From IMG/VR virus record IMGVR_UViG_3300025141_015366, positions 1-50,597 of that record: a DNA stretch of 50,597 bases; one strand, given 5' to 3'. The notes beneath the pieces were generated by a model that had not been told where the DNA came from, did not search any database, and worked only from the letters and a program-made list of their open reading frames with translations. The translations under genes were made by a program, and so were the position numbers. Shown one piece after another: positions 1 to 50,597 of the stretch (position 1 is its first letter; every line of letters begins with the position of its first letter). Origin of the DNA: a virus.

Positions 1-2
1 GG

Positions 3-227
3 AAACACCTTGAAGATTATAGCCCCAAGGTAGTCATTATTGAACACAGCGGCTTAAAGGCCAACATCATTCAACGAGAGGGCGCAATCCACAAAAAAGA
101 TATTGATGGTTCAACTTCTTTTGTACCCATGAGAAAATTGGGGGAAGATAAGGGATACACGTTGTTGTGTGATACTGGAAATATGTTTTTTTTGAGAAAT
201 GATTTGATTGGGTGTTTTAGTGAGTGA
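3..227 (+). CDS. FkbM-like methyltransferase, C-terminal end (5' partial)
   Basis: An open frame enters from the left edge and stops with TGA at 225-227; 74 residues are visible and no start is present. The fragment has a beta-strand with Ile-Glu (VVIIEHSG) and later GYTLLCDTGNMFFLRNDL. Both line up with the C-terminal half of the complete protein at 3264-4157, which has VVCIEGG and GYKLLCTYQDSFFIKEEYY. That pairing is my reason for calling it a SAM-dependent methyltransferase of the FkbM-like group; the SAM-binding half lies outside the window. It overlaps the next gene by 8 bases, so it belongs to the same operon. The family call is by similarity to the neighbour, not from its own catalytic motifs. 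Confidence 0.6.
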   Translation, partial: KHLEDYSPKVVIIEHSGLKANIIQREGAIHKKDIDGSTSFVPMRKLGEDKGYTLLCDTGNMFFLRNDLIGCFSE

Positions 228-891
228 GAAAACAAGCGAAATAATAAAAAAGAATATTTTCGAAAAGTTTTGCAAGATTGATAAACGAAACCGCACGCTA
301 ATGACACCTTTTGTTGTATCGGAAGAGAAGAAAACATTGTATTTTCATATCGCAAAAACTGGTGGTTCATCAATCACTCACTTATTACAGAGGAATGGCC
401 TAAATGATAATATCTTGACCAACAAAAATGGTTCCTTCGAATCTAAGAAAAAATATTTTAAAAGATTGGTAGAAAATTGGGATGATTATTATAAATTTAC
501 ATTTATTAGGAATAAGTATGATCAATTAATCTCTTTATACAACTATGATAGGCAATTATTAAGTGGCCTTAGTTTTGAAAAATTTGTGAAAAATCATTTG
601 CAAAAGAGGTCTAGTTTATATCCACTCTATGACTATTGGATTGATCAACATTTTTTGACCACCGTAAATGATAAATCAATATTTGATTTTGTGGGATATT
701 TTGAAAATTATGAAGATGATTTAAAATTTGTTTGTCATAATATTGGGATTAAATACGAAGATATAAGAAGCAACTTGGGCTCATATGACAGAAGCAAAAA
801 ATCTTCATACTACACTCCCGAATTAAAATTAATAGTTGATACCAAATTTTCAAAAGAAGTTGAATACTTTAAATGGGAGTTAAATTTATGA
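220..891 (+). CDS. Sulfotransferase family protein
   Basis: A 223-aa protein that probably transfers sulfate from PAPS to a sugar hydroxyl or another acceptor. With a GTG start at 220, residues 43-51 read HIAKTGGSS, the 5'-phosphosulfate-binding loop of the Sulfotransfer_2 type with Lys46. Further on, FIRNKYDQLISLYNY fits the 3'-phosphate-binding motif (Arg-Asn-x-x-Asp...Ser) of the same family. GTG 220 overlaps the upstream gene by 8 bases and fits the overlapping style of this operon, but no good Shine-Dalgarno precedes it. TTG 208 and ATG 301 are alternatives; ATG 301 still keeps both PAPS motifs. It lies among methyl- and glycosyltransferases, which suggests a glycan acceptor, though the acceptor cannot be read from the sequence. 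Confidence 0.75.
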   Translation: MSEKTSEIIKKNIFEKFCKIDKRNRTLMTPFVVSEEKKTLYFHIAKTGGSSITHLLQRNGLNDNILTNKNGSFESKKKYFKRLVENWDDYYKFTFIRNKYDQLISLYNYDRQLLSGLSFEKFVKNHLQKRSSLYPLYDYWIDQHFLTTVNDKSIFDFVGYFENYEDDLKFVCHNIGIKYEDIRSNLGSYDRSKKSSYYTPELKLIVDTKFSKEVEYFKWELNL

Positions 892-1613
892 ATGACATCG
901 ACGAAAAATTAGAAAAAGAAATTGAAAGTTTTCAAAATCTTTGGCGAGGAGGCACAACCCTTTCTCGTCAAGGGTGGGGCGTCTGCGCCCAAGACCGGCT
1001 GAGGTACGGAATAGATATAAATAAGATTTATGAAATCTGCATAGAACCGTTTGTGGGAGGGAAGACTACGGCATTGGATATAGGCACTAATGGTGGCGGG
1101 TGGTTGAAGAAAATGTTGAACGCGGAAGCTTTAATTGGTATCGATGTTTTAAGCGCGGAACATACAGGTTTTTGGAAAAACATGCCGGAACTTAATAAAA
1201 TTAAATATTATCACGTTGATGATTTTAGTTGTGATTGTTTAAAAGAAAATAGTATTGATTATGTATTTTCCTATGATGTTTTTTGTCACATTTCGTACTC
1301 TGGTGCTGAACAATATTTAAAAAATTTATATGACAAACTAAAGAAAGGGACAAACTGCTTTATAATGATTGCGGATGCGGATAAATATAAAGATGAGCAC
1401 GGCAAGGTTAAATTAACGAAATATGCTGGATTTAATGATTGGCAATCTTTCGTGGAGGATTACGATGGTCCCCCACACAGAGGCCGATGGTATCTTTATG
1501 GCACTGAGAGGTTTTGTGATCTTCTTAAAAAATATAATTATACTCTTGTAAACAAAGATGTCATAGGAGAATATAGTATTAATTGCCCCATTATACATTT
1601 TAGAAAAGATTAG
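888..1613 (+). CDS. Class I SAM-dependent methyltransferase
   Basis: A 241-aa Rossmann-fold methyltransferase. Motif I is ALDIGTNGGGW (residues 62-72), followed by GIDVLS with Asp86 as the likely ribose-binding acid, and then DYVFSYDVFCHIS as motif IV/V. I take ATG 888: its ATGA overlaps the stop of the sulfotransferase (889-891), and GGGAG at 875-879 lies 8 bases before it. The in-frame ATG 873 would put the start on top of that ribosome site. The substrate is not evident; its place between a sulfotransferase and a CgeB-like glycosyltransferase suggests a sugar or sugar-nucleotide methylase. A small-molecule or protein substrate is equally possible on sequence alone. Confidence 0.75.
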   Translation: MNDIDEKLEKEIESFQNLWRGGTTLSRQGWGVCAQDRLRYGIDINKIYEICIEPFVGGKTTALDIGTNGGGWLKKMLNAEALIGIDVLSAEHTGFWKNMPELNKIKYYHVDDFSCDCLKENSIDYVFSYDVFCHISYSGAEQYLKNLYDKLKKGTNCFIMIADADKYKDEHGKVKLTKYAGFNDWQSFVEDYDGPPHRGRWYLYGTERFCDLLKKYNYTLVNKDVIGEYSINCPIIHFRKD

Positions 1614-1630
1614 GCGACCGCTGCTTGTCA

Positions 1631-2575
1631 ATGAAAATATTGTTTATAGATCCGACCGTGAATTCACCGACATCAAATAAATACAAATATTATGATGGCG
1701 TGTTCGATCAGATAAAAGGGGCCAATCAAGTATATCATTGTAAAAATATATCGAAAGATATAAATGAGTTATACAACAGAATAGACTTTGAGCCTGATTG
1801 TGTAATTTTTGGATTAGGTTGGTTTGGAAATAGAAATTTTGGAAAAATTGAAAATTTAAATCTTCCAACGGTGTGTTTCTTGTTTAAGCCACAAAATGAC
1901 TTAAAAGAGAAGTTAGAATTTTGTAAGATTAACAAAATCGATGTAATTGCGACGCCTGTTCCTTGTTTTGAAGATTATGAACAAATAACAAATATTAAAA
2001 CGGAGCTATTCCCGTATGGGTTTAATCCAGAGGTATTCAAGCCCAGGAAGATAGAAAAGGAGTTTGACATCGGATTCAGCGGCGCCCTGCATCAGGGGAC
2101 CTTTTACCCAAAAGACTCTTTTCAGGTGCCAAATTTACGAGTAAAAATCAGAGACCTGTTGGCCTCGATGGGAGACATGAAGGTTTTTTGGAATTCCAGT
2201 GACGACCCGAGAACGGCTTTTATTGATGATTATGAGGAATATGCCGTAACTATTAATCGTTCTAAAATTTGGATTGCCACTCAAGCTGCTTATGGAGATA
2301 TAACACCAAGATTTTATGAGATTTTAGGATCTGGCACTTTATTGTTTTGCCAAAAAATACCAGAAACTTATAAATTTTTGTTGAAGGACGGTTATAATTG
2401 TGTAGAGTTTTCTAATGATCTTTCTGACTTCGAAAAAAAATTACGGTTTTATCTTGAACATCCCCGGGAAACGCAGAGGATTATTCAAAATGCTGTTGAC
2501 TTTTTTCATGAAAACTGGACTTGGAATCACCGGGCCAAAGCATTAACTGATTTAGTTGAGGGGATTGAAAAATGA
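1631..2575 (+). CDS. CgeB-like glycosyltransferase (GT-B, group 1-like)
   Basis: A 314-aa protein whose second half matches the CgeB/YkvP-type glycosyltransferase domain (Glyco_trans_1_2). It has FDIGFSGALHQ at the start of the C-terminal Rossmann domain, then INRSKIWIATQ and PRFYEILGSGTLLFCQK, where the Glu in RFYEILGSG is the usual nucleotide-sugar contact. It ends with ENWTWNHRAKAL, typical of the family's last helix. ATG 1631 was chosen over the in-frame TTG at 1625; neither has a strong ribosome site, and the 17-base gap before it is the largest in this part of the operon. It probably adds a sugar to the glycan assembled by this cassette. Donor and acceptor are unknown. Confidence 0.75.
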   Translation: MKILFIDPTVNSPTSNKYKYYDGVFDQIKGANQVYHCKNISKDINELYNRIDFEPDCVIFGLGWFGNRNFGKIENLNLPTVCFLFKPQNDLKEKLEFCKINKIDVIATPVPCFEDYEQITNIKTELFPYGFNPEVFKPRKIEKEFDIGFSGALHQGTFYPKDSFQVPNLRVKIRDLLASMGDMKVFWNSSDDPRTAFIDDYEEYAVTINRSKIWIATQAAYGDITPRFYEILGSGTLLFCQKIPETYKFLLKDGYNCVEFSNDLSDFEKKLRFYLEHPRETQRIIQNAVDFFHENWTWNHRAKALTDLVEGIEK

Positions 2576-3267
2576 AAAGTGTTATGAAACACTATGGTCC
2601 TAAGTTTAATATGATACGGTCTCTTTTAAAAAAAGAAAATCCCGTCGTTGTGGAAATTGGAGCACACTACGGAGAAGACTCTTTAAGATTTTTAGAAACA
2701 TTCAAGGATATAACACTTTATTGTTTTGAACCCGATCAACGAAATATTGATATTTTTAAAAAACACGTTAATGATGAGAGGGTTAAGCTGTTTGAGATTG
2801 CACTATCCAATACGGCAGGCACAGCATTATTTTATCAAAGTTATCAGGAACACAGAGCGGGAGAAGTTCCAGACAAGTATAATTGGATAAGTCAGAAAGA
2901 TTATATAAATGGGGGCCTAAACAGTTCCGGTGCGTCATCTTTAAAGACGGGTTATGTCCATACTTTGGATAAACCATCAGAAGTAAAAACTGATCGATTC
3001 GACAGTTGGTATAAAGAAAACAATATGGACAAAATTGATTTTGTTTGGCTGGACGTTCAGGGCGCCGAGCGAGAGGTTATAGAGGGGATGGGACAAGAGA
3101 TTAAAAATATAAAATATATTTGGGTAGAATACGGAGAAGGGTTTTATGAGGGTGCCATGAATAGAATCGAAACTGTATTACTTATGCGCGCCAAAGGTTT
3201 TCAGGAAGTGAACAAGTATTCAGATAATACCCCCCAGGGTGATATTTTGTTCTTGAATATACGATGA
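2572..3267 (+). CDS. FkbM family methyltransferase
   Basis: A 231-aa SAM methyltransferase of the FkbM family. Motif I is VVVEIGAHYGEDSLRF (residues 25-40), the FkbM acidic motif is CFEPDQRN (51-58), and FVWLDVQGAEREVIEG is the LDIxGxE signature that defines the family. FkbM proteins usually O-methylate polyketide or sugar hydroxyls. ATG 2572 overlaps the upstream stop (ATGA), so translation is probably coupled to the glycosyltransferase before it; it overlaps the next gene in the same way. An O-methyl cap on a glycan is a reasonable guess from the neighbours. Length is normal for the family and nothing appears to be missing. Confidence 0.85.
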   Translation: MKSVMKHYGPKFNMIRSLLKKENPVVVEIGAHYGEDSLRFLETFKDITLYCFEPDQRNIDIFKKHVNDERVKLFEIALSNTAGTALFYQSYQEHRAGEVPDKYNWISQKDYINGGLNSSGASSLKTGYVHTLDKPSEVKTDRFDSWYKENNMDKIDFVWLDVQGAEREVIEGMGQEIKNIKYIWVEYGEGFYEGAMNRIETVLLMRAKGFQEVNKYSDNTPQGDILFLNIR

Positions 3268-4157
3268 AAGAAAATTTACTAGATTTTATAGGGTATCATA
3301 AGAAGTGGCATGGAAATGTACAAGATTTTCGAAAACCATATGAGTTTAATCAAAATGATTATTTGATTGAAGAGATTTTTCGACGACTTGATATTGAAGA
3401 TGGATTTTTTGTTGAGTTTGGAGCGTGGGATGGCATAGTCGGATCCAACACTAGAAAGCTTTTTCAACGTGGCTGGAGGGGAGTCTTAATAGAACCAGAA
3501 GAAAAAAGATTTACAGGCCTTCAAGAAAATTATGGCAACGAAGCCCGCGTTTCAATATTAAAATCGTTTATAGGAGTAGAAGATAACCTGTTTGATGAAG
3601 TGGTTGGTTACCACGTTGATGATAAAATAAACTTTTGTTCTATTGATATCGATGGTCTTGATCTTGAAGTGTTTGAGACAATTGAAAGGTTTTTGCCGGA
3701 TGTTGTTTGCATTGAGGGGGGTCAAATGCTCAATCCGACCTTTAAAGACAGGCTACCGATAGAGACAGCCAAACAAAACATTCAACAGGGCCTCTATGTG
3801 ATGAACGAGTCCTTTGAATCTCGTGGGTATAAATTATTATGTACATATCAAGATTCCTTTTTTATAAAAGAGGAGTATTATAATCTTTTCAATGTTAAGG
3901 AGGATATATTTGAACTTTACTTAGATGGTATTCTTGCCTACCCTCGCCTTCCCTGGATTAAACAAAGGCTTTTATCCGTAGGACTAAAAAATGAGGTCGT
4001 TGAAATAATATTGAAACAAACTTCTTTTTGTCATGGCCACGCCAATGAGAGAGAGAAAGTGCGGTGGGTAGATGAAAATTATTCGATTATATCTGAGGTG
4101 GTGGAAAAGATTCGGTCTTTGCGAATACGGCAAAGGGACACTGGGGGAATATTTTAG
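3264..4157 (+). CDS. FkbM-like SAM methyltransferase
   Basis: A 297-aa protein. FFVEFGAWDGIVGSNT (residues 48-63) is a SAM-binding motif I with Glu51, LIEPEEKR gives the acidic end of strand 2 (Glu77), and FCSIDIDGLDLEVFE is the LDIDGxD-like motif seen in a side-branch of FkbM proteins. It overlaps its upstream neighbour by ATGA. The C-terminal ~100 residues (after CHGHANEREKV) lack an evident family and are lysine/arginine rich. Its middle part resembles the truncated gene at the left edge, so the cassette carried two copies of this type. Substrate is unknown; glycan or nucleotide-sugar methylation is inferred from context only. Confidence 0.7.
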   Translation: MKENLLDFIGYHKKWHGNVQDFRKPYEFNQNDYLIEEIFRRLDIEDGFFVEFGAWDGIVGSNTRKLFQRGWRGVLIEPEEKRFTGLQENYGNEARVSILKSFIGVEDNLFDEVVGYHVDDKINFCSIDIDGLDLEVFETIERFLPDVVCIEGGQMLNPTFKDRLPIETAKQNIQQGLYVMNESFESRGYKLLCTYQDSFFIKEEYYNLFNVKEDIFELYLDGILAYPRLPWIKQRLLSVGLKNEVVEIILKQTSFCHGHANEREKVRWVDENYSIISEVVEKIRSLRIRQRDTGGIF

Positions 4158-4805
4158 GTGAAAAAACATTTATCATACTGGGAAGATCAATTAGATATCG
4201 AACAATTTAAAAAACATTGTGGTGATTTTAAAGTTCCATTTAAGTGTGAGGTGAGAGAACATATAAAAGAGAGAGGGTATGAAAGTATATTGGATTGCGG
4301 CGCCGGCGTTTTTTCAGAATATTATGGGTTTAAGTACGATGGATACCATATTGAATATTCCGCTACAGAAATTACCCCCTCGTATGTTGAGTTCGGTCGC
4401 CTACGGGGAATAAATGTTATAGAATCTAATATAGAAAATATACCATTTGCTGACGAAAGTTTTGAATGTAGTATTTGCTTTGATGTGCTGAATCATCAAG
4501 TGGAATACGAGAAAGCCATAAAAGAGATGTTGAGGGTTACGAAAAAAGAGGTAATTATTTCTTTTTTTAAGCCCTTTATAGAAGAGGCCCGTGAAGGGAA
4601 GGATTATAGTGGAAATTATAAAATGGAATATTTTCCTCAAGGCGTTCGTGAACATCGGGTAATCAACGAGGATAATCAAACCACCTGTTTATACACTTTT
4701 TTCAATAAAGCAAAGTTTGTGAATTTTTTAAAAAGTTTAAATGTGGTGTGGGGGTTCAAAAAAGGACCAGCCCACAGAAATATTTTATTTTTGGAGAAAA
4801 TATAA
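4158..4805 (+). CDS. Class I SAM methyltransferase (Methyltransf_11-like)
   Basis: A 215-aa protein starting with GTG directly after the previous stop (TAG 4155-4157); GGGGG at 4143-4147 is a plausible ribosome site. SILDCGAGVFSEYYG (residues 43-57) is motif I. NIENIPFADESFECSICFDVLNHQ matches the Methyltransf_11 motif IV/V region (IPFxDxSFDxV), and EMLRVTKKEVIISFF is the usual strand 5. This fold serves many small-molecule and sugar methylases. It has no paralogue in the window at the level of obvious sequence similarity. The acceptor is not known. Confidence 0.75.
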   Translation: MKKHLSYWEDQLDIEQFKKHCGDFKVPFKCEVREHIKERGYESILDCGAGVFSEYYGFKYDGYHIEYSATEITPSYVEFGRLRGINVIESNIENIPFADESFECSICFDVLNHQVEYEKAIKEMLRVTKKEVIISFFKPFIEEAREGKDYSGNYKMEYFPQGVREHRVINEDNQTTCLYTFFNKAKFVNFLKSLNVVWGFKKGPAHRNILFLEKI

Positions 4806-4809
4806 CAAT

Positions 4810-5391
4810 ATGATAAATCTTGAAAGTATCAAAATAGAAAAAGATGATATTGTTATAGATTGTGGAGCAAACGTTGGAGCCGTTACTGATTTTTTTTATG
4901 AAAGGGGCGCACGCATTTTTGCCTTTGAGCCAAATATACATGCTTATAACATATTAAATAATAAATACCAAAACAGTCCAACTGTGACTTGTTATAATAA
5001 GGCAGTAGCGGAATCTGCTCTGTGTGGTAAGATGAAATTATATTTGCATGAACACGCAAGCACCAATCAAATAATATACTCTACTGGCTCTTCTCTTGTA
5101 CCCGATAAGGTTAATGTAAATGAAGAGGAATATTTGACCGTCGAGGTGATTTCCTTGTGTGACTTCATTAAATCGCTGAAGGAGCCGGTTAGGGTGTTGA
5201 AGGTAGATATTGAAGGAGCAGAGATTGCACTGCTGAACGAGATGATAGATCGGGATATGGCTAGAAACATTCCTTACATATTTGTAGAAACGCACGAGAA
5301 GAAAATACCGTCAATTGTCTCGGCAACGGAACAGCTGCGTCAGCGCATAATAGAAAAAAGGCTTTTTAATATTAACTTAAACTGGATTTAG
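4810..5391 (+). CDS. FkbM family methyltransferase
   Basis: A 193-aa FkbM-type SAM methyltransferase. IVIDCGANVGAVTDFF (residues 14-29) is motif I with Asp17, FAFEPN (37-42) is the FkbM acidic motif, and VLKVDIEGAEIALL is the family's DIEGxE signature. I start it at ATG 4810; GGAG at 4793-4796 lies 13 bases upstream, which is a little long. The frame extends back to ATG 4741, but that would overlap the preceding gene by 65 bases and add an N-terminus unlike FkbM proteins. It is the second clear FkbM gene of the cassette; with the gene at 2572 it could methylate different hydroxyls of the same product. Confidence 0.8.
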   Translation: MINLESIKIEKDDIVIDCGANVGAVTDFFYERGARIFAFEPNIHAYNILNNKYQNSPTVTCYNKAVAESALCGKMKLYLHEHASTNQIIYSTGSSLVPDKVNVNEEEYLTVEVISLCDFIKSLKEPVRVLKVDIEGAEIALLNEMIDRDMARNIPYIFVETHEKKIPSIVSATEQLRQRIIEKRLFNINLNWI

Positions 5392-5395
5392 TTCA

Positions 5396-6226
5396 ATGGT
5401 GGTTGTAAAACTTACAAATGGGTTTGGCAATAATCTTTTTCAATTTGTTGCGGCAAAGCAATTATCTAAATATCACGATCAAGAGTTGGTGGTCCTTTGT
5501 GCAGAAGAGTATTACGCCAAAAGTGATTTACAAGACTTGGGGATATTATCATCTGTAACTCACCCTTCCTTGCCGGGAGCACACAGTGTAAGTGAAAATA
5601 ATTATTTACATTGTTTTTCTGATGATTTTAAAGATGATAATTTTATAGTTAATGGATATTTTGAAGATTATAGATATTATATTAACAATCTGGATGAAAT
5701 AAAAAAATGGTTTCCTAAGATAGAAAAGAGACAAGACAATGATTTAGTGTTACATTTTCGTGCGGGCGATAGGTTGCTTTATAAGAGCACCTTTGAACAC
5801 AGAACACTTCCGCAAAGATATTTAGCCGCCATCCAGGAATTTGAATTTGATAATCTTCACGTTGTTACAGATATGCCAAAATGGGATTATATTACCGTTA
5901 AGGAGCTAGAAAATTTGACGTTTCATGTCGGCGTCGCACCGGACAGGAGGGTAGAGGCCCACCGCTCGGTAGATTATTTTAATTCTTTTATTGATGTTTT
6001 GTCAAAATATAACCCCACCTTTAAGAAGAGAACAATAGCGGAAGATTTTAACTTTATAAGATCTTTTGATAATATTCTCTTTGAGCACGGCACTATGGGG
6101 TGGTGGGCTTCTGTGTTGAGTGAAGCTTCAAGGGTGGCCGTTTATGGCCCGTGGCGGTCTTGGAAGGGTAAGACAAACAAAAACTTGAGTCAGGTTGAAT
6201 TAGAGGGGTGGTTCCAGTGGGAGTAA
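5396..6226 (+). CDS. GT11-like alpha-1,2-fucosyltransferase
   Basis: A 276-aa glycosyltransferase that probably transfers L-fucose from GDP-fucose. The N-terminal GFGNNLFQF (residues 9-17) is the G-x-GNxxFQ signature of family GT11, and VLHFRAGDRLL (His120, Arg122, Asp125) matches the HxRxGD motif that binds GDP-fucose. FEHGTMGWWASVLSEASRVAVYGPW near the C-terminus is in the place of the family's usual conserved third motif. The next two genes make GDP-L-fucose, which strongly supports this donor. Size is normal for bacterial GT11 (about 280-300 aa). A different 6-deoxyhexose donor cannot be excluded. The acceptor sugar is unknown. Confidence 0.75.
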   Translation: MVVVKLTNGFGNNLFQFVAAKQLSKYHDQELVVLCAEEYYAKSDLQDLGILSSVTHPSLPGAHSVSENNYLHCFSDDFKDDNFIVNGYFEDYRYYINNLDEIKKWFPKIEKRQDNDLVLHFRAGDRLLYKSTFEHRTLPQRYLAAIQEFEFDNLHVVTDMPKWDYITVKELENLTFHVGVAPDRRVEAHRSVDYFNSFIDVLSKYNPTFKKRTIAEDFNFIRSFDNILFEHGTMGWWASVLSEASRVAVYGPWRSWKGKTNKNLSQVELEGWFQWE

Positions 6227-7149
6227 AATTATTAGTTACCGGTGGATCTGGAATGGTTGGTTCAGCTATGAAAAGAGTTGCGCCACACGCCGAATACCCA
6301 GATAGATCTTATTTGGGTTTAATATTATCGCCGCCCTGGCGTGATACCCATTTAAAGAATAAAAATATAATTCACCTTGCGGCGAAGGTGGGGGGGATAC
6401 AGGCTAACCTGAATAGCGTGGGTGATTTTTATTTTGAAAACCACAAGCTAAACCAACGCCTTTTGGAATCAGCCAAGCTCGCAGGGTCCAAAAAATTAAT
6501 TTCTCTTTTATCAACTTGTATATACCCAGACGCCCAATATATAAATTATCCGCTTACCGAAGATCAGCTTCATCTGGGTCCCCCTCACTATTCTAATTTT
6601 GGATATGCGTATGCCAAGAGGATGGTTGATGTGATGTCTCGTGCGTATCGACAGCAATATGGTTGTAACTTTATTACAGCAATACCAAATAACCTTTATG
6701 GTGAAAATGATAATTTTGATTTGGAAGATAGTCATGTTATTCCTGCTCTTATGCGTAAGATATGGGAGGCAAAATTAAATAACAAACCAGAAGTGGAATG
6801 TTGGGGCGATGGATCTCCATTGAGGGAATTTACCTATTCAGAAGATATAGCAAATATTTTGTTGTTTTTGTTAGAAAACTATGATGAAGAGGGGCCAATC
6901 AATATTGGCAACACAGAGGAGATATCGATCAAGAACATTGTTACAATTTTGTGTGACTATCTGGAATATGACGGTTTGGTGGTTTGGAATACAGATAAGC
7001 CATCGGGACAGTTTAGAAAGCCGAGCAATAATCAAAAGTTGTTGAATCTTGGTTGGAAGGAGGAATGGTATACTCCTTTAAGAAATGGCTTAAAAAAAAC
7101 TTGTGAATGGTTTAAAATTAGCTATCCAAGCGTTAGAGGGGTAAATTGA
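6217..7149 (+). CDS. fcl: GDP-L-fucose synthase (GDP-4-keto-6-deoxy-D-mannose epimerase/reductase)
   Basis: A 310-aa short-chain dehydrogenase that turns GDP-4-keto-6-deoxymannose into GDP-L-fucose with NADPH. It has [11 protein letters not shown] as the N-terminal GxxGxxG nucleotide loop, the AAKVGGI stretch that is diagnostic for Fcl/WcaG, LSTCIYP (the conserved Ser-Thr-Cys active-site strand), FGYAYAKRM with the catalytic Tyr-x-x-x-Lys, and [13 protein letters not shown] 6217 was chosen because GAGGGG at 6203-6208 sits 8 bases upstream; GTG 6208 is on top of that site. It overlaps the fucosyltransferase by 10 bases and gmd by TTGA. Length is normal. All key residues I can check are present, so it should be active. 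Confidence 0.9.
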
Positions 7150-8141
7150 AAACAGCGTTAATTTCAGGCATCACTGGCCAAGATGGTTCTTATTTGGCCG
7201 AGCTATTACTTGATAAGGGATATCGCGTCGTCGGCCTTAAACGAAGAACCTCTCTTATTTGCACTGAGCGGATTGATGAGATATATGAGAATTCGAACTT
7301 TAGTTTGGAATATTTTGATTTGAATGATGTAGGTTGTATGTATCGACTTCTCAACAAGTACCAGCCAGATGAGTTTTATAATTTAGCTGCTCAATCTCAT
7401 GTTCGCGTATCCTTTGATGTTCCCGAAGATACTGTTGAGGGGATAGCGATGGGCACGCTGCGTCTTTTAAACGCGATTAAAGAAGTTAGTCCTCATACTA
7501 GGTTTTATCAAGCCTCATCATCAGAGATGTTCGGAGCCAACCCGGAACACCCCCAAAACGAATGGACGAGATTTATGCCGGCCTCTCCATATGCGTGTGC
7601 TAAGGTGTTTGCTCACAACCTTGTAAAAAATTATAGAGAATCTTATGGATTATTTGCGTGCTCGGGAATTCTTTTTAACCATGAATCTCCTCGCCGCGGA
7701 GAAACTTTTGTTACGAGAAAAATCACATTGGCAGCTGCTCATATAGGATATTTACAGCAAGATAAGCTTTATCTGGGCAATTTGGATTCTAAAAGAGATT
7801 GGGGGTTTGCTGGTGATTATGTGGAGGCGATGTGGTTGATGCTTCAGCAGGAAGAACCAGATGATTTCGTAATTGCGACAGGACAAACGCACACTGTCCG
7901 AGACTTTTTAGAATTAGTGTTTGAGGTGGCGAGTCTTGGGGATCCATATAAATATGTGGAAATTGACTCAAGGCTGTTTAGGCCTCAAGAGGTTCCACTT
8001 CTTTTGGGTGATTATAGCAAAGCGAAAGAAAAGTTGGGCTGGGAGCCAAAAACAGATCTAAGGCAGTTGGCTGAAATGATGTATTTGTCAGATTTAACAA
8101 TAGTGGGTAGAAAATTAAGGGTAGAGGGAGTATTTAAATGA
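7146..8141 (+). CDS. gmd: GDP-mannose 4,6-dehydratase
   Basis: A 331-aa enzyme that converts GDP-D-mannose to GDP-4-keto-6-deoxy-D-mannose, the first step to GDP-L-fucose. Family marks are very clear: [19 protein letters not shown] at the N-terminus, [31 protein letters not shown] with the catalytic Tyr and Lys, and [18 protein letters not shown]. The start is TTG 7146, in a TTGA overlap with fcl, with AGAGGGG just upstream at 7135-7141; no ATG fits. The product feeds the gene before it, and the fucosyltransferase lies just ahead of that. The same intermediate could also supply GDP-rhamnose or GDP-perosamine routes, but no enzyme for those is seen here. Confidence 0.93.
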
Positions 8142-8986
8142 GTAAAAAAATCTTGGTAACGGGCCACAAAGGATACATTGGATCTGGTTTGTTCGCGGAA
8201 CTTCTTAAGCTCGGACACGATGTTCGCGGCATCGATTTAAAGGAGGGCCAAAATATTATTTATGATTTAAAAGACTTTAAGGGCTTTAAACCAGAATATA
8301 TTTTTCACCTCGCGGCAATCCCAAGAGTCCCATACAGCATGGAGTTCCCAGAAGAAGTTTTAGAAAACAACATCCTTTCAACAATAAGAATATTAGAATA
8401 TGCAAGAAGGTCTGGCACCAAGAGGGTGATATATTCTAGCTCATCCTCGGTTGTTGGTAATGGTAATGGTCCAACAAATCCCTATGGTGCGTCAAAGTTG
8501 GTTCCTGAGATACTTTGTAAAAACTATACTGATGTGTACGGCCTAGACACTGTGTCTCTTCGATATTTTAATGTTTATTCAGAAGATCAGACGGTTGATG
8601 GTCCCTATGCTACAGCGATAGCAAACTTTATGCATTGTATTAGAGAAGGGAAGAAGCCATTTATTACTGGAAATGGTGAGCAACGTCGGGATATGGTTCA
8701 TGTTTCTGATGTCGTATCTGCTAATATTTTTTGTATGAATAACAATACGAACTTTGGTGGAGAGTGGTTTGATGTGGCCACCGGGTCTAATATTTCTTTA
8801 AATGAAATTGCTGAAATTGTAACGCAACACCACTCACAAGTTGTTTTTGATAGAATTGCTGATCGCCCCGGAGAAGTTAGAGTAACAAGGGCAAATATAA
8901 AACCATTAAAAAAACTTGGGTGGTCTGCTACAATAGATATTATTAGTGGTATCCATAGCTGTTTCAGTCAGCTGGAGAGAAACTAG
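8138..8986 (+). CDS. NAD-dependent epimerase/dehydratase (extended SDR)
   Basis: A 282-aa extended short-chain dehydrogenase of the UDP-glucose 4-epimerase (GalE/WbpP) type. [16 protein letters not shown] is the nucleotide-binding loop, [13 protein letters not shown] follows the conserved AA motif, SSSSVVGN holds the catalytic Ser, NPYGASKL holds the Tyr-x-x-x-Lys pair, and [11 protein letters not shown] is the C-terminal family motif. ATG 8138 overlaps the gmd stop (ATGA), and GAGGGAG lies just upstream. It likely changes the C4 configuration of a nucleotide sugar, or is a 4,6-dehydratase-like relative; the fold does not tell which. It is shorter than GalE (about 330 aa), mainly in the substrate-binding half. 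Confidence 0.8.
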
Positions 8987-8993
8987 GAAGTAA

Positions 8994-9836
8994 ATGAATA
9001 TTGGAATTGTTGGGCGTGGGTTTGTGGGTGATGCCATCCACGAAGGGTTCTGCGGCTTTTTTAACATAGAAACATATGATAAATATGTTGCAAACAAATC
9101 TACGTGTAAATCACTAGAGGAGTTGTGTGAGAAAACAGAAATATTATTTGTATGTTTACCAACTCCAATGAATCAGGATGGGTCATGTAATTTTTCAATT
9201 GTCGAGGAAACTGTAAGAAAGATCAACGATTGCACAGATGGCCGACACACCACTGTTATTAAATCCACGGTCCCGCCAGGGACAACAGAGAGTTTTAATA
9301 AAAAGTATGAGAAGATTAACGCAGTCTTTAATCCTGAGTTCTTAACAGAGGCAAACTATATTGATGATTTTAAGAATCAGAGTAGAATTATTATAGGAGG
9401 CCCACGGCCCTATTCCACTAAAATTAAGAATCTTTATGAGAAGGTTTTTAAAAACGTGCCCATCATAAAGACTCATTCAACAATAGCTGAAATGGTCAAA
9501 TATACGGCAAATTGTTTTTTAGCAACAAAGGTATCGTTTGCTAACGAAATGAAACAGATTTGTGAAAAAATCGAAATTGATTATGACAAGGTTATTGAAT
9601 ACGCCACCTATGATGAAAGACTGGGAACTTCTCACTGGAAGGTTCCTGGCCCGGATGGCAAACTGGGATTTGGAGGGTCATGTTTTCCAAAAGATATTAA
9701 TGCTTTGATGTATTTTGCGAAAGCTGTGGACGTTAATTCAGATGTACTAAATGCTACGTGGGCCACCAATTTAAGAGTTCGACCCGAGCGTGATTGGGAA
9801 AAGCTTGTAGGTCGTGCTGTGAACAAAGACAACTAA
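8994..9836 (+). CDS. UDP-glucose/GDP-mannose dehydrogenase, short form lacking the C-terminal domain
   Basis: A 280-aa protein of the UGD/AlgD family, which oxidises a nucleotide sugar to its uronate with two NAD+. GIVGRGFVGDAI is the N-terminal dinucleotide loop; CLPTPM, STVPPGTTE, NPEFLTEANY and KYTANCFLATKVSFANE are the expected family motifs, and GFGGSCFPKD carries the catalytic Cys230. The family is normally 390-450 aa; this one ends about 50 residues after the catalytic Cys, so the C-terminal nucleotide-sugar-binding domain is absent. The TAA at 9834-9836 is followed at once by the next ribosome site, so I see no continuation after a frameshift. AGGAAG before ATG 8994 supports the start. 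Substrate, and whether it is active, are uncertain. Confidence 0.85.
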   Translation: MNIGIVGRGFVGDAIHEGFCGFFNIETYDKYVANKSTCKSLEELCEKTEILFVCLPTPMNQDGSCNFSIVEETVRKINDCTDGRHTTVIKSTVPPGTTESFNKKYEKINAVFNPEFLTEANYIDDFKNQSRIIIGGPRPYSTKIKNLYEKVFKNVPIIKTHSTIAEMVKYTANCFLATKVSFANEMKQICEKIEIDYDKVIEYATYDERLGTSHWKVPGPDGKLGFGGSCFPKDINALMYFAKAVDVNSDVLNATWATNLRVRPERDWEKLVGRAVNKDN

Positions 9837-9847
9837 GGGAGAATAAT

Positions 9848-10042
9848 ATGAAACTTTCAGATCAAGCGCTTGGCGCTGTAATGCTTGCGCTACAAAAGAG
9901 TATATTGGAACAATCCGACATTGTTCCCGTATTAAAGAATTTTGATTTCGTGGTTACGGGGTCCGATCAATCAGAGTTGGTTGTTACAAATCCACCAACC
10001 GTAAAATTTGATCACAACCCTCTTGAAGCTCAAGATGCCTAG
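9848..10042 (+). CDS. Small conserved-looking phage protein of unknown function
   Basis: A 64-aa acidic protein with an amphipathic helical N-terminal half and a short beta-like C-terminal half ending in many Asp, Pro and Asn residues. GGGAG at 9838-9842 and ATG 9848 mark the start; the frame runs further back but lies inside the dehydrogenase. It opens the block that leads to the sigma factor and overlaps the zinc-ribbon gene by 8 bases. I do not recognise a family. Its place between sugar genes and late-transcription genes gives no firm hint of function. Confidence 0.65.
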   Translation: MKLSDQALGAVMLALQKSILEQSDIVPVLKNFDFVVTGSDQSELVVTNPPTVKFDHNPLEAQDA

Positions 10043-10292
10043 ATACGTTTATTATTGTGATTCTTGTGAGAAGGTATTTGAGCAGGCTCATTCAATTAAA
10101 ATTAAGTTAGAGGATTGTCATTTGTGTGGCACACAAGATTCGCTTAAGCGCCTGCCGTCTATAACCAGGATTATAAAAACTGAGCAGAAGGATACGCAGA
10201 AACCTGGACAAATTGTCAAGAAACACATCGAAGACGCAAAGCGAGATATAAAACGTGAGCGGGAAGAGAGATTAGTTGAGTACAAGCCATGA
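10035..10292 (+). CDS. FmdB-type zinc ribbon protein
   Basis: An 85-aa protein starting MPRYVYYC. The N-terminal half has two Cys pairs, YCDSCEKVFE and CHLCG, separated by about 16 residues; this and the following LKRLPSI fit the FmdB/CxxC_CXXC_SSSS zinc ribbon. The second half is a strongly charged helix rich in Lys, Glu and Arg. ATG 10035 overlaps the previous stop, and the gene ends in an ATGA overlap with the next. Zinc binding is well supported by the Cys spacing. The biological role of FmdB-type ribbons in phages is not known to me; binding nucleic acid or a transcription protein is a guess from its nearness to the sigma factor. Confidence 0.75.
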   Translation: MPRYVYYCDSCEKVFEQAHSIKIKLEDCHLCGTQDSLKRLPSITRIIKTEQKDTQKPGQIVKKHIEDAKRDIKREREERLVEYKP

Positions 10293-10624
10293 TTTTATCA
10301 ATAATAATTTTATCCTTATTGCTTGTACTTTCGATTACGCTTAACGCCCTTTCAATCTGGTATAACAGGCAAGCCGTAAACAGCTTGCTTTTTGTATCCG
10401 ATAATATTGGAGATATAGTAGGGTTGATAAGAGAATACCATGAACACCTTGAAAGCCTTTACGAGATGGAGATGTTTTATGGAGATTCAACCCTAAAGGG
10501 CCTCATGGATCATACAAGCTTTATACTTGAAGAAGTAAAGATTTTTGAAGATATTTACGGCCTTACCCGTGAAGAAGAGGAGGAGGAAATGGATGGCGGA
10601 AACCAACCCCCCCAAGAAGCGTAA
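10289..10624 (+). CDS. Single-pass membrane protein of unknown function
   Basis: A 111-aa protein with one hydrophobic N-terminal segment (about residues 2-25, rich in Ile, Leu and Ser), then a soluble helical domain and a very acidic tail with a run of six Glu. The charge pattern suggests the C-terminus stays in the cytoplasm with an N-out anchor, or that it is an uncleaved signal anchor. It overlaps the zinc ribbon by ATGA and the sigma factor by 32 bases. It could be a spanin-like or inner-membrane phage protein, but no lipobox or second partner gene is seen, so I leave the function open. Confidence 0.7.
   Translation: MILSIIILSLLLVLSITLNALSIWYNRQAVNSLLFVSDNIGDIVGLIREYHEHLESLYEMEMFYGDSTLKGLMDHTSFILEEVKIFEDIYGLTREEEEEEMDGGNQPPQEA
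10581..10586 (+). promoter_or_regulatory. Strong ribosome binding site for the sigma factor gene
   Basis: AGGAGG, six bases before ATG 10593. It lies inside the Glu-rich tail codons of the membrane-protein gene, so the run of GAG/GAA codons there doubles as the ribosome site of the next gene. It decides the start against the upstream in-frame ATG 10545. Confidence 0.8.
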
Positions 10625-11306
10625 ACGAAGAAAGAAAAAGAAGAATTATTATTTTACAGAAGTGCATGAAAAAGCAATTCTTGATTATTGTGCTTCGACA
10701 GACATGAAGGTTCGAACAGAGCTTTATGTAGAATATATCCAACCAGCATTCAATGAGATGGTGGATAAGATTGCTTATACATATAAGTTTACATCGCTCC
10801 CCAACATCGATGTTTTAAAAGATGATTGTAAGATTTGGTTAACCACCATCTTGGATAAATTCGATCCAACGAAGGGCTCGAAGGCTTTTAGTTATTTTAG
10901 TGTTATAACTAAAAATTGGTTTATTCACAAAGTAAAAAGAAATAAGTTTCACAATGAACGGGAAGTTCAATATGACGAGGTCTTCAAGGGTGCCGAAGAT
11001 CCTCGCATGATTACCCATCATCAATATATTTACCACCGTGAAACAAGAGAATTTTGGGAAAATTTTTTCATAGAAGTTGAGACATGGGACAAGGACCTGT
11101 TGAAGGAGAATGAACAAAAAGTATTAAAAGCAGTAAAGATACTATTCGAGAGTTCTGACAATATCGAAATTTTCAATAAGAAAGCTATTTATCTATACTT
11201 GCGAGAACTAACAGATTTAAATACAAAACAGGTTGTTAACAATCTCAATAAGCTGCGCATAAAGTATAGGGTTTTTAAGAAAAAATGGGACGCGGGAAAA
11301 ATCTAG
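10593..11306 (+). CDS. T4 gp55-like late-transcription sigma factor
   Basis: A 237-aa protein related to the phage late sigma factor gp55, which brings host RNA polymerase to late promoters. The core match is the region-2-like stretch WLTTILDKFDPTKG followed by AFSYFSVITKNWFIHKV, where core-polymerase and -10 binding occur. A very basic N-terminus (PPKKRKRRKKKK) precedes it. The start is ATG 10593, fixed by AGGAGG at 10581-10586; the gene thus overlaps the membrane-protein gene by 32 bases. T4 gp55 is 185 aa, so this form is longer. The C-terminus is basic (FKKKWDAGKI) and not the hydrophobic/acidic type that contacts the sliding clamp in T4. Late genes downstream are its probable targets. 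Confidence 0.8.
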   Translation: MAETNPPKKRKRRKKKKNYYFTEVHEKAILDYCASTDMKVRTELYVEYIQPAFNEMVDKIAYTYKFTSLPNIDVLKDDCKIWLTTILDKFDPTKGSKAFSYFSVITKNWFIHKVKRNKFHNEREVQYDEVFKGAEDPRMITHHQYIYHRETREFWENFFIEVETWDKDLLKENEQKVLKAVKILFESSDNIEIFNKKAIYLYLRELTDLNTKQVVNNLNKLRIKYRVFKKKWDAGKI

Positions 11307-11587
11307 AAGATTTCATTAATGAATCTATTAAAAATATAAGGCACGACCGAGATACAGTAAAATATCTTCTTACCGATCTTCTTGCTGAAATTCAAAAGTC
11401 TGGGCACACCCATAAAGAGATTGGCATGATTGCTGCCAAATATGTTGAGACCCTCCAGCGCTCCAATGAACAACTTGTTAAGTTAACTGCATTAATCCAG
11501 AAAGGTTCTAAGGATTCGGATGATCTGACAGAAGAAGATAAAAAAGAATTGTTTGACCTGATTAATTCGGGAGACAACAATGGTTGA
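11285..11587 (+). CDS. Small helical protein coupled to the sigma factor gene
   Basis: A 100-aa protein, mostly helical, with a basic N-terminus and an acidic end containing DDLTEEDKKELFDLINSGD. ATG 11285 overlaps the end of the sigma factor gene by 22 bases, so the two are probably translated together; it overlaps the next gene by 8 bases. I do not recognise a family. In T4-like phages, late transcription needs a small co-activator (gp33, about 110 aa) with an acidic/hydrophobic C-terminal clamp-binding tail; size, position and tail would fit such a role, but there is no motif that proves it. Confidence 0.7.
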   Translation: MGRGKNLEDFINESIKNIRHDRDTVKYLLTDLLAEIQKSGHTHKEIGMIAAKYVETLQRSNEQLVKLTALIQKGSKDSDDLTEEDKKELFDLINSGDNNG

Positions 11588-14369
11588 CAGGAAAGACCCG
11601 AGCTATTACCCACCTGGGGTTCTTAACGATAACTCAAAGCCCTTTAGTGATAAGCTGATTTTCGATATAACGACTGAGTCGCTAGACTCAGCTGCCCGCA
11701 AGATGGCCAAGCAGGGCCTCAAAAGACAATTTAAAGCTAGTAGCTCCGGTGTAATGTATGCGGTAGTTCTACGTGTTGAGGGATACCAAGCACGAGGGAA
11801 CTTTGATGGTACGAAGTCGGCGATGGGGACCATCACAACGGGAAAACAAGCAGATGCGGACTTGGTGGTGGTCCGAGCAATGATTCCTTTCCTCCACTCT
11901 CATATTCCTACGCCTTCCCGTTGGGGCGACGAGGGAGGCCGCCTCGACATGCACCAGTGGCTAATAGGCTTATATCCGGCATTTGTCGCCAAAGATGAGA
12001 GTCTTCCTGTTGCTCCGTGTGGGTCAATTATTCGGGTTAGTTTTGGAAATATTGAGAATGAGTCTGACCCAGCATATGAAGGTGTTGTATCTCTGGCTGC
12101 GTATGCTGGCGGCACTTCCACTCCGAAGACAGCGAAGGAATCGTTTGATCAGGGGCAGGGAAGAACCATGGAAGAACTCAAGGAAGACATGAAAAGGGCC
12201 ATCGCCTGCTCTACAATTAACAAAACAATTACCGAAGAAACGGAGATGGATGAGTATGACGCTGGTGCCACCCCCTCTGGGATGTCCGACGTTATGGTTG
12301 AGAACTTATACTGGAGCCAGACAGATGCGGCACCCGATTATCCATCCGACCCAAAAAAAGCGACCAAACTTCGTAAGAAACAACGCGCATTTCTTTACAA
12401 AAAGTGTGTCGCTCGCACGAAAAAGGATATTTGTGCTGATGTATCAGATGTCCCCGGCTGGGGCATGGGTGGCTATAGGGGGAAGAATTGCAGCGGCCAA
12501 GGAATGTCAGAAAAGGGCTTCTTAAATATTAAATGTCGCTGCCCCGTGGTTTTTCGAATGGGCGCCGCTTCATATAGTTCCGCGGGTGGGATTAAAAAAG
12601 GGATTAACATGCCAAAACACGGTGAGGTTCGCCCCGTTGAAGACATAAGGGGGATTGTTCTTCACGATAGTGCTGTTGCTTGGGCGAAAACCTATAAGGG
12701 AAGAAAGACTGCCAAATTTATACCCCGCGATCAAGAAGACATATTCAAAGTAAGACCGTGGGAGTTTGTTTCGGGCCTTCATAGAACTTGGAATGGCTTA
12801 ACTGGCAAGGGCAAAGGTCTCAGCACACATTTTATTGTAACTGGCCCGCTACTTAAAGGAAATGCCTTCACTGGCTTCGCAGGTCGAGGGGGTGTGGATA
12901 GAACAGAGGTCCAGCACGTTCTTGATACTGATCTGGTGGGTTTTCATGGCGGGTGGACAAACGACACATCGATAGGGATTGACTTGGCCCACAATCCAAC
13001 TTCAAAGGGGTGGTCCGACAGTGGCGAACCGTATGGGGTCTATATTCCGGACATGTGGGGCGGGGTTTCCCACTTGCCAAGTTATGGTCAATTGAGGCGA
13101 ATGTATGAATTGGTAGACGCCTTGGTGGAGGGCCACTCATATATAAAAGTTTTGAAGACGAAGGGGGTGAAGGATGGTGACTGGAGCTACCTTTTTCCAT
13201 TTTCAATGGCCCGCCCGACAAAAAAAGACCCCGACGACCCCGAGGGAAAAAGACGTATTGAAACCGATGGCCCAATAAAATTCCGGAAAGGGAAACTTAC
13301 ACCACCACCGCCGGAAGAAGAGGTAATGGCGGCAAGATCAAAAAAGGGTCTCGGCAAAACAAAGCCCCAGTTCACGGAAGCACAGCCTATACAGGTCGAA
13401 GGCGAAGACTACAAAAAAAAACTAGCTCAGTGGGCCGCGAGAGGCAAGGCTGTGGAAGAGAAGATCGCGGCGTGGAACAAGGTGCGAGCCACGGTCCACT
13501 TGCCCTATAATAAGGTCGAGGGGCAGAGAATAATAAAAGCGCGCAGCGGCACTCGCGCCTTTGAGGGCATCAGCGCCCACTCGCGCTGGAATCATGGAGA
13601 TGGGATTGCTCAGGAATATTTTATATTGGCTAGATACCTGGGGGGGTATAAATATGAGGAGGCTTACTATGCCCTGGTTGGTGCCTTCAAGCCAAAACAC
13701 GATCTTTGGCTGGCTCTCCCAACAAAGAAGAACAAGACTGCCCTCGTCGCCCACGGTAAACAGATGGTAAGAAACACCTTGGCCCATTTTGTAAAAACAG
13801 ATCCAAAACGATATCGAAGCATGATTCGATTTATGCCCCCCAGCGCCAGCCGAGGGATTGAGGCTGATGTTATTTCGTGGGAAAATGTTGTTGCGCAGTG
13901 GAGGAGGGAGCAGTTCAGCGCAGACCCCCAGATTTATCACTTTGCGTTTGTTGGACGCGTCGGTGTTCCAGAAGCGAGGATTACCGCCCTTGAGAATAAA
14001 ATATTAAATGCATTGAAGCCCCCTCGTGGCGCACCGACACAATACCGGGTTTTTGCGTTGTGTTACAACCCCAATATAGCTGCCACAAATGAATTTCATG
14101 ATCGGTATGAAAAAAAGATTCTGCCAAGTTTACTTAGCTCCGGGGTAATGAACAAGGAAGAGGACATTTTTTTGACGTTCTCAGCCACACCCAAGGGAAA
14201 AAGTTTTAATATCAAGCTTACCTCCAAGACATCGCTTCCCACCGGAGATTCTACTGTTCTTAGCATTTTGAGCGCCTTGGAGACCAGAGAGGTGTCTTTA
14301 AAGTCGGCTGAAAAATTCTTAAAGAAGTTTACGAAGGCGCTCACAAAGCTATCAGCAAAGATGGGGTAG
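11580..14369 (+). CDS. Baseplate hub protein with N-acetylmuramoyl-L-alanine amidase domain
   Basis: A 929-aa protein that probably forms part of the baseplate hub and cuts cell-wall peptides during DNA entry. The first ~200 residues are beta-rich and look like the OB-fold part of gp5-type hub proteins (weak inference). A Cys-containing stretch follows at about 272-326. Residues 355-480 resemble an Amidase_2/PGRP domain: IVLHDSA (zinc ligand His362), LSTHFIVTG, and FHGGWTNDTSIGIDLAHNP (His456). A possible third ligand, HSRWNHGDG (His672), comes after a long Pro/Lys-rich insertion at about 540-640, so the domain seems split. The C-terminal ~200 residues are of unknown type. GGGAG at 11569-11573 supports ATG 11580. 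It sits directly before the spike-like gene. Confidence 0.75.
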   Translation: MVDRKDPSYYPPGVLNDNSKPFSDKLIFDITTESLDSAARKMAKQGLKRQFKASSSGVMYAVVLRVEGYQARGNFDGTKSAMGTITTGKQADADLVVVRAMIPFLHSHIPTPSRWGDEGGRLDMHQWLIGLYPAFVAKDESLPVAPCGSIIRVSFGNIENESDPAYEGVVSLAAYAGGTSTPKTAKESFDQGQGRTMEELKEDMKRAIACSTINKTITEETEMDEYDAGATPSGMSDVMVENLYWSQTDAAPDYPSDPKKATKLRKKQRAFLYKKCVARTKKDICADVSDVPGWGMGGYRGKNCSGQGMSEKGFLNIKCRCPVVFRMGAASYSSAGGIKKGINMPKHGEVRPVEDIRGIVLHDSAVAWAKTYKGRKTAKFIPRDQEDIFKVRPWEFVSGLHRTWNGLTGKGKGLSTHFIVTGPLLKGNAFTGFAGRGGVDRTEVQHVLDTDLVGFHGGWTNDTSIGIDLAHNPTSKGWSDSGEPYGVYIPDMWGGVSHLPSYGQLRRMYELVDALVEGHSYIKVLKTKGVKDGDWSYLFPFSMARPTKKDPDDPEGKRRIETDGPIKFRKGKLTPPPPEEEVMAARSKKGLGKTKPQFTEAQPIQVEGEDYKKKLAQWAARGKAVEEKIAAWNKVRATVHLPYNKVEGQRIIKARSGTRAFEGISAHSRWNHGDGIAQEYFILARYLGGYKYEEAYYALVGAFKPKHDLWLALPTKKNKTALVAHGKQMVRNTLAHFVKTDPKRYRSMIRFMPPSASRGIEADVISWENVVAQWRREQFSADPQIYHFAFVGRVGVPEARITALENKILNALKPPRGAPTQYRVFALCYNPNIAATNEFHDRYEKKILPSLLSSGVMNKEEDIFLTFSATPKGKSFNIKLTSKTSLPTGDSTVLSILSALETREVSLKSAEKFLKKFTKALTKLSAKMG

Positions 14370-14402
14370 GGATGTACGTGGACTGGTTTAAATAATAATA
14401 TT

Positions 14403-15332
14403 ATGGGCATAACAAGATCAAAAATATTTAGAAAATTAGATTATTTCGCGGACAAAAATAACCGCGCAATCGCCGGCGGCCTAAAGGACACAACTCACGG
14501 AAGAGAAAAGTTTTTTATACCCAAGCCGCGACTTCCAAAGTGTGATGGACACTACGAATATGGGAAAGCCTCTGCAAATGTCCGTATATTTTCAGGTATG
14601 GATCGCCATGGTAGCTGTGGTTCCGGGAAAGGTGGCCGTGGAGATACTCACGCAAGCGCATTTCGTATTATTGTTGGGCACATGGGAGCAGACGCAGCTT
14701 CTGTTAATTCCGAAGGTGAACCAATTGCTGGTCACCCAAGTCACACCTATGATGCTGCCACAATATATGTGAGCCAGAAAACTGATGTTGATACAGAGTT
14801 TTTGTTAACCAAGGGAAAGATGCCGCTATCGCTTAACAGATCGGCAATAGCCCTAAAGGCAGATGGAATCAGAATAATTGCGAGAGAAGGAATAAAATTA
14901 ATAACGGGCGCCGATGAGACAAACTCACAGGGAACCAAGGTGAATTCTGGTGCCTTTGGCATTGATCTTATTGCAAACAATGAGGGATCAGGGTTACAGC
15001 CACTGGTGAAGGGGCATAATCTGGTGAAAGCGCTAGATAGAATGCGAGGGCACATTGACGAACTTGGGGGTATTGTTGGCTCATTTTTGGCAGCACAAAT
15101 GATATTGAATACCTTTATTCAGGGCCACCATCATGTTTCATTCGTCGCCGGCCCCACAAGTCCCGACCCACTCACTCTTCAAGTTGCTGTCCCAGCGGCC
15201 AATATTGACTTGGCTACAAAATGTTTAAGTGGCTTGTTCATGCATAAAATAAATTCTGTATTGCTTTCACTAAGTTATTTAAGTCCCATTGGCCCCGGCT
15301 ACATTTGTAGTATGAATAACAACACTAATTAA
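14403..15332 (+). CDS. Putative baseplate spike or hub protein
   Basis: A 309-aa, Gly-rich protein. In the middle, IALKADGIRIIAREGIKLITG has the alternating small/hydrophobic pattern of the beta-helical tails of phage spikes (gpV and gp5 types), and near the end NTFIQGHHHVSF carries three adjacent His residues that could bind a metal. This pattern, the size and its place between the amidase hub and large tail genes make a spike or hub-associated role likely. No Shine-Dalgarno precedes ATG 14403; the 33-base gap before it is A+T-rich with TTTAAATAATAATATT directly ahead of the ATG. I did not find a better start in the frame. No enzyme motif is seen. Confidence 0.6.
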   Translation: MGITRSKIFRKLDYFADKNNRAIAGGLKDTTHGREKFFIPKPRLPKCDGHYEYGKASANVRIFSGMDRHGSCGSGKGGRGDTHASAFRIIVGHMGADAASVNSEGEPIAGHPSHTYDAATIYVSQKTDVDTEFLLTKGKMPLSLNRSAIALKADGIRIIAREGIKLITGADETNSQGTKVNSGAFGIDLIANNEGSGLQPLVKGHNLVKALDRMRGHIDELGGIVGSFLAAQMILNTFIQGHHHVSFVAGPTSPDPLTLQVAVPAANIDLATKCLSGLFMHKINSVLLSLSYLSPIGPGYICSMNNNTN

Positions 15333-15345
15333 AGATAGGTAAAGA

Positions 15346-18300
15346 ATGCCATATACAAAACAACAACTATTAAGCAACGCTGAAGCACAGATAAATTATC
15401 ACCGCCGCCCTGTAAACTGGGAAGGTTCTTCCGCTACACACTGGGTATCGATTTCTATCGCCGAGCTGCCAGATGATACCCTGTTCGATTACACAGAGAA
15501 CGAGGAATTGATTTCGTTGGGGGAGTCGTGTCCTCCTTTATATTCAGAATTACCGTATAGGCCTGGAGCAGAAATTATTAGTGGCCTTAACCACAAAACT
15601 CTTATTGTTGTTGAAGAGGAGCGAGTGGGCCGAGGAGGTGAGTGGCATTTTGTTTCTGTGGTTGACACAAATTCAGATGTTAATGGGCTTGTGGGGTATA
15701 TTTCTCGAAGTGCCACTACTACTTTTGGCCTTCCCACCCCCGAATCAAACGATATGGTGTTCGACACCTGTATCGAAACTGTTGCTACAAAGATTGATAG
15801 TTTTTGTAGCCTGACCTCCCCTCAGTGGTACGAGACATCCGAGCCCTATTTTGATTCTACCTCCTGTGAATACTTTGTTTCGATAACAACCACACATGGT
15901 GAAACGGGTGGAGATGCCCTTCAATCAAGGATGGATGATCAAATCCCTATTGGCGTCAAGGCCCTTTTGGAGTATTACGGAAAACCAAGCAAAGATTCGA
16001 CGATAAATCGACTATTGAATAGATTTAAGTTCGCCAAGGCATCAAGCTGGTGGATGGACCCAGCGTCTAGCGATTCACGACTAAAGGTTCTTGTTTCAGT
16101 TCACGCAAAATACTTTGATGCAATAGCGGAAGAAGAATTTGATGTTCCATCATCGGCAAAGAATATTTTTATTCAGGCTAGAACTTTCGAAATGCAAATA
16201 AATGCAATAACTGACCTTTTTAAGAGGTACGCGAAGTCCTATACCTGGAAGAGCCAGCCCGGATCATGGGCGGGACCCGCACCAGAATATGGGACGTTTG
16301 ATCTCAATCAGGAAGCAACAAATTTACAACTCTTTTTATCAAACTTCAAAAGACTATTGACGTTGAATGCCCTGGCCTTAAACCCAGATTCCAATGATAG
16401 CTATGAAATTGCAGTCGATGAAGAGTTTAATATAAGATACATATTGGCCAATAGTACAAGTTTGGGGCCAAAGTATCTTACGGTTGGGATGTCCACGCTG
16501 ATAAACACTAACCCATTTAACTATCCAAGGACTGTGTCGTATGTTTCAAATTTATCAGAAATGTATAATCAGGTTAAGAAAAGTAAGGAACTTCCGCGGG
16601 GCTGGAAACAATTAATAAATGATTATACCACTCCAAAACCAACGTGGACGAAAAAATCAAAAAAGTGTGACCCCAATAAATTAGATTCTTGGGAATGCGT
16701 TAAGAGTTCTTTTAGTAACAAATTTGGCGACGGCGCATGGGGTGATTTTGAGAAATGGCGCGAGTGGGGTAAGATAGATTTTAAATGTGAATCTATTTCT
16801 CCCGATAAAAGACAGCTTGTGCTTCCGATTGCCAATAATCCAACAGTGTGGAACGCAGTTAAATCTGGGGCATATGATGATTATAAGCTCCCATGGGCCC
16901 CCTTTGTCACAGAAGAGGAAAGAAGCAAGATCTTAACCACAATTGATGCTCAAGACTGGCTAAGGGCGTGGCATCAGCATGGTGGCCCGGATTCGGAATT
17001 CACCGGCGACCCCTGGCAGGGCGACATTAATAAAATTGTTAAGGAGATCATTAGCCCGGGTGTGGGTTCTACGAGAAGCGAAGCACTTGCCAATGCCGCG
17101 TCCGGCGCCCCGCAGGCCGCAGAGGCGACACTTAATCGCCTCTACACCGAAGCTTTATCTAAGATAGATATTAAAGAAAAAATAAGAATTATTGCTGACT
17201 GTATTTGTCATAAACTAGAGGAAAAGGCGATTTGGCTTGAGCACAATGGGCTCGGCGGCGATGATGCCTCTGCCCTTGAGGCCGATATTGTTCGCGCGCA
17301 CGCGGCATTTATAGGCTGTGGCGACATTTGTAAAGTAATACCACTATTGTGTATATGCTTGCCGTTTGAGTGGCCACCGAGATTTACGTTCCCGGATAAG
17401 TTTCCTATAGTTGACTTTTTGGCGTATCTCATGACGCTGTTGTTGAGCGCGATTATTGATTTTATTATCCAGTTTATCGTTCAACTTTTGGTAATGTTGC
17501 TTGATTTTTCGTGGAACTGCGAGACCAAACTTCCACCGGAATTGGCATTTTCTAATACCTTCAAGGGCTCATATGATGAATTTGATGCGCCTGATTTAAA
17601 TAAGAAGTTAAGACAGAACAACTTGCCTGCAAATTCACTTGATCCCGAGATCTTAAATCGGTTGGTAAAAGATACCTCTACGCTCCTAAGAGCCAGGGAA
17701 TTTTGTTCTCTTCTAAGTGGTAATGCTGATCTCCTCACGATGCAGATAACAGAAAAACTAATAACTGAGAATTATCCTGAAGTTCGGGCTCAGTTTTCAA
17801 CCACCTCGCGCGTAAGAAATCTTTATACTATGCTTGGTGAAATGATAGACACCGATATTTGTGAGAATCTTGTTGATTTGATGGATATCACTGAAGAAGA
17901 AGGCGGAAGCTCTATCTGCGAACAGACCAACTTAAGAGAAAACATGCTCGATGATAAGGCCACACCCGATCAGATAAGGGGGCTGCTCGCTGAAGCTGCA
18001 AGGTGTGATGCATCTAAGCTAGAAGGCCTTATTGACCTCGCAAAAAAATCAGCCGGCGGAGAAGACTTTGCGGCAGCGCTAATTCCAGCGATACTCCAAG
18101 ATCCGGCAAACCCCGATGGTATTCTTCCGAGAGAACCACCACCAATTAAATTTTTTAATGATATAGCAAAAGACACTCTTTTCTCACCAATTGAGAAGCG
18201 ATACAATAGGGATTATAATTATCACCCCGAGACGTTGGCACCATATCGACAAGTTGATGGTGAGGGCGTCGATCCGAGTCCCACGAAACTGCTGCTTGAG

Positions 18301-21300
18301 AATATAATACCTAACGCCAACAAAATGGATATCGAAATTGTGGTAGCTCCAACGGAAGATGTTGATTGGGAGCAGTGGCTTAGCAACGAGAGGGACAGCA
18401 TCTTTACTGGCTCCGCTGAGCAGTTGGGTCAGGGTACAACCCTGTTGGCACTTCCTGATCGATGGATTTGGGGAGGGGGTAATTTTTATAATAACCCAGC
18501 AGTCGCACAGTTTACATCAGCGACAGACTTATGGAAACCGAACAACTCGAACATCAGTAAGCCAGGGATTATTCCCTCGGCTGACACCCCACCCGACGAG
18601 AAGGAGAAAAGAACAATCATTTATCAACTGTGTCCATCTGCCCAGGTGGGATCACAGTGGGATAGAATTTTGGATGGATATCGGGTTGAAGCAACGAGAC
18701 CCTATGGGCCCGATCTAGTAGAAGTTTATTTTGCCTTTAATGGAGAAAAACTATTAACTCAAAAGACTTTAGCTGTTGTAACAGATGAAAATTTTGGACA
18801 TTCAATTAGGGGACTTGCGCCACCGCCCGCAGAAGCTTTAAATAATTATCTTCTTGGTAAGTGGATGTTGTTGCCGAGAAGTGACCATGCCGAATCGCGC
18901 GAGGACCTGGAACAGTCAGAAAACTTTATGGATTATCATATGAAGTTTTTACATCCAGAGTTAATTCAATACGCGCTTGGAACAGTTTTTGATATTATAA
19001 GTGAGGGAAAATTTTTAAAGGGGACACCGAGCGCTAGCAAAGAGTTGATAATAGAAGCTGATTTTTCTGTTAACCCACGATGTAATCCTCGACCACCGGG
19101 ACTGTTGGACGTGGATGATTTAAGAAGGCGGGCAACTGATTATGCGGCAAGATCACTTAAGTTCGACCCGGAAAGAAACACAGAAGCAATGATTTTTGGT
19201 CTTGCGATGACTTATATGAAGATATTCCTGGTGGAATTGCTTTTGGATTCCATCTTTGTGTTTTCTCAGTTTAGGCTTAGCGATATTGCTAAATCAGATT
19301 TGTTATTTAGATATTTTATTAATAGGTTTAAGGAAAGGTCCGGGGTAACCGAAAGTAACCTTTTAACTTTTGGGGGTGGTTTTGTAGAACAAATTCCAAT
19401 GTTTGAAGATATAGTTTGGCGTATTGAAACAGACATGAAAAGCAGAAAATACGAAGACGACGAAGAGTTTTTAGATCCGTTTACTGGACAGCCGGTAAAT
19501 GTAATATTGGCTAGTGAAAAGTTAGTTAGTTTGGGGTTACAACCCACAGAAGAATCATTTAAAAGTTTGGTTGAAGGATCGTTTTTCCGCAAGCGAACAG
19601 AAGCATCAGGTTCGGTGGAGGCAATGCCGCCGTGCCTCGATCCTTTTGACCCCGAGACCGGCGAGTGTATCGAGGTGGGAGACGTTACGTATTCTAACTT
19701 ATCTTCTATCGACTCAATCGATCCTTCTACTGGAAGAAGAAATATCGGCTTTTTAGAATATGTAATTAAGGATCAGCTGAAATCTATGTCTGGTGAATAT
19801 GAAACCGTTCTTGATGGTCCCACTCTTCCGCCCAACGCACGTCCCCCAATAAAAAATGAGATTGGTTGGTTAGAACAACTCACAGTGTTGCTGGATGTTC
19901 CAAAGAGCAGCCCTGTGGGCCCTGGTCGGTTTTTCCTCTCGGTAGACCCGGCAGCAGAAGTGGAAGCATTTATCGTTAACGAAGATACTATTCGAGAGGT
20001 TATTCGGGATTTTGATTTGGCTGAGGTTTATTGGGCTTGGGGGGTGATGCTCGCGCAAAATACAAATATTCATAATTTTGTACTTGCCGATGTTGACCGG
20101 GAAGGTCAGAGGTTCATGCAGGCGATGGAGTTTATGAATCCACAGCCCCCGCTTGAAGAGACGGTACGCGTAGTTGAAGAGCTGGGGTGTTCTACCGGCG
20201 CCCCGCACCTACGGCTACAGGTCCTGCGAGCCCAAGTGCGCGCCGCCGCAATTACTGGTGGGTCTGGAGCAGACGTGGTGGCGACAAAAGTATCAAACAT
20301 AGAATTCGCAAAAGACTACACGCGAGGAAGCTGTGACGACCAGCAGTGGGAAGATCAACGGTGGAAGTGGAACATCACCTACGACGTTTTAACAACCACA
20401 TATCCGGGGAGTGCCCGCATAGAAACGTTCATAGCAAATAGGCTAGGGGGTGAGGGTGCTGATCGGATGGTGGAAGCCCAAGAAGTTGTGGGCTCTAGCC
20501 TTTCGTGTCCCGCTAAACCATTTACCGTAAAACCCGATTTTTGTAAGGCTGGTCTTCGAGATCACGGAGGGTTTATTTTAGAGAAATTTATTAAAATAAC
20601 TGATCACTCTGTTAATGAGTGGCGAATGCTTCTTGGAGAATTCGAGCCCGCCACTCGCGATCTGGTAGAGCAAAAAATCAAAAATAGAGATTCTAATTTA
20701 TTTGGTGTTGTGAATTTAAAATCTTGGAATGTGTGGCTTCGTTCATTAATTGAATTTCATGAAGAGTTGGGCTTGTTCACGACGATTGAGTCTTCCGGAG
20801 AAATATATTTTAACATTGAAAAATATTTTAAAAAATGGGAGGTGGGCACTAGATTAACTTTTGTTTATCCGCTGGAGGATTCTAGTGATGAGCGGGTTGC
20901 TTTAAATATGGACTTAGGAACCGCCTTTACAGACCAAATGTTTACAGAGCAGGGCGCTGTCGTGGCCCCCATCCAAGAGGAGGAAGGAGGTGGTGTTCCA
21001 ATGGAGACTGGAACAGAAGACTTTATTCGGAAAAACAAAAGCCACCTCTTGAGAGAAGATCTTTCGTTTACAAGCCGGGTTCTCCTGGAGAATCCACTTG
21101 ATGAAGACGAGAGAGTTGAACTGGAAGTGGAACGAGGTGACAAGTTTAAAGATGTTAAAACCCTTCCACTGATAAGCGCTCTATCAGAGGTTAAGTCCGA
21201 GGACATAAACTTCCCAGCACTTCATAATAACACTCGACAAGCATTACAGGCTTGTATAGAATCCATCGAGAGGGTTTTTCTAGAACCAGTCGGGAAGAAA

Positions 21301-23304
21301 TATAAAGAAGCTGGTCTCAAGTTTAACAACTATGTTCTTCCATACACAAGTGAATGGCGCCCCGAAGGTGCGCGAGCCATCGGTGCAACCGGCCTCGCGC
21401 CCGGAGAGTTTTATTATTCGGGACAAACAAGTGCCATGAAGGGCTTGATGGGCCGCCCCCCACGACGGTATCCTCCCTATTCCGATGGTGTGGACGACCC
21501 GGCCACCAATTTTCCCAATGATGGAACAAAGTGGCTGATTGGACCGGATGGGAATCTATACCCTCACAAAGACTGGCCCGGGATAGTTGCTAACCAAGAA
21601 TCTATGAATGCGGACCAGTATGGCGAAACCACCGGGGGCAATCGTGAATATGCCGAGATGGTCGCGCGGATTGTTGATCTTGGATATGACCTTTTTGGAT
21701 TTAATGTGTGGGGGACATTTATACCACCCGGGGAATACGAGTATCCTGGAAATGGCAGTATGGGCATTTTTGTAAAACCCCCCGGCCATCAGGGCGACCG
21801 GAAATGGAGTGCGTTTAATTGGTATAGGCGACCACAGCGAAATAACAAAATTAATGATCGCGCCCACGATGGCAAATGGCATTACACTGAGAGGTCCGGT
21901 GATCGCGGCGAGCCAACTGAATATCCGGGTACCCCGGGATCCCATCCGAACTATAGCCCTCTCTTATCTGGTCTTCAAGTTCCAAAGGGCTCTGCCTTTC
22001 TTGGGAGGTTTGGTAAAAGCCGCGGACCAGCCGCCTCGTTTAGATGCCCCACAGATTCAAAAGCTACAAATTTAGATGAGTGGCCTAATGTTAAATCTTT
22101 TCGGTGGTCTGTCTGCAACGTCACAGCCCCGAACCAGAATAGCTTTGCAGAAGGCGCGATTTATCTTTCTGACTTCTTTGTTAATCATCCCGACTCTCTA
22201 TGCCCTTCTGACGGCGACGCTTGGAAATTGGTGATTGATGATTGGTATAACGACCCCGACATTGCACCAGAGGATTCACCTGCACTTGTAGGTTCACAAG
22301 CCGATATAAATGATTTTTTATATGGCCCCACGCTGCTTGAAACTACTAGCGAGTGGAGATTGCGACACGATGATCCTCTGGTTCCGAACCCCTGGTACGG
22401 AGATTTTGTTCGTGAGATACTCGTCGCGCATCGCGAGGGCCTCGTTAGTTCGACAAATTTCTGGTGGGGTCATAAGTGGATTTATGATTGGATTTCTCAC
22501 GCCTTCAAGGGCCCATTTGAGGAGCTTCTTGAGGAGGGTTTTCCGGAACTGTTGTCAAATACTGGACTTACTCATCCCGAGATAAAAGAAGCAATGGTTG
22601 CGCTTCGTGATTTCATGAAGAAGCAAATGATTGCTCGGGAAGCCGATGGGGAGACCGCACGTTCTCGATGTTGGGCTTTTGACACCGTCGATGATTTCGA
22701 CGATGATCACTATCCCGTAGATGGGAATATAAGACTCGGTACTGAAAATTGTAAAACATATGATAATCTTGTTTTTGCCATTGAGCAGATTGAATATTTT
22801 ATTGGTAAGATTGATGGCGAGTTGCGAATCCCAAGATCTTCTATTCAATTCGATGCCATTCATCAAGAAATGTCTGGCTTATTAAAGAAGCAGATTGTTC
22901 AAGATCCACAGTATGAAGCGGTTCTTGAATATATGATCCCATCAAGCCGACTAATTAGCTTAGCAACTATTTACAACGCTGAGCATATTTCTGGTTTATC
23001 AAATCGGGACATGATGTTTCTGGGGACGAAAGATTTAATAAAAGAACTGTATAACGTTCTGCGGGGGGCGGCAATTCCAGAATGGTGGAACAAAAAAGCA
23101 AAGGACCCAAGAAAGCACTGGTGGCAGGAACCTTTCGAACTAGATATTCCTCTAGGTCTGCTTCTAGTTCCGTGGAAGATTTTGGACGCGATTTTAAGCA
23201 TTATACCATGGTTGAGAGATTTCCTCTCTTTCATAATGCCACCGCTCCCACCGTACAGAGACAAGAAGAGGAGGCGTCCGGGATGTCCAGAACCTCCGCC
23301 CTAA
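15346..23304 (+). CDS. Giant virion structural protein (2652 aa) with hydrophobic core segment
   Basis: One uninterrupted frame of 2652 codons between the spike-like gene and gp25, so most likely a tail or baseplate component. Residues 75-120 have an SH3-like pattern (IISGLNHKTLIVVEEE...GYISR). Residues 686-722 are almost wholly hydrophobic (starting FPIVDFLAYLMTLLLSA), long enough for one or two membrane spans. A Cys-rich stretch lies just before it (CICHK, CGDIC, LLCICL). A second hydrophobic patch is near the C-terminus (about 2602-2640), followed by a basic tail (RDKKRRRPG). The region 2000-2300 is rich in Trp, Pro, Gly and Tyr. I know no family with this layout. It is not a classic tape measure, since long heptad helices are lacking. 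It may enter or span the host membrane. Confidence 0.75.
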   Translation: MPYTKQQLLSNAEAQINYHRRPVNWEGSSATHWVSISIAELPDDTLFDYTENEELISLGESCPPLYSELPYRPGAEIISGLNHKTLIVVEEERVGRGGEWHFVSVVDTNSDVNGLVGYISRSATTTFGLPTPESNDMVFDTCIETVATKIDSFCSLTSPQWYETSEPYFDSTSCEYFVSITTTHGETGGDALQSRMDDQIPIGVKALLEYYGKPSKDSTINRLLNRFKFAKASSWWMDPASSDSRLKVLVSVHAKYFDAIAEEEFDVPSSAKNIFIQARTFEMQINAITDLFKRYAKSYTWKSQPGSWAGPAPEYGTFDLNQEATNLQLFLSNFKRLLTLNALALNPDSNDSYEIAVDEEFNIRYILANSTSLGPKYLTVGMSTLINTNPFNYPRTVSYVSNLSEMYNQVKKSKELPRGWKQLINDYTTPKPTWTKKSKKCDPNKLDSWECVKSSFSNKFGDGAWGDFEKWREWGKIDFKCESISPDKRQLVLPIANNPTVWNAVKSGAYDDYKLPWAPFVTEEERSKILTTIDAQDWLRAWHQHGGPDSEFTGDPWQGDINKIVKEIISPGVGSTRSEALANAASGAPQAAEATLNRLYTEALSKIDIKEKIRIIADCICHKLEEKAIWLEHNGLGGDDASALEADIVRAHAAFIGCGDICKVIPLLCICLPFEWPPRFTFPDKFPIVDFLAYLMTLLLSAIIDFIIQFIVQLLVMLLDFSWNCETKLPPELAFSNTFKGSYDEFDAPDLNKKLRQNNLPANSLDPEILNRLVKDTSTLLRAREFCSLLSGNADLLTMQITEKLITENYPEVRAQFSTTSRVRNLYTMLGEMIDTDICENLVDLMDITEEEGGSSICEQTNLRENMLDDKATPDQIRGLLAEAARCDASKLEGLIDLAKKSAGGEDFAAALIPAILQDPANPDGILPREPPPIKFFNDIAKDTLFSPIEKRYNRDYNYHPETLAPYRQVDGEGVDPSPTKLLLENIIPNANKMDIEIVVAPTEDVDWEQWLSNERDSIFTGSAEQLGQGTTLLALPDRWIWGGGNFYNNPAVAQFTSATDLWKPNNSNISKPGIIPSADTPPDEKEKRTIIYQLCPSAQVGSQWDRILDGYRVEATRPYGPDLVEVYFAFNGEKLLTQKTLAVVTDENFGHSIRGLAPPPAEALNNYLLGKWMLLPRSDHAESREDLEQSENFMDYHMKFLHPELIQYALGTVFDIISEGKFLKGTPSASKELIIEADFSVNPRCNPRPPGLLDVDDLRRRATDYAARSLKFDPERNTEAMIFGLAMTYMKIFLVELLLDSIFVFSQFRLSDIAKSDLLFRYFINRFKERSGVTESNLLTFGGGFVEQIPMFEDIVWRIETDMKSRKYEDDEEFLDPFTGQPVNVILASEKLVSLGLQPTEESFKSLVEGSFFRKRTEASGSVEAMPPCLDPFDPETGECIEVGDVTYSNLSSIDSIDPSTGRRNIGFLEYVIKDQLKSMSGEYETVLDGPTLPPNARPPIKNEIGWLEQLTVLLDVPKSSPVGPGRFFLSVDPAAEVEAFIVNEDTIREVIRDFDLAEVYWAWGVMLAQNTNIHNFVLADVDREGQRFMQAMEFMNPQPPLEETVRVVEELGCSTGAPHLRLQVLRAQVRAAAITGGSGADVVATKVSNIEFAKDYTRGSCDDQQWEDQRWKWNITYDVLTTTYPGSARIETFIANRLGGEGADRMVEAQEVVGSSLSCPAKPFTVKPDFCKAGLRDHGGFILEKFIKITDHSVNEWRMLLGEFEPATRDLVEQKIKNRDSNLFGVVNLKSWNVWLRSLIEFHEELGLFTTIESSGEIYFNIEKYFKKWEVGTRLTFVYPLEDSSDERVALNMDLGTAFTDQMFTEQGAVVAPIQEEEGGGVPMETGTEDFIRKNKSHLLREDLSFTSRVLLENPLDEDERVELEVERGDKFKDVKTLPLISALSEVKSEDINFPALHNNTRQALQACIESIERVFLEPVGKKYKEAGLKFNNYVLPYTSEWRPEGARAIGATGLAPGEFYYSGQTSAMKGLMGRPPRRYPPYSDGVDDPATNFPNDGTKWLIGPDGNLYPHKDWPGIVANQESMNADQYGETTGGNREYAEMVARIVDLGYDLFGFNVWGTFIPPGEYEYPGNGSMGIFVKPPGHQGDRKWSAFNWYRRPQRNNKINDRAHDGKWHYTERSGDRGEPTEYPGTPGSHPNYSPLLSGLQVPKGSAFLGRFGKSRGPAASFRCPTDSKATNLDEWPNVKSFRWSVCNVTAPNQNSFAEGAIYLSDFFVNHPDSLCPSDGDAWKLVIDDWYNDPDIAPEDSPALVGSQADINDFLYGPTLLETTSEWRLRHDDPLVPNPWYGDFVREILVAHREGLVSSTNFWWGHKWIYDWISHAFKGPFEELLEEGFPELLSNTGLTHPEIKEAMVALRDFMKKQMIAREADGETARSRCWAFDTVDDFDDDHYPVDGNIRLGTENCKTYDNLVFAIEQIEYFIGKIDGELRIPRSSIQFDAIHQEMSGLLKKQIVQDPQYEAVLEYMIPSSRLISLATIYNAEHISGLSNRDMMFLGTKDLIKELYNVLRGAAIPEWWNKKAKDPRKHWWQEPFELDIPLGLLLVPWKILDAILSIIPWLRDFLSFIMPPLPPYRDKKRRRPGCPEPPP

Positions 23305-23322
23305 TAGGAGATAATAACTTAA

Positions 23323-23697
23323 ATGTTTGGATATAGTCCAAAACTACCAATTCTTCGAGATCCACGAGATGGTTTTGTTTTGACGAAATCTATTCAAGAA
23401 GCGGTACAACAAAATTTAAAAAATCTTATTTTAACGTCCCCCGGAGAGAGGGTTATGGACCCGTCCTTCGGAGTCGGCGTCCGCGCTTATTTGTTTCAAC
23501 ACAACACACCCGATGTTAGAGATGAAATTGAGGAAAATATTCTTGTTCAGGCAAACAAATATATGCCCTTTGTTAGTATTCATGAAATTCAGTTTGGTGA
23601 GGATGCAGATATGCCTGAGAAACTATATATTCTGATAGAATATTCTATTGCGGGTATAAAATCTGTGGATTTGTTACAGATAGCTGTCGTATTGTAG
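23323..23697 (+). CDS. gp25-like baseplate wedge protein
   Basis: A 124-aa protein of the GPW/gp25 family, a wedge component shared by contractile tails and related injection machines. The diagnostic stretch LILTSPGERVMDPSFGVG is complete, including the Pro-Gly-Glu-Arg turn at about residue 45, and it is followed by the family's RAYLF. AGGAG at 23306-23310 lies 12 bases before ATG 23323. It is directly followed by a gp6-like gene, the usual order in T4-like phages. Size is normal (T4 gp25 is 132 aa). It should join gp6 and the sheath in the wedge. Confidence 0.93.
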   Translation: MFGYSPKLPILRDPRDGFVLTKSIQEAVQQNLKNLILTSPGERVMDPSFGVGVRAYLFQHNTPDVRDEIEENILVQANKYMPFVSIHEIQFGEDADMPEKLYILIEYSIAGIKSVDLLQIAVVL

Positions 23698-23709
23698 GGG
23701 ATATATTTA

Positions 23710-25521
23710 ATGGGTCTAAAAAATAAACTAACACCAATTGATTATACGAGTCGAGATTTTGAATCAATTAAAGATGATCTAGTCGCGTACGCAAAGCGAT
23801 ATTATTCAGATACTTTTCAAGATTTTAATCAGGCATCTTTTGGTTCTTTGATGCTGGATACAGTTGCGTATGTGGGGGACATTCTTTCTTTTTATCTTGA
23901 TTATCAAGCAAACGAAAGTTTATTAGAAACCGCAAACCAGTTTGATTCGGTTCTTAGGATTGGGAGACAGCTGGGGTATAAGCTTAGAACCGCACAAACG
24001 GCTTATGGCACCGTCGCGCTATATGTAACAGTTCCGGCCAAATCAACCGGACTCGGCCCCGACCCGCAGTATATCCCAATTGTGGAAAGGGGAACTATGT
24101 TTTCTTCTGTGGACGATCAAACTTTTCTTTTAAACGAGGATGTTAATTTTGCCGTTTCAGATAACGAAGTGGTAGTTTCATCTGTGGACAATTTAACAAG
24201 TTTGCCAACTCATTATGCGATACGAGCCTATGGTCAAGTATTATCTGGCGACGTAGAAGTAGAACAAATAGAGATTGGAGCGTATCGACGCTTTCAACAA
24301 GCGACATTGCCTGATACAAATGTTGCGGAGATCTTATCGGTTGTAGATGATAGTGGGAATGAATATTACGAAGTAGATCACTTATCACAAAATGTGATTT
24401 TTCTTGAAGTTAACAATCAAGGTTTACACACTGATACTGTGGCAAAACTGTTGAAACCGGTGATAGTTCCACGCCGGTTTGTGGTAGAGAGAACTTTGGG
24501 CGAGACGATATTACAGTTTGGGTATGGGTCTGAAGAAAACCTAAGCAACGTAACAATACCAGATCCTTCTGATCTAACCTTGGACATTCATGGTAGGAAT
24601 TACACTTCCCAGGCCAGCTTTGATCCATCAAAGATGACAAAAACTGATGCTCTGGGCGTTGCCCCGGCCAATACAGTTCTTACTGTTGTTTATAGATCTA
24701 CGCCCCCCGGATCAGTGAACGCGTCGGTGGGTTCAGTTTCAACCATTGCGAGGAGAAAAGTACGATATCCCGAAATTACCAATGAAGTTCTCGCGGACAC
24801 GACGATAACTGGCGAGGTGTCAAGATCCCTTGAGGTAACAAATTTAGAACCTATAGTTGGTCAGGTGACGTTTCCATCCACAATGGAGTTGAAAACAAGA
24901 ATTTTGGGGCACTTCGCAACTCAAAACAGGGCTGTTACCAAGCAAGATTATATTAGTCTTATTTATGGAATGCCATCTCAGTTTGGGTCTGTGCGCCGAG
25001 CCCAAGTGGTTCAAGATCCTGATAGCTTTAAGCGTAATTTAAATGTTTATGTTGTATCGGAGGATGGCAATGGAAATCTAGCGGCCACGAATTCTGTAAT
25101 AAAAGTTAATTTGAAATCTTGGATTGAAAAACACAAAATGATTAACGACACTGTTGATATTTTAAATGCTTTTATATTGAATGTCGAGATTGATTTTACT
25201 GCCGTGGCTGAAAGAGACGCGAACAGGTACAATGTTCATCAAACAGCAATTAGCTTTCTTTCGTCATACTTTACATTGAAAAGATACGACATTGGTGAAA
25301 ATTTTTATATTTCAGATATATTCTCTGTTCTTCGTACTGTTCCGGGGATTTTAGATGTTGTGGAAGTCAAAGTTTCTGCAAAGAATCAGGCCGGCTATTC
25401 ATCTGTTCCTTTCGATGTTGATGCTCGAATCGATCCTGCTGGTAGATACATAGACATACCGAAGAATGTTATAACTGAAGTGAAATATCCCAACGTGGAT
25501 ATTACGGGGACCATTAGATAA
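23710..25521 (+). CDS. gp6-like baseplate wedge protein (baseplate J-like)
   Basis: A 603-aa protein whose N-terminus matches T4 gp6-type wedge proteins: DYTSRDFESIKDDLVAYAKR, then FGSLMLDTVAYVGDILSFYLDY and NQFDSVLRIGRQLGY. In contractile tails gp6 dimers tie the wedges into the inner baseplate ring. The C-terminal part (TKQDYISLIYGMPSQFGSVRRA and on) also fits gp6 and gpJ relatives. T4 gp6 is 660 aa, so the length is ordinary. It starts 12 bases after gp25, and its TAA shares one base with the ATG of the next gene. No anomaly is seen. Confidence 0.92.
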   Translation: MGLKNKLTPIDYTSRDFESIKDDLVAYAKRYYSDTFQDFNQASFGSLMLDTVAYVGDILSFYLDYQANESLLETANQFDSVLRIGRQLGYKLRTAQTAYGTVALYVTVPAKSTGLGPDPQYIPIVERGTMFSSVDDQTFLLNEDVNFAVSDNEVVVSSVDNLTSLPTHYAIRAYGQVLSGDVEVEQIEIGAYRRFQQATLPDTNVAEILSVVDDSGNEYYEVDHLSQNVIFLEVNNQGLHTDTVAKLLKPVIVPRRFVVERTLGETILQFGYGSEENLSNVTIPDPSDLTLDIHGRNYTSQASFDPSKMTKTDALGVAPANTVLTVVYRSTPPGSVNASVGSVSTIARRKVRYPEITNEVLADTTITGEVSRSLEVTNLEPIVGQVTFPSTMELKTRILGHFATQNRAVTKQDYISLIYGMPSQFGSVRRAQVVQDPDSFKRNLNVYVVSEDGNGNLAATNSVIKVNLKSWIEKHKMINDTVDILNAFILNVEIDFTAVAERDANRYNVHQTAISFLSSYFTLKRYDIGENFYISDIFSVLRTVPGILDVVEVKVSAKNQAGYSSVPFDVDARIDPAGRYIDIPKNVITEVKYPNVDITGTIR

Positions 25522-27002
25522 TGTCTATTAAGAGATACATAGCCACCAAGGATACAACCATAACGAATGCGTTCAAAGCCAGCTTGACGCAGCGCGGAAC
25601 TGGGTCCAACATGGGACTCTCTGATGTATCCGAAGTATTTTCTATCTATGGGCAGCAAACCACCTCATCGATTGAAAAATCAAGAATTTTGACACAGTGG
25701 TCTACAACCGCCATTGCAGCTGATCGAACTGCCGGTGTCATCCCGACCAGTGGCAGTGTTAAGTTTTATTTAAAGCTCTATAATACACCTCATGCTTTTA
25801 CCACCCCTCGTGATTTTACTCTCGTAGTCCACCCGGTTTCAAGATCGTGGGACGAAGGCCGTGGGTTAGATATGGAAGAATATACAGAAGAGGGATATGC
25901 TAACTGGATTGTTGCGTCAAGCGGCAATTCTGGATTAACCAACTGGACAACCGAAGGGGGAGATTATCACACTGGTGAGTATGTGCCTGGGGAAACTCTT
26001 CCATTTTATTCTCAAAATTTTGATACTGGTGTAGAAGATTTGGAAATAAATATTACTGCGCTGGTGGAGGAGTGGCTCGCCGGACCACTTCCACTCACAG
26101 CAAGGGCAAACTATGGTGTCGGAGTATTCTTAACATCTAGCCAAGAGCTTGGTGCAGGAAAACAATCTTTTTATACTAAAAAGTTCTTTGCTCGTGGAAC
26201 AGAATTTTTCTACGAACGACCAGTAATTGAGGCCCGCTGGGATTCCGCAAAAAAAGACGATGCAGGGAACTTTTATTTGAGCAGCTCTATTGCGACCGCA
26301 GCAGATAATCTTAATACTTTATATCTTTATAATTATGTGCGCGGACAATTACAAAATATTCCTGCTGTCGCAACTGGTGAAATCTGGTTGAGCACATATA
26401 GTACTCTTGGGGGATCAAAGATTACACAACCAGTCGGTGGTGGTGTTGTGACTAACGACGACGTTAATGTGACGGGCGGTTATGTTTCTGCAGGCGTATA
26501 CTCTGCTTCATTCGCAACCACATCCTCAGCTACGACCATTTATCCTGTGTGGCATAAGGATTCAATAGAGTATCACACGGGCTCGGCCATTACGGTTAAA
26601 TCATTTGCTGCAGCGAATTTTAATCCGAATCCGGAGTATGTAACAAAAATTACGAATTTCAAATCAGAATACAACCCCGACGAGGTAGCTCGGTTCAGGC
26701 TCTACACCAGACAAAAAGATTGGAATCCCACTATTTACACCAAGGCAACTTCAGTCATCCAAACTGATATAATTGAGTCTGGATATTATAAAGTTGTTAG
26801 AGTGGTTGATGGCCTTGAAACAATCCCATACGGGACAGGAAGCGACAATCACACTCAGATGTCATTTGATGCTTCCGGGAGTTACTTTGATTTAGACATG
26901 GAACTTTTGGAAACGGGCTATTCATATGGGATTAAATTTGTTTATTATATCAATGGCGCTTATCACGAACAGCCTGAAGTATTTAAATTTAGAGTAGAGT
27001 AA
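25521..27002 (+). CDS. Beta-rich virion structural protein, DNRLRE-like N-terminus
   Basis: A 493-aa protein with almost no long helices. The first ~240 residues resemble a DNRLRE/jelly-roll domain: YIATKDTTITN at the start, a central VVHPVSRSWDEGRG (the family's common SWxEG turn), and a closing FARGTEFFYERPVIEARW. The rest is Ser, Thr, Tyr and Gly rich, typical of tail-surface proteins, and ends in FKFRVE. It is coupled to gp6 by a TAATG overlap and lies 3 bases before the 3104-aa gene. It could be a gp7-like wedge or a connector for the giant fibre-like protein; the exact role is not known. Confidence 0.6.
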   Translation: MSIKRYIATKDTTITNAFKASLTQRGTGSNMGLSDVSEVFSIYGQQTTSSIEKSRILTQWSTTAIAADRTAGVIPTSGSVKFYLKLYNTPHAFTTPRDFTLVVHPVSRSWDEGRGLDMEEYTEEGYANWIVASSGNSGLTNWTTEGGDYHTGEYVPGETLPFYSQNFDTGVEDLEINITALVEEWLAGPLPLTARANYGVGVFLTSSQELGAGKQSFYTKKFFARGTEFFYERPVIEARWDSAKKDDAGNFYLSSSIATAADNLNTLYLYNYVRGQLQNIPAVATGEIWLSTYSTLGGSKITQPVGGGVVTNDDVNVTGGYVSAGVYSASFATTSSATTIYPVWHKDSIEYHTGSAITVKSFAAANFNPNPEYVTKITNFKSEYNPDEVARFRLYTRQKDWNPTIYTKATSVIQTDIIESGYYKVVRVVDGLETIPYGTGSDNHTQMSFDASGSYFDLDMELLETGYSYGIKFVYYINGAYHEQPEVFKFRVE

Positions 27003-27005
27003 GCC

Positions 27006-30000
27006 ATGAGTATTAAAGATCTTTTTGATGAAAGAGCTGCTTCTAAATTAGTTTCTAAGCAGAGCCTGGATCAAGTTGGCAGAGAAGTAGAATCTGCTGA
27101 TTTTGTTAAGGTTTTTCTAGAAGAACGAGATACTTTCATACCCCAAGTTGACTTTTCAAAGCCTGAAAATTTTGCTATTTTTGGTTCCGCGGAAAAGTAT
27201 TATGAAGACTCAATCACCAGGATTTATAGTCAGTATCCCTATGATGGTTCCAATAAAGAAAAATTACAATGGCAGATAAGTTCTTCTTATATAGATAATC
27301 ATATTTTTGAGAATGATTACCCAAGAACAAATGGGTATGCCTTGTTCTCTCCCTCCGGTTGGGGCACGCCAATTGATTCAAAGGGTGATTATGGTGCACC
27401 AGCAAGCTCATCATATGAATATATTCAATTGGCAGGGGGACCTCACAAGGACCCAACCAACACTCTTTTGTCAAAAATTTACCCTTCTGAAGGCGGTCTT
27501 GCCAACATATATGACTCCTCAGAAAATCGGGAATCCAACCTTAAGCTTGATTTACAGAATAAGGGCGTAACTGTAGAGTTTTGGTTGCAGAAAGATGCAT
27601 TTACTTTTTCTCTACCGTTGGGTGGTCCGAAAACCAACAAAGAGGTTGTTTTTGATCTTTGGAATGGAGAACCTTCCTCAAGTGCCGAATACGGAAGGCT
27701 TACTATCGAAATTTCAGCCTCTAGTGCGCCTGAATCACCTTTCTATGTCACGGCCCAATCGGGGACAGCGGGTTATTTTAATCAACAAATTGGCGCTTCT
27801 ATCGCAGGAACTGGATCACTAACTTCTTGGAAGCACTATGCTTTTAATTTTTTAAGTGCGTCCAATGGCATCGCCACAAAATTTTATGTTAATGGTGACT
27901 TGAATCAAGAAACTACTCTGGGAAGCAGTGGAATAAATGAGATAACTGGATCCCTTAGCGCTAGCATCGGCGCTCTTCGTAGTGCTCCATCTGGAAATAT
28001 TTTTCATGGAATGTCCATGGGCGGCTGGGGGAAACTCTCAGGCTCCGTTGATGAATTCAGATACTGGAAACAACAGAGGACTTCTCAGCAAGTTGGTAGA
28101 TATTGGTTTACTCAGATTGGCGCAGGGACAAATACAGATACGGCAAATACTAATCTTGGTGTTTATTATAAGTTTAACGAGGGAATAACCGGGACATCAT
28201 CAATCGATTCGTCAGTGTTGGATTATTCGGGTCGCATTAGTAATGGAACATGGACCGGCTATAGTTCTGAATCAAGATCTACTGGGTCGGCCATGGTTCT
28301 TGCGTCTGCCGCAACATCTGAGTTTAGAGATCCCATAATTCGTCAACAACACCCAGAGGTTCTTTCGCTGTTAAACACAAAGCGGAACGAGGGCCGCGCA
28401 TATGATTATACAAACAATGCTTCAATCTATAGTTCATTCCCAGCGTGGATAATAGAAGAAGACAACGCCCGCAACGATGATAGTGATCTTCGAAAATTAG
28501 TTCAAATAATGTCAAGTTATCTTGACACGCTGCATCTTCAGATAGAAGCGCTTGCCACATTAAAAGATGTAAGTTATATTTCTGGGAGTATAAATGATTC
28601 CCACAGGCCATCTCCGATTGCTAATAAGTTATTGATTTCTCGTGGGTTTGTTGCCCCTGAAATTTTTACACTAGTAGATGTGTTGGGGTTCTTTTTAAAC
28701 CGCGACGAGGATAGGGAATATGATTTATCGTTAAGCGATATTAAAAATTTCATTTATCAAAACATCAATAACAATTTGGTTGGGATTTATAAGAAGAAGG
28801 GCACTGAACAATCTTTTCGTAATCTTATCAGGTGCTTTGGCATTGATGATGAATTAATAAAGATAAACCTGTATGCGAACAATTACACTTATGCCCTCGA
28901 CGATAATTATAAGGAAATAACAACTAGAAAAACGTTTGTTGATTTTTTTGATTCAAGTCGGTTTTCGGCTACGGTGCATCAATATAAGAACACATTAAAT
29001 CCAAATGCTGTTTCATTTATCAGCGGAAGCCAGGGCGCCCCCAGCAACCTTGAGGCGGGCGTCGGTTTCACCGTGGAAACGGAAATCTTTTTCCCCGACA
29101 AGGGCGAAGAGTACGATGATGCATACAAGACTACCCCCTTCTCAACATCTAGTATATCTGGTATGCACACGGCAGATCCCTCGTTAGCTGAAAATGATTT
29201 AACGTGGGCCACGAGCGACATCGCTAACTTTCAAATATCATCAATTAGAAATGGCATTCAGTCAAAACATGCAAAGTTTAAATTGACTGGCTCTGCCGGG
29301 GGATATCTACCAGAACTAACAAGCAGTATTTTTCAAAATGTTTATAATGATGAGAGATGGCTGCTTGCTTTGAGGCTAAAAAGAAGTAAATATCCTTTTG
29401 TCGGTGCTGTCGAGGGAACAGAAACCGATACTTATACTTTAAATTTTTATGGAATAAATACAAAGTTTAAAGAAGTAACCAACGAGTTTGAACTTACTGG
29501 AAGTTTAACCCTGAGTCAAGGTCTCGATATTCTAAAGAACCCAAAGAGAATATTTGTTGGCGCCCACAGGCAAAACTTCACTGGCAGCGTTCTTACTCAA
29601 TCCGACGTGAAAATTGGAGCTATTCGAGTTTGGTATGATTATCTTTCGAACGATGTTCTCAAGGCACACGCCATAGATCCATTAAATTATGGTTCGGAAG
29701 ATACCTATAAAAAAGCTTATTTGTTTGAAGATAATCTCACAACCACCGATATTAAAAAGATAGAGACATTGGCCTTAAACTGGGATTTTCAAACAGTAAC
29801 TTCTTCGAATGCGAGTGGCCAGTTTAATGTTATAGACTTTTCATCTGGTTCTGTTGGGTCGTCCACAAGGCATGGTTGGATAAGCAATATAGTAAACCTT
29901 CAACACTCAGCGCGCGGGTATGGGTTCGCAGCAGACACTACAAGCTCCGTGGACAATCGTTATGTATATACTTATAAGAAGCAGCTTCCTGAGATTTTAA

Positions 30001-33000
30001 CAAACAACGACACGGTTCAAATCTTAGAGACCGATGATGATGTTTTTACAAGAGACACGAGACCGGTTGATTTTTTCTATGCGGTAGAAAAAAGCTTGTA
30101 TCAGGATATTTCAAAAGAAATGTTGGATATGTTTTCAACGGTTAAAGATTTTAATAATCTTATTGGGGAACCGGTAAACCGCTATAGAGAAGATTACAAA
30201 GATCTTGGGAAATTACGACAACTTTTCTTTGAGAGGGTCAGGAATACTCCTGATTTTGAAAAGTTTGTAGATTTTTATAAATGGTTCGACAATGCGATGA
30301 ACCAGATGATTCTTCAATTGATACCGGCATCAGCAAAGATTTCAGAAAAGTTAAGAAATGTTGTTGAAAGCCATGTTCTTGAGAGAAGTAAATATAAAAC
30401 TAAATTCCCATCTTTCAAGAGCGCCGTCCCGGCTGCGATTGAAGGGGCCGTGATCCCCGATCATGCTCAGAGGGGATGGCGCGCTGAGCGGGAGACACCG
30501 GAGGGGGCCGAAGGCACCGATCCTGATTGGGAATGGATTAACTCAAACCGTAGGGATTATCCAGTTTCATCTGGTGATGCCGTGGTTGACGATCAGCGAG
30601 AAACTTATCACCAGATAGAAGTGAGAGATCGGATCCGGCTTACCAACTTTAATGTCTCGCCCGGTAATCAAGCGGAGGTAGATACTCAAGAAAATCTCAA
30701 CCCGGATCAAGATTCGGTGATGATAAGGGATTTGGATTATGTGAATGAGATAACAATTCCGCCTCTTAAAACAAAGGCTCCGGTTAAGACGGGAATAAAA
30801 GAGGGTCTCACTCAAAAAGTAAAAGTACCATTTGATGTTGCTGGTACTGAGATAAAATCTAGTCGATTGCCCGTTGATGTTTATAGCTCTTCCTATGCTA
30901 ACCCCTACTCTGCGATTGTTGGTAATTATGATTTAATTATTGGCCATCATGAAAGTGCCGCTACAAGGGGTGCGTCACTTCAGGGACCATTCACTGAAAA
31001 GTATGTCGGCGGGCGACAGTATAGACACGTTGGACTTACAACGCCGATTCTTGTTCCTGCTGTGTCAGCCGGCGAGAACACCGCAAATGCTGATTATAAT
31101 CAACCACTGAGCAGCGGCGATAGAACTAGCGAAATAGATGTTACTATCGGGGGTGCCGGTTCGTGGACAGATAGCGGAGGAACGGCAAATTATGATTGGA
31201 TAGTTAATGGTAATCATTTTGGATATGGCTTGTCGGTTAATGGAAGCAGTTATGCCACTGGCTTTTTTCAGTTCGATTTCGCATCGCCCGTTCTTCTCAC
31301 TGAGGTGTCTGGGACGGGAATGTGGAGTCCAGCTACAACGTCTGATGGCGGAACTTGGAAATGGCAAGGATCAGCCAATGCAAGTTCTTGGACAGATATT
31401 GGGTCTACATTTACAGTTTCTGGAACGATGGCATGCCCTACCTGTACGGAGCCAATAGCAGGATTTAGACAATGGTATGATACTGAATTAAATAGTAATA
31501 CTACGGCATATAGATATTATAGAATGCTTGGTGTTTCTGGTCCTGTCAATAGCGCCGCCGGAGGAACCACTGTTACTTGGTGGGAGATGGATTTCAAAAT
31601 TGCCCCCGCGATAGACGCTTCTTATCGTCTTCCGAACCAAACTGAGCGAGAAGAAGGTTTCCGAGTAAATGTTGACGCCTCCGCAGAAAAAGTTTCTTTG
31701 TATTCTTCATACAAGGATGTGGGTGGAAACATTAACTTTAATTTGCCCCGAGCAGTTTATTATCGTGATGAGACAGCGAAGCGACCCCTCAACGTAAGAA
31801 ATATTCAACATACCACAGGGTCAACTGTTCTCGGGAACTACGATAAGCTATATCAAGTTGTTCAAACTTCCAACAGAAGGACAAACAACCAGTGGTGGGT
31901 AAAATATAATAGTTCGGAAGAAGCCACAGCAGAAACTATTTTATATGATTACGATTCGTTTTTAATTGGCTCTGGTACAACCTCCACTTCTATTTCTGGA
32001 GTGCTGGCATATACAAAGCCCATTCGCGGAAGAACTCCTGATGTTTTTGTTGAGAGATCCGCAGCGCCGGGAGGTCCGAACAGTTCCGGAGATGTAAATG
32101 GAGGCCCAGGCCTCGATGCATTATCGGCTGAATATTCTGCATACAGCACTGTAAATTATCGCAATAATTTTGTAAGACGTTTCGGAATAAATGAATGGTC
32201 GAAGGAGCACTCTGCTCAATTTGGTATTGATCCGAATGATCCAACACGTGCGTCTTTCCACAAAACAAACCGAAACCCGATTAAGAAAATGGAGGATAGC
32301 GGCAGCAGCACAATCACTGCTTCCATGTATGATAATTATTTTGTTCAACATCCAATTCCACAAAGTGATTTACAATACGCGTGGATCACCGCGTCAGCGA
32401 TTAGTTCTCCGTTTGGATACTCTGCTGATGCGCGAAGGCTTCCTTCGGGAAGCGAAGTTATTACTTTCCTGAGTGCTAGTGAATATAGAGGATTTTGGGC
32501 CTCGTCGACAACCGCTGATTGGGGGACGGATCCAACATCCCCACTCTATTCTTATTGGTCCACCCTCAACAGGCTTTTATTTACAGATTTTGTCGGGTTA
32601 AATACGGTGATACAAGAGCCAGTTAGTGGCTCACAAAATATTGTTGGATTTGAAAGTTTTATAAAGTATGTATCTCCTGTCGGACTTGATACTGTAAATT
32701 ATTTAAATAGATATTTTATAGCTGGCGAAGACCCGACCTCGTTGTCCTGGGTTCCTGGGGGTATTTCTTCGGTGTTGAATGCTATAAATCTCCACCGCAA
32801 CGGACCTTACGGATACCCGATGTGGAAACAGATCAGAACTGGCCAACATCCCGTAGCGAGAGTATTGAAGGCAGAAAATAAACTTCAATACATTGCGAGA
32901 GCAGCACCGGTTGAAATGAAGGGTGCATATGGATCATATCTTGTCACGCCGGCAAGATCTACTCGAAGAAAAACCTACATTGAGCCAATTGCAACTTCCG

Positions 33001-36000
33001 TGTTCAAACCAATCGTTCACGGTTTAATCATAAAGTGTGATGAGGGTGATGAACTGTTCACTCTCAAGCACTCCTACGGAAATAATATTTCTCACTTTTC
33101 CAATTTGATATTGGATGATAATTTTCTAGATGTTAATGGTGGGATTGTATCGGCAAGGCCAATCCCCAATCAAATCTATGACGATCTTCTTGAATTTTAT
33201 GTCGGAGGATCATTAAAAAATAGTCCAGTTGAATCTTTAATTTATTTAAATTATGCTGAATCAATTTATCCTCGGGCAATAAATCGTTTCCTTGATAGAA
33301 CAAGAAGCAGAACAAACTATGATGTGAAAACGGAGATGAAGTGGAGATCGGCCAGGGTGGACAGGGATGTTGAAGATGCTGTGAATTCGCAAAGATCCGC
33401 GGTCCCACCAGAAAACGAAAGCTGTTGGCCCCTGGATGCGAGAACTCTTTTTGTGGCCGGCCCTTGCTTGGAACTTACACTCGGTGGCGGCACCAAAGCT
33501 GTGAATCAAAACGACGGCTCCGGCGAATTATTAAATCCGTATAGTATTTGGCACTGTGGGAACAAGTCTTCTATTAACCCTGGCGCCCTATATGCGAGGA
33601 GAGAACCAGAGTATGTAACTTCTTCGGTTCCCCCACATCCGGTTACGACTTATGGCGCAGGCGATACACTTTGGGAAACTGCTACTCAATCTGGATATGA
33701 ACCCTTTGACGATACATATGACGATTATTCCGAGTTCATTAGATTGAAGGGGCAAGATTACTCGATAGTCCCAGAGTTTAGAATAAGCGATCATATTGAT
33801 TATTATGTGGAGCAAAATAATAGTGACTTCTTTGGAGCCGACCTTCCAGATGATTGGCTCCGTAACGACGGCGCTGAAGTAAGTTCAAGTGCCGATCCCA
33901 CTGCAACCTTGCCCGAGTCTATTGCCGGTGGAAATAATAAATTTTATAGCCTGTATACTCATTCTGATTTTCTTAGATATTTTAAACAAATCGACGATGA
34001 TCATGAAAAGTATAAAGGAGAACTAGATCATCGGTTGACCCTGGAGTGTAAGTCAATTATAAAGTTTAGGCCGAGGGACGGCTTCTATCCGGCCCAAAGA
34101 ACTTTACAGTTGGCAACTTTGTTTTCTCAATCGTGCGCTTCGGCAGTATCTCTAGGCGGATCGGATGCGTCCTGGAGGTCTGCGTTGGCACCGTTTTATG
34201 CTCCTGGTATAATGTACAATACCATCAAGTCTGGTATCGCTGTTGATTACCCTGTGATTCAAAGTTCATCGGCTGCGTGGTATAGTTATGTCACAGCCAG
34301 CCATGGTAGATATACGTTGGGTGACGACGTTGGGTTTTTTCCTGAAATTTACCAATCGTCAGCGAGAACATATTCATCTTGGCAAGCATTCTCATCTAGT
34401 AAGGTACCTTTTTATTTTATAAGTTCAAGTTTTTCTCATAGGTTACCTTTTGAGAGCATATTAGACCCCGCCGGCTTGTCGAACATCAAGGGTGTTGAGT
34501 GGATAGACAATGAGCCGCATGTTTCTGCATCTTTGTCGAGCAGCGCAACGATAACTGGTGTTTGTGGTGAAGCATATAAGCGCGCAATTGATAATTTTCT
34601 CGCAGAAACAATTAATTTTTATTTGCAAGATAGTGTAATGACTTCTTATAGGTCAGCGCCAGTTGATAGTTCTGGTGTAACACTAGACACTTCGAAAGAA
34701 TATATAATGGATATTGTTCTCACGCGAGATGCTACAACTTTACAATCAGTTTCGTTTACAACAGCAGCATTAAGTTCAAGCGCTCTCACTTCTATTACCG
34801 GTTCACTTTTTAATAAAAGTATTGAAATTTATGAAAGAGAGACCGCGTTCGGACCACCGGTGTTGGAGTTTAGTGGGACGATTGCCGGCGATAACCCGAC
34901 CACCTCTGGAGAATATCATCATCATATTTACGGTTCGTCAGCCCCCTTCACGCCCTCTTATTTTGATGGAAAAGGGAGGGTTAGAATTTCGTACAAACCC
35001 AGCGCCGCTTCTGTAACTTTGAGCGATATAGTTAATAATTCTACGAAAACATATTATCGTGGCGGTGTTTTAACTGGCGGTTTCGCCTATGATAATGCCA
35101 TGCAGATATCAGCTTCTATTAAATTTGATACCGTGCTGAACACTCAAACAGTCACTAGAGATCAGAAGGGCAATATTATTTCCATGACAGAACAACCAGG
35201 GAATCTAGGCTCTCAGTGGGTTATTGAACCGCGCTTCGAGACACCGATTTTAGACTTTTCGGATGTTGAGATAACAGAACCGTCCGCAGGCGCTGGCTCC
35301 ATATCAAAAGGCATTTGGCATCAGTATGGAACACTTCCTCAAGGTTCAGTTACGAACGCTACTGCTAAGGGTGGTTTATTTCTTAATTTAGAATACCCAT
35401 CAGTAGATGTTGTAGATGTGGCAACAACGGCGAGTTTGTTAGCGGCACTCGGTTTCGAGGGAGCAAATGGTGGAGTTCTTTCAAAACGGTTGGGCAACAC
35501 TTCAACCTCTACAATCGTGTCCGAAGCGGTTGTTGCTATACCTTTCTATTCGAAGACTGAGTCTGTAAACAACTTTGATGAATTGCATTTCTTACCGTTG
35601 GTTTCTGAAGGACCACGCATATCCGGCCTCAGCCCTTCTCGATCAGCTGTCTATGAAGCCATGGTAATGATTGCCCTTGAGGGCTCCGATACGCCTACGG
35701 GCCTGGAAGATTATACACCCCAAGCCGCCACGCCCGCAATCATTGACATGGTTAGGAAGATGAATAAATATATTCTGCCTCCAAAGTTTGATTTCTTAAG
35801 GTTCTTCGCGGAAAGAGAACCGCTCGCTATGTATATCTTCGACTTTGAACACGAATTCAATCGGGGTGATCTGACCAACATGTGGCAAAATGTTTCTCCG
35901 CCGTCCGGGAAAGATTTTAAAATAATGACCTCAACCGCTTCGCACATGATAGATCCGGCAGAGCTTGGTGGGGATTTCACAGATAAACTTGGCCAACTTC

Positions 36001-36320
36001 GATGGCTTGTGTTTAAGGTTAAGCAGAAAGCTGAAAAGTTCTATTTGAATAAAACTCTTTCTGCTTTCGACGACCCCAAGGTTGTTAAGGCATTTTCTGC
36101 GCAAAACAAAGCAGATCTTGAAAGGAGAGTGCCGTATAGCTACAACTGGCCTTACGACTATTTTTCTTTGATTGAGCTAATTAAGATTGATGCCGATATT
36201 AATATCGAGGCACCCCGCAGAAAGGGGAAGGGGAAGACTTTGAATATTAAGACATCAGATAGTGGTAAGTCGGCGCAGGCAAGCGACACTTCTTCAAAAA
36301 AAATGGGTTTGTTGGAGTAA
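27006..36320 (+). CDS. Giant tail/baseplate protein (3104 aa) with LamG-like and discoidin-like domains
   Basis: One frame of 3104 codons. Residues ~178-395 have a LamG/concanavalin-like jelly roll (VTVEFWLQK, SLTSWKHYAFNF, KFYVNGDLN, GSVDEFRYWKQQR, LGVYYKFNEG). A helical stretch follows (~470-620). Residues ~685-890 look like a second, diverged LamG-like domain (FTVETEIFFP, KIGAIRVWYDYLS). Residues ~1361-1534 resemble a discoidin/F5-8C domain (FFQFDFASPVLLTEVSG, WKWQGSANASSW, YRYYRMLGVSG). Later parts are Ser and Tyr rich with no known domain, and the end is Lys rich. Both fold types often bind sugars, so it is probably the main host-contact or fibre-like component. It follows the wedge genes directly. 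A gp7- or gp10-like scaffold role at the N-terminus is possible. Confidence 0.7.
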   Translation: MSIKDLFDERAASKLVSKQSLDQVGREVESADFVKVFLEERDTFIPQVDFSKPENFAIFGSAEKYYEDSITRIYSQYPYDGSNKEKLQWQISSSYIDNHIFENDYPRTNGYALFSPSGWGTPIDSKGDYGAPASSSYEYIQLAGGPHKDPTNTLLSKIYPSEGGLANIYDSSENRESNLKLDLQNKGVTVEFWLQKDAFTFSLPLGGPKTNKEVVFDLWNGEPSSSAEYGRLTIEISASSAPESPFYVTAQSGTAGYFNQQIGASIAGTGSLTSWKHYAFNFLSASNGIATKFYVNGDLNQETTLGSSGINEITGSLSASIGALRSAPSGNIFHGMSMGGWGKLSGSVDEFRYWKQQRTSQQVGRYWFTQIGAGTNTDTANTNLGVYYKFNEGITGTSSIDSSVLDYSGRISNGTWTGYSSESRSTGSAMVLASAATSEFRDPIIRQQHPEVLSLLNTKRNEGRAYDYTNNASIYSSFPAWIIEEDNARNDDSDLRKLVQIMSSYLDTLHLQIEALATLKDVSYISGSINDSHRPSPIANKLLISRGFVAPEIFTLVDVLGFFLNRDEDREYDLSLSDIKNFIYQNINNNLVGIYKKKGTEQSFRNLIRCFGIDDELIKINLYANNYTYALDDNYKEITTRKTFVDFFDSSRFSATVHQYKNTLNPNAVSFISGSQGAPSNLEAGVGFTVETEIFFPDKGEEYDDAYKTTPFSTSSISGMHTADPSLAENDLTWATSDIANFQISSIRNGIQSKHAKFKLTGSAGGYLPELTSSIFQNVYNDERWLLALRLKRSKYPFVGAVEGTETDTYTLNFYGINTKFKEVTNEFELTGSLTLSQGLDILKNPKRIFVGAHRQNFTGSVLTQSDVKIGAIRVWYDYLSNDVLKAHAIDPLNYGSEDTYKKAYLFEDNLTTTDIKKIETLALNWDFQTVTSSNASGQFNVIDFSSGSVGSSTRHGWISNIVNLQHSARGYGFAADTTSSVDNRYVYTYKKQLPEILTNNDTVQILETDDDVFTRDTRPVDFFYAVEKSLYQDISKEMLDMFSTVKDFNNLIGEPVNRYREDYKDLGKLRQLFFERVRNTPDFEKFVDFYKWFDNAMNQMILQLIPASAKISEKLRNVVESHVLERSKYKTKFPSFKSAVPAAIEGAVIPDHAQRGWRAERETPEGAEGTDPDWEWINSNRRDYPVSSGDAVVDDQRETYHQIEVRDRIRLTNFNVSPGNQAEVDTQENLNPDQDSVMIRDLDYVNEITIPPLKTKAPVKTGIKEGLTQKVKVPFDVAGTEIKSSRLPVDVYSSSYANPYSAIVGNYDLIIGHHESAATRGASLQGPFTEKYVGGRQYRHVGLTTPILVPAVSAGENTANADYNQPLSSGDRTSEIDVTIGGAGSWTDSGGTANYDWIVNGNHFGYGLSVNGSSYATGFFQFDFASPVLLTEVSGTGMWSPATTSDGGTWKWQGSANASSWTDIGSTFTVSGTMACPTCTEPIAGFRQWYDTELNSNTTAYRYYRMLGVSGPVNSAAGGTTVTWWEMDFKIAPAIDASYRLPNQTEREEGFRVNVDASAEKVSLYSSYKDVGGNINFNLPRAVYYRDETAKRPLNVRNIQHTTGSTVLGNYDKLYQVVQTSNRRTNNQWWVKYNSSEEATAETILYDYDSFLIGSGTTSTSISGVLAYTKPIRGRTPDVFVERSAAPGGPNSSGDVNGGPGLDALSAEYSAYSTVNYRNNFVRRFGINEWSKEHSAQFGIDPNDPTRASFHKTNRNPIKKMEDSGSSTITASMYDNYFVQHPIPQSDLQYAWITASAISSPFGYSADARRLPSGSEVITFLSASEYRGFWASSTTADWGTDPTSPLYSYWSTLNRLLFTDFVGLNTVIQEPVSGSQNIVGFESFIKYVSPVGLDTVNYLNRYFIAGEDPTSLSWVPGGISSVLNAINLHRNGPYGYPMWKQIRTGQHPVARVLKAENKLQYIARAAPVEMKGAYGSYLVTPARSTRRKTYIEPIATSVFKPIVHGLIIKCDEGDELFTLKHSYGNNISHFSNLILDDNFLDVNGGIVSARPIPNQIYDDLLEFYVGGSLKNSPVESLIYLNYAESIYPRAINRFLDRTRSRTNYDVKTEMKWRSARVDRDVEDAVNSQRSAVPPENESCWPLDARTLFVAGPCLELTLGGGTKAVNQNDGSGELLNPYSIWHCGNKSSINPGALYARREPEYVTSSVPPHPVTTYGAGDTLWETATQSGYEPFDDTYDDYSEFIRLKGQDYSIVPEFRISDHIDYYVEQNNSDFFGADLPDDWLRNDGAEVSSSADPTATLPESIAGGNNKFYSLYTHSDFLRYFKQIDDDHEKYKGELDHRLTLECKSIIKFRPRDGFYPAQRTLQLATLFSQSCASAVSLGGSDASWRSALAPFYAPGIMYNTIKSGIAVDYPVIQSSSAAWYSYVTASHGRYTLGDDVGFFPEIYQSSARTYSSWQAFSSSKVPFYFISSSFSHRLPFESILDPAGLSNIKGVEWIDNEPHVSASLSSSATITGVCGEAYKRAIDNFLAETINFYLQDSVMTSYRSAPVDSSGVTLDTSKEYIMDIVLTRDATTLQSVSFTTAALSSSALTSITGSLFNKSIEIYERETAFGPPVLEFSGTIAGDNPTTSGEYHHHIYGSSAPFTPSYFDGKGRVRISYKPSAASVTLSDIVNNSTKTYYRGGVLTGGFAYDNAMQISASIKFDTVLNTQTVTRDQKGNIISMTEQPGNLGSQWVIEPRFETPILDFSDVEITEPSAGAGSISKGIWHQYGTLPQGSVTNATAKGGLFLNLEYPSVDVVDVATTASLLAALGFEGANGGVLSKRLGNTSTSTIVSEAVVAIPFYSKTESVNNFDELHFLPLVSEGPRISGLSPSRSAVYEAMVMIALEGSDTPTGLEDYTPQAATPAIIDMVRKMNKYILPPKFDFLRFFAEREPLAMYIFDFEHEFNRGDLTNMWQNVSPPSGKDFKIMTSTASHMIDPAELGGDFTDKLGQLRWLVFKVKQKAEKFYLNKTLSAFDDPKVVKAFSAQNKADLERRVPYSYNWPYDYFSLIELIKIDADINIEAPRRKGKGKTLNIKTSDSGKSAQASDTSSKKMGLLE

Positions 36321-36335
36321 GGATAAGAAAGAGAT

Positions 36336-37331
36336 ATGACCTTTTTTAATCGAAAAGAAGAAGTTTTAGATATTGAGTTAACTCAATATGGGAAACACCT
36401 GTTGAGCAGGGGAAAGTGGAAACCAACATACTATGCTTTTTTTGATGACGATGTGATATATGATGTCACTTGGATGTCTGGTAGTACAGCTGAGACACAG
36501 AACGATTCAGAGGCGCGAATCAAAGAAGCCGTAAGACCCCACATCCAGCATGTTTTTCACAGCGTCGATGGTGAGACAAGCTTGTCTCCCCAGGCGAGAC
36601 CTGATAAGCATTTTGTAAATTCTGCGCCACTTGGTACAGCACAGATAGGCAATAAACAGGCACCTGCGTGGAATGTGACTTTTTTAAAGGGATTTGTGTC
36701 GAGTTCTTTTTTGGCATCCACGAATTCAGGTCGCCCAATGGTTAATATACCTCAAATAAACGCAGAAATTAAATATCAGACAGCGGTGGGAGATCAGTTT
36801 AATTCCCCGTTTGCCGATGCAGCGCCCGCAGTCCCAGACACCCATGAAGATGAGAATAGCCCAGAGAAATTTTGGTTTGAGGATGGAACATTTATACAAA
36901 CAGAATCAGATTTTATTTTATTAGATGTCGGTGAGCTTAATGGCTTAACTACGAATAAAGATTTTGAAATAGAAATATTTAAGATTGAAACGGAACAAAA
37001 CTCTGGGGAGGAAATTTTACTTCCTTTGTCTTTTATTGATAGCGGGTTATCTCCTGCTTACGAAGTTACGGAAGATGACTTGCTGATAAAGAGAGATTCG
37101 AGCAATCTTATTCCATATGATGTCGAAGTTACCAAGGATAATGTTTCTTATTTCTTGGGCATAAACACTGACGCTGAGATTGATGACAGGATTCTTTGTG
37201 CTCTTGACCCGTTAGCGAAGAAAAGAGGTATTTTCTCTGCTAAGTTTGCCGATTGTGATGCCATCGAAGACCGCCGCAGAGAAGATATCTACGGAGTGGA
37301 AGAACAGTTTGAGGATCCTTGCGAAGAATGA
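36336..37331 (+). CDS. Virion structural protein with short N-terminal tail module
   Basis: A 331-aa acidic protein. Its first ~40 residues (FNRKEEVLDIELTQYGKHLL, then KWKPTYYAFFDDDVIYD) have the same layout as the start of the protein at 43948-44991: a strand with Asp, then LTxxGxxxxxxG, then F-x-DD-x-I-Y. I take this as a shared module that docks on a common tail part. The remaining 290 residues have no recognisable domain. It starts 15 bases after the 3104-aa gene and overlaps the next by ATGA. A tail or baseplate role is inferred from its position. Confidence 0.65.
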   Translation: MTFFNRKEEVLDIELTQYGKHLLSRGKWKPTYYAFFDDDVIYDVTWMSGSTAETQNDSEARIKEAVRPHIQHVFHSVDGETSLSPQARPDKHFVNSAPLGTAQIGNKQAPAWNVTFLKGFVSSSFLASTNSGRPMVNIPQINAEIKYQTAVGDQFNSPFADAAPAVPDTHEDENSPEKFWFEDGTFIQTESDFILLDVGELNGLTTNKDFEIEIFKIETEQNSGEEILLPLSFIDSGLSPAYEVTEDDLLIKRDSSNLIPYDVEVTKDNVSYFLGINTDAEIDDRILCALDPLAKKRGIFSAKFADCDAIEDRRREDIYGVEEQFEDPCEE

Positions 37332-40300
37332 CTTACCTGAATGTTGATAAAGGTTCTTTAAATAATGGTTTGCTACCGAGCGTTTTTATAGACGAGATCG
37401 TTCTTGACGAGGTTCAAGGTCGCGCCAAAGAAAATTTAATTAGCGTACGTACTAGCTTATCTTTTAAGCATATATCGTCCGACAAGCGACTTCCACCGTG
37501 GCTGTCGAGTAAAAGATTTCTCAGGTTAATGAAAATAAAAGCGATTTTAGTTTCCGATGAGAGCGTGCACCGCGAACTTCTTCGCTTGTCTTCTGGAAAA
37601 TTAACAAAATATATTTTTAATGACATAGAGATCCATGAAGTTCTCAATGAGATGTGCCAGATACAAGAAATAGTAGTTGGAGAAGAACTAAGAGGCTTTA
37701 AAAAGGAGGACTACCAAACTTATCAACTCGATGCTTCCAAGCACGAGGAAATGATGAACATCCCCTTTCAAATCAAATTTGATGCGATGGGAGATGCAGG
37801 ATCGGGACATTTATCACTGTTTGTCTTTTCGTGTATTAATCTTGATGAGGGAAAATCACCTGAATGTCGAAGCACAAATAAAGCCGTTGGCGGTTCTTCT
37901 GTTGGTGATATTAAAATAAAATCAATAATTCAAAATTCGAAAGTTGTGAAAGAGTCTTTTTTGTTGAGGCGAGCCGATAACAATCAGATTTTTTTAGGCA
38001 ACTTTCACACTATGCGAGACGGCGTTATAATGTCTGGAAGAGCGCACACTGATAATTCCACGTTTTTAACAAAAGAAAAAGTTCCTGACTTATCGATAAG
38101 GGATTATAGAAAATTTTCTGGCCATAATGAAATCGTAGATTTGACAACACCAAAGAATGTATTTGTGCCCGAGTTAGACAAATCGTTTGTCCAGCACGTT
38201 CGAGACAATTTGGATAATAAGAATAAAAAAAACTATTTTTCAGATATTTGGATTTCAAGAAATCAGCTTGGAGAGTGTAATTTTACTTTTGCGATGAACC
38301 TAAAGAAAATTATTTTTGAAAATACAAAATTTCCAAAATTATTAGAAATATATCCTCAAGCAATTAATCTTTATTTTGGGCTGCTTTCTTTGAAAATTTG
38401 GCGCCAACGGGTTGAAGATTTAAAGCCAAGAGGGTTTCAACACCTTGATGGAGAGGTTTTTTTAGGATTTAATCCTGGTCCTTTTGATAGTGGGGTTTAT
38501 GAAAAATCAGAAGGCATCAACATGAAAGGTTCACCCCGCAGTGACGAAAGAAAATTAGTTATTAGTACGGAAAACTTAAGCACCGCCGCCGTAAATAGCA
38601 TACAAAATTCTATAAAAGGATTGGAGTTGAAAGGGTCTGGAGAATCTGGGGTGCAGATGATCGCAGTCAGGGATCGTTCCGTTGCTCAAGTGGGGGCGGG
38701 AATTTATAGATATGAGGTTGAGGTAGGAATTAAAGATGATCTCGATTCATTTATTCGAAATAAAGTTGTTGATCTTGGGAACTCTTTAAAGGAAATGGAA
38801 GATTACTACGCGGTAGCGAGCCAACAACAGGTCCAGAAAAATGAAGGTTCGGCCTCAAGTGGCGATGCCAAACCACATCCAAAAAATTATAGTTCTAAAT
38901 CGAGAAAATTTTCACAAGAATTTGTAGAAGAGATGTCGGCTAGGTATAAAGATGTATATAAGACTCCTTGGTGGCGAGCCTCCGGCGTTATTGTCGATGC
39001 GGCAAAGATGATGGCCGGGTCAAGGACGAAGCCACCCAATCGGGCTTTCTTCGTTAAAATGAGCGACCCGAGAACAGCTACGGTCGAGAGTATCGAATCT
39101 GTGATTCATCTTATGCAAAAACTAAAAACAGAATTGTCAAGATTGATTGACGATGCCCCAGAAGATGCTTCGGATCAATCAAAGGGTTCGACCCCTAAGA
39201 ATAAGCTAAGTGGCCATGGCACAGGGCTTGCATCCGCTCCCGCACCGAAAAATATGATTAATATTTCTCATGTTTTTGCTGATGATTGTTTTGACGCGTC
39301 TGTGGTTAGTGGGGTGGGATATGATTTTCTTTTAAAAAAGGATCAAAATTTTGAAGACATAGATCAGGGGGGGTCGATAAGAAGTGTCACTTCTAAAGAG
39401 TTCAGTAACCGGGTTAAACAAGAACGAGAAAAATATTTTACTGGAGATACAATCCCTGAGATAAAAAACCCAACTCAACAAGTTCGAAATTTGCTCAATC
39501 TTTCCACTCATGAGTTTTCTTTTCTTTCCCCCTCCCGCGTAAAGGTTGAAGAAAAGATAGATACACCCTTACTTTGCACCGGCTTGCCCACGGATGCTAA
39601 TTTCCCGCACAAAAAATTTGCCCGTGCGGTGTCCGAGATAGCAAATGCAAAAACAACTTCAGGTCAGCCCCTCACTGATGCTCCGGCATCTGTTGCCGCT
39701 GGATCAATAGGGAAGGGAACAAACAACCCAAGAAGTGTGCAGATCAAGAGCCAGGATCAAGCTAATGCCCAGGCGATCAGTAAAAATCTTATTAATATTT
39801 TAGCCAATAGGGGTTGCATCGTAGAGAAATTTGTTAGACCTGAGAAAGGTAGGTCAAAAGACAAAGAAGTTACAAAAGAAGCCTCCAAGGATTTAGGCTT
39901 TAAAAGTTTTTTTTCGAGCACATCTTCATTGCGAATTCAGACCACGGCCACAAACCCATTTGAAGAGAGGGGCTTCAGAAAAATAATGAGCGGCATCGAG
40001 GAGGTCGGGAAAAAAGATTTTGATTGTGATAAAATGTTTTTAGCCTTGTTATTTAACTTTGTTCTTGCGGATCAAGATTTTAAAGGAGGAAAAGCAAACA
40101 CCACCCCCAGTACTGAACTTTCTATACAAAAATTTGATTTAGAAAGTTGTGCCGCAACGACTGGCCAATCAGCAGCGGGCGGCGATCTTTCCCCCATCGG
40201 GTTGAATAAGTTGCCAAATCAGATAAAAGCACTTTTTCTGTCTTTTATGCCAAACTTTGCCAAGTTTGTCAACTTCTCGGTATTTCAAGCGGACGGCGAT

Positions 40301-40879
40301 GTTTTTAAAGACCCGTTGCGAGCTTATGTTTATTTCTTTAACTTTTTTCATTTAATGAAGATTGAAGTGTTTGATGGCTTTGAGATGCTGACAATACCAA
40401 TTTCTTCAAATGAAAGTTCTGGTCGTCGTGACAAAACGTTGATTCAACAGCAAAGCCTTGAATTTAAAAAAGGCCTTAATGTTAAAATGCCGAAGTGGAA
40501 ACTCTTAACAAAGAAGGACTTTAATAATTCTGTAGTTAATGGACATGAATTATTGTGTAGGGCGATGCCATATGAGAACTTGACGATAGGGGTGAGCCCA
40601 ATTCCCGGATTAAATTTGCCGATTTTTGATAGATATTTTTTGGTGAGACCACCATCTCCGAATAAGACCACTGGTCCGGGAAACAACTTAAGCACCAGCG
40701 AGGGTATCGTGGCGAATTTAGATCGAGCAATGAATCAGATAAAACCTGAATTTTTAGTACCGTCTGTGTTATTGGATATTGAATACAGCCCTACCGGTTA
40801 CGCAACTGGCGGTAGTCAACGCTCGTCCGCTGCTAGTGCGACCCGAACTGATGTCACAAAAATGGGGAGTAGTTATTAA
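37328..40879 (+). CDS. Large virion structural protein, unknown fold (1183 aa)
   Basis: An 1183-aa protein. ATG 37328 overlaps the upstream stop (ATGA) and is preferred over TTG 37319. The N-terminal 250 residues are mixed alpha/beta and acidic; the middle (~500-640) is Ser, Lys and Gln rich and probably flexible; the C-terminus is Ser, Thr and Gly rich. No enzyme motif or transmembrane segment is evident. It lies inside the tail gene block and shares one base with the next gene. I do not recognise a family and assign a structural role from context alone. Confidence 0.6.
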   Translation: MTYLNVDKGSLNNGLLPSVFIDEIVLDEVQGRAKENLISVRTSLSFKHISSDKRLPPWLSSKRFLRLMKIKAILVSDESVHRELLRLSSGKLTKYIFNDIEIHEVLNEMCQIQEIVVGEELRGFKKEDYQTYQLDASKHEEMMNIPFQIKFDAMGDAGSGHLSLFVFSCINLDEGKSPECRSTNKAVGGSSVGDIKIKSIIQNSKVVKESFLLRRADNNQIFLGNFHTMRDGVIMSGRAHTDNSTFLTKEKVPDLSIRDYRKFSGHNEIVDLTTPKNVFVPELDKSFVQHVRDNLDNKNKKNYFSDIWISRNQLGECNFTFAMNLKKIIFENTKFPKLLEIYPQAINLYFGLLSLKIWRQRVEDLKPRGFQHLDGEVFLGFNPGPFDSGVYEKSEGINMKGSPRSDERKLVISTENLSTAAVNSIQNSIKGLELKGSGESGVQMIAVRDRSVAQVGAGIYRYEVEVGIKDDLDSFIRNKVVDLGNSLKEMEDYYAVASQQQVQKNEGSASSGDAKPHPKNYSSKSRKFSQEFVEEMSARYKDVYKTPWWRASGVIVDAAKMMAGSRTKPPNRAFFVKMSDPRTATVESIESVIHLMQKLKTELSRLIDDAPEDASDQSKGSTPKNKLSGHGTGLASAPAPKNMINISHVFADDCFDASVVSGVGYDFLLKKDQNFEDIDQGGSIRSVTSKEFSNRVKQEREKYFTGDTIPEIKNPTQQVRNLLNLSTHEFSFLSPSRVKVEEKIDTPLLCTGLPTDANFPHKKFARAVSEIANAKTTSGQPLTDAPASVAAGSIGKGTNNPRSVQIKSQDQANAQAISKNLINILANRGCIVEKFVRPEKGRSKDKEVTKEASKDLGFKSFFSSTSSLRIQTTATNPFEERGFRKIMSGIEEVGKKDFDCDKMFLALLFNFVLADQDFKGGKANTTPSTELSIQKFDLESCAATTGQSAAGGDLSPIGLNKLPNQIKALFLSFMPNFAKFVNFSVFQADGDVFKDPLRAYVYFFNFFHLMKIEVFDGFEMLTIPISSNESSGRRDKTLIQQQSLEFKKGLNVKMPKWKLLTKKDFNNSVVNGHELLCRAMPYENLTIGVSPIPGLNLPIFDRYFLVRPPSPNKTTGPGNNLSTSEGIVANLDRAMNQIKPEFLVPSVLLDIEYSPTGYATGGSQRSSAASATRTDVTKMGSSY

Positions 40880-43800
40880 TGGCTGATGATAATAATATTA
40901 TTTGTCCCCCGCCTGCACCAGTAGTATATACAGCCCTTCCCGCAGTAGAGCCTACTGTCACCGTTGAGGCCGATCCCCCAACTTCAGATTTAATTGGAAA
41001 AGAAAGAACGGTGGTGGAGCAGGATGATTATCAGGCCACCCCATGGTTTCTCGGGCCGTATGAACAGGGGATTACACCATATGTTAATTTTTCAGATCCG
41101 CACAGAGTGGGACAATCATGGACTGACCGCTCGGAGATAGCCGATAGATTTCGTTGGTATGGTCGATCTTATTGGACAGAAAGATCGGAGTTTGAAACCC
41201 TGGAAGAGGGAGACTCTAATATTGAATATACCATTGAAGGAATTGCGACCCAGGCACAGGAAAGATTTTTTCAATATGCAACTTATGGTGGCACAACACG
41301 CAGCGGCAATCGCCCCCGCGCCCGCGACTCACAGGGGCTGGCGTGGAATGCTTTTGCAGCAGCACAAAGTGGGCTACCTCAACATGGCGCCGGCGTTTTT
41401 ACTGTTACCGGGATTGATGATCCTCGGCCATTGGGCCTTTCTGGCGATTTTCTGTATAGGGAATCTTCTATTCAAAAAATAACAATATCTGCGCGCCATC
41501 AATTTTTTAGGGAACCCTTGGTTGACGCCGCCCCAAATGAACCCTCTTTTAAGGCCTTATACTGGGAAGAATTTGTGAGGGGCACCGTGGCACTGCTTGG
41601 TCACGGAGTTACGCTTCATCACGGCGTTATTCTTGAACCCCTTGTTCGGGGCTTCACTCGGTATTCTGACTTTTCGTTTAAAATAACAGTCCCTATTTTA
41701 CCAGATGAGTTATTTGCGTTTGAGGCAGCCCCAGCGGGATTAAGCACTGCTCGCTGGGACTCGGAATACAACTTTTTTATTAAAGAATATGAAAGCGCAT
41801 TAGAACAATTTTTAGTAACACCTCGCGGCCCATTTGAATCGCTTCTGCCAAATATGTATCTTTTCATAGCTGAGAAGCTCATGACACGGGATGACATTTC
41901 AGATTGGATAGATTTCTTGACCCTTGACGGGAATGCTAGAAATACAGATGTGATAGAAGTTTTGAGAAATGGTATGCGTAGCGAAAGAAGCGAATCGGCA
42001 TATTTCACTGAGTGGGCTCGCGCTTTTAAAAGCCTCGCCGCCCAACAACCGGATGACGAATTTCTTGAAGCCCTCGCTCGCGTTTTGGAGAAGGTTGAAA
42101 AATATAACAAGGTTGTATATGCCGGCCCCGGGGACTTTAAATTACTGCGGGGTGATAATAATAAAAAGTCTCTTTTCCCGATGTATGTTGATCTGGAATT
42201 TTCAACAGACGGCAATTCGTCGGCTGGTGCTGCTGATTTACTCGACAGACATGAGCTTGTCACTTCCCTGATAAAGGAAACATTTAGAACAGACATACCG
42301 GATATGGTTGGCACTGAAGACTTTGTGTATTCTACTAATTTCCAAAAAGAGGGGGATTCCTTTACAGAGATTAAGCTTAATCAACCAACGAAGGTCTTCG
42401 ATTTCAGCTTGTGGATTAATACATATTTAAGTGAGGAGCAGGTTGGCCACTTACTCAATGGCCCGGACGAGACGACCCCCTTTATGTATCTTTTTGCGCC
42501 CCGAGCCGAGGCTCCCTTTGTGCGGAGTGGGGTGACACGCATAGCCGCGGTTATGGAGTTTGCCCACGCCCTCGCTGACTACTCGGAAGATAAGTTCAGG
42601 ACTTTCCCGGAAATTATGCGAGGGGAGCTTGCTCAATCTGAAACCTTATTTTATAAAATCGCGAAACATACAAGATTGCCGAACGGAGAACTCTATCCAA
42701 CCCCAGTCCAAGAGATTTTCCTTCCCAACTCTTCTGATACTGATATACTAAGTTATATTGATACTCAAATAGCTAACGAAAAAAGTTATAAATATATTGT
42801 TTATGCATATGAATTGGTGTGGGGCTCAGATTATATGTATAAATTTCCACGCCCCCCGGGTAATCGTTGTTCTGCGGATGCCCCCTGCCCGCCGGACGAG
42901 ACATGTGAGTCTATTTGGAACGACCACGCATGGTCTCGGCAGTGCGTGCCCGCAGCGAGAGCCATCAACGAAGAGGGGGAGTGGGAAGAGTGGGCCGCTG
43001 ATGCCGCACAAGTTATTAATCCTGGCGCAACTTTTGATGTGGCGACGTATCCACATTTAAAAATATTTGAGATTCCATTCTTTGAGTTTGATACTCTGGT
43101 TGCTGATAAGCCACCATTGCCGCCCGATGTTGAATTTATTCCTTTTAGGGGCGTCAATAACAGGATTTTATTTTTGTTCCGGTCAATGACTGGGGAAATA
43201 AAAGCACATCCGATTTTTATGTCTGATGGTGATGAAGAAGAATTTGATATTATTCGCCAAGCACAAGGTCTCGGTGAGGGTGAAATGTTGGATTGGAAGG
43301 GGGATGATCCTGCTTACGGTTACGAAATCTTTAGGACCACGATGCCACCAAAATCTTATCGAGATTTTTTTGGTGAGCCATATCAAAAGGTTTTAGCAGA
43401 AGAGCCTTTGGGTTGTGGGGACGTATCATCAACTGAGTTTTTTGAAGATGAGTTGGAACCTAATGTAAAATATTATTATACGTTTAGAGAAATAGATGTT
43501 CATGCTAAGTTTTCAAATCCAACTGAAGTGTTTGAGGTGGAACTTGTTGATGATAATGGCTTGATCTTTCCGAGGATAAAAGTATATGATTTCCCAGAAC
43601 TTAAACTTGAAAAAGAGATGGACACTTTTACAAGATACTTGCTCATCACGCCCGCGGTTGGACAAGATGAACTGTACCTGACAAACGAAAACCCAGAAAC
43701 AGTAACTTCGGCAGTTGATGCGGAAGTTCAGCTTGGTGTGGTAGAGGAAGCGGTTTTCCCGATACCCGCACTAGATAATGATACACCGGATGATTCTAAT

Positions 43801-43905
43801 CAAGCAAAATTTAAAATAAGAATCACCTCCAAACAAACGGGCAAAAAAATAGATGTAAATGTTAAGTTTAGGCACGTTCACAATAAAGAATTAAAATGCT
43901 CATAA
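40879..43905 (+). CDS. Large virion structural protein with Cys-rich knob and FN3-like domain (1008 aa)
   Basis: A 1008-aa acidic protein with a Pro/Val-rich N-terminal arm. At Cys664, Cys670, Cys676 and Cys689 there is a small disulfide-type motif (CxxxxxCPPDETC...QC) that looks like secreted bacterial Cys-rich repeats. At about 810-895 a fibronectin-III-like stretch is visible (AYGYEIFRTTMPP, ELEPNVKYYYTFREIDVH, FSNPTEVFEVEL), with the Tyr-corner-like LxPxxxYYY. The TAATG start shares one base with the upstream gene. These are surface-type domains, so a tail or fibre part facing outside is likely. The first 600 residues have no known domain. Confidence 0.6.
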   Translation: MADDNNIICPPPAPVVYTALPAVEPTVTVEADPPTSDLIGKERTVVEQDDYQATPWFLGPYEQGITPYVNFSDPHRVGQSWTDRSEIADRFRWYGRSYWTERSEFETLEEGDSNIEYTIEGIATQAQERFFQYATYGGTTRSGNRPRARDSQGLAWNAFAAAQSGLPQHGAGVFTVTGIDDPRPLGLSGDFLYRESSIQKITISARHQFFREPLVDAAPNEPSFKALYWEEFVRGTVALLGHGVTLHHGVILEPLVRGFTRYSDFSFKITVPILPDELFAFEAAPAGLSTARWDSEYNFFIKEYESALEQFLVTPRGPFESLLPNMYLFIAEKLMTRDDISDWIDFLTLDGNARNTDVIEVLRNGMRSERSESAYFTEWARAFKSLAAQQPDDEFLEALARVLEKVEKYNKVVYAGPGDFKLLRGDNNKKSLFPMYVDLEFSTDGNSSAGAADLLDRHELVTSLIKETFRTDIPDMVGTEDFVYSTNFQKEGDSFTEIKLNQPTKVFDFSLWINTYLSEEQVGHLLNGPDETTPFMYLFAPRAEAPFVRSGVTRIAAVMEFAHALADYSEDKFRTFPEIMRGELAQSETLFYKIAKHTRLPNGELYPTPVQEIFLPNSSDTDILSYIDTQIANEKSYKYIVYAYELVWGSDYMYKFPRPPGNRCSADAPCPPDETCESIWNDHAWSRQCVPAARAINEEGEWEEWAADAAQVINPGATFDVATYPHLKIFEIPFFEFDTLVADKPPLPPDVEFIPFRGVNNRILFLFRSMTGEIKAHPIFMSDGDEEEFDIIRQAQGLGEGEMLDWKGDDPAYGYEIFRTTMPPKSYRDFFGEPYQKVLAEEPLGCGDVSSTEFFEDELEPNVKYYYTFREIDVHAKFSNPTEVFEVELVDDNGLIFPRIKVYDFPELKLEKEMDTFTRYLLITPAVGQDELYLTNENPETVTSAVDAEVQLGVVEEAVFPIPALDNDTPDDSNQAKFKIRITSKQTGKKIDVNVKFRHVHNKELKCS

Positions 43906-43934
43906 AAGAAAAACTAACTAATTACTATCTAGAT

Positions 43935-43940
43935 AAGGAG
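43935..43940 (+). promoter_or_regulatory. Ribosome binding site in the 42-base gap before the 347-aa tail gene
   Basis: AAGGAG seven bases ahead of ATG 43948. The 42-base gap 43906-43947 is the longest in the structural block and otherwise A+T-rich; I see no convincing promoter or terminator in it. Confidence 0.7.
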
Positions 43941-43947
43941 ACACAAT

Positions 43948-44991
43948 ATGGCTTTTCTTGACAATAGTGGAGATATTATACTAGATGCTGTCCTAACAGA
44001 TGCCGGTCGCCAAAGGATGGCGAAGGGCGATGGTACATTTCGAATTGCCAAGTTTGGTCTCGCTGACGATGAAATAAATTATGCTAATTATAAAAACGCG
44101 AACGCCCCGGGTGGAGCCCACCCAAGCGGTTCGGCGTATTATGATTTGGAGATTATGCAAACTCCCGTTCTTGAGGCCTTTACTGACGACATCGCCTCCA
44201 TGAAGTCTAAAATTTTGTCGATTCCAAAGACTAACCTTCTGTATCTACCGGTACTAAAATTAAACAATACAGATTCGGGCGAAGATCTTTCAAATACTTT
44301 CTCTGATGGTGCGGGTGTGTCTGGGATATATGTTGTCGCAGTGGATCAAGCCACCGAGGGAATCGATCCGGCACTGGTTAACGATTCAAACTCTAAAGCT
44401 TTCAAGGAAACCGCCGCAAAGATTGGGAAGGTCGGCATAGCAAATTCGGGTGTCCTCGGTGGTTTTAGTGGCGCCGGCAGCTTAAATTCGAATAAAATTG
44501 TAATCCACCAGGGCCTTGATACAACTGAGATACCCATTGATTTTTCAATTGATTCTGAGTTGAGGGAAAACGCCTTTATCATCGAACTGGACAATCGTCT
44601 CGGTGCGGTGTGTGACCCGGTCTCTCGCGCACGTCATGCCGTGTCTTTTGTAGACGATGATAATATTGCAACTTATTATATAAGGGGCGGCGGCTTAACC
44701 GTTAACACGAATCTTACCACCGGTATGAGCAAGGGTGGTGGTTTTATTACTCCACTTAGACGAAATGACAGTTCCACGCTTGCGGGTCCGCGAGCAACAA
44801 GGCTTTCTTTTACGATAAGATCACAAGTTAATCTTGTAACCAATACGTTCTTATTCACCAAACTTGGTGGCGAATACGTATATCAAACCAGAACCTTTTA
44901 TTATATTGATAGTGTCGTCCGCGTTAAGGGGGCTACAACGGGTTATCAGATTGATGTACCCGTCCGCTATGTTAAATATAAATCAGGCTAA
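43948..44991 (+). CDS. Virion structural protein, tail module family
   Basis: A 347-aa protein whose N-terminus (FLDNSGDIILDAVLTDAGRQ, then RMAKGDGTFRIAKFGLADDE) is shared in layout with the protein at 36336-37331. The body is beta-rich with many Asn, Thr and Gly, and the C-terminus ends in a strand pattern (YYIDSVVRVKG, VRYVKYKSG). The first position after a 42-base gap with a clear AAGGAG site suggests strong independent translation, which would suit a protein needed in many copies. It could be a tail-tube or fibre-base component; no known family is confirmed. Confidence 0.65.
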   Translation: MAFLDNSGDIILDAVLTDAGRQRMAKGDGTFRIAKFGLADDEINYANYKNANAPGGAHPSGSAYYDLEIMQTPVLEAFTDDIASMKSKILSIPKTNLLYLPVLKLNNTDSGEDLSNTFSDGAGVSGIYVVAVDQATEGIDPALVNDSNSKAFKETAAKIGKVGIANSGVLGGFSGAGSLNSNKIVIHQGLDTTEIPIDFSIDSELRENAFIIELDNRLGAVCDPVSRARHAVSFVDDDNIATYYIRGGGLTVNTNLTTGMSKGGGFITPLRRNDSSTLAGPRATRLSFTIRSQVNLVTNTFLFTKLGGEYVYQTRTFYYIDSVVRVKGATTGYQIDVPVRYVKYKSG

Positions 44992-45005
44992 CAAAGGTAA
45001 AAAAA

Positions 45006-46043
45006 ATGGCAACAATTTTTAAGACTCTGACAAACAATGATATAGCGAGCACAAAAACGCTGCTACATGAAGCAATCCCCGTTACGGGAACCATTGTATC
45101 TGGGACATATACTGCTGATGCAAATATTAGAAACTATTCCCACGGGATGTTCCAATCAGTTTATGATTATCCTTATCTAAGTTCTTCGGCCAATCATATT
45201 TTTGATATTACTTGCGGGTATTCCACTAACTCAGCCTTATCGGGCGCCACCAGTGTTCAAAATACCAAAAAAATTAATCTTTATAATCAAATGGCCCAGC
45301 TGCTTTCTGGATATGATATAACTGGCTCAATTCAAGAGTTTGATCGAGATGGGAATATTGCTGCCGGTGGTACAAAACTTAGAGAAGTGTTCTTCTTAAA
45401 CGTTGCTAGATTACTCTCGAAAGATGAAGTTAAAAAGCAGTCTTTTTATCTTACTCTTGCGACTGCATCGACGCCCGCAACGCCTGGGGGTTTTGTTGTA
45501 CTCCATGATCACGGGGCATCAACTAATTACAAAACAAATTCTCCCGCTGGAGAGTATGGAATTCTATACACCTCCTCCGTTGGCGGCCCCACTGAGGGCA
45601 CTGGGGTTGGACTACTTTATTACCAAGCGGGGATTGCTGTTATCAGTGCTTCTATTTTTAGCGGCGAGTTTGGGAACAATGGAGCCCTGTATGACACTGC
45701 TAGTGTTGATGCTGTTTTGACCGGTTCCTCAATTTCTGCGAGCGCAGATGGCGTCAGAAATCGATGGAGCAACCTTGACTTCAACAATACAACAGAGCTG
45801 AATTCTACAATTTATTTCTGTCGAGCAAATCATAGTGAGTTTAATTATAGTTCAAACCCAACTTATTTAAGTGCAAGCAAAATTCGAGTCAAAGAATCAA
45901 CAATTGATTCGCCGGTTTCTTATATTACTTCTGTTGGGCTTTATTCCGCAGACAACCAATTGTTGGCGACAGCAAAACTCTCCGAACCACTGAAGAAAAC
46001 GCCAGAAACAGAATTAACTTTGAGAGTACGGCTAGACTATTAA
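45006..46043 (+). CDS. Virion structural protein, paralogue A
   Basis: A 345-aa Ser/Thr-rich beta protein. The second half is homologous to that of the next protein: a central GLLYYQAGIAVIS strand pair, then HSEFNYSSNPTYL and the C-terminal YITSVGLYSADNQLLATAKL, each with a counterpart in 46079-47257. The C-terminal block ends both proteins with the same K/R-x-R/K-LD-aromatic pattern. An AAAGG element (about 44994-44998) precedes ATG 45006. Function is unknown; its place in the block points to an outer tail or decoration component. Confidence 0.65.
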   Translation: MATIFKTLTNNDIASTKTLLHEAIPVTGTIVSGTYTADANIRNYSHGMFQSVYDYPYLSSSANHIFDITCGYSTNSALSGATSVQNTKKINLYNQMAQLLSGYDITGSIQEFDRDGNIAAGGTKLREVFFLNVARLLSKDEVKKQSFYLTLATASTPATPGGFVVLHDHGASTNYKTNSPAGEYGILYTSSVGGPTEGTGVGLLYYQAGIAVISASIFSGEFGNNGALYDTASVDAVLTGSSISASADGVRNRWSNLDFNNTTELNSTIYFCRANHSEFNYSSNPTYLSASKIRVKESTIDSPVSYITSVGLYSADNQLLATAKLSEPLKKTPETELTLRVRLDY

Positions 46044-46063
46044 TCCACAAACTAATTAATAGT
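46036..46063 (+). repeat. Inverted repeat between the two paralogous tail genes
   Basis: A perfect 9-base inverted repeat, ACTATTAAT (46036-46044) and ATTAATAGT (46055-46063), with a 10-base loop. It contains the stop codon of the first gene and ends just before the ribosome site of the second. The stem is nearly all A-T, and no T-run follows, so it is a weak hairpin at most and not a typical terminator. Confidence 0.4.
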
Positions 46064-46078
46064 TGGTGGAGAAGATAA

Positions 46079-47257
46079 ATGTCTTATTACAAATTTGGAA
46101 AGAATGATTTATTTTATAATACGATCAAGGCTTATCCAAAAGTAAATTTTATAATTTATAGCGGATCCGCGTATTATAATAACAAAAATTATGAATCTGG
46201 TGCCTTTTCTGACCCCGTCTTAAATGTTCCTGATGGCCATATAAGCCTGCATGAACTTAACGTCGATAGAACAAATTTAATTTATCCTTGGATTCCCAAG
46301 GGTTCGGATAGAAATTATTTTAAAAGCGTCACTTCAAGTTCTTTTAACGAGGTTGAGTTTGGTGAGCAGTTGACCGGAAGTTATCCGCTGTCTGCATCTA
46401 TTTCTAGAGATTATATTGTTGCGTCCCCGACAACACCACAACAGATAACCAGTTCTCGCCGCCTGAAAGCTCTTGAAAATACGATTAGTTTTTATAGGAC
46501 CTTAAGCAATCAATTTCAGTATTCTAGCTCTCTTCGAAATTTCGACGATGGCGACATTAATCTTATAAGTGTTCCTTCTATTTTTTATGGTTCATCGATA
46601 AAGAAAGGCTCAATAGATTTAAAGTTTTATGTGTCTGGGACTTTGGTTGGGCAAGCAAAGGATGAGAGGAAAAATGGGGAATTAATACAAGTAGGCCCCA
46701 GTGGTGTTGCGGAATCTGGAAGTGTAATTGGCTTGGCTTTGTATAACGAGGGGTTTTTAATTTTAACAGGATCGCAGGCCTTGAGTGGTACCCACACTGA
46801 GGTTTATCCTCCTGCTCTTTTTCCCGAGAGCCCGAAGTGGACTCACTTTGGAACTTTTGGGTCAGCCCCGGCCCTCGCAGGCTCTTCGAGCTTTTCAATT
46901 GATTTCATGGGAACTACCTATACTTCCGTAGTAACGATGATGGCTCATGCTCCAAGCATCGCCCTGAACCACTCAAACAATCCCACATTTCTTGACAGAT
47001 CATCAGTTGATACTATGTTGCCAACCATTGAAAATTATCAAAATACAACTATAGTTGGAGAAATTACTCATAATATTAAAAACATTGTCAAAAGTCCGTA
47101 TAATGATCCAACAGGGAGTTTTCAGAAGCAAACGTACATTTCAAGAATTGGACTCTATGACGACGATAAAAATCTTATTGCTATTGCCAAGGTGGCAACC
47201 CCTGTTAGAAAAAGAGAAACAGACTCTTATACCTTCAAACTTAAACTTGATATTTAA
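46079..47257 (+). CDS. Virion structural protein, paralogue B
   Basis: A 392-aa protein, last of the structural block. It shares with the preceding protein GLALYNEGFLILTGS, NHSNNPTFLDRS and the terminal TYISRIGLYDDDKNLIAIAK, so the two arose by duplication. The first ~170 residues differ, apart from a common richness in Tyr, Ser and Asn. GGAG at 46068-46071 lies seven bases before ATG 46079. The stop TAA shares one base with the ATG of the resolvase, so structural and replication genes are on one transcript here. The two paralogues may form a mixed ring or fibre; that is inference. Confidence 0.65.
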   Translation: MSYYKFGKNDLFYNTIKAYPKVNFIIYSGSAYYNNKNYESGAFSDPVLNVPDGHISLHELNVDRTNLIYPWIPKGSDRNYFKSVTSSSFNEVEFGEQLTGSYPLSASISRDYIVASPTTPQQITSSRRLKALENTISFYRTLSNQFQYSSSLRNFDDGDINLISVPSIFYGSSIKKGSIDLKFYVSGTLVGQAKDERKNGELIQVGPSGVAESGSVIGLALYNEGFLILTGSQALSGTHTEVYPPALFPESPKWTHFGTFGSAPALAGSSSFSIDFMGTTYTSVVTMMAHAPSIALNHSNNPTFLDRSSVDTMLPTIENYQNTTIVGEITHNIKNIVKSPYNDPTGSFQKQTYISRIGLYDDDKNLIAIAKVATPVRKRETDSYTFKLKLDI

Positions 47258-47796
47258 TGATTTTAGGACTTGATATCTCAACCTCTATTACTGGAATAAC
47301 GGTGATAGACGAAGAGGGAAGTATTATTCTTTGTGAGGCCGTCGATACGAGGAATAAAAATAAATTCCCATCTTTGCTTTCTAAAGCAACGTTCATTAAG
47401 AATAAGCTGTGGGAAATAGAGGATGCGCACTCTATAGACAAGGTTTATATCGAAGAAAGTCTCCAGTCTTTTCGTTCTGGCTTCTCTTCTGCAAAAACAC
47501 TCTCGACATTATCTAAAATAAATGGTATAGTAAGTTATCTCGTTTGGGAGATCTTTGAGATGGAGCCTGAGTTTATTGCCTCGACTTCAGCCAGGAAGCT
47601 CTGCGGGATAAGAGTCCCAAGAGGCACGAAGGCCAAGAAGGTCGTTCTCCAGTTTTTGCTTGACAACGACCCCCAGTTTGGTATAAGATACACAAAGCAA
47701 AATAATCCATCACCCGATTCTTATGATCGGGCTGATTCACTAATAATAGCGAGAGCAGGATTAGAGCTTTGCAGGCAAAAAAACTTAAAATCTTAA
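47257..47796 (+). CDS. RuvC-like Holliday junction resolvase
   Basis: A 179-aa nuclease of the RuvC/RNase H fold that should cut branched DNA during recombination and packaging. The acidic triad is visible: Asp6 in MILGLDISTS, Glu66 or Glu67 in VYIEESL, and Asp157/Asp160 in SYDRADSLIIARAG. The spacing of the three motifs and the total length suit RuvC-type resolvases. In T4 this job is done by the unrelated endonuclease VII (gp49). The gene begins within the TAATG of the last tail gene and overlaps the primase by 28 bases, so it is part of a replication/recombination cluster. Metal-dependent activity is expected from the intact triad. Confidence 0.85.
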   Translation: MILGLDISTSITGITVIDEEGSIILCEAVDTRNKNKFPSLLSKATFIKNKLWEIEDAHSIDKVYIEESLQSFRSGFSSAKTLSTLSKINGIVSYLVWEIFEMEPEFIASTSARKLCGIRVPRGTKAKKVVLQFLLDNDPQFGIRYTKQNNPSPDSYDRADSLIIARAGLELCRQKNLKS

Positions 47797-48707
47797 GAGA
47801 TGTCCTTGGAGAATATAGGAGAGAGAGAAAAGAATTTCTTTTTTACTGCCCCAAGTGCGATCATCACAAGCCAAAACTTTCAGTTAATCTAAGCAACGGG
47901 TGCTTTAAGTGCTGGGTCTGCGATTATTCGGGAAGAAAAATCCGAAGCCTCGTTCGTAAGCACGGCTCATATCTTGATTATAAAGCATGGGGTGAGTTCG
48001 AAGAGCAAGTTGATATTTCAGAATTTGATTTGTTCTTTGATCCATTCAATGAGGTAAAAAAAGAAGAAGTCCTGGAGTTGCCGGAAGAATTTATTTCACT
48101 CGTCAATAGAAATTTACCTCTTTCATCATTACCCGCTCGCCAATATCTAAAAGATCGTGGAGTAACGAAGATGGATATCTGTCGGTGGAAAGTGGGCTTC
48201 TGCGGCAAAGGTGAGTACGAAGGTTACGTTGTTATCCCATCGTTCAATTTGGAGGGAAACGTTAACTTTTTCGTTGCCAGGAGCTATAATGGAGATTGGA
48301 AGAAATATAAAAACCCCAAAGTATCGCGGAACACCATCATATTCGATGAACTCTTCCTGAATTTCCAGGAAGACTTAACTATCGTGGAGGGAGTATTTGA
48401 TGCGATTGTTGTAGGACATAATGCGGTGCCCCTTCTCGGATCAACTCTTTCCGAGAAGTCAAAGCTACTGCATGAAATTATAAAAAATGATACCACGGTT
48501 TATCTTGCTTTAGATTTCGATGCCGAAAAGAAGTCGATGAGAGTTATAAAGAAGCTTCTTGAATATGGCATCGAAGTTTATAAAATCGACACTTCGGAGT
48601 TTGATGATGTCGGAGAGATGAACCGGGAAGAGTTTTTAAAAAGAAAACGAAATGCAACCCTAATGACCGAGGAGGTTTGCCTGTTTCATCAGGCGATGAG
48701 TGTATAA
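47769..48707 (+). CDS. DNA primase, zinc-ribbon plus TOPRIM (T4 gp61-like/DnaG-like)
   Basis: A 312-aa primase that should lay RNA primers for lagging-strand synthesis. The N-terminal zinc finger has YCPKC (Cys27, Cys30) and CFKCWVC (Cys48, Cys51), with LSVNL between them as in the CHC2-type fold. The TOPRIM motifs are TIVEGVFDA (Glu207) and LALDFDAEK (Asp249, Asp251), which bind metal. The start is TTG 47769 with AGGA (47758-47761) upstream; no ATG precedes the zinc finger. There is no helicase domain, so a separate helicase should lie elsewhere. It shares one base with the next gene. T4 gp61 is 342 aa, so the length is similar. Confidence 0.88.
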   Translation: MQAKKLKILRDVLGEYRRERKEFLFYCPKCDHHKPKLSVNLSNGCFKCWVCDYSGRKIRSLVRKHGSYLDYKAWGEFEEQVDISEFDLFFDPFNEVKKEEVLELPEEFISLVNRNLPLSSLPARQYLKDRGVTKMDICRWKVGFCGKGEYEGYVVIPSFNLEGNVNFFVARSYNGDWKKYKNPKVSRNTIIFDELFLNFQEDLTIVEGVFDAIVVGHNAVPLLGSTLSEKSKLLHEIIKNDTTVYLALDFDAEKKSMRVIKKLLEYGIEVYKIDTSEFDDVGEMNREEFLKRKRNATLMTEEVCLFHQAMSV

Positions 48708-50597
48708 TGAAAATAGCACACCTAGCAGACATTCATATTCGCAATCTTAAATATCATACGGAATACAAAGAGGTTTTTAGTCAGCTTTATAAAAAGCTAT
48801 TTGAAGAAAGAGTTGACGCCATTGTTGTGGTCGGGGATGTAGCACATACGAAGACACAACTGAGTCCAGAATACTTTGACATGTGTGCATTGTTTCTGGT
48901 AAACCTTGGTGACATCGCCCCCACGTTTGTAACTTTGGGTAATCACGATGGTAATTTACGGACGATTCATCGACAGGATGCAGTCTCGCCGATAGTAGAG
49001 GCGATAGATGATCCAAACATCAAATTGCTCAAAAACTCAGGTGAATGGGAAGTTGGTGAGGGGGTTATTTTTAATAATCTTTCAATTTTTGATACAGATA
49101 GCTGGGCAAACCCAACGGATCCAGAGAAAATAAATATCGCTCTTTACCATGGATCTGTAAGCGGATGTCAAACAGACGCCGGTTGGGTGATGGAGCACGG
49201 TGAGAATAATATTTCGATCTTCGAAGAGTTTGATTTTGCGATGCTTGGGGACATCCACAAAACAAACCAAATTCTTGACAAAGAAGGGCGGATTAGATAT
49301 TGTGGTTCACTTGTTCAGCAAAATCATGGTGAAACCAATGATAAGGGATTTTTGATTTGGGAGATCGAAGACAAAGATAATTTTAATGTTCGGCACGTTA
49401 AACTTGAAAACCCAAAACCGTTCATTACAATCGAATTAACAAAGAAGGGCAGAATGCCAAGGGGGTTACAAATCCCGGAAGGTTCACGCCTGCGCCTTGT
49501 ATCTAATAACAATCTGCCCCTTAACAGGATGAAGCGGGCAGTTGATGTCGCGAAAACAAAGTTTAAGCCGAGTAGCATTACTTTTCTTAATCGCGCCCTT
49601 GGAGATCGAGCAGACTTAGATGATTTGACGATTAACATTGGAGAGGAAGATCTTCGAGATATTGTGGTGCAGGAAAATCTCATTAAGGAATACTTGCAAG
49701 ATTATGAAGTACCCGGGGATCTATTAAAAAAGATCTATGAACTCAATAGCAAATATAATACAATTGTAGAAGAAAGTGAAGAGATTTCCAGAAATGTTAA
49801 TTGGAAATTAAAATCGCTGGAATGGGATAATTTGTTTAACTATGGTGAAGGAAATTATATTGATTTCGAAAAACTGGTGGGGACAGTTGGAATCTTTGGA
49901 AAGAATTATTCTGGAAAATCCAGTATAATTGATAGCATTCTTTACACGATATTCAACTCAACTTCTAAAAACGAGAGGAAAAATCTAAATGTTATCAATC
50001 AGAACAAAGAATATGGCCAAGGTCAAGCGAAGATAGAGATCGACAATAAAATCTATACGATTACGCGCCAATCTGAAAAGTATATTAAAAAGTTAAAGGG
50101 ATCTGAGACCGTTGAAGCAAAGACTGATTTGGATTTTAAAGTTTATGATCCTGTTTTGGATATTGAAAAAGATTTAAATGGCGTATCGAGAAACGATACC
50201 GACAGGCGCATCCGCAAAATATTTGGAACACTTGAGGATTTTCTCATAACCTCTATGACTTCTCAGCTTGGTGCTTTGCACTTCATTAAAGAGGGTTCCA
50301 CAAAGAGGAAGGAGATTCTTGCTAAGTTCTTGGATCTTGAAATTTTTGAAAGAAAATATAAGATGGCCAAAGACGACGCTGCCGACTTTCGCGGCGCGCT
50401 GAGGAGGCTGGAGGGCAAAGAATTTGGTGAAGAGATAGAAGATGCAAAGTTAAAATTGCAAGAAAACGAAGAGGCCACAGAAGAACAAAAGTATGCTTGT
50501 GATCAAATGAACGCTGCTCTTGGTTTATTCGAGAATCATCTTCAAGAAACTGAAAAGATAATAGAATCAATTCCCACAGAGATTATCGATGTCGTTG
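48707..50597 (+). CDS. Fused SbcD/Mre11-like phosphoesterase and SbcC/Rad50-like ATPase (3' partial)
   Basis: An open frame of 630 codons from ATG 48707 to the right edge, followed base by base with no stop. Residues 1-~330 are a Mre11/SbcD/gp47 phosphoesterase: LADIHIR (Asp8, His10), GDVAHT (Asp44), GNHDG (Asn79, His80), YHGSVSG and GDIHK, all metal ligands present. From about residue 375 a Rad50/SbcC/gp46 ATPase head begins: NYIDFEKLVGTVGIFGKNYS, with Walker A from Gly398 (GKNYSGKSS), later TSMTSQLG (Q-loop region) and RKEILAKFLDLEIFERKY, then the start of a coiled coil. In T4 and in bacteria these are two genes. The ATPase's second half (signature, Walker B) is beyond the edge. It should resect DNA ends for recombination-dependent replication. 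Confidence 0.88.
   Translation, partial: MKIAHLADIHIRNLKYHTEYKEVFSQLYKKLFEERVDAIVVVGDVAHTKTQLSPEYFDMCALFLVNLGDIAPTFVTLGNHDGNLRTIHRQDAVSPIVEAIDDPNIKLLKNSGEWEVGEGVIFNNLSIFDTDSWANPTDPEKINIALYHGSVSGCQTDAGWVMEHGENNISIFEEFDFAMLGDIHKTNQILDKEGRIRYCGSLVQQNHGETNDKGFLIWEIEDKDNFNVRHVKLENPKPFITIELTKKGRMPRGLQIPEGSRLRLVSNNNLPLNRMKRAVDVAKTKFKPSSITFLNRALGDRADLDDLTINIGEEDLRDIVVQENLIKEYLQDYEVPGDLLKKIYELNSKYNTIVEESEEISRNVNWKLKSLEWDNLFNYGEGNYIDFEKLVGTVGIFGKNYSGKSSIIDSILYTIFNSTSKNERKNLNVINQNKEYGQGQAKIEIDNKIYTITRQSEKYIKKLKGSETVEAKTDLDFKVYDPVLDIEKDLNGVSRNDTDRRIRKIFGTLEDFLITSMTSQLGALHFIKEGSTKRKEILAKFLDLEIFERKYKMAKDDAADFRGALRRLEGKEFGEEIEDAKLKLQENEEATEEQKYACDQMNAALGLFENHLQETEKIIESIPTEIIDVV

Follow-up and report, generated by a model that had tools for sequence, protein, structure and literature searches.

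The 3' end of the window, by which we mean the whole stretch of 50,597 nucleotides analysed here, carries the 5' part of an Mre11-Rad50 (SbcD-SbcC) fusion gene (48707..50597; like all features given below, on the plus strand), as indicated by its open frame, by Pfam and PHROGs matches and by a complete homologue, L002, with 97% identity to the window protein. An ATG at 48707 opens a frame that continues without a stop to the contig end at 50597, where the 3' part of the gene is lost, such that 630 of about 1052 codons lie within the window; the probability of 630 stop-free codons arising by chance in random sequence is about 7e-14. Directly upstream of the fusion is a DNA primase-like gene (47769..48707; phrog_47 DNA primase, 6.4e-39), which is itself preceded by a gene for a RuvC-like Holliday junction resolvase (47257..47796; phrog_159, 1.6e-8). 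The stop codon of the primase gene and the start codon of the fusion gene, as read from the sequence, overlap in a TAATG (48705..48709), suggesting that translation of the fusion gene may be coupled to that of the primase gene.

Pfam searches recovered two domains in this one chain, namely Metallophos, a calcineurin-like phosphoesterase (residues 1-152, 6e-11), and the Rad50-type AAA_23 (residues 371-589, 5e-9). PHROGs matches to the window protein are with phrog_100 (SbcD-like; 1-359, 7.5e-28) and phrog_77 (SbcC-like; 209-626, 3.8e-20). The SbcD/Mre11-type phosphoesterase accounts for codons 1 to ~320 of the ORF, and the Rad50/SbcC ATPase half lies C-terminal to a linker. The phosphoesterase contains the full set of Mre11/SbcD metal-ligand and catalytic motifs, with an Asp for His at position 182: motif I (D-I-H, codons 8-10, 48728..48736), motif II (GDVAH, codons 43-47, 48833..48847), motif III (GNHD, codons 78-81, 48938..48949), motif IV (His148, 49148..49150) and motif V (GDIH, codons 181-184, 49247..49258). 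No catalytic residue varies in an alignment of 68 complete homologues, and D8, H10, D44, H47, N79, H80, D81, His148, D182 and H184 are all conserved throughout (each 68/68). The N-terminal ATPase half of Rad50/SbcC with the start of the coiled coil (49802..50597, from the AAA_23 match and the structural model described below) contains the Walker A motif GKNYSGKSS (codons 398-406, 49898..49924), of which G398, K399, N400, S402, G403, K404, S405 and S406 are invariant. An earlier sequence-only reading of this DNA had claimed one uninterrupted frame with five phosphoesterase motifs and a Walker A about 390 codons apart. The frame is indeed open from 48707 to 50597 (48707 modulo 3 being 2), all the motifs are present, and the DxH at codon 8 and the GKNYSGKSS at codon 398 are separated by 390 codons in that same frame.

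GDIH was found at motif V in 167/167 fused ORFs examined. Residue 182 is Asp in the window protein, as against His in T4, E. coli and P. furiosus, and the separate homologues have GHxH in T4, E. coli and herelleviruses. As this Asp replaces a metal-ligand His, the nuclease activity or metal preference of the window protein could differ. We rejected the Asp as a signature of the fusion, given that phage PR1, whose T5-like homologue is a separate protein, has GDLH at this position.

A scan of IMG/VR recovered 392 relatives, the best 80 of which were kept as near loci, and a deeper second scan contributed 80 further best-scoring loci as a distant set; both scans are confined to the best-scoring relatives, and rare two-gene variants may occur at greater distance. 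Both modules are encoded by a single ORF in 80/80 of the nearest viral loci (best 80 of 392). The ORF is closed in 78 of these, with 1049-1089 codons, and runs off the contig end in the other two. By a two-motif screen 79/80 of the distant loci also possess a single ORF, and the last of them, L153, has an ORF of 1052 codons with a Walker A that departs from the screen pattern. Relatives with separate genes at this position, the finding by which the sequence-only reading proposed that its fusion could be overturned, were not encountered: in no case among the 160 viral relatives examined are the Mre11 and Rad50 modules separate neighbouring genes. The Walker B and the end of the gene, which that reading placed to the right of the contig, are found in L002, a complete chain of 1052 aa whose motifs beyond the window comprise the SGAEK signature, the FILDEP Walker B, the SLD D-loop and the SH H-loop. 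The Rad50/SbcC ATPase motif set with its flanked coiled coil is hence distributed between the window (Walker A) and L002 (all others).

The CxxC zinc hook is typical of Rad50 and near-universal. The hook position lies outside the window, and in L002 the hook is CX6C rather than the canonical CxxC. At the same place in the coiled-coil apex, the 68 near homologues have CX6C (57/68), CX7C (4/68) or CxxC-like (7/68) hooks. We class the window protein as Rad50-like, since the absence of a CxxC hook represents a variant. The hook cysteines (residues ~715-740) of L002-L081 alternate between CX6C/CX7C and CxxC within one close family.

Contextual information was gathered from the gene neighborhoods of these relatives. 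The primase gene is directly upstream of the fusion in 57/68 near loci (tblastn screen) and in 76/76 far loci; of the near loci, 60/65 have RuvC upstream, and no RuvC was detected in 69 far loci. The fusion is the sole strong SbcC-type match in each of 14 large relatives with contigs of 145-245 kb, one of which (G010) has one further SbcC-type match, at 8.5e-4. No separate SbcD was recognised in these 14 contigs, which are possibly incomplete genomes; other metallophosphoesterases occur in three of them as small stand-alone ORFs of 220-278 codons. A RecA/UvsX-type gene is present once per contig in all 14. Judging from this gene content, the fusion apparently replaces the two-gene SbcC/SbcD system in the large relatives. 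Another gene of the window codes for a baseplate wedge protein with relatives in Microcystis phage Mel-JY01 and Flavobacterium phage immuto, which identifies the virus as a tailed phage whose baseplate is of the contractile type. No MR gene was seen in the 78-122 kb region read of phage immuto, which is also absent among the matches listed. Elsewhere, the window contains a sugar-modification cluster (6208-9836), in which three nucleotide-sugar epimerase-like genes in a row precede one that is UDP-glucose dehydrogenase-like, and a structural region with very long ORFs of 2652 and 3104 codons (15346-23304 and 27006-36320).

AlphaFold2, run on L002 with 49 homologues, gave a model (mean pLDDT 79.6, pTM 0.49) in which the phosphoesterase is followed by a capping region, two helices (319-333 and 337-357), a short linker, an ATPase half, a long coiled coil and the second ATPase half; given the pTM of 0.49, the relative placement of the domains is unreliable. 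In the window the predicted helix-loop-helix corresponds to codons 319-357 (49661..49777) and the linker between the modules, of about 8 residues, to codons 358-365 (49778..49801), its length being fixed across the 68 homologues. Their position suggests that the helices correspond to the helix-loop-helix through which Mre11 contacts the base of the Rad50 coiled coil. Foldseek searches of the PDB with the model recovered Mre11-Rad50 complexes (7zr1, 3av0, 7yzp) and an Mre11 core (3thn). In BFVD the best full-length matches are the fused proteins of Tupanvirus (A0A6N1NVE8; E 3e-57, 22% identity, 1318 columns), Harvfovirus, Yasminevirus and Catovirus, with those of the phages pT24 and PTm1 close behind.

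In sum, the virus is very probably a large tailed phage of marine origin that encodes here a single-chain Mre11-Rad50 nuclease as the functional substitute for the T4 gp47/gp46 pair. By analogy with T4 gp46/47, its likely role is the ATP-gated resection of DNA ends. We infer its catalysis, stoichiometry, cis docking and gating, and the role of the fusion, as follows. Two fusion chains would dimerise via their Mre11 domains, ATP-bound Rad50 heads and coiled-coil hook, forming an M2R2 machine from two polypeptides instead of four, with the fusion fixing a 1:1 ratio of Mre11 to Rad50. The helix-loop-helix at the Mre11 end would dock on the coiled-coil base in cis, and the short linker that leads into the Rad50 head would hold it beside that head. 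ATP binding would close the Rad50 heads and hydrolysis would expose or reorient the nuclease, which might then clip and resect DNA ends, including hairpins or ends that are blocked, in support of RecA/UvsX-dependent recombination, replication and repair. Altered ATP gating through the fusion is only a possibility; ordinary gating is the simpler expectation, as the helix-loop-helix that couples Mre11 to Rad50 appears to be retained. The neighborhoods also bear on the proposal that the fusion is instead a specialised host-takeover or anti-defence nuclease, involved for example in degrading host DNA rather than in resection. Such a role would accord with the annotated share of T4 gp46/47 in host DNA breakdown and with the fixation of the GDIH metal-site variant in the family, but we consider it improbable, as the primase and RuvC neighbors, and the status of the fusion as the sole recognisable MR system in relatives that carry RecA/UvsX, fit replication and recombination.

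The region where the two modules meet is under purifying selection. Residues 327-399, which span the junction, number exactly 73 in 68/68 aligned complete homologues. Across codons 321-400, variation at third codon positions relative to first and second positions gives ratios of 2.3 and 3.1, pointing to constraint at the protein level. Between the window and L002, 165/197 base differences are at third positions, and the codon changes comprise 168 synonymous and 21 nonsynonymous ones. These data are relevant to the idea that the one frame gives two products, with an internal start or cleavage by a protease releasing separate Mre11 and Rad50 subunits. Some phage proteins undergo processing, and proteolysis is compatible with the data; however, the entire region is conserved as protein, and Met residues close to where the Rad50 module begins are found at codon 340 in just 19/68 homologues, at codon 346 in 4/68 and otherwise as single cases. 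As no Met is conserved in codons 341-371 among the 68 homologues, an internal Rad50 start is unlikely, and we assign the two-product arrangement a low probability overall. The possibility that the single frame is an artefact, two genes having been merged in assembly by an indel at about 49600-49850 or by a stop missed there, can be set aside in view of the continuous frame in 80/80 of the nearest loci, which come from numerous independent metagenomes, the invariant junction length (68/68) with codon-level selection there, and the fused genes of the cultured phages Mel-JY01 and pT24. Since the 80 nearest loci and more distant ones share the single ORF, the fusion is real and no assembly error, and the lost stop that the sequence-only reading had itself named as a danger is excluded. 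The single chain of SbcD/Mre11 and SbcC/Rad50 modules proposed in that reading is supported by the domain matches, the complete homologues, sequence conservation, selection and the predicted fold, and further single-chain phage fusions, for which that reading had proposed a database search, are present in all 80 of the nearest loci and in Mel-JY01 and pT24.

Fusions of Mre11 and Rad50 have been reported from Mimivirus (R555), Bacillus phage 0305phi8-36, bacteria, plasmids and eukaryotes (Yoshida, Claverie and Ogata 2011, PMC3175470). According to the same study, R555 homologues are abundant in aquatic viral metagenomes and probably phage-borne, with the fusion confirmed for few long sequences only; R555 shows motif changes, namely a GDxxH motif II and an Asp at the position of P. 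furiosus His206; and no monophyly of the fused proteins was found (PMC3175470). The window protein shares with R555, whose motifs are as reported there, the Mre11-then-Rad50 order, the short linker, GDxxH and the motif V Asp, and is of the R555 type in having this domain order in one ORF, GDVAH with GDIH, and full-length similarity to the giant-virus fold. It differs in belonging to a tailed phage as opposed to a giant virus, with about 22% identity to the Tupanvirus protein, and L002 is about 300 residues shorter than Mimivirus R555 (1052 vs 1351 aa). Fused genes are also present in cultured phages, i.e. Microcystis phage Mel-JY01 (WWT39521.1) and the Tenacibaculum phages pT24 and PTm1. The domain order of Mel-JY01 and pT24 is that of the window, and Mel-JY01 additionally has the upstream primase gene; its fused protein shows about 27-30% identity to the others aligned with it. 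Both Mel-JY01 and pT24, along with all seven separate systems examined, have a CxxC hook, whereas the near family of the window mostly has CX6C. The huge phages LR756508, in which the gene is interrupted, and LR756501 carry fusions too. In LR756508, a 484-kb uncultured phage (L083:5944-10166), a 305-codon ORF (6665-7579) interrupts the fusion shortly after GDIHK; it contains a TnsA-like endonuclease domain (PF08722) and is probably a homing-type insertion. Rfam recovered no known intron in this gene. A search of plasmids for the fusion returned only weak stand-alone phosphoesterase matches.

The T4 gp47/gp46, T5-like D12/D13, herellevirus SbcD/SbcC and E. coli SbcD/SbcC systems resemble the window protein in domains, motifs and likely function, but are encoded by two separate genes in place of one. 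One or two small genes lie between SbcD and SbcC, at the position of the fusion junction, in T4, P-TIM68 and Staphylococcus phage ESa1 (L179, L183, L184). The contrast with T4 and bacteria drawn in the sequence-only reading is therefore true, but the novelty that it implied is unsupported, because such fusions have been described since 2011 (PMC3175470). The window fusion belongs to the known viral Mre11/Rad50 fusions, which are very common in aquatic phages. When 26 fused systems were placed in a tree with 7 separate ones, all of the fused rows fell on one side (100/99); a single evolutionary origin of the fusion is not claimed, in view of the long branches, the mere 7 separate systems and the lack of monophyly in PMC3175470. 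Two candidate relatives were rejected. The Paenibacillus pair L096/L098, considered as close two-gene relatives, proved to be ordinary distant SbcD/SbcC. The apparent truncated cellular fusion on a WOR-3 MAG chromosome (L091, CP070664.1) shares 63% identity with L002 and breaks off at a stretch of N, beyond which unrelated genes follow; it is likely that a piece of a phage was joined to a bacterial MAG during scaffolding.

In 2011 the fusion was inferred to be mainly a feature of aquatic phages; here it is seen complete, in long tailed-phage contigs and as the sole strong SbcC-type gene. Mildly new are two details, the hook of CX6C type and the fact that the fusion seems to have taken the place of the two-gene system. 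A more ambitious reading, which we put forward tentatively and regard as rather doubtful, is that a large and globally common lineage of RecA-encoding marine myophages possesses Mre11-Rad50 only as one chain, which assembles M2R2 from two polypeptides and combines a CX6C hook and altered tethering with the His-to-Asp change in the metal site. Natural variation at the hook allows the strictness of the zinc-hook rule to be examined, and a single chain of ~1050 residues with a 1:1 ratio would be a convenient construct for structural study of how ATP gates Mre11.
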